Shown: positions 1-22,516 of the stretch, piece after piece
Layout: the number at the start of each line of letters is the position of its first letter
How positions within the stretch are numbered: position 1 is the stretch's first letter
IMG/VR virus record: IMGVR_UViG_3300012920_005438
Location: 1-22,516 of that record
Origin: a virus
DNA: 22,516 bases
Strand: one strand, 5' to 3'
Position numbers and translations under genes: made by a program
The notes under the pieces: model-generated
Database searches by the model: none
Told to the model about the DNA's origin: nothing
The model's input: the letters and a program-made list of their open reading frames with translations, nothing else

Positions 1-116
1 ATCTAGATAATATAGAGCCTAATCAACATGTGTATTACTTTTATTTATTACAGTTGGAAAGAGGAATAAAAGACTGGTTAACAATGCAAGAGTTTAAACG
101 AATCGGAAAGGAATAG
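1..116 (+). CDS. 3' end of an unknown protein (cut by window edge)
   Basis: Reading from base 3, 37 sense codons run without a stop to TAG at 114-116; the other two forward frames stop within the first ten bases. The visible tail has an aromatic run (HVYYFYLL) and ends in FKRIGKE. The stop lies just downstream of the GGAAAGGA ribosome site of the next gene, the same tight packing seen through the rest of this arm. The start and the family are outside the window, so no function can be given. Confidence 0.6.
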   Translation, partial: LDNIEPNQHVYYFYLLQLERGIKDWLTMQEFKRIGKE

Positions 117-118
117 CT

Positions 119-322
119 ATGGCTAAGAAAAGATATATAAAGAATGGCGAATTAAACGCATGGGATTACGTATTCTTTGAAGAATACCCAAAAGAATATG
201 GTAAAAGAATTTATATAGATGTTTATTCATTAGCAATTGCTGCTCAAGATGAAATAATAAATAATAAACGATATAAAAACTTTGAAGTTGAATTGTCTGG
301 TGTAAAGAGATGGGAGCATTAA
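119..322 (+). CDS. Small hypothetical protein, 67 aa
   Basis: The 67-residue product is not recognised. It starts with a basic stretch (MAKKRYIKNG), is rich in Tyr and Trp in the first half, and shows no signal peptide, membrane segment or metal-binding cysteines. The start at 119 is supported by GGAAAGGA at 106-113, about five bases upstream. It lies two bases after the partial gene before it, and its stop is one base before the ATG of the deoxyribosyltransferase-like gene, so all three are probably co-transcribed. It is likely an accessory early protein, inferred from position only. Confidence 0.6.
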   Translation: MAKKRYIKNGELNAWDYVFFEEYPKEYGKRIYIDVYSLAIAAQDEIINNKRYKNFEVELSGVKRWEH

Positions 323-323
323 T

Positions 324-749
324 ATGAAAAAGAACTATGTATATCTTTGTGGTGGCATGGAAGGTTATGAGTTAGATGATATGACTAGCTGGAGACGTCA
401 AGCTACAGAGATATTAGGCGAACAAGGTATTCTTACATTAGATCCAACTAGAAGATGGAAACAACATCTTAACTTTACTAATAATAATAATGTTAATCGA
501 GTAGTAAAGATGGATTTACAAGACATATCTAATAGTACAGTTCTATTATGTGATATGCGAGAAAGTCAGCCTGGAAAACGATGGGGTAGCATGGCAGAAA
601 TAGCCCATGCTCACACCAAGAATAAAATAATAATAGTATGGATAGATCCTGGAGATACTCAGCATCCATTCTTAAACTTTTATGCTACAGAAATTCATAA
701 GTCATTATCATGTGCTTGTGATGCTGTAACATACTACTATGGAGAGTAA
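324..749 (+). CDS. Nucleoside 2-deoxyribosyltransferase-like protein
   Basis: The 141-residue protein looks like the small Rossmann-like nucleoside 2-deoxyribosyltransferase/DUF4406 group, which cleaves or exchanges N-glycosidic bonds of deoxynucleosides or nucleotides. The N-terminal strand YVYLCGGM (5-12) followed by SWRRQA (22-27) is the usual nucleotide-binding opening. MDLQDI (63-68) and LLCDM (74-78) supply acidic residues, and WGSMAEIAHA (87-96) matches the GTxxE region, with E92 the likely catalytic Glu. It ends in a strand and an aromatic tail. In a phage it would serve nucleotide salvage or modification, which fits the dCMP deaminase in the same arm. The exact substrate cannot be read from sequence; a nucleotide-sensing role is an alternative. 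Confidence 0.7.
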   Translation: MKKNYVYLCGGMEGYELDDMTSWRRQATEILGEQGILTLDPTRRWKQHLNFTNNNNVNRVVKMDLQDISNSTVLLCDMRESQPGKRWGSMAEIAHAHTKNKIIIVWIDPGDTQHPFLNFYATEIHKSLSCACDAVTYYYGE

Positions 750-750
750 A

Positions 751-954
751 ATGTTTGAAGCATTTGTATTGGCATGTTTAATAGGCACTACACATGTATG
801 TAATACTTTAGAGGATCTTGAAGGTCCATATAAAACCGAAAAAGAATGTGTTAAAAGAGCATATGAAATAGCTTCAGAGCTACCGACTTACTTACCTAAT
901 TACTATGCTTTAAAATATAAATGTAATAAGCAAGAAAGCGAGATACAATTATGA
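751..954 (+). CDS. Small Cys-containing, possibly exported protein
   Basis: The frame opens at 739, but the ATG at 751 is the better start: GGAGAG at 741-746 is at the right distance, and the protein then begins with a short hydrophobic segment (MFEAFVLACLIG). The remaining residues carry three Cys beyond it and a YKTEKECVKRAYEIA segment. This layout (short hydrophobic N terminus, a GPY-T-EC pattern, a Cys near the C terminus) recurs among small marine phage proteins of unknown role, and the cysteines could pair in the periplasm. It begins just after the stop of the deoxyribosyltransferase-like gene and overlaps the next gene by ATGA. Function unknown. Confidence 0.55.
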   Translation: MFEAFVLACLIGTTHVCNTLEDLEGPYKTEKECVKRAYEIASELPTYLPNYYALKYKCNKQESEIQL

Positions 955-1133
955 AAGAAATAACTGGTTACGATATAATAATTCATTGGAATGATGGTAC
1001 TAAAGAAGATCTAGATACTTATGGTCCATATCCCTATAATAAAAGTTTAGATTATTATTTAGACGCAATACAAGAAGAAGTGAATGAACAAGAAGCAATA
1101 GATGAAATGGAAGAAGGCGAAGTTGTTGAATGA
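951..1133 (+). CDS. Small acidic hypothetical protein, 60 aa
   Basis: The 60-residue product has an acidic C-terminal third (NEQEAIDEMEEGEVVE) and a Tyr-rich centre. It has no recognised domain. Its ATG overlaps the TGA of the previous gene in an ATGA junction, a typical translational-coupling arrangement, and its own TGA overlaps the ATG of a tiny downstream reading frame in the same way. Small acidic early phage proteins often inhibit host nucleic-acid-binding enzymes, but nothing in the sequence proves such a role. Confidence 0.5.
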   Translation: MKEITGYDIIIHWNDGTKEDLDTYGPYPYNKSLDYYLDAIQEEVNEQEAIDEMEEGEVVE

Positions 1134-1189
1134 ATTGGTGGTTAGCAATTAGCTTTTTTATATTAATATATTTTTATACAAACTATTAG
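1130..1189 (+). CDS. Possible 19-aa membrane peptide
   Basis: A 19-codon frame begins at the ATG overlapping the TGA of the acidic gene (AATGA at 1129-1133) and ends at TAG 1187-1189. The product is almost purely hydrophobic and aromatic (MNWWLAISFFILIYFYTNY), enough for one membrane helix with a Trp-Trp pair at one end and Tyr residues at the other. Its TAG is part of the TAGAAAGGA ribosome site of the next gene, as is the DNA polymerase stop at 4058. Without this gene the span 1134-1201 would be an unusually long gap for the arm. The short length makes chance possible. Confidence 0.35.
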   Translation: MNWWLAISFFILIYFYTNY

Positions 1190-1201
1190 AAAGGAAATGT
1201 A

Positions 1202-2047
1202 ATGACTTACATGAATACAATAGAAGATTATAGATTCCCTGTAAAGCAAATAGACTTAAGAGCTATATCAGGAATAGATATACCTAAAGACATGGCAAGA
1301 GCAGTTGTAAGAACTGATACTAATCAAGTACTAGGTGTACATAGTGGAAGATATAATCTTATTAAACATGAAGATGTAGTTGATAGAATAATAGATAGTG
1401 TTTCACTAGCTAATATATCTAAAGACTATGATCATACAGTTGTAATGTATGAGAATGGAGCTAAGATGAAAGGCTCTTTTGTTTTCAATGACTTAGTTCA
1501 GAGTGATCCTGAAGTAAACGATATAATAAGGTTTAAAGTAGACTACATGAATTCATATGATGGTTCATGGTCTATAATGATTTCAGCTAAAGGCGAAAGA
1601 CTATTCTGTTTAAATGGCTGTACTTCAGATGAGCCAGTAACATTTGAAAGAAATAAGCATACTAGAGGCTTTAATATAGAACATAGTGCAGATCAAATTA
1701 AAAGAGCACTTGAAGTATTCTTTACTGATAGAGAAAAGTGGGATACATGGAGAAAGACTGCTGTTAATACAGATAATGTAGAAGAGTTATTTAAAGGTAG
1801 CCTTGCTAAAGTTCTTAATAAAACTAATGTAAAGAGACCTTATAATATAACTCAATTAGAAAAGCTTATGACTAATTATCATGCTGAAAGAAATATACTT
1901 GGCAATAATAAATGGGCTGTATATAATGCAGCAACTAATTGGGCTAGTCATACTGATGTAAAAGAAAACGAACATCGAGCTGAAGTAAGAAGAGAAGCAT
2001 CATTACAAAAGATGCTTAGTTCTGCTCAGTGGAAAGAGCTATGTTAA
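1202..2047 (+). CDS. DUF932 family phage/plasmid-like protein
   Basis: The 281-residue protein has the pattern of the DUF932 / TIGR03299 'phage/plasmid-like' family: an N-terminal VLGVHSGRYNLIKHEDV segment (about 43-59), a central YDGSWSIMISAKGERLFCLN block (about 119-138), HTRGFNIEHS, and a C-terminal NKWAVYNAATNWASH block (about 237-251). Length agrees with the family. Its biochemical role is not established; members sit in phage and plasmid DNA metabolism regions, as here, next to a DNA polymerase. The start at 1202 follows TAGAAAGGA (1187-1195). The stop overlaps the start of the zinc-ribbon gene. No catalytic motif is evident. Confidence 0.8.
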   Translation: MTYMNTIEDYRFPVKQIDLRAISGIDIPKDMARAVVRTDTNQVLGVHSGRYNLIKHEDVVDRIIDSVSLANISKDYDHTVVMYENGAKMKGSFVFNDLVQSDPEVNDIIRFKVDYMNSYDGSWSIMISAKGERLFCLNGCTSDEPVTFERNKHTRGFNIEHSADQIKRALEVFFTDREKWDTWRKTAVNTDNVEELFKGSLAKVLNKTNVKRPYNITQLEKLMTNYHAERNILGNNKWAVYNAATNWASHTDVKENEHRAEVRREASLQKMLSSAQWKELC

Positions 2048-2244
2048 GGTATATTAAGTCCTTGATAATTAAGAAAAAATCTAGGGAGATTAAAAACACC
2101 CTTAAGGGAATCGGTACAAGTTTTTTAGGAACACCTATTACAACTTTTACCTGTATTAAATGTAAAAAGAATTACTGCACTGGGGTATTTGATTTTAAGG
2201 AGGACAATCATATATGCCCTAGTTGCAGTGATAGAAAGGAATAA
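2041..2244 (+). CDS. Small zinc-ribbon protein
   Basis: The preferred start is ATG 2041, which overlaps the last codons and stop of the DUF932 gene and has GGAAAGAG just upstream; an in-frame ATG at 2029 is also possible. The product of about 67 residues has a very basic first half (KSLIIKKKSREIKNTLKG) and a Cys4 zinc ribbon in the second half: CIKC followed by a further CTG, then CPSC close to the C terminus. The layout suggests nucleic-acid binding. The stop lies one base before the DNA polymerase ATG, so the two are translated in tandem. No specific family is recognised. Confidence 0.6.
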   Translation: MLRYIKSLIIKKKSREIKNTLKGIGTSFLGTPITTFTCIKCKKNYCTGVFDFKEDNHICPSCSDRKE

Positions 2245-2245
2245 A

Positions 2246-4060
2246 ATGAAATTAGTTTTTGATATAGAAACTGATGGTCTTGATGCAACAAAGATATGGT
2301 GCTTAGTAGCTATCGATCCGATAACTAATACAATCTATAAATATTCTGATTATGACGATAGTCGTATGTCTATTGCTGAGGGTATTAGGTTACTACAGAG
2401 TGCTGAAGCTCTTATTGGTCATAATATAATTGGATATGATATACCAATGATTAAGAAAATACTTAACATTGATTTATTCGATATAAAATTATATGATACA
2501 TGGATAATGAGCCAAGTACTTAATTGGAAACGAAATCATAAGCATGGACTAGGAGGTTGGGGTCAACACCTCAACTATCCTAAGTTTGAATTTGATGATT
2601 GGTCTGCTTATACTGAACCTATGATGGATTACTGTATAAGAGATGTTAAGCTTAATGTTGCAGTATGGAAAGCATTACAAATAGAGTATCAGCAACAGGT
2701 AAATACTAAGCCTATGTTAGCTTTAGGTCTTAGACATGAGCATGATGCAGCTATCTTTGAAGCAAAAGTAAGATCTAAGGGTTGGCTATTTGATTGTGAT
2801 GCAGCCCATAAGCTGCATGAAAATATGACAGATGAGCTTAATGCTATTGAAAGTAGAATACACCCTAAGTTACCTGAAATGACTATCATGGTAGATAAAG
2901 CACCTAAGAAAGCTAAATATACTAAGAAAGGAGCTTTTACTGCTGTAACTAAACGATTGCTTACAGAATATCTTGGTGAAGAGCCTAATGAAGATACATG
3001 GAATCCTAATCAAGAGTTTCAACGTAGTTATAAAACACAGGTTACACTAAAGAATATGGAAGAAGTAAAAGAATATCTATATACTATTGGTTGGAAACCT
3101 GATGATTGGAATTACAAGAAAGTTGGTTATGAATTTCATAAGACAAGTCCAAAGCTTACTACAACTAGTCTTGAATTATTAGGCGATGTAGGTAAAGATA
3201 TCGATAGATATTATACTACTAGATCTAGAAAATCAATATTAGAAGGTTGGATAGAAGCACTTAAAGATAAAAGACTTCATGGTAAAATGTGGACTATAGG
3301 TACACCTACATTCAGAGCTAGACATGAGATAATTGCTAATCTGCCTAGTGTTGAAGCAGCATGGGGTAAAGAAATGCGTTCTTTGTTTATATGTGAAGAA
3401 GGCTATAAGATAGTGGGAGCTGACTCATCTGGTAATCAAATGAGAGCTTTATGTCATTACATAGGTGATGACGACTTTACTAAGGAGGTTACGAGTGGAG
3501 ATATACATAGTTATAATGCTTCTATTCTTGGAAGTAGTCGTGGTGATGCTAAGAGGTGGTTATATGCCTATCTCTTTGGTGGAGGTGGTAAGAAGCTTGG
3601 TACGATTCTTACAGGTAAACCTGATGATAAAGCTGGTAATGAATCTAAAGCAAAGTATCAATCAGCAATTCCAGGATTGGCTAAAGTTAAGGCAAAACTT
3701 GACACCATATTCAATAAGACCTCTAATGGATATGGATCAGCCTTCATTCCAGCTCTTGATGGTCGTAGGGTTTATGTTAATAGTGCTCATCAATCACTAA
3801 ACTATTTATTACAATCAGCAGAAGCAATAACTTGTAAAGCAGCTATAAGTTATGCAATGAAAATGATAAAACAAGAAGAGCTAGATGCTTATCCAGTTAT
3901 ATTCTATCACGATGAAATGGCTTGGGTAGCTCATGTAGCTCATGCAGAAAGAGTAAGGCAAATATGTATAGAAGCCTTTAAAGAAGCACCTAAACAATTC
4001 AATGTAACATGTATGGATGGTGATAGTATCATCGGTGATTGTTACGCAGATGTTCATTAG
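2246..4060 (+). CDS. Family A DNA polymerase with 3'-5' exonuclease
   Basis: The replicative polymerase, 604 residues from the ATG at 2246, chosen because TAGAAAGGA (2232-2240) precedes it and the protein then begins MKLVFDIETDG; an upstream in-frame ATG at 2189 lies inside the zinc-ribbon gene. Exonuclease motifs: FDIE (D6, E8), GHNIIGYD (D65) and YCIRD (D133). Polymerase motifs: A, GADSSGNQMR (D393); B, RGDAKRWLYAYLFGG (R432, K436, Y440, F444); C, YHDE (H555, D556). HQSLNYLLQSAEA matches the T7 segment before motif C. T7 gp5 is about 704 residues, so this enzyme is shorter. No thioredoxin-binding insert can be assigned by eye. It likely works with the primase-helicase and exonuclease downstream. 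Confidence 0.95.
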   Translation: MKLVFDIETDGLDATKIWCLVAIDPITNTIYKYSDYDDSRMSIAEGIRLLQSAEALIGHNIIGYDIPMIKKILNIDLFDIKLYDTWIMSQVLNWKRNHKHGLGGWGQHLNYPKFEFDDWSAYTEPMMDYCIRDVKLNVAVWKALQIEYQQQVNTKPMLALGLRHEHDAAIFEAKVRSKGWLFDCDAAHKLHENMTDELNAIESRIHPKLPEMTIMVDKAPKKAKYTKKGAFTAVTKRLLTEYLGEEPNEDTWNPNQEFQRSYKTQVTLKNMEEVKEYLYTIGWKPDDWNYKKVGYEFHKTSPKLTTTSLELLGDVGKDIDRYYTTRSRKSILEGWIEALKDKRLHGKMWTIGTPTFRARHEIIANLPSVEAAWGKEMRSLFICEEGYKIVGADSSGNQMRALCHYIGDDDFTKEVTSGDIHSYNASILGSSRGDAKRWLYAYLFGGGGKKLGTILTGKPDDKAGNESKAKYQSAIPGLAKVKAKLDTIFNKTSNGYGSAFIPALDGRRVYVNSAHQSLNYLLQSAEAITCKAAISYAMKMIKQEELDAYPVIFYHDEMAWVAHVAHAERVRQICIEAFKEAPKQFNVTCMDGDSIIGDCYADVH

Positions 4061-4072
4061 AAAGGAAAGAAC

Positions 4073-4327
4073 ATGGGAAAAGTAAAAGCATTTATGATGG
4101 AGCAAGAAGAAAAATTTTGGGAAGAAGCACATGAACTTATAGGTGATTGTGAGAATCTTGCTGAATACTTAGATAGAGCTAAGCCATTGATTAAAGAGTA
4201 TGTGTATCATATACCTAAAGATAAGATTAAGGCTGAGCTAATTGATGGCTGGGAAGACTATTGGTCTGACTATGACAAAGAATATTCAATGGCTGATCCT
4301 ATATGGGATGAAAGGTGGACAAAATGA
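4073..4327 (+). CDS. Acidic hypothetical protein, 84 aa
   Basis: The 84-residue product is acidic and Trp-rich (GWEDYWSDYDKEY, PIWDERW), probably helical in its first half. No known domain is recognised. TAGAAAGGA at 4058-4066, which includes the DNA polymerase stop codon, sits seven bases before its ATG. Its TGA overlaps the exonuclease ATG as ATGA (4324-4327). Being sandwiched between polymerase and exonuclease with coupled translation suggests a replication accessory or DNA-mimic role, but this is positional inference. Confidence 0.6.
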   Translation: MGKVKAFMMEQEEKFWEEAHELIGDCENLAEYLDRAKPLIKEYVYHIPKDKIKAELIDGWEDYWSDYDKEYSMADPIWDERWTK

Positions 4328-5028
4328 TAGCAGTCGTAGATGTCGATAGCTGTATATATCAAGCAGCATGGCAAAGAGAAACTATAGAAGATGCTGTAGA
4401 AAATTATAAGTATCTCGTAGAAAAGAATTGGATTGGTCCTGTATGGGCTGATGAAACTATAGTATACTGTGGTGGTAAAGATAACTTTAGATATAGGCTT
4501 TGTCCTAATTATAAAGCTAATCGTAAAGAAGCACCTGCAGATGCTAAATTATTTAAACCATTAATGAAAGAAGTAGTTAAAAGAGGTTTAGCTATACCTT
4601 CTGATGGTATGGAAGCAGATGATATGGTAAGAATAAAATCTGTAGAGCTTACTAAGAAAGGAGTTGAGCATACAGTTGTCCATATCGATAAAGATTTAGA
4701 TTGTATCGTAGGTAATCATTATAATCCTAGACATGCTAAGTTCTATGATATAGATGAAGATCAAGCCGATCTAAATTACTGGACTCAAATACTTAAAGGT
4801 GATCCAACAGATAATCTTCCTGGATTACCTAAAGTAGGTCCAAAGACTGCTGAGAAAATGCTTGATGGTATTCCTCTTGGTAAACGTAAAGCTAGAGTTC
4901 TTGCAGCATATAGAGCTAAGTTCGGTGTTGTAAATTGGAAAGATAAACTTATGGAAACTGCTAATGGTATTCATATCTTAAGACATAAAGATGATTACTT
5001 TAGTATAGAAAGGAAATTAAATGACTAG
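4324..5028 (+). CDS. 5'-3' exonuclease / flap endonuclease (T7 gp6-like)
   Basis: The 234-residue protein belongs to the FEN/5'-3' exonuclease superfamily. Metal-binding acids are visible in VVDVDS (D6, D8), MEADDM (E97, D99, D100) and HIDKDLD (D122, D124). The helix-hairpin-helix DNA-binding region is GDPTDNLPGLPKVGPKTAEK (159-178), and a basic arch segment is RLCPNYKANRK. An in-frame GTG lies at 4315, but ATG 4324 is preferred because AAAGG (4311-4315) lies eight bases before it and it forms an ATGA overlap with the previous stop. It likely removes RNA primers and degrades host DNA to recycle nucleotides, as T7 gp6 does. It overlaps the GIY-YIG gene by eight bases. Confidence 0.9.
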   Translation: MIAVVDVDSCIYQAAWQRETIEDAVENYKYLVEKNWIGPVWADETIVYCGGKDNFRYRLCPNYKANRKEAPADAKLFKPLMKEVVKRGLAIPSDGMEADDMVRIKSVELTKKGVEHTVVHIDKDLDCIVGNHYNPRHAKFYDIDEDQADLNYWTQILKGDPTDNLPGLPKVGPKTAEKMLDGIPLGKRKARVLAAYRAKFGVVNWKDKLMETANGIHILRHKDDYFSIERKLND

Positions 5029-5725
5029 TAATGTAACTGATCATCAACGATACACAGATGTAGCCATAACTGATGTATCTAAAGTTGATAAGAATGGTTG
5101 GGTAGGAATATCTACACTTGAGCATGGTGAAATAAGATGTAAATCTAATTTACGAACTAAGCTAGGCTTAAAGAAAGAATGGTTTGGTAATTTAACTGTA
5201 TGGGTTAATCCTAGTAATGATACTGTATGTGTAGCCTTTGACCAAAAAGCCTATTTGGCAGATGGAGATAATGCAAAACCTAATGGTCAATGGGAGGTAA
5301 ACTTTCATAATAATCCTTATGAAGCAGAAGGTTTTGTTTATATGATTATTGAAAAGAGTACTGGTAAACGATATATAGGTAAAAAGTCTTATTGGAATTA
5401 CAGTAAGGGTAAAAGAGTAAGACAATCTAATTGGAAGACTTATGCTTCAAGTAGCTCAGATATAGCTAGTAAAGTAGCTGAGAATAAATCTGATTATCAA
5501 TTTATTATGCTACATGAAGCACCAGATAAATCTGCATTAAATTATTTAGAAATCTTTTATCAAATAGATTATGCAGTTCTTACATCAATAAATGAAAAGG
5601 GCGAAAAGATATTCTATAATAAGACTATCGGTAGCGAAAAGTGGATGTTAACAGAGAAATTTATAGGAGTATTCAATGAAACCTTTAACGAGGAATCCGT
5701 TTCACAGATACAATATACCACCTAA
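5021..5725 (+). CDS. GIY-YIG endonuclease with extra N-terminal domain
   Basis: The C-terminal half of this 234-residue protein is a GIY-YIG nuclease domain: GFVYMI (104-109), KRYIGKK (116-122), a WKTYASSSSDI segment (138-148), NYLEIFYQ with likely catalytic E177, and FYNK with N200. The first 100 residues form a separate, strand-rich region not recognised (conserved-looking WVGISTLEHGEI and GNLTVWVNPS). ATG 5021 follows TAGAAAGGA (5006-5014) and overlaps the exonuclease stop. T7 has a Holliday-junction resolvase (gp3) in its replication cluster; this enzyme could fill a host-DNA-degrading or branch-cutting role, or be a homing-type nuclease. Position inside the coupled operon favours a core function. 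Confidence 0.75.
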   Translation: MTSNVTDHQRYTDVAITDVSKVDKNGWVGISTLEHGEIRCKSNLRTKLGLKKEWFGNLTVWVNPSNDTVCVAFDQKAYLADGDNAKPNGQWEVNFHNNPYEAEGFVYMIIEKSTGKRYIGKKSYWNYSKGKRVRQSNWKTYASSSSDIASKVAENKSDYQFIMLHEAPDKSALNYLEIFYQIDYAVLTSINEKGEKIFYNKTIGSEKWMLTEKFIGVFNETFNEESVSQIQYTT

Positions 5726-5882
5726 ACAGGTAATACCTAACAAAAGATATGAGCCTGATATAAAAGAGTATGACGAGTTCTTTTATAAAGAACGTCAAGA
5801 TAGAATAAAGAAATCAACTAAAGCACGACAACGTAGAAAGGAAAGTCGCAATGCTAAAGAAGAGAGACTATTCAACGAGTAA
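5676..5882 (+). CDS. Very basic small protein overlapping both neighbours
   Basis: The 68-residue product is Arg/Lys-rich (TKARQRRKESRNAKEERL near the C terminus) and lacks a recognised fold. Its ATG at 5676 is preceded by AGGAG (5664-5668) with suitable spacing. The first 50 bases lie inside the end of the GIY-YIG gene in another frame, and the last 32 bases overlap the primase-helicase start. Both overlaps and the good ribosome site favour a real gene. The charge suggests nucleic-acid binding. Confidence 0.55.
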   Translation: MKPLTRNPFHRYNIPPKQVIPNKRYEPDIKEYDEFFYKERQDRIKKSTKARQRRKESRNAKEERLFNE

Positions 5883-7500
5883 AGAAATAAATAAAACTAG
5901 TTGTCCTAAATGTCCTAGTTCAGATGGCTTTGCTGTTTATGATGATGGACATGGATACTGTTTTGTATGTAATTATTTTGAACCTGAAATAGGAAAGGAA
6001 GTAAGTATGCCATTAGATATTGGTAAGACTAGTCTAGAATTGTTTGAAGCAGGTCTAGGCGATATAAGAGGTTGTCAAGATAGAGGTATTACTAAGACTG
6101 TAGCTGAAGCTTATGGTGTTAGAGTTACATATGATCAAGATAGAAATATTGAATCATATAATTACCCTTATTGTGATGAAAATGATAATATAGTAGCTTA
6201 TAAAATAAGAAAATTACCTAAAGAATTTAGAGCAGTAGGAGAGTTTAAAGATGTTCGGTGTTTTGGTAGTCAGGTGTTTGGAGCTGGTGGAAAAAGACTT
6301 GTCATTACAGAAGGCGAATTCGATGCGATGGCAGTCGCACAAGCCTCGTGGGATCATTACAAAAAGATTTACCCAACTGTTAGTGTGGCATCGTCAACTA
6401 ATCTTAAGAGTATACTCAAAGATCGTACTTGGATTAGATCGTTTGAAGAAGTAATATTATTCTTTGATAATGATGAAGCTGGAAAGAAAGCAATTAAAGA
6501 AGCTGCAAATATTATTGGCATAGATAAAGTAAAGATTGCTAGTAGTACTATGAAAGATCCTTGTGAAATCTATAATAGCCAAGGTCATCAAGGTATAATG
6601 AGAGCTATATGGGATGCACAGCCTTATAGTCCAGCAGGGATTGTAGTAGGTCATGATGCTGTATGGCAACAGTATTTAGATAGACATAATACAGAAAGTG
6701 TAGAGTACCCTGAATGTCTTAAAGGTGTTAATGATAAGACTAGAGGTATGAGGTTTGGAGAAATAACTTTGTTTACTAGTGGTACTGGTTCAGGAAAATC
6801 TACTGTTATCAAGGAGATAGTGCTAGATCTATTAAATAAATCTGAAGATAAAATAGGTATGATATCCCTTGAAGAATCTATTGGTGATACTGCTGAGAAG
6901 TTTATTCAAATGGAATTGAAAAGAAATTTACAAAACCATGATGTTCCTTTAGATGAACAAGAAAAAGCTTCAAAGAAAATATTTGGTACAGATAGATTAG
7001 TATTGCTAGATCACCAAGGCTCTGTAGGTGATGAATCACTTATAGATAAAATAGAATATATGGCTTTGATGGGTTGTAAATATCTTATACTAGATCATAT
7101 AACTATTGCTGTATCTGAAGGAGCTGAAGGCTATACAGGCAATGAAGCTATAGATAAGGTCATGTCTGATTTACTTAAGATAACTAAACGACATGATATA
7201 TGGTTAGGTATTGTTAGTCATTTAAGAAAAGGTCTAGTAGGTAGTAAGAACTTTGAGGAAGGTAAGATGCCTAGTCTAGATGATATCAAAGGCTCAGGTT
7301 CTATTAAGCAAATATCATTTGATATAATAGGATTTAGTCGTAATATGACTTCAGATAGTGAAGAAGAAAGAAACTTAATTAATTTTATAGTACTTAAGTC
7401 TAGATTTACAGGTCGTACAGGTCCAGCTGGAGCTGCGAGATATGCACCTAATACTACTAGACTTACTTACTCTGATGGATTAGATTTTGAGGTGATATGA
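5851..7500 (+). CDS. Primase-helicase (T7 gp4-like)
   Basis: This 549-residue protein has the full T7 gp4 layout. An N-terminal zinc domain has CPKC (C18, C21) and CFVC (C37, C40). The TOPRIM primase has VITEGEFDAM (151-160) and LFFDNDEAG (203-211). The RecA-like helicase has Walker A SGTGSGKST (310-318), Walker B YLILDH (411-416), SHLRKG (456-461) and KSRFTGRTG (516-524), which aligns with the T7 arginine-finger region. It primes lagging-strand synthesis and unwinds the fork for the family A polymerase. The start follows TAGAAAGGA (5834-5842). A second in-frame start at 6007, with its own ribosome site, would make a helicase-only form. It overlaps the next small gene by ATGA. Confidence 0.95.
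   Translation: MLKKRDYSTSKEINKTSCPKCPSSDGFAVYDDGHGYCFVCNYFEPEIGKEVSMPLDIGKTSLELFEAGLGDIRGCQDRGITKTVAEAYGVRVTYDQDRNIESYNYPYCDENDNIVAYKIRKLPKEFRAVGEFKDVRCFGSQVFGAGGKRLVITEGEFDAMAVAQASWDHYKKIYPTVSVASSTNLKSILKDRTWIRSFEEVILFFDNDEAGKKAIKEAANIIGIDKVKIASSTMKDPCEIYNSQGHQGIMRAIWDAQPYSPAGIVVGHDAVWQQYLDRHNTESVEYPECLKGVNDKTRGMRFGEITLFTSGTGSGKSTVIKEIVLDLLNKSEDKIGMISLEESIGDTAEKFIQMELKRNLQNHDVPLDEQEKASKKIFGTDRLVLLDHQGSVGDESLIDKIEYMALMGCKYLILDHITIAVSEGAEGYTGNEAIDKVMSDLLKITKRHDIWLGIVSHLRKGLVGSKNFEEGKMPSLDDIKGSGSIKQISFDIIGFSRNMTSDSEEERNLINFIVLKSRFTGRTGPAGAARYAPNTTRLTYSDGLDFEVI
5990..6009 (+). promoter_or_regulatory. Internal ribosome site and start for a zinc-less helicase form
   Basis: TAGGAAAGGA at 5990-5999 is followed seven bases later by ATG 6007-6009, codon 53 of the primase-helicase and in frame. 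This is almost the same ribosome site as used by true gene starts here (TAGAAAGGA). The product would be 497 residues, lacking the zinc domain but keeping TOPRIM and helicase. T7 gene 4 makes a 4B protein from an internal start at codon 64 in the equivalent place. Confidence 0.7.
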
Positions 7501-7676
7501 TGAATGGTTGGATGAATGAATTAGAAAGAATAAAAGAAAAAGAAATAGAGTTTCTTAATAATAGAATAGAGAGACTTACTAAAGAACGTAATATGTATCG
7601 TTCACAGTCTATAATGAGAATGAATAAGATAAAAGAATTAGAAGGAATATTAAATGGAAATGGAGAGGGCAACTAG
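7497..7676 (+). CDS. Small coiled-coil protein, 59 aa
   Basis: A 59-codon frame starts at ATG 7497, overlapping the primase-helicase TGA as ATGA (a second ATG follows directly at 7500), and ends at TAG 7674-7676. The product is strongly charged and heptad-like (NELERIKEKEIEFLNNRIER, then KIKELEGIL), so it probably forms a coiled coil and may dimerise. No family is recognised. Confidence 0.55.
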   Translation: MMNGWMNELERIKEKEIEFLNNRIERLTKERNMYRSQSIMRMNKIKELEGILNGNGEGN

Positions 7677-7809
7677 GTATGCTAGAAATTTAGCTAAGCC
7701 TGTAGAGCAAGATGCAAGAGAAATAATAAATCAATTAGTTAAAAATAAAGTAGCTGATTGGGATATATTTTGGATGTATGATGAACGATATATTTATATG
7801 GATATTTAA
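7654..7809 (+). CDS. Small hypothetical protein, 51 aa
   Basis: A 51-codon frame runs from ATG 7654 to TAA 7807-7809; AAGGA at 7642-7646 favours 7654 over the in-frame ATG at 7660. It overlaps the coiled-coil gene by 23 bases in a different frame. The product has a basic start, a helical middle and an aromatic C terminus (DWDIFWMYDERYIYMDI). It is not recognised. The next gene's ATG begins at the base after its stop. Confidence 0.45.
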   Translation: MEMERATRYARNLAKPVEQDAREIINQLVKNKVADWDIFWMYDERYIYMDI

Positions 7810-7947
7810 ATGAGCAAAAAGATAAGAAGACAATTAATTAAAATACAAAATAATGCTGCAAAAGGTGGAGGTAAGATACCATCTATCTCTGAAGCATATA
7901 TGATATATAGAAAGAATCAAAGCGATGAACAAGCAAAAAGAAAATAA
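7810..7947 (+). CDS. Small basic protein, 45 aa
   Basis: A 45-codon frame from ATG 7810, abutting the previous TAA, to TAA 7945-7947. The product is Lys/Arg/Gln-rich (MSKKIRRQLIKIQNNAAKGG) with a Tyr-containing helix toward the end. Its last 23 bases overlap the start of the dCMP deaminase gene. No clear ribosome site precedes it, so it would rely on translational coupling. Function unknown. Confidence 0.4.
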   Translation: MSKKIRRQLIKIQNNAAKGGGKIPSISEAYMIYRKNQSDEQAKRK

Positions 7948-8350
7948 ATATGACAGATTATATATGGATATCGCTACACGAGTAGGAGAGATGTCTTATG
8001 ATACTGATACAAAAGTCGGTGCAGTTATTGTTAAAGATGGGAATATTATTTCAATGGGTTGGAATGGTACTCCTTCAGGCTTTGATAATAATTGCAAGGA
8101 TATTAGTACTGGTTCTACATTACCCATTGTTATACATGCTGAAGCTAATGCTATATGTAAGTTGGCGAAGTCTAGCACTACAGGAGAAGGAAGTACTCTC
8201 TACTGTACGTTATCGCCTTGCATCGAGTGTGCTAAGCTTATCTTGCAGTCTGGCATACACAATGTCGTGGTTAGAGACCTATACGAGAAAGATATGGGAG
8301 GCTTCAAACTCCTGGAAGAGAAAATAAATATAAAAGTACTTGCAATTTAA
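7925..8350 (+). CDS. Deoxycytidylate (dCMP) deaminase
   Basis: The 141-residue protein is a zinc-dependent dCMP deaminase, converting dCMP to dUMP for dTTP supply. The N-terminal RLYMDIATRVGEMSYDTDTK and VGAVIVKDG are typical. The active site has HAEANAI (H71 ligand, E73 proton shuttle) and SPCIECAK (C99, C102 ligands). The Asn/Gly-rich GWNGTPSGFDNNC segment is also characteristic, and length matches phage members. ATG 7925 gives the expected N terminus though its ribosome site is weak (AGAAAG), so coupling to the overlapping upstream gene is likely. About 160 bases of its second half have markedly higher GC and different codon choice from the surroundings. It fits a phage that remodels host nucleotide pools. 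Confidence 0.9.
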   Translation: MNKQKENKYDRLYMDIATRVGEMSYDTDTKVGAVIVKDGNIISMGWNGTPSGFDNNCKDISTGSTLPIVIHAEANAICKLAKSSTTGEGSTLYCTLSPCIECAKLILQSGIHNVVVRDLYEKDMGGFKLLEEKINIKVLAI

Positions 8351-8368
8351 ATCAAAACATGTTATAAT
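8340..8368 (+). promoter_or_regulatory. Predicted sigma70 promoter with extended -10 for the RNA polymerase gene
   Basis: TTGCAA at 8340-8345 (four of six consensus -35 bases), a 17-base spacer, then a perfect TATAAT at 8363-8368 preceded by TGT at 8360-8362, which is an extended -10 element. Transcription would start near 8375, about 20 bases before the RNA polymerase ATG. The overlap with the end of the deaminase gene is small. It would let host RNA polymerase express the phage RNA polymerase independently of the upstream operon. Confidence 0.7.
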
Positions 8369-8394
8369 GTTGCACTAACGAAAGAGAGGACTGA

Positions 8395-10512
8395 ATGCAA
8401 GATATTCAAAAATACTTAATTGAAAAGATTAGAGGTAATGATCTTGGTGTAAAACCTAGACGTAACCTACAATTAATGCGTATGATTGATAATGAAGGGG
8501 TTGATATGTTAGACTCTTTCATAGATGATATTATTACGCATTCAAGAAAAATAATTCAAAGATGTTTTAAACGAAGTAAAGTTGAAGGTGAAACTCCTAT
8601 TACTCAAGTATCAATGGCTATTGGTAAGTATATAGTTTCTAGCTGGGATAGAGAGAATACTAACTTTAGAGATCATGTTAGAGTTGGTGATCTTATCGTT
8701 GAAGCATTTGTAATGTGTAATTATCTTACTATCTCTGTAGGGCATGTTAAGAGTAGAAAGCCAGTTACTATTCATGCTACTGAAAGATGGGGTGAATTAG
8801 AAGCTATTGCTGGTAAAACTACTTGTATTAGTGCTACACCCATTCCCAAGATAACTACCTTATTTCAAAATAATGGTAAGCCTATTATAAAGACTTGGGA
8901 TAAATCTAAAGAGCAAAAGTTTATTAAATATCTTGATAAGCCATTTATTAAAGCAATAGATAAACTTCAGGCTACTAGATTTGTTGTTAATAAAGATGTG
9001 CATGAAGCAATAAATAATCATTGGGGATTATTTGTTAAGCATGAAATATTTGATGGAGAAGATAAAGCTGAAAATGATAAGCTATATCAAAGACAAGCTT
9101 CAAAGAATAGAGAAATTAAAGAAGTAATGGCTTCAGCAGAGAAATGGTTAGATAAAGAATTTAGTTTTTATGTTGATGCAGACTATAGAGGTCGCCTATA
9201 TTATAGTGAACCTTTCTTTAACTTTCAAGGAGCTGATGTAGCTAGAAGTCAATTACTATTTGCTAAAGGAAAACCATTTGATAGCAATGCAAACTTTTGG
9301 TTAGCAGTTCATACTGCTTGTTCATATAATGAGTCATATCCTATAGATGAAATACCTGATTGGGTTACTACTGATTATAAAGAATTACTTAAATCAGAAG
9401 AGCTAGATAGTATTTCTGTAGATAAAATGACACTTGAAGATCGAGCTATGTGGACTCAAAAGAATATGGATCATATACTTGAATTAGGTGAAATGAAAAT
9501 CATAGCAGAAGAAGCAGAAAAGAATATTGCTTTTCTAGCTTGTTGTATTGAGTGGTTTAAGTTTTGGAAATATAAAGATGATTATCGTATTCAGCTACCT
9601 ATACCTATTGATGGTGCTAATAATGGTTGGCAACACTTAGGAGCTATGTCTAAAGATAGATTAACTGGAGAGCTAGTCGGTCTTATACCTACTAAAACTC
9701 AAAATGATTTCTATGTAAGAGTAGCTAAGAGATTATGTGAAAAGATGCCTGATTGGTTTGAAGAAAGAAATATGCCAATGAAGCATATAAGGAAAGGTAT
9801 CGCTAAACGAGGTGCTATGACTAGAGCTTATAGCTGTGGTCAAAAGAAAATGTCTGAATCAATGTATAGCGATTGTTATCAATATGGCTATACTAAAACT
9901 TACGATATTAATACTTGGGATTGTGATGAGTTAAGCTTTCAGGTCATCAAAGCTATTGAGGAAGTATGTCCTGGACCTTTAGAAACTATGAAGTATCTTC
10001 AACGACTTGCTGATCAAGAGATCTCTAATTGGTATAAGACTTATGGTACAGACAGAGGTCGAGGGATTAAATGGGAAACCGAATCAGGTTTTCCAGTTAT
10101 ATATGAATGTTTTAGAACTAGACCTGCGAAAGTAGATTGCTATGGTTTTAATACTCCTGATGGTGAGATTAGATTTAAGCATGTAATACGAGAGAAGACT
10201 GATATACCTGATAGACGAGGTTTTATGTGTGGCATTAGTCCTAACTTCGTTCATAGTAAAGATGCAGCTCATCTTGCATTAGTAGTTTCTAAATGGGATG
10301 ATGATTTTGCTGCTGTACATGATTCATTTAATGCTCATGCAGATAACATAGAAGAATTAATGGAAATATCTAGAGATGTATTCATTAGTATATATGATAA
10401 AGAAAATTATTATGAAGATATCCCATTCGGAAGAGGCTATAATGGTAATAGACCTACAATAGGTGGGTTAGATGTTAAGCAAGTAGCTAACTCTGATTAC
10501 TTCTTTTGTTAA
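8395..10512 (+). CDS. T7-type single-subunit RNA polymerase
   Basis: This 705-residue enzyme has all core T7 RNA polymerase motifs: DADYRGRLYY (261-270) with a following NFQGAD and LLFAKGKP; motif A PIDGANNGWQH (404-414, D406); motif B AKRGAMTRAYSCG (470-482, K471, Y479); motif C AVHDSFNAH (640-648, H642, D643). The end, SDYFFC, resembles the T7 FAFA foot, so the C terminus is complete. T7 RNAP has 883 residues; the missing length is mostly N-terminal, the promoter-binding part. The Gly after the motif B Tyr is Ser, and the Arg four before the Lys is Lys. A strong host-type promoter and AGAGAGGA precede it, and a terminator follows. It presumably transcribes later genes, including the opposite arm, from promoters not visible here. 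Confidence 0.95.
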   Translation: MQDIQKYLIEKIRGNDLGVKPRRNLQLMRMIDNEGVDMLDSFIDDIITHSRKIIQRCFKRSKVEGETPITQVSMAIGKYIVSSWDRENTNFRDHVRVGDLIVEAFVMCNYLTISVGHVKSRKPVTIHATERWGELEAIAGKTTCISATPIPKITTLFQNNGKPIIKTWDKSKEQKFIKYLDKPFIKAIDKLQATRFVVNKDVHEAINNHWGLFVKHEIFDGEDKAENDKLYQRQASKNREIKEVMASAEKWLDKEFSFYVDADYRGRLYYSEPFFNFQGADVARSQLLFAKGKPFDSNANFWLAVHTACSYNESYPIDEIPDWVTTDYKELLKSEELDSISVDKMTLEDRAMWTQKNMDHILELGEMKIIAEEAEKNIAFLACCIEWFKFWKYKDDYRIQLPIPIDGANNGWQHLGAMSKDRLTGELVGLIPTKTQNDFYVRVAKRLCEKMPDWFEERNMPMKHIRKGIAKRGAMTRAYSCGQKKMSESMYSDCYQYGYTKTYDINTWDCDELSFQVIKAIEEVCPGPLETMKYLQRLADQEISNWYKTYGTDRGRGIKWETESGFPVIYECFRTRPAKVDCYGFNTPDGEIRFKHVIREKTDIPDRRGFMCGISPNFVHSKDAAHLALVVSKWDDDFAAVHDSFNAHADNIEELMEISRDVFISIYDKENYYEDIPFGRGYNGNRPTIGGLDVKQVANSDYFFC

Positions 10513-10515
10513 ATT

Positions 10516-10558
10516 AAAATACCCCATAAGGAATTAATCCCTATGGGGTATTTTTTTT
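10516..10558. terminator. Bidirectional intrinsic terminator between convergent arms
   Basis: ATACCCCATAAGG (10519-10531) pairs with CCCTATGGGGTAT (10539-10551) around a loop of seven bases, with one A-C mismatch. T8 follows on the + strand, and an A-rich flank (AAATTAAAAT) precedes it, giving a U-rich tract on the - strand. It lies exactly between the stop of the RNA polymerase gene and the stop of the convergent 81-aa gene, so it should end both transcripts. Confidence 0.9.
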
Positions 10559-10802
10559 ATAGTAATTTAGATAGCTCTTCTCTAGTCTCAAAAGCTAATT
10601 TATCTGCTTTCTTTTTAGCTTCTCTTTCAGGGTAGCCATCAAACTTAAAAGCCTTCATATTATTCTCATGCACCTTTTCAATCATTGCATCATTAATTTT
10701 TGGTGTATATGCTACATCAGGATCTAAGCCAAATTGAGATACAAATTCCATATCATCAATGTCTACTCCTTGCATTGCTAATCTATTATAATTTTTTTTC
10801 AT
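10557..10802 (-). CDS. Small hypothetical protein, 81 aa, last gene of the virion operon
   Basis: The 81-residue product is not recognised. It has an acidic first half (DIDDMEFVSQFGLDPD) and a charged helical C terminus (REAKKKADKLAFETREELSK). A very good ribosome site, AGGAGGA on the - strand (10807-10813), overlaps the stop of the 1317-aa gene, and the stop codon lies at the edge of the shared terminator. As the last gene of the operon it may be a small virion component or a late accessory protein. Confidence 0.6.
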   Translation of the reverse strand: MKKNYNRLAMQGVDIDDMEFVSQFGLDPDVAYTPKINDAMIEKVHENNMKAFKFDGYPEREAKKKADKLAFETREELSKLL

Positions 10803-10811
10803 AGTATCCTC

Positions 10812-13800
10812 CTAGCTATAATTTCTTGTTATAAATCTTAATACTCTAGTACCATCAGCTAATGTTTCTGGCTTTCTTAATAAGTCTTGATAAGCTTCTT
10901 TTGTAAACGCATTAGAGTTCTTTAACCACTCATTTAACATTGGTGATAATCCCATATGATCATTAATAGAGAAAAACAATTTCTTTAATTGTAATCCTGT
11001 TACCTTTGAACCTTCAGGTTTAAAACCATTTTCAACTGCACGATTCATAAGTATCATATCTCTATCTGATACATTCTGTGCTAAATCTTTTCTTTCTTTA
11101 GCTCGCTTAAATACATCATCAATATAGTTCTGCATAGCTCTATACTTTCTATTTTCTAAAGATAATTCATAAATGCTACTATCTTTTACTTTATCTCTAA
11201 ATATTAATTTAGCTTCATTAATAGCATCTAAAATAACTTTAGATGTTTTATATTGCATATTAACATCTGTAAATGCTTTATTAATTGCTTCTAAATATTC
11301 TTTTACTGATGTAGCATCTACAATGATCGCATCATGCACTGGGATCATATAAGCTGAACCCTCTTGAGGTCGTCTTTTATCGTTGACTCTATTAATTGCT
11401 GTTGCCATTATTCCTGAATCTATATTTTGTATAAGTAAAACTGGAATTTGATTAGATACTTCTTGACCAAAAGGAGTTGGATCTGCAGTTCTCCATTCAT
11501 TAGTTTGATTATCGTATACTCTTTGTCGTTTAGATCTAGACGAACCACTTGGTTTCATTGAACCTAAATTACGTCTAACTAATCCTCTTGATGTAGGTAT
11601 TTCAATCGATTTATTACTTTCAAAATATTCTTTAGAACCCATAAAAATAGTTTCACCTAATGGACCTTTAAATCTAGGTGTTATTCCTACCATTGAAAAT
11701 AATTTTCCAACATTTTTTAATACTTTTTGATGTTTTAAATCTAATGTTAGTGATAATGTTGATCCTATTATTTCATTTAAATCATCTATAATTTCATTAT
11801 CAGTATAATCAGGCAGCATATTACTGTAGCCTTTTAGTCTATCTTTAATTATTTCTCCATATTTTCCATTATAAAAGTTTTCTGCTGTTTCTCTATGAAA
11901 CATATGATACTTTCCATATGATGTTTCCATTAATGGTTGCTTAGATAATTCTTTAAATACACCAACAGCATCTTCTGAACCTTTGTATTCATCAAATATC
12001 TCTAACCAAAAAGATCTTTTATGATCTATTCTAGAACTCCCACCTTTAAATACATAGCCTTCAATGGCTGCTTGAGTATTATCTCCAAATAATTTACGAA
12101 TATCACCTTGAGGAATTATATTATCTTCAGATGCAAATATAAGTCCTGTTCTTTTCATTAGGTTTATATCACCATTTTGAAATGCTTGTATCGCAATTCC
12201 ATTTTGTTTTCCATCAAATTGTGCTTGAGCCCTTGGTGAAAATGTTGTTGCTTTAGGTACAGTTTCAGTCCATACTACATCTTTAGATATTTCCATCATT
12301 TGAACTTCTAATTCTGAAGCTCTTATCTCATCTCCAGCTAGTGTAGCTTCATTATACTCATCTTGTAAAGTTGCTAATTGATTTTCTTCATCGATACTTA
12401 ATATCTTACCCTGTTGAATTAACTGTGGACCTGTTTCTTCTGTATTAGATGCATCATGCCAATTAGCAAAATCAATATATGATTGAAAAATATAATTCCA
12501 ATCTTCTCTACTTCTTAATTGTTCTAATGCAGCATAACCTAACAAATCTTCTTTTGATTTTGCCATAAGTGCATTTAATGCTACTATATTTATTCTTCTA
12601 TTAGATGATAATGCTCTTAGTTCTTTTCCTATCTTAAGCCAATTATCATATGTTGATCTTGCTTCAGGTGTTGCTCTACTTATTACTCTATTTGTAGCAT
12701 CAATTATACTATTAGGTCCAAGATTTGATGTGCTAACACCATTAGTCATCTCAACTGGTAATAAATTTTTTCCTATAACTAATTTCCAACCTTCCATTAT
12801 TTCTTTTTGTTTTGATGAAAGAGGTTGTTTAAAATCAATAACAACTCGTCTTGCATTTCCCATAATGTTTCTAGCCATTTTATCATTTTGAGGATTCATA
12901 ACAGAATTTCTAAAATGAAATCGACCATTAGCTAAAGCATTAAAAGGTTTCATATAAAATACTTTTCCTTTTAATCTATCAGCATCCATTCCAGTTTCAT
13001 ATAGTTGTCTTGCTTTTAATTTCATTTGAGTGTTAGCATGATTAATAGCTGTTTGTGGATTTTCACTTGCTCCTGGATTTTTAATTGCATGATTAAAATG
13101 TTCATTCCATTTTGCTTCATGTAAATCTAAAACTTCAGCTAAAGGATCTACTGAATAAAATTTACTTCTATCAACTCCAGCTTGTTTTGTAGCTAAAGCA
13201 GTAACATCTGCTATGTATTTATTAATTTCTTCTTGCGATTTACCTCTTAAAGCTACATTACCTTGAGCTTGTTCTGTTGCTCCTTGTTTAATTGCTTCTA
13301 ATTCTTGAGGACTTACAGTTCTTTTAGGTGGATGCATTAGCATATCTACAACTGGTCTTTCATTTTTCATTTGAACTGGTCCAATGATATATTCAATAAC
13401 AGATTTTACATAGGTAGTTGCGTTATCTTGAATAGCAAATTCAACTCCTCCTAAATGGGCTTTAGTTTTTCGTTGTATTCTTTGTGTTTTTGCCATTTCT
13501 GATTTAACAGTAACTGGTCCTTTATCTTTAGGCGTATATGTAAAAGGTATTTTTTCACCTTCAGTTATACGAGTAGGTATCATACTAACATCTTCTTTTG
13601 TTCGCATACCTGTTGCCCATAAGACATCTCTTGCAGTATTGAAGTATCTTACTCCGTCTTCGCTTATACCATAATAGTATTCTCCAGTTTCTTCATCATA
13701 CACAGTATCAAAGAAACCAAGATCATTTATTATACCAAATGCCATGCCATCAAATAATGCTGCAACTTTTGGATTAGTATTAACTAACTGATCTCCAGCT

Positions 13801-14765
13801 CCCCCATAATCTGAATAATACTTTCCTACTTTATTAGGGTTTTCAACTAAAGAATTTAATATATTAACTCCTATTCTTCCTCTTAAATAATTAGCATCTA
13901 ATTTTTCACCTTGAGGAATACCTGCTTCTGGAAGATCTATATCTTGACCAGCAAAGAAAGTTGCCATATCGGCATCATCTATTAATGCTTCTTCTTTTCC
14001 TTTTGCAAAAGAAACTTGTTTACGATTAACTTGATCTTGAATTAATCCTAGTACTTCCATTGATAATGCATTAGCAAATCGTCTATTAAATTTTAAAGGA
14101 GCACCAATCTCTCTATTAGGCTGATTTAACATACCCTTTTCTACCATATAATTTTTTAATGACATTGTATCAGGTGTATTATCTGTTTCTAATTGTTTTT
14201 CTAGATTAGGTAATATTGAATTTATTTGTAAACCAGTTGCAATTACTGCATTAACAGTTTCTTCAGGTACTGTTCTTTTATTTTTAAATTTAGCTCTAAG
14301 TGTTGCAGCATCTGTAAAATTATAAAAGTCATCATCAAGATAAGGAGCTGGTGTAAACTCTGTTTGACCTTGTCGTTCAGATTCTGTTAGTTGTGCTCTT
14401 GCTTTCTCGTTATCTACAGGTGCAGTAGCATCTGCAAATGGTAAAAAAGGTCCAGGCATTGCGAGTTTAGTTTTATCTTGAGTTCCTCTTGCTGGTGAGC
14501 CTTCTTTTACTCTTTCAATTAACTTTTCTCTACCAGAAACTCCAAGTCCTTCTTCATCTTTTTGTTGTTCTACTGGTTCAGTAACCCCTAACTGATCTAC
14601 AGGTAATACTGGAGTTGCACCTTTTAATACATTAGTACCTGTTAATTCAGACTCATCAGCACCTATCCTTTGTCTACGTTTATCTTGAATAATATCATCT
14701 GTTTCTTCGACTTTAGGTTGTCCAATTTTATCTATGTTATCAATAGTACTTCTTATCTTTCCCAT
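10812..14765 (-). CDS. Putative virion-encapsidated single-subunit RNA polymerase (N4 vRNAP-like)
   Basis: The 1317-residue protein would usually be labelled an internal virion protein, but it shows the single-subunit RNA polymerase signature in order: ANGRFHFRNSVMNPQNDK (612-629), matching T7 DWRGRVY...NPQGND, with R615; motif A QFDGKQNGIAIQAF (849-862, D851); motif B KELSKQPLMETSYGK (938-952, K942, Y950, G951); motif C MIPVHDAIIVDA (1140-1151, H1144, D1145). All core catalytic residues are kept. About 600 residues precede the first motif, with an acidic, Gln-rich and probably disordered first 150. It sits among ejection proteins, as expected for an RNA polymerase injected with the DNA. AGGAG (14772-14776) supports the start. 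It is unlike the 705-aa enzyme outside these motifs. Confidence 0.8.
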   Translation of the reverse strand: MGKIRSTIDNIDKIGQPKVEETDDIIQDKRRQRIGADESELTGTNVLKGATPVLPVDQLGVTEPVEQQKDEEGLGVSGREKLIERVKEGSPARGTQDKTKLAMPGPFLPFADATAPVDNEKARAQLTESERQGQTEFTPAPYLDDDFYNFTDAATLRAKFKNKRTVPEETVNAVIATGLQINSILPNLEKQLETDNTPDTMSLKNYMVEKGMLNQPNREIGAPLKFNRRFANALSMEVLGLIQDQVNRKQVSFAKGKEEALIDDADMATFFAGQDIDLPEAGIPQGEKLDANYLRGRIGVNILNSLVENPNKVGKYYSDYGGAGDQLVNTNPKVAALFDGMAFGIINDLGFFDTVYDEETGEYYYGISEDGVRYFNTARDVLWATGMRTKEDVSMIPTRITEGEKIPFTYTPKDKGPVTVKSEMAKTQRIQRKTKAHLGGVEFAIQDNATTYVKSVIEYIIGPVQMKNERPVVDMLMHPPKRTVSPQELEAIKQGATEQAQGNVALRGKSQEEINKYIADVTALATKQAGVDRSKFYSVDPLAEVLDLHEAKWNEHFNHAIKNPGASENPQTAINHANTQMKLKARQLYETGMDADRLKGKVFYMKPFNALANGRFHFRNSVMNPQNDKMARNIMGNARRVVIDFKQPLSSKQKEIMEGWKLVIGKNLLPVEMTNGVSTSNLGPNSIIDATNRVISRATPEARSTYDNWLKIGKELRALSSNRRINIVALNALMAKSKEDLLGYAALEQLRSREDWNYIFQSYIDFANWHDASNTEETGPQLIQQGKILSIDEENQLATLQDEYNEATLAGDEIRASELEVQMMEISKDVVWTETVPKATTFSPRAQAQFDGKQNGIAIQAFQNGDINLMKRTGLIFASEDNIIPQGDIRKLFGDNTQAAIEGYVFKGGSSRIDHKRSFWLEIFDEYKGSEDAVGVFKELSKQPLMETSYGKYHMFHRETAENFYNGKYGEIIKDRLKGYSNMLPDYTDNEIIDDLNEIIGSTLSLTLDLKHQKVLKNVGKLFSMVGITPRFKGPLGETIFMGSKEYFESNKSIEIPTSRGLVRRNLGSMKPSGSSRSKRQRVYDNQTNEWRTADPTPFGQEVSNQIPVLLIQNIDSGIMATAINRVNDKRRPQEGSAYMIPVHDAIIVDATSVKEYLEAINKAFTDVNMQYKTSKVILDAINEAKLIFRDKVKDSSIYELSLENRKYRAMQNYIDDVFKRAKERKDLAQNVSDRDMILMNRAVENGFKPEGSKVTGLQLKKLFFSINDHMGLSPMLNEWLKNSNAFTKEAYQDLLRKPETLADGTRVLRFITRNYS

Positions 14766-14777
14766 TTATATCTCCTA

Positions 14778-17700
14778 TTATCCTAATAAAAATTCTTTTA
14801 AACTTCTATTAGGTTTGTCTATAAATTCACGACCTGTAAATACTTTATCTTCAATCACTTCTTGATCAGTTAGTCCTCTAGCAATACCAGCTCTTACTTC
14901 AGGTAATACCGACACAAAAGGAGCTATTTTTAAAGTATTTCTAATTCCTCTTTCAGTTTCTCCTTCTATAAAATCAGCACCAGCACCTAATGCATTACTC
15001 ATTATTCTAGCTGATGGTCCAGCTTCACCTACAATAGAATTAAATAACCACTCAATACCATCATCTCTTTGTGGATATAATGGATAAATAAAATCAGCTA
15101 CTCTTTCATACTGCCCTATTATTCCTGAAGAATAAATAGCTCTTTGAGTATAACCCCATCCATCTAAATAAGGACTTGGCTGACCAAATTTAATTAAGTC
15201 TTTTAAGTATTGAGATGCTCCTCCTAATGCAAGCATTGTTACTATTAAAACAAATGTATCATATTTCATTTGCTTAGTGCCTTTTATTATTCCTCTATTC
15301 CATAGCTTTGGTACAATATTAGCAGTGAATGTACTAATAAAACCATTAAACTGAGTCATTAATTGATAATGAGGGTCTTGAAAGAATAAAGGTCTATTTG
15401 CAGCTTGAGGATTTTGAATTCTCTCATTAACAAATCTATATATTCCTGTTTCAATTTGATCATTAATTTCAGTTTGAATTTCATTCATTCTTTGTCTTAA
15501 TGTTACAACTTTTCTGTTCTCACTATTAGGATATTTTTTAGCTAAAGCCTCTAAAGAAGCTTGTCTAGGCGAAGGATCTTTTGCATATTTCTTTTCATCT
15601 ATTGTTGTATAGTCTTTAGTATCTGTAATATCTAGTAATGCATCTCTATCTATTTCTTTATGATCTTCTAACATATCATAGAGATGCTGTACATTTATTC
15701 CTAAATCATTTAAACTTAAAAATGATTTCATTTCAAATTCATTAAATTTTTCTGTATCAAAGACTTCTTCAGTTTCTCTTCTGCCTTGTGCAGTTACTAC
15801 TTGTACCATTTTCTTAGGTGCAGTTTGTAAATCATCTAAAGCACCTCTAATATAATCAACAGCAAAGCCTGCATTCATTCTTCTTTGAAATTGAGTTAAT
15901 TGTTTAATACCTATTAACTTAAAAAAGCTTTCATGTAATTTTAAAAAGGCAATATCTCTTTCACCAGTAGCTAATCGATCTACAACTGCATTTTGAGCAT
16001 AAGATAAACCAGACCTATCTAACATCTTAGCCATTCTATTTACTTCTTTTGCAGCCTTATCATCCCAAGCTCTAGCTATATTTTTAACTAACTTATCAGT
16101 AGCTGTTTTATATTCTGTATCATTATTTAAATTAAAATAAATCATAGCTGTTTCTGGTATCGAAGAAATAGCTGATAAAGGTAAACCAGCAAATATAGAT
16201 AAGCTAGTGAAATATCTGTTTAAAGCTGCTAATTTAGGATTTTCAATTCTATTAAAGTTACCATGTGTTGAATCAATAATTGCTTTTGTATACCAAGCAA
16301 ATTGATTAATGTCATCCTGTGTCATCTTATTAGGACCGACTTTTAAATTTTCTTCTTGTTGTAACTCTTTAAATAGTTTATCTAACTTCCAACCACCTTC
16401 ACCAAAATACTTTGTAGATGCTGCATACTTAGCACCTTCTACTTGTGTTCGATTTAATGATTCAAATATATTTCTACTAGCAAATTCTGAAAAACCATCC
16501 ATTTGAGAAGTATCTAACATTCCTTTAGTAAAAGCTGTTGGGTTCATTTTAACCCCACCTACTGCTGAATACTCTTTTCCAAAAGAAGTTTCACCTCGAT
16601 AAGCTATGCTTTCAAAAGTTTGTTGTACAAATTCTTCTCCAGTTACTGAATCTCTTGCTTGCACAAAGTTTTTTCTTAACCAATCTTTAAATCCAGCAGG
16701 GTTTTTTCTTACTGCATTATAATCAAATCCCATGGCTTTCCACCAATAATCATCATCATATGAAAATTGATTGTTAACTCTATCGCCATTCTCTCTACTC
16801 CATTCATTAGCCATCTCACGATAAATAGATTCATAGGAGTTTCTAAACATATTGCCTATCTTACCTAAGTTCTCTATCTTTGCATCAGCATTTTTTCCAT
16901 ACTTTGAAGTATCAATTTCATTTTTTCTTCCAGCTTTCCATTTAGCGTAATCGCCACTACGACCAAACTCAATTAACTCAGCAGAAATTGCTTTTACTCT
17001 TTTAGAATTTAAAGTCTTATAGCCATACATATCTGCAATCATATCTTCATCTAATTCATTTTTAAATTTAGATACAAGACTATCTTGATATTGTTTAAAG
17101 TTCTTTCCTGAATGATATACTCCAGTAGTAACTTGACCTATCAATGCAAATATTTTTAATGCTGTTTCACTTTGCACTAATTTTTTCATTTCAATAGCTG
17201 ATTTTTCTGCTGCGTTAACTAATCTTCCTAACCCTCGTATTGTTGCATCAAAATATTCAGTTAAATCATTGTTATTCTTAAAAAAATTTCTTACTCCTCG
17301 ATTATTCTTTTTCCAAAGATCAGCTGCACTAGTAAAAAACCCTCGGTCTTGTGCATCAGAATCAGCTTTATCTCTTAAATTATCTTGCTTACTATTTTTA
17401 AAAGGTTGATTAACAATTTCTCCAGTAGTCTTAACATAATTACCCTTGTTTAATTCTTTAACTTTTCTATTCTCTATAGGGCGTACTCTATTAATATCAT
17501 GGTTTAGTAATGAAGAACCTACCATTTGATTTTTTAATTGAGTATATGTATTAGTTGCTGTACTAATTGGTCCACCTAAGAACGCTCCAGCTAATCCAGC
17601 ATTGATTAATCGATTCTTAACTTCATCAGGCGTAAATTCTGTTTCAGAAAAGTTTTGAGCAGCATACATTTGAATTCCTTCTTGTAGTAATTCAGTGCCA

Positions 17701-18974
17701 CCTTCACCTACAGCTCCAGCTGCAGTTGCCTTAGCTACATTAAGACCTGAAAACTTAGCTATATCATCAGGGTCTAATCTTAGTAGCCCACGCATTAATT
17801 CTGCTTTTTGAGATGAAATAGCTTTACCTATTAATATTCTTGATTGAGATTCAGTTATACCTTCTTTCTTTGCATATGCTTTAACTAATCTATTTAAACC
17901 TGCTTGGCTTAATAAAGTAGATGCAGGCAATAAAGCTTGCATACCTATTCGATCTAATGTTGCTGCTGCTATACCTGTTGTAGTCGCTGCAAGAAATTGA
18001 GGCATGCCTTTTTCGCCTTCCATTTCATTCCAGACTTGACCAGCATATATCATTGATATCGGAGCATAAGCTGTTGCAACACCTGCTGCTGGACCTAACA
18101 AAGCAGACATTGGTACTGCAGCTGCAAAAGATCCGAATGTACCTATAAGATAGGGAGCAGACATAACTGCATTGTTAGTAATCCATTGCCAACTATCCCA
18201 TACATTTTCTATATCTTCGTAATTATTTAAAGTATAAGGAGCATCTGCCATTCTAAAGCGAGCATTAAGAACACCTTGATCTCCCAAGTTTTCTAGCATT
18301 TCAGAATCAGTAACTTCACCTATAGCATTAAGATAACCCCAAAATCCTTCTTTGAGTCCATCCCATCCTTTACCCCATGATTCAGATATTTGATTAGAAA
18401 AACCTTTAGCTTCATTAGTTAAAGTTCTACTTTCATCTCGATGAGCTACATCATAATGGATATTAGGATTAAATCCAGCTTCATTAACTGCTAAGCCTTT
18501 AAAAGCTAAACCTTCTTTTACTAATTTATCATTTATTTTTTTAGAAGTTTCAGCATAAGGATCAACATAATTATTATATGTCTCTCTCAAAGCACCCATT
18601 TCGTTCTTAGCAATCAAAGCTTCAGGAGTTGTAAATTTACTTACTTCAGCTATTCCACGAGCAGTTAATACACGATCTAAGTATTGACCTTCTTTATTAA
18701 TTAATTGAACTAGCTTTCTGCCAGCTGAATCTACTTCACCAGTATCTACTATTATATTAAAGCCACCTTTATTTTGTACATCAATAACAGCATCTGTTTG
18801 GCTCGGACCTAAAGTATGACCCCCTTTATATTTAAGTTCTCCATCGTCATTATAGAATCGTTCTACTTCTCTTGTATCGTAATCTTTTAATCTAAATGAT
18901 TCGCCTTTATCATTTGTAAAAGTATCACCATCAATCCAAGTATATGTTTCATTATTTGAATCTAAGAATTTCAT
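14778..18974 (-). CDS. Ejection/internal virion protein with N-terminal SNase-like nuclease domain
   Basis: This 1398-residue protein begins with a staphylococcal-nuclease-like domain (about 8-115): WIDGDTF (D15, D17), FRLKDYDTRE (R28, D33, T34, E36), and DSAGRKLVQL with R86. These align with SNase D19/D21, R35, D40, E43 and R87, so the active site looks complete. Hydrophobic, small-residue-rich segments follow at about 268-350 and 410-475, then a long charged helical body, a strongly hydrophobic stretch at about 1239-1257 and a Gly/Pro-rich C terminus. The size, position beside a transglycosylase protein and membrane-prone segments resemble T7-type core proteins that form the DNA-ejection channel. 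The start follows AAGGA (18984-18988), and the gene begins one base after the upstream stop. Confidence 0.8.
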   Translation of the reverse strand: MKFLDSNNETYTWIDGDTFTNDKGESFRLKDYDTREVERFYNDDGELKYKGGHTLGPSQTDAVIDVQNKGGFNIIVDTGEVDSAGRKLVQLINKEGQYLDRVLTARGIAEVSKFTTPEALIAKNEMGALRETYNNYVDPYAETSKKINDKLVKEGLAFKGLAVNEAGFNPNIHYDVAHRDESRTLTNEAKGFSNQISESWGKGWDGLKEGFWGYLNAIGEVTDSEMLENLGDQGVLNARFRMADAPYTLNNYEDIENVWDSWQWITNNAVMSAPYLIGTFGSFAAAVPMSALLGPAAGVATAYAPISMIYAGQVWNEMEGEKGMPQFLAATTTGIAAATLDRIGMQALLPASTLLSQAGLNRLVKAYAKKEGITESQSRILIGKAISSQKAELMRGLLRLDPDDIAKFSGLNVAKATAAGAVGEGGTELLQEGIQMYAAQNFSETEFTPDEVKNRLINAGLAGAFLGGPISTATNTYTQLKNQMVGSSLLNHDINRVRPIENRKVKELNKGNYVKTTGEIVNQPFKNSKQDNLRDKADSDAQDRGFFTSAADLWKKNNRGVRNFFKNNNDLTEYFDATIRGLGRLVNAAEKSAIEMKKLVQSETALKIFALIGQVTTGVYHSGKNFKQYQDSLVSKFKNELDEDMIADMYGYKTLNSKRVKAISAELIEFGRSGDYAKWKAGRKNEIDTSKYGKNADAKIENLGKIGNMFRNSYESIYREMANEWSRENGDRVNNQFSYDDDYWWKAMGFDYNAVRKNPAGFKDWLRKNFVQARDSVTGEEFVQQTFESIAYRGETSFGKEYSAVGGVKMNPTAFTKGMLDTSQMDGFSEFASRNIFESLNRTQVEGAKYAASTKYFGEGGWKLDKLFKELQQEENLKVGPNKMTQDDINQFAWYTKAIIDSTHGNFNRIENPKLAALNRYFTSLSIFAGLPLSAISSIPETAMIYFNLNNDTEYKTATDKLVKNIARAWDDKAAKEVNRMAKMLDRSGLSYAQNAVVDRLATGERDIAFLKLHESFFKLIGIKQLTQFQRRMNAGFAVDYIRGALDDLQTAPKKMVQVVTAQGRRETEEVFDTEKFNEFEMKSFLSLNDLGINVQHLYDMLEDHKEIDRDALLDITDTKDYTTIDEKKYAKDPSPRQASLEALAKKYPNSENRKVVTLRQRMNEIQTEINDQIETGIYRFVNERIQNPQAANRPLFFQDPHYQLMTQFNGFISTFTANIVPKLWNRGIIKGTKQMKYDTFVLIVTMLALGGASQYLKDLIKFGQPSPYLDGWGYTQRAIYSSGIIGQYERVADFIYPLYPQRDDGIEWLFNSIVGEAGPSARIMSNALGAGADFIEGETERGIRNTLKIAPFVSVLPEVRAGIARGLTDQEVIEDKVFTGREFIDKPNRSLKEFLLG

Positions 18975-18975
18975 A

Positions 18976-21582
18976 TTACTTTTTCCTTGGTTTATATAAA
19001 GCTAATGCTGCTGGTTCGTCTCTTAGAAAGTTGATTGCCCACCAACCAAATCCACTAAAACCTTTATCTTCAGGAGCACCAGAGTTAAATGACTCTTTTA
19101 ATTTAGGATCTGCTTTTGTCCATATTTCTTTTAATAACTTCCATTCTTGCCTATAATCTGCAGCATCTGTACTACTCTGTTTAATCATTTCATTAATAAC
19201 AGCAAAGTTTTCAGTATTTAATTTTTTATTTTTATTTTCACCAGTGCCACTATCATTAAGATCATTAAAAGATATTATCTTATCAGTCTCTAATGGCATT
19301 TTAACCATATTATAATAAGTTTCTAAGGATTGAGGCTTATCAAATCCTTCTTCTCCTTTATTATCTAAATGTTTTCTAAAATCTTTATAGTAAAGTTCAA
19401 TAGCTCTTTCCATAAACTTATTCATATTGCTTCTATCTTTAGGATCAACACCAAACTTTATCATATCTTTATAAAGTAAATCAGCAGCTTCTGCAGCTAA
19501 TAAAGGTTGAGGTGCTCTTATTAACTCATCACCTTCTTTATTATTGTTAAAAGTTAATTCAGTTGCCTTAAGACTTTTCATGTATTTATCTGTAATTTTT
19601 TCTATATCCATTTGATCATCATCATAGGTAAATATTCTACCTTTCAATGAATCAATCGTATATTGATTACCACCTCTATCTACGAGTCTATATTGACTTT
19701 TTCCAATTTTAATCTTTTCCATTGGTCCATAGCCTCTTACCCACACTCTAGAACCAGTGCCAGCATCAAGAATACCTGTACCTATTCTTTCTAAATCATT
19801 TAAATCACCTGAATATCTATATTTCATAAGAGATCTTTTAGTATAATTTTTAAGATTATCTTTATTAGTAACAAACTTTTGTCTTGCAGCTGATTGAGCA
19901 TCTACTCGTTTAATATATTGTTTAGTTGCATACTGCAAAGAAGCACTATGATTATAGCCAAATGCTCTAGAACCTAAATACATCAATGATAATCTAGCTA
20001 ACTCTTCACCACTAAACATATCTTTAAACATATTAGAAAACCATCTAGTCATTTTATCTTGAAGAGTCTCAGGTTGTTTTGCACCTTCTTTCTCTACATC
20101 ACTTGGTTTTCTTTTATCTAAATCATTAGATACAGCAGGATCAACCTTATCTTTCATACTATCTAATATTTCTGCTGCATTAGTTAATGCTTTAACTGTA
20201 GGTTTTTCTGATAATAATTTATTTTTCTTTTCAGTTAATGATTTAACTATATTAGAATCATTCTTATATAATTCTATTTGTTTATCAATTTTATTTACTT
20301 CAGCATTAATTTTATTTTCTTCTTCTATTTTAATATTTTCTTTTATTTTAATTTGATCTTTATTATATGCATCATTCTGTTTATTAGCATTCTTAAAAGC
20401 TTCCATGTCTCTATCATACATTTCTTTTGTATAATTTTCATCATTGGCTATTCTATCAGCTAATTCTTTAGGTATATTAGAATCTATCCTATTAGGATTA
20501 ACAGATACAACATAACCAAGCGAATCTAATTTAACATCAGGTCCATAAAGCTCTATATTCTTTTTTCTTCTTTCTTGTGCATCATCATATGTAGTTCCAA
20601 ACAAAGAAAAATTACCAGATCTATCATAAAAACTATCAGGAAAAATCTTATCATCTTTTTTATCTTTAGCTCCTGTAGAAGCCATAGCAGACATCATTCC
20701 AGACTTTGTTGGTGTCATATCAAATGTCATCATAGGGACTTCTTTTATTGCTGATTTTACTTTATCTGGATATTCTTTACCTCTTGGTCCAAGTTCTTCT
20801 ACTCCTCCTATTGATTTTAAAACATTACCTACACCTGAATGATATGATTGTAAGACTTGGTCTAAATTAAAATTAGGATTTTTATTAGCAATACCTTGTA
20901 AATATTCACCAGCAAATTTTCTAGATATTTCAGGATCAAATCGATCTGCTAATGATATAGGCTTTACACCATATCCAGGATTTAAAGCTGTTGCTTCTGT
21001 AATTTGATATGGTCCTGCAGCTCCAGCTTCTGAAATTTTATTTGGATCTCCTCCTGATTCTGTCATCATTACTGCATCTATTATTTCTGGTGTTATTTTA
21101 ATTCCTTGATCAGCATAAGTAGGTACTCGACCACCTTCATTAAATCTAATAGCAAATGTTTTTAAGAAAGCATTTTTAAAACTATCATAGTCCATTCCTA
21201 ATGATGGATTTGCTATTCGATTTTGATATTCTTCAAACTTATCAAGAATTGTGCCTTCAGAAATATTAGGGTTAGGTATTGAATACATTTTACCATCTGA
21301 TCCACTAGATGCGTAAGTCGGTATTGGACCACCTTGTTTATCTTGAATATCTCTACCTATTTCATTAAGTTTATCTAACATAGGTTGAACTCCAGGAATC
21401 CTAGAAGCTTCTGCATTAATAACATTTTCACCAGCAGTTAACCAAGCTGGATATTTGTCTGTACCTTTAGGTCCAGGTTGAAATGCTGGAGGTATCTCAT
21501 TCATTTCAGGAACATTAGCTTCAAATTCATAAGATAACATATTTCCAAATCTATCTTTTTGTGTAAACTTTTTTAAGTGCAT
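18976..21582 (-). CDS. Virion protein with lytic transglycosylase domain
   Basis: The 868-residue protein contains a soluble lytic transglycosylase domain at about 160-275: MMTESGGDP (catalytic E175), GAAGPYQITEA (187-197) and LQSYHSGVGNV (244-254). It would locally open peptidoglycan during DNA entry, as the gp16 N-terminal domain does in T7. Before it lie a structural-protein-type segment, WLTAGENVINAEAS (47-60), and two copies of a GGxxPTYA motif (94-101, 150-157). A long Lys/Glu/Asn-rich, probably helical region (about 380-510) follows, then a C-terminal half of unknown fold. The start is set by GGAGGT (fwd 21591-21596). It shares one base with the upstream stop and is followed immediately by the nuclease-ejection gene. 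Confidence 0.85.
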   Translation of the reverse strand: MHLKKFTQKDRFGNMLSYEFEANVPEMNEIPPAFQPGPKGTDKYPAWLTAGENVINAEASRIPGVQPMLDKLNEIGRDIQDKQGGPIPTYASSGSDGKMYSIPNPNISEGTILDKFEEYQNRIANPSLGMDYDSFKNAFLKTFAIRFNEGGRVPTYADQGIKITPEIIDAVMMTESGGDPNKISEAGAAGPYQITEATALNPGYGVKPISLADRFDPEISRKFAGEYLQGIANKNPNFNLDQVLQSYHSGVGNVLKSIGGVEELGPRGKEYPDKVKSAIKEVPMMTFDMTPTKSGMMSAMASTGAKDKKDDKIFPDSFYDRSGNFSLFGTTYDDAQERRKKNIELYGPDVKLDSLGYVVSVNPNRIDSNIPKELADRIANDENYTKEMYDRDMEAFKNANKQNDAYNKDQIKIKENIKIEEENKINAEVNKIDKQIELYKNDSNIVKSLTEKKNKLLSEKPTVKALTNAAEILDSMKDKVDPAVSNDLDKRKPSDVEKEGAKQPETLQDKMTRWFSNMFKDMFSGEELARLSLMYLGSRAFGYNHSASLQYATKQYIKRVDAQSAARQKFVTNKDNLKNYTKRSLMKYRYSGDLNDLERIGTGILDAGTGSRVWVRGYGPMEKIKIGKSQYRLVDRGGNQYTIDSLKGRIFTYDDDQMDIEKITDKYMKSLKATELTFNNNKEGDELIRAPQPLLAAEAADLLYKDMIKFGVDPKDRSNMNKFMERAIELYYKDFRKHLDNKGEEGFDKPQSLETYYNMVKMPLETDKIISFNDLNDSGTGENKNKKLNTENFAVINEMIKQSSTDAADYRQEWKLLKEIWTKADPKLKESFNSGAPEDKGFSGFGWWAINFLRDEPAALALYKPRKK

Positions 21583-22516
21583 TACTTACCACCTCCACCT
21601 ACTTGACCACCTTGACTAAGGTGTTGTACCTTACCACCTTTACTAAAACCACCTGTATCTATACTATCTGAATATCCTGAGTCTTCATAACTACTATCTT
21701 CATTACTATCATAACTTGAATTATCTGTAGTACTACCAATTGGATCGCTATAATCAACACTACCAGATGAAAATGTATTTGTACTACTAAATTGAGAGCC
21801 TTTAGGTGCTGCTCCATCAATATAACCTACTCCTTGTATTGCATTTATTGTAGGATTATTTTGACCTTGTAAAGAACTTTCAGCTATACCCTCATCTAAA
21901 GCAATCTTTTTAGCAATAGTATCTTTTTCATCTTGAGTTGTTCCACCCTCAGATAATGGGCTATTAGCTACTGCAAATTGAAAGCTTTGAGCTTGTGGAT
22001 TAGGTCTATCTTTATCTCTATCATAAGCAAATTGATTATCTGAATCTCCAAATACATTACCTACTGGATCTTCTAGCAAATAATTAGTAAATGCTTGAGA
22101 AGTAGCAAATTCAGGATTAGCATAACCAGTTATAGGGTCATAACTTCTTCCTTCGTCAAATACACCTCCAGTTAAACTACTTATAGATCCATCACTCCCA
22201 TAACCTTCTGTTGGTACAGCAGGTCCAGTAAAAGAGCCAAGACCAATAGGAGATACTGCTGATACTATACCTGTAGGAGATGGACCAAATACTTCGCCTT
22301 TATTAAATATTCCTCTTTCTTCAGCATCATAATCTCTAGGAGCAACGGATGATGCAACATCCAAAGACATTTGTTTACTTGCTTCTGCACTTGGATTACT
22401 ACTATCTGAAGTATCCATAACAGCTTCATTATTTACTTGAGGTGGTTCATAATTAGGTTTAACTTTAGGCGATGGAGATGAATAATCAAACTTAGGTGGT
22501 ATATAACCAGAAGATA
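21582..22516 (-). CDS. Gly/Ser-rich virion-associated protein, N terminus outside window
   Basis: An ATG at 22418 gives 278 residues, but the frame stays open from there to the window edge, adding a Pro-rich stretch (YIPPKFDYSSPSPKVKPNYE), and no ribosome site precedes 22418. The true start is therefore probably outside, and at least 310 residues are present. The sequence is low in complexity, rich in Ser, Gly, Asp and Asn, with a Ser/Asp/Tyr repeat region (SYDSNEDSSYEDSGYSDS) near the end and a GG-motif C terminus (KGGKVQHLSQGGQVGGGGK). Such composition suggests a flexible structural or ejection-complex protein. It is the first visible gene of the virion operon and overlaps the next start as TAATG. 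Family not recognised. Confidence 0.6.
   Translation of the reverse strand, partial: SSGYIPPKFDYSSPSPKVKPNYEPPQVNNEAVMDTSDSSNPSAEASKQMSLDVASSVAPRDYDAEERGIFNKGEVFGPSPTGIVSAVSPIGLGSFTGPAVPTEGYGSDGSISSLTGGVFDEGRSYDPITGYANPEFATSQAFTNYLLEDPVGNVFGDSDNQFAYDRDKDRPNPQAQSFQFAVANSPLSEGGTTQDEKDTIAKKIALDEGIAESSLQGQNNPTINAIQGVGYIDGAAPKGSQFSSTNTFSSGSVDYSDPIGSTTDNSSYDSNEDSSYEDSGYSDSIDTGGFSKGGKVQHLSQGGQVGGGGK
21591..21596 (-). promoter_or_regulatory. Ribosome site encoded within a poly-Gly C terminus
   Basis: On the - strand the codons for the terminal Gly run (GGT GGA GGT GGT AAG TAA) contain GGAGGT, a full anti-Shine-Dalgarno match, eight bases before the ATG of the transglycosylase gene. The stop and start share one base (TAATG). 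This decides the start of the downstream gene and implies coupled translation. Confidence 0.7.

Follow-up and report, generated by a model that had tools for sequence, protein, structure and literature searches.

A compact N4-lineage RNA polymerase, putatively packaged in the virion, encoded at the end of the late operon of an IMG/VR virus

The window analysed here is the whole 22,516-nucleotide stretch (positions 1 to 22,516) of the virus record IMGVR_UViG_3300012920_005438. On its minus strand lies a late (virion) operon, which contains, in the order of transcription, the following genes: a 278-aa protein without family match (21582..22418), whose start is uncertain because the frame remains open to the window edge, an 868-aa internal virion protein with an SLT transglycosylase domain (18976..21582; PF01464, E 7.8e-15), a 1398-aa ejection-type virion protein (14778..18974; phrog_6958, a PHROG virion structural protein, E 1.1e-21), a compact virion-type RNA polymerase (vRNAP-like) of 1317 aa (10812..14765), which is the final large gene, and an 81-aa protein (10557..10802), the last gene of the operon. 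The 868-, 1398- and 1317-aa proteins are all free of cysteine. A strong bidirectional intrinsic terminator (10516..10558, no strand assigned; hairpin -21.1 kcal/mol, z -4.3), with an A-run on one side and a T-run on the other, separates this operon from a convergent replication operon. At the end of the latter, a one-chain T7-type RNA polymerase of 705 aa with 15 cysteines is encoded on the plus strand (8395..10512; PF00940, E 1.8e-53; phrog_414, E 2.5e-96). A family A DNA polymerase is encoded separately at 2189-4060.

An earlier note, made by reading the letters without database searches, had assigned a 1317-aa reading frame to 10812-14765 and had described in it the motifs of a single-subunit RNA polymerase (RNAP); the frame and all motifs held as described. 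The frame is real and its coding strand is the minus strand: the ATG at 14765 is preceded by AGGAGAT, and the opposite plus strand is riddled with stops. The first block, ANGR615...NPQND-K629 (GR...NPQ..K..R; 12870..12929, minus strand as for all motifs), provides R615, K629 and R632, equivalent to N4 R424 (T7 R425), K437 and R440, respectively; in N4 the latter two make contact with the initiating nucleotide (PMC4496689). Motif A, FDGKQNGI within QFDGKQNGIAI (12189..12221), has D851 (N4 D559, T7 D537), and Q849 stands at the position of N4 E557. In motif B, K938-ELS-K942-QPLMETS-Y950-G (11913..11954), K938, K942 and Y950 correspond to N4 R666, K670 and Y678, and the KxP element is common to this protein and N4 but not T7. 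Motif C, IPVH1144D1145A (PVHDA at 11328..11342), has H1144 (N4 F950, T7 H811) and D1145 (N4 D951, T7 D812), and the invariant D1116 (11418..11420) is aligned with N4 D929. The noted spacings, 91 residues for D851-K942 and 203 for K942-D1145, were also confirmed.

When used as a single query, the 1317-aa protein gave no meaningful match in Pfam, PHROGs, PDB or a phage tblastn search. The family set used here consists of 33 sequences, the 32 relatives having been obtained from IMG/VR and phage CRP-7; complete members are 1,156-1,317 aa long, against 3,022-3,632 aa for the Schitoviridae vRNAPs, and relatives are only 15-37% identical to the window protein. Direct HMM matches were found among relatives, to phrog_414 in 6 of 18 (best E 4.7e-8) and to PF00940 in 5 of 18 (best E 0.0013). 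The latter remain under the curated cut-off, with a maximum of 18.1 bits against the required 22; the window protein has no PF00940 match, and the separate 705-aa ORF passes this cut-off. An HMM built from the first family alignment found nothing among PDB sequences because the family is too divergent; profile-profile comparison was required. A pattern scan of genome contigs yielded 99 pattern matches and zero homologues, and tblastn with four other family members against phages returned CRP-7 itself as the sole match.

In the profile-profile comparison, the family profile aligned with 12 N4-type (Schitoviridae) vRNAPs in their polymerase domain, over 703 columns (hhalign E 1.8e-18), while the match to T7-type RNAPs was far weaker (E 8.6e-5). 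Column-shuffled or reversed profiles used as controls gave E>0.1 against RNAP families, and a chance motif match is thus rejected. Two halves of the family (subclades), compared separately with vRNAPs, gave E 7.5e-15 and 8.2e-11. The active-site residues align one-to-one with those of N4, including the vRNAP-specific K437, R440 and P672, and the region aligned with N4 mini-vRNAP covers approximately residues 220-1150 (11316..14108, minus strand), corresponding to gp50 from residue ~1144 on. The AlphaFold model of the 1317-aa protein (pLDDT 74.4, pTM 0.74) was compared with PDB by Foldseek, and the listed best matches were all single-subunit RNAPs (TMt 0.41-0.58), e.g., 8c5u (E 1.8e-13), T7 3e2e (2.8e-11) and N4 mini-vRNAP 3c3l (9.2e-11). 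The earlier note had held that a predicted structure lacking the right-hand palm would refute its proposal; the model matches right-hand RNAP folds and does not refute it, while this is a fold-level match only and no D851-D1145 distance is included. For the identification as an RNAP there are three lines of support, largely independent of each other, i.e., the profile-profile alignment, Foldseek and the direct HMM matches of relatives. Homology, fold (as predicted by the model) and catalytic residues show that the protein belongs to the single-subunit RNAP superfamily, and its nearest kin is the N4 vRNAP lineage, not T7. Another palm-domain enzyme, such as a family A DNA polymerase or a primase, may be considered since the right-hand fold is shared and a weak match to a DNA polymerase PHROG (E 0.03) was obtained with one relative. 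This alternative is all but excluded, being largely refuted already by the controlled N4-type profile match and the Foldseek result; furthermore, motif A has DGxxxG, motif C has HDA and not HDE, and the window already has its own family A DNA polymerase.

Concerning conservation, D851, Y950, D1116 and D1145 are found in all 33 homologues, and R615 and K629 in 32 of 33. Only the CRP-7 row deviates in that alignment, and with another alignment both equivalents are present in CRP-7. K629, R632 and P944 (N4 K437, R440 and P672) are kept in 32/33 family members and 12/12 Schitoviridae, while the T7-type set shows no such conservation of their equivalents. Position 942 is always K or R (25 and 8 sequences, respectively), position 1144 has H in 19 sequences and Y in the other 14, and position 849 is Q, E and K in 15, 15 and 3. 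The motif residues, whose absence in homologues would have spoken against an RNAP, are therefore kept, and the RNAP reading is not refuted. It may be supposed that the protein is an inactive polymerase fold serving as an ejection or internal core protein, which aids DNA entry without making RNA; the strong divergence, the Arg in motif B of 8/33 relatives and the H or Y in motif C are in line with this. We consider this very unlikely, since relatives as divergent as these retain both catalytic Asp as well as Tyr950, Arg615 and Lys629; in addition, most N4-type vRNAPs sampled also have F or Y at the motif C His position, and the N4 enzyme with F there is active (PMC4496689). The activity claimed by the earlier note nevertheless rests on residue conservation alone, and RNA synthesis by this protein is an inference without biochemical data.

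The earlier note overlooked the second, T7-type RNAP at 8395-10512. The compact RNAP gene and a single PF00940 RNAP were found together, and convergent every time, in 16/16 records, and the partner is encoded in one chain (open frames of 705-827 aa) in all of them. In the records examined the compact RNAP gene always follows immediately after genes for ejection-type proteins. The position at the end of the late operon is seen in the window and in relatives; the window has the extra 81-aa gene after it, and a similar 86-aa protein occurs at the same place in the relative G001. For the 1398-aa neighbour, the AlphaFold model is poor (pLDDT 57, pTM 0.40), and therefore its Foldseek matches to internal virion and large polyvalent proteins give only weak support. 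This protein also has a short hhalign match to the N-terminal domain of N4 gp50 (331-438; E 7.4e-5), and we rejected the idea that it is the detached remainder of gp50, since a single match of 98 columns to the N-terminal domain only was obtained.

Cysteine is almost absent from the compact RNAP family (1 in 38,527 aa; none in the window protein), as it is from 12 Schitoviridae N4-type vRNAPs (0 in 41,001 aa), whereas the partner RNAPs of the same phages have 152 in 7,167 aa, about 15 each, and 12 are present in a ribonucleotide reductase that the relative G001 encodes in the same late operon. Packaging and ejection of the 1317-aa protein are strongly suggested by operon position and cysteine depletion, without proteomic data; the word "encapsidated" in the earlier note is still an inference, now made stronger by the operon-end position, the constant convergence with the second RNAP and the near-zero cysteine content. 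Alternatively, a genuine RNAP may be made late and transcribe late genes in the cell without being packaged, its adjacency to virion genes being a matter of chance gene order. In favor of this, packaging is backed only by gene position and composition, and the CRP-7 paper reports no such virion protein (PMC6918029). This possibility appears unlikely, because the cysteine pattern follows that of ejected N4-type vRNAPs and not that of the cysteine-rich second RNAP and late-operon ribonucleotide reductase, the gene position is fixed, and the profile is closest to packaged vRNAPs.

Among known systems, N4 gp50 (Schitoviridae vRNAP; mini-vRNAP domain 998-2103) is the most similar: it shares profile-level homology over the polymerase domain as well as the active-site residues, lacks cysteine and is accompanied by a second RNAP in the genome, and its gene likewise closes the late operon after the genes for ejection proteins, in convergent orientation to the replication operon. 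N4-type vRNAPs are, however, giant three-domain chains (NTD-RNAP-CTD) of 2,842-3,820 aa in reference genomes, and the window protein, with one profile match restricted to the polymerase region, is a one-third-size version, as the earlier note had estimated. The fused N-terminal (membrane, ~1000 aa) and C-terminal (autoinhibitory, ~1400 aa) domains are absent, Q849 replaces E557, and the second RNAP is one chain, not split and heterodimeric as in N4 (gp15/gp16, RNAPII). The complete relative G001 has about 58 kb against ~66-78 kb in most schitovirus records examined. The schitovirus R22Y enzyme (reported at 2,083 aa; PMC11705849) is still larger than the compact RNAP. Poorviridae phage Y3, with a reported N4-type vRNAP, was rejected as a precedent for the compact form because its only gene of such scale is a 10.3-kb ORF. 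RNAPs of T7 and Autographiviridae share the superfamily fold and the equivalents of R425, D537, K631, Y639 and D812, but are unpackaged, cysteine-rich and much weaker in profile match. T7 gp16-type internal core/ejection proteins have a comparable location in a set of internal virion proteins that includes one with a transglycosylase domain; gp16 lacks a polymerase domain, and in the window a separate protein carries the transglycosylase. The vRNAPs proposed for StenR_269 and Zobellviridae (PMC10747016) are large cysteine-free internal proteins at a similar genome position, and the proposal is based on size, cysteine absence and helicity; the sections of that paper bearing on it gave neither RNAP motifs nor support from profiles or fold. 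Roseobacter phage CRP-7 gp33 (MK613349, QBQ72826, "hypothetical protein") is a distant family member with about 15% identity, recovered by a profile built without CRP-7 (E 1.7e-9). It is cysteine-free, occupies the same genome place beside gp34, a homologue of the 1398-aa protein, and has DARQSN in motif A; its authors reported only the T7-type ORF30 RNAP and did not recognise gp33 as an RNAP (PMC6918029).

The best explanation is that the 1317-aa ORF is an N4-lineage DNA-dependent single-subunit RNAP that is packaged, ejected and transcribes early genes, which we regard as likely (probability roughly 0.82) in the absence of proteomic or biochemical data. The enzyme would correspond to the polymerase domain of gp50 alone, with membrane and ejection functions on the separate 1398-aa and 868-aa proteins. 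It would be made late and packaged into the capsid along with these two large proteins, whose genes lie upstream; its ejection into the host would precede or accompany that of the DNA. By analogy with N4, it would then transcribe early genes, including that of the 705-aa T7-type RNAP, which would assume later transcription. Points against this reading, besides the lack of direct data, are Arg for the motif B Lys in 8/33, Q849 for E557, the absence of a significant family match for the window sequence alone, and the promoters: N4-type hairpins (3-nt loop, stem >=6) in early regions of G001, G002 and CRP-7 occurred at chance level. Shorter stems and other promoter forms are not excluded by this search, and the early region lies outside the window. 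Repeated intergenic words amounted to no more than T runs resembling terminators, Shine-Dalgarno-like words or counts expected by chance. Some AT-rich words are present in 7-8 intergenic gaps of CRP-7, an observation without control.

A bolder reading, to which we give slightly less than even weight, is a separate compact lineage of encapsidated RNAPs, whose phages divide polymerase and membrane/ejection functions between different polypeptides and have an unsplit partner RNAP. Possibly this is a state preceding fusion into the giant vRNAP of N4, and the compact enzyme may operate without the C-terminal autoinhibition of N4 and perhaps without hairpin promoters.

Encapsidated single-subunit RNAPs have been called a hallmark found only in N4-like viruses (PMC12633501), and what is new here is a compact variant in marine podoviruses, its packaging being inferred. 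Such enzymes have been missed because single-sequence searches fail and because a published survey of IMG/VR excluded vRNAP candidates shorter than 2,500 aa and required ExDGxxxG (PMC10654107), a signature not met by the window protein (QxDGxxxG). In phylogenetic analysis virion RNAPs were nearly always accompanied by split RNAPII, and parsimony led to the inference that they are older than split RNAPs (PMC4496689). Close to that inference is the situation in this marine group, which is widespread and has a natural "mini-vRNAP", ejection proteins on separate chains and a second RNAP that is unsplit. It becomes testable which parts of the giant enzyme serve packaging, tail threading, promoter recognition and shut-off, and CRP-7, as a cultured distant relative, allows a direct test of packaging.

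Replication genes occupy the left part of the window on the plus strand, in the order deoxyribosyltransferase-like protein, DUF932, family A DNA polymerase, 5'-3' exonuclease, GIY-YIG endonuclease, primase-helicase and dCMP deaminase, and end with a T7-type RNA polymerase (RNAP) of 705 aa (8395-10512, +; PF00940, E 1.8e-53; phrog_414, E 2.5e-96). The GIY-YIG (SegE-like) endonuclease domain protein inside this operon is located at 5021-5725 (+; PF19835, E 7e-22). The convergent virion operon on the minus strand encodes, in order of transcription, proteins of 278, 868 (SLT transglycosylase), 1398 (14778-18974, -; PHROG virion structural protein, E 1.1e-21), 1317 and 81 aa, and a strong, palindromic bidirectional terminator (10516-10558; -21.1 kcal/mol, z -4.3) lies exactly between the two operons. 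The last gene, directly after that of the 1317-aa protein, encodes an 81-86-aa protein with KKNYNxLAxQGxDxDDMEFV (window 10557-10802, -; 16552-16812, -, in G001, a complete IMG/VR relative), which could be a polymerase partner or a small virion protein.

The earlier note had read single-subunit RNAP motifs in the 1317-aa protein (10812-14765), and every residue it named was confirmed at its position, the frame being on the minus strand. Since this protein alone gave no meaningful match in Pfam, PHROGs, PDB or sequenced phages, the motif reading was the sole clue. An IMG/VR search with the 705-aa RNAP as query yielded 30 loci, and almost all of those reaching far enough have, at the equivalent position, an open frame of 1,165-1,320 residues that carries these motifs; a family-alignment search gave 36 loci, many on contigs already among the 30. 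Roseobacter phage CRP-7, the only phage record matched in searches of phage records, encodes a distant member, gp33, annotated as "hypothetical protein" (E 1.7e-9 with a profile excluding gp33). D851, Y950, D1116 and D1145 are kept in all 33 aligned proteins, and R615, K629, R632 and P944 in 32. Arg replaces the motif B Lys (column K942; K631 in T7, K670 in N4) in eight of the 33 (loci L012, L013, L014, L018, L027, L037, L033 and L050), which would be unusual for an active single-subunit RNAP, activity itself being inferred without biochemical data.

The family profile matched 12 Schitoviridae virion RNAPs (vRNAPs) with E 1.8e-18 over 703 columns, starting from about residue 1144 of N4 gp50, inside the mini-vRNAP domain (998-2103), and T7-type RNAPs more weakly (E 8.6e-5); reversed and eight column-shuffled control profiles gave E>0.1. 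The two family halves, with His or Tyr in motif C, each aligned with vRNAPs separately (E 7.5e-15 and 8.2e-11). The register is exact (window=N4): R615=R424, K629=K437, R632=R440, D851=D559, K938=R666, K942=K670, P944=P672, Y950=Y678, D1116=D929 and D1145=D951. K437 and R440 contact the initiating nucleotide in N4 (PMC4496689), and their equivalents and the motif B KxP are conserved in vRNAPs and in the family but not in the T7-type set; KNPLMTSIYG of schitovirus JA-1 is nearly identical to KIPIMTSIYG in half the family. Direct matches of single members were weak (phrog_414 in 6/18, best 4.7e-8; PF00940 in 5/18, best 0.0013). For an AlphaFold model of residues 118-1317 (pLDDT 74.4, pTM 0.74), the PDB top 50 contained only yeast mitochondrial RNAP, T7 RNAP, N4 mini-vRNAP and human POLRMT, and BFVD matches were mostly phage RNAPs and schitovirus vRNAPs.

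N4-type vRNAPs of reference genomes have 2,842-3,820 aa (PMC10654107), and the 12 sequences sampled in this analysis 3,022-3,632 aa; they carry an NTD of membrane type and a CTD that is autoinhibitory (PMC12633501), whereas family members have 1,156-1,317 aa and are essentially the polymerase domain only. Their partner RNAP is one chain, in contrast to the split RNAPII of the vRNAP phages covered in PMC4496689, among which there are two uncertain exceptions. Because the window protein fails the published N4-vRNAP definition on size and on the ExDGxxxG signature, the E of which is present in about half of the relatives, we class it as a variant outside that family. The 1398-aa neighbor matches the N4 gp50 NTD (331-438) over 98 columns (E 7.4e-5), a weak hint that the membrane part may sit on a separate protein. 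The structural matches of this neighbor, to the internal virion protein of Vibrio phage VP2 and to large polyvalent proteins, are also weak. The compact form might be a pre-fusion ancestor or secondarily reduced; without a rooted tree, neither is favored.

The earlier note's proposal of an active, encapsidated enzyme remains an inference without experimental data; three facts favor packaging, which has not been shown. The first is gene position. The gene is convergent with the T7-type RNAP gene in 16/16 records, and in the window, the relatives and CRP-7 it is directly preceded by genes for homologues of the 1398-aa virion protein. G001 (57.85 kb, direct terminal repeat of 126 bp) has a complete late operon of terminase, portal, scaffold, major head protein, tail genes, 888-aa transglycosylase, 1432-aa virion protein and RNAP; its portal and that of N4 belong to one PHROG, and the N4 gp50 gene holds the same place as the family RNAP gene. 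Ribonucleotide reductase genes lie within the late operons of G001 (33492-35234, L083) and CRP-7 (gp44/gp46).

The second is cysteine content: 1 in 38,527 residues of the family, like Schitoviridae vRNAPs (0 in 41,001), and none in the 868-aa and 1398-aa proteins encoded upstream; for the second RNAP that these phages encode, the count is 152 in 7,167. Operon membership alone does not explain this absence, since the G001 late-operon ribonucleotide reductase has 12 cysteines. We infer that a protein forced to unfold, pass a channel and refold plausibly avoids cysteine.

The window is a 22.5-kb fragment of a virus (IMG/VR record) that does not include the early region. No promoters were identified, and three relatives showed no enrichment of N4-type hairpins. 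In CRP-7 (L033, L088), 7-8 intergenic gaps contain AT-rich words around TCCTCTTAAT and GTATTAAAAG (one mismatch allowed), a count without a control; one of the two RNAPs might use them as promoters. The third fact concerns the transcription programme, which in N4 assigns early genes to vRNAP and middle genes to RNAPII (PMC4496689, PMC12633501). By analogy, a polymerase made late by a phage that also encodes a second RNAP fits this programme.

Follow-up and report, generated by a model that had tools for sequence, protein, structure and literature searches.

The stretch of viral DNA that we analyzed (the window; 22,516 nucleotides, positions 1 to 22,516 of the IMG/VR record IMGVR_UViG_3300012920_005438) carries a cassette in which a protein without assigned function is followed by an 868-aa protein with a transglycosylase domain, a 1398-aa protein that bears a staphylococcal nuclease-like (SNase) domain at its N terminus, and a 1317-aa protein. 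The gene for the SNase-bearing protein (18974..14778) has an ATG start and an intact reading frame. The features on which our analyses centered are the following.

18976..21582, (−): upstream cassette protein, 868 aa, with a lytic transglycosylase (SLT) domain at residues 159–261 (Pfam SLT, E 7.8e-15)
14778..18974, (−): whole ORF, 1398 aa, comprising the SNase domain and a LUZ24 gp50-like virion-protein core that starts at about residue 157–200 (PHROG 6958 and family profile)
18579..18974, (−): SNase-like nuclease domain, residues 1–132 (PDB profile matches, AlphaFold model and fold match, invariant active-site residues)
18921..18932, (−): DGDT motif, D15-G-D17-T18, equivalent to SNase D19, D21 and T22 (D, D and T invariant in 51/51 representatives)
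18867..18893, (−): R28, D33 and E36, equivalent to SNase R35, D40 and E43 (R and E invariant in 51/51)
18717..18719, (−): R86, equivalent to SNase R87 (invariant in 51/51 representatives)
10812..14765, (−): downstream cassette protein, 1317 aa, with a predicted single-subunit RNA-polymerase fold at residues 560–1235 (11061–13088; hhalign, Foldseek, VIA)
8395..10512, (+): separate T7-like RNA polymerase, 705 aa, facing the cassette (Pfam RNA_pol, E 5.3e-53)

Two other genes of the window have counterparts in the Roseobacter phage CRP-7. One is a nucleoside 2-deoxyribosyltransferase-like gene (324–749, +; Pfam 29.5 bits against a cut-off of 30), and the other, which CRP-7 and some relatives have in common, is a GIY-YIG (SegE-like) endonuclease gene (5021–5725, +) whose product is possibly a homing or branch-resolving enzyme.

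An SNase domain with six invariant positions

An earlier note on this DNA, made from its letters alone, had placed an SNase-like nuclease at 18620–18974 and described it as fused to the N terminus of a T7-type ejection protein. The motifs and residue numbers that it quoted, R28 and E36 among them, are present as given: IDGDT holds D15 and D17, FRLKDYDTRE holds R28, D33 and E36, and SAGRKL holds R86. Its interval covers residues 1–118 only; the fold continues to about residue 132 (position 18579), where we placed the end of the domain because an SNase-like C-terminal helix lies at residues 117–132. A frame or assembly artefact was ruled out since intact homologues occur in ~70 distinct sequences.

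Single-sequence comparisons gave borderline scores, which may explain why such proteins stay unannotated. Against the Pfam SNase family (PF00565; curated cut-off 21 bits) the full protein scored 15.9 bits and the domain alone 21.1 bits, phmmer found no match to the single domain in the PDB, and no relatives came up when IMG/VR was searched by pattern with just the domain; finding them took the full protein and a family alignment. The alignment of the domain contains no stretch of sufficient conservation for a search by pattern. When a profile of 17 N termini was compared with the PDB, the best 60 matches listed were all SNases (E 4.2e-5 to 6e-4), in alignments spanning IDGDT, FRL..D..E, D..GR and L...G.A. 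Structure prediction against SNase, set as a test in the earlier note, produced an OB fold: the AlphaFold model of the domain has a pLDDT of 87, its best 50 Foldseek matches in the PDB were all SNases (probability 1.00, best E 1.9e-4), and VIA-align paired it with SNase at a Z of 9.4 and an rmsd of 3.9 Å over 115 residues with 24% identity. Foldseek gave modest TM-scores (about 0.45) and the VIA rmsd is high, so we base the fold assignment on both aligners together with the profile and the residues. Chance resemblance to SNase was ruled out by profile, fold and residue conservation, and these profile and model comparisons indicate that residues 1–132 are a genuine SNase (OB-fold) domain with an intact active site.

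IMG/VR was scanned twice, giving ~100 partly overlapping loci, and conservation was assessed in 51 non-redundant representatives (<90% identity) with a median pairwise identity of 26% over the domain. Exactly six positions in residues 1–160 are invariant among these representatives, D15, D17, T18, R28, E36 and R86. They correspond to SNase D19, D21, T22, R35, E43 and R87, all of them active-site or DGDT-motif positions, and the chance that D21, R35, E43 and R87 would all land in six random positions is ~6e-7. The survey thus uncovered no loss of these catalytic residues in relatives, and the proposal that the metal ligands and catalytic arginines of SNase are kept was borne out, with D17, R28, E36 and R86 unchanged throughout and the D40 ligand an Asp (D33) in the window protein. 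Across the 51 representatives the residue equivalent to D40 is Asp in 24, Asn in 16, Glu in 8 and Ser in 3, and its frequent loss (non-Asp in 27/51) argues against simple Ca2+ gating in all members. Two glycines, G96 and G107, are retained in 50 of the 51.

The domain is under purifying selection, as omega in close pairs is 0.07–0.19 for the SNase domain, with similar values for the core. It is also co-inherited with the rest of the protein, since distances computed for domain and core agree (Mantel r 0.82, 0/999 permutations). The invariant residues, low omega and agreement between domain and core are together as expected of a working enzyme that is passed on as a permanent component of the larger protein.

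The virion-protein-like core and the carriers of the domain

The 1398-aa protein matches PHROG 6958, a virion structural protein group (E 1.1e-21), and 16 of 17 family members match it as well. In the best stretch, profile positions 256–340 pair with residues 412–496, and extrapolating this pairing puts the profile start near residue 157, with the SNase part outside. The family profile scored 136, 125 and 88 bits for proteins of the Pseudomonas phages tf, JB8 and LUZ24, respectively, and the JB8 protein links to 123 phage records, mostly of LUZ24-like Pseudomonas phages and some of Vibrio phages. No match to T7 gp15/gp16 was found when the family profile was compared with PDB sequences. Fusion to a large protein of the internal-virion cassette was upheld, and the T7-type label is better narrowed, as the core is homologous to LUZ24 gp50/tf_51. 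In the LUZ24 record gp50 is labelled 'phage particle protein'; nine particle proteins of LUZ24 have been identified by virion MS/MS, in a passage that does not name gp50 (PMC3517423).

SNase is the only enzyme domain recognised in the 1398-aa protein, of which residues 160–1398 were compared by sequence alone. The designation as an ejection protein is suggested by the link to LUZ24, the size of the protein, its hydrophobic stretches and the gene order, and by analogy the SNase-bearing protein is probably packed in the particle as an internal virion protein. Three loci encode longer versions of 1681–1803 aa (L004:8001-13412, L005:8001-13046 and L008:5745-10910), with large mid-core insertions at about window residues 540–740.

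Among 73 distinct homologues, the SNase domain is present in every marine member whose N terminus can be read. The carriers are mostly uncultured marine viruses of bacteria; CRP-7, whose gp34 has it unannotated, is the one cultured relative in which we found the domain. In the few homologues that lack a complete domain, either the protein begins where the contig ends (L061, L029), the domain is encoded by an ORF of its own (L069), or the phage is one of Pseudomonas or Vibrio. The tf, JB8 and LUZ24 proteins begin almost at the core and score below zero bits with the SNase profile, which also found no match in two further records, those of a Vibrio phage and Pa223. Because these SNase-less relatives start near the core, the domain looks, on sequence comparison, like an N-terminal addition gained in the marine CRP-7-type lineage, although it may instead have been lost in the LUZ24-like lineage. 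The sole match in cellular genomes was on a 20.7-kb contig of a Dehalococcoidia metagenome-assembled bin (L105; CALGTL010000115.1), where the cassette protein is 25% identical; a prophage origin is unsupported, and this is probably a phage contig that was binned with Dehalococcoidia.

Polymerase and nuclease genes of SNase-bearing phages

A feature absent from the earlier note, the RNA-polymerase fold of the next gene's product, bears on the mechanism. The 1317-aa protein matched the family of the window's T7-like polymerase in hhalign (probability 92.5, E 4.8e-7). The AlphaFold model of its polymerase-like part has a pLDDT of 76, the 50 Foldseek matches listed for that part are all mitochondrial or T7 RNA polymerases (best E 7.6e-9), and VIA gave a Z of 17.2 over 424 residues. 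A polymerase-like gene adjoins or follows the SNase gene in 88 of the 89 loci with enough flank, overlapping loci being counted apart. Based on the modelled fold, the 1317-aa protein is a candidate for a virion RNA polymerase of the N4 type, in phages that encode a T7-like polymerase as well, and we infer that it is packaged. The protein keeps conserved catalytic-looking Asp residues, D851 and D1145, and its counterpart in CRP-7 is gp33 (L023:15649-19356). A group I intron was also detected in one relative (L011:16779-16985, −; Rfam RF00028, 96.6 bits), within a 334-bp insertion in the T7-like RNA polymerase gene; the arrangement recurs in L017, and the insertion is missing from L010, a close relative of L011.

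Eight records, comprising seven IMG/VR records of 51–59 kb and CRP-7, have the SNase domain together with both polymerases, whereas JB8, LUZ24 and tf have neither the SNase domain nor any match to either RNA-polymerase profile. The phages also differ in that a T7-type endonuclease I was found in all four SNase-less relatives (JB8, LUZ24, tf and Vibrio IME234) and was absent from all nine SNase-bearing records compared, among them the window; some of these records, such as the 22.5-kb window, are incomplete. In some SNase-bearing records a GIY-YIG nuclease is present in place of endonuclease I. This difference in gene content, which amounts to a single evolutionary contrast, would fit a virion-borne nuclease having taken the place of one that is expressed later and acts on host DNA. 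Branch resolution is another function of T7 endonuclease I, however, and the absence of the enzyme may thus have nothing to do with host DNA.

Possible roles and known systems

The reading that we favor, and to which we give about an even chance, is that the SNase is carried in the virion, is ejected with the genome and attacks host nucleic acid early, chiefly the chromosome. The domain would have become attached, probably in a single event, to the N-terminal end of an internal virion protein of the LUZ24 gp50 type in an ancestor of the CRP-7-type marine podoviruses. Packed in the particle, the protein would be ejected along with the genome, the transglycosylase protein and the single-subunit RNA polymerase, and the nuclease would cut host nucleic acid, chiefly the chromosome, within the first minutes. 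Destruction of host DNA would be affordable because the phage brings and encodes its own polymerases, and nucleotides from the cut DNA could be reused. The phage's own DNA may be spared by masking of the active site in the particle and by passage of the genome through an ejection channel with the nuclease facing outward, to which metal gating may add. Some considerations weigh against this reading. SNase requires Ca2+, of which the bacterial cytoplasm contains little, and roughly half of the family members have a residue other than Asp at the D40 ligand. In addition, a non-specific nuclease beside packaged DNA would be a hazard.

In a different setting, the nuclease would stay in the trans-envelope part of the ejection machinery and act on nucleic acid in the periplasm or on the cell surface, degrading, for example, the DNA of a competing phage. 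Ca2+ is plentiful in the periplasm, the N-terminal domain precedes hydrophobic stretches, and the transglycosylase of the cassette must act there; nevertheless, we consider this quite unlikely, as a clear substrate is absent from that compartment, the Ca2+ ligand is changed in about half of the family and the link with the polymerase genes would be unexplained. An action on phage DNA, in which the nuclease replaces T7-type endonuclease I in packaging, branch resolution or end trimming at assembly or ejection, would account for SNase-bearing records being without an enzyme that in T7 also resolves branches. We regard this as unlikely, because SNases are not known to be structure-specific resolvases, the GIY-YIG nuclease of some SNase-bearing records could fill this role, and an enzyme for trimming would have no need to be fixed to a protein inside the virion.

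Enzymes with the SNase fold can cleave both RNA and DNA, and the domain might be an effector against host defences or plasmids, or attack host RNA as an RNase at entry. Injected RNase and DNase domains are indeed a known theme (PMC5512222). Yet PADLOC returned no match for the protein or the domain, so that its assignment to the known defence or counter-defence proteins is unsupported, and the domain occurs in every member, when counter-defence genes would usually be expected to be patchy; this role therefore appears decidedly unlikely. The loss of the D40 ligand in 27 of 51 representatives might also suggest a domain that does not cut and serves DNA binding or virion assembly only, but a pure binding role would leave unexplained why the only invariant positions are those of D19, D21, T22, R35, E43 and R87, and we find it highly improbable.

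If the favored reading of an early attack on host nucleic acid is extended to the phages as a group, CRP-7-type marine podoviruses might possess a kit of ejected SNase and virion RNA polymerase that allows early breakdown of the host genome and transcription free of the host polymerase, with endonuclease I replaced. We put this forward tentatively, as it is rather unlikely to hold as a whole. Should the SNase-bearing protein enter the cell, host nucleic acid would be open to attack before any phage gene is expressed, and the probable virion RNA polymerase encoded beside it provides a rationale for so early an attack. The finding also raises the question of how a non-specific nuclease can be kept close to the phage's DNA inside the particle, and the presence of the unannotated domain in the cultured phage CRP-7 makes tests practical.

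In comparison with known systems, the domain shares with staphylococcal nuclease/thermonuclease (PF00565) the OB fold, the DGDT motif and the R35, E43 and R87 equivalents, in order and spacing. It differs from those SNases in being part of a 1398-aa phage protein that scores below the Pfam cut-off in full, in having a longer region between E43 and R87, and in that the D40 ligand is not family-wide. LUZ24 gp50/tf_51 (PHROG 6958) share the core, with homology that extends from around residue 200 as far as the C terminus, and the late-gene position, but the LUZ24, tf and JB8 proteins are without the SNase domain and their phages without matches to either RNA-polymerase profile. An SNase label is also attached to A0A6J5NQ80, a 1342-aa protein of an uncultured Caudovirales phage, which is automatically annotated as 'Staphylococcal nuclease (SNase-like), OB-fold' and which the domain model matches in Foldseek (E 5.4e-3).

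Our search of the open-licence literature gave no relevant paper on SNase in combination with ejection proteins, internal virion proteins, polyvalent proteins or podoviruses. In the papers searched we did not find any family in which SNase is fused throughout to an internal virion protein and keeps its active site invariant, in phages that probably also have a virion RNA polymerase. Parts of this picture are already known, namely an SNase on an unrelated virion protein, injected nuclease-type domains and virion-carried enzymes. An N-terminal SNase-related domain was noted in 2007 on the BtI1 homologue of the 0305phi8-36 baseplate hub gp147 (PMC2147016); as described there, BtI1 is a phage-like element of Bacillus thuringiensis, and the hub is unrelated to the virion protein studied here. 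Polyvalent proteins are large phage proteins with nucleic-acid enzymes for which injection has been shown or proposed (Iyer et al. 2017; PMC5512222). The main text of that paper does not contain the word SNase, and N4-like phages are the only ones for which the paper describes virion RNA polymerases. Compared with polyvalent proteins, the SNase-bearing protein has one recognised enzyme domain.
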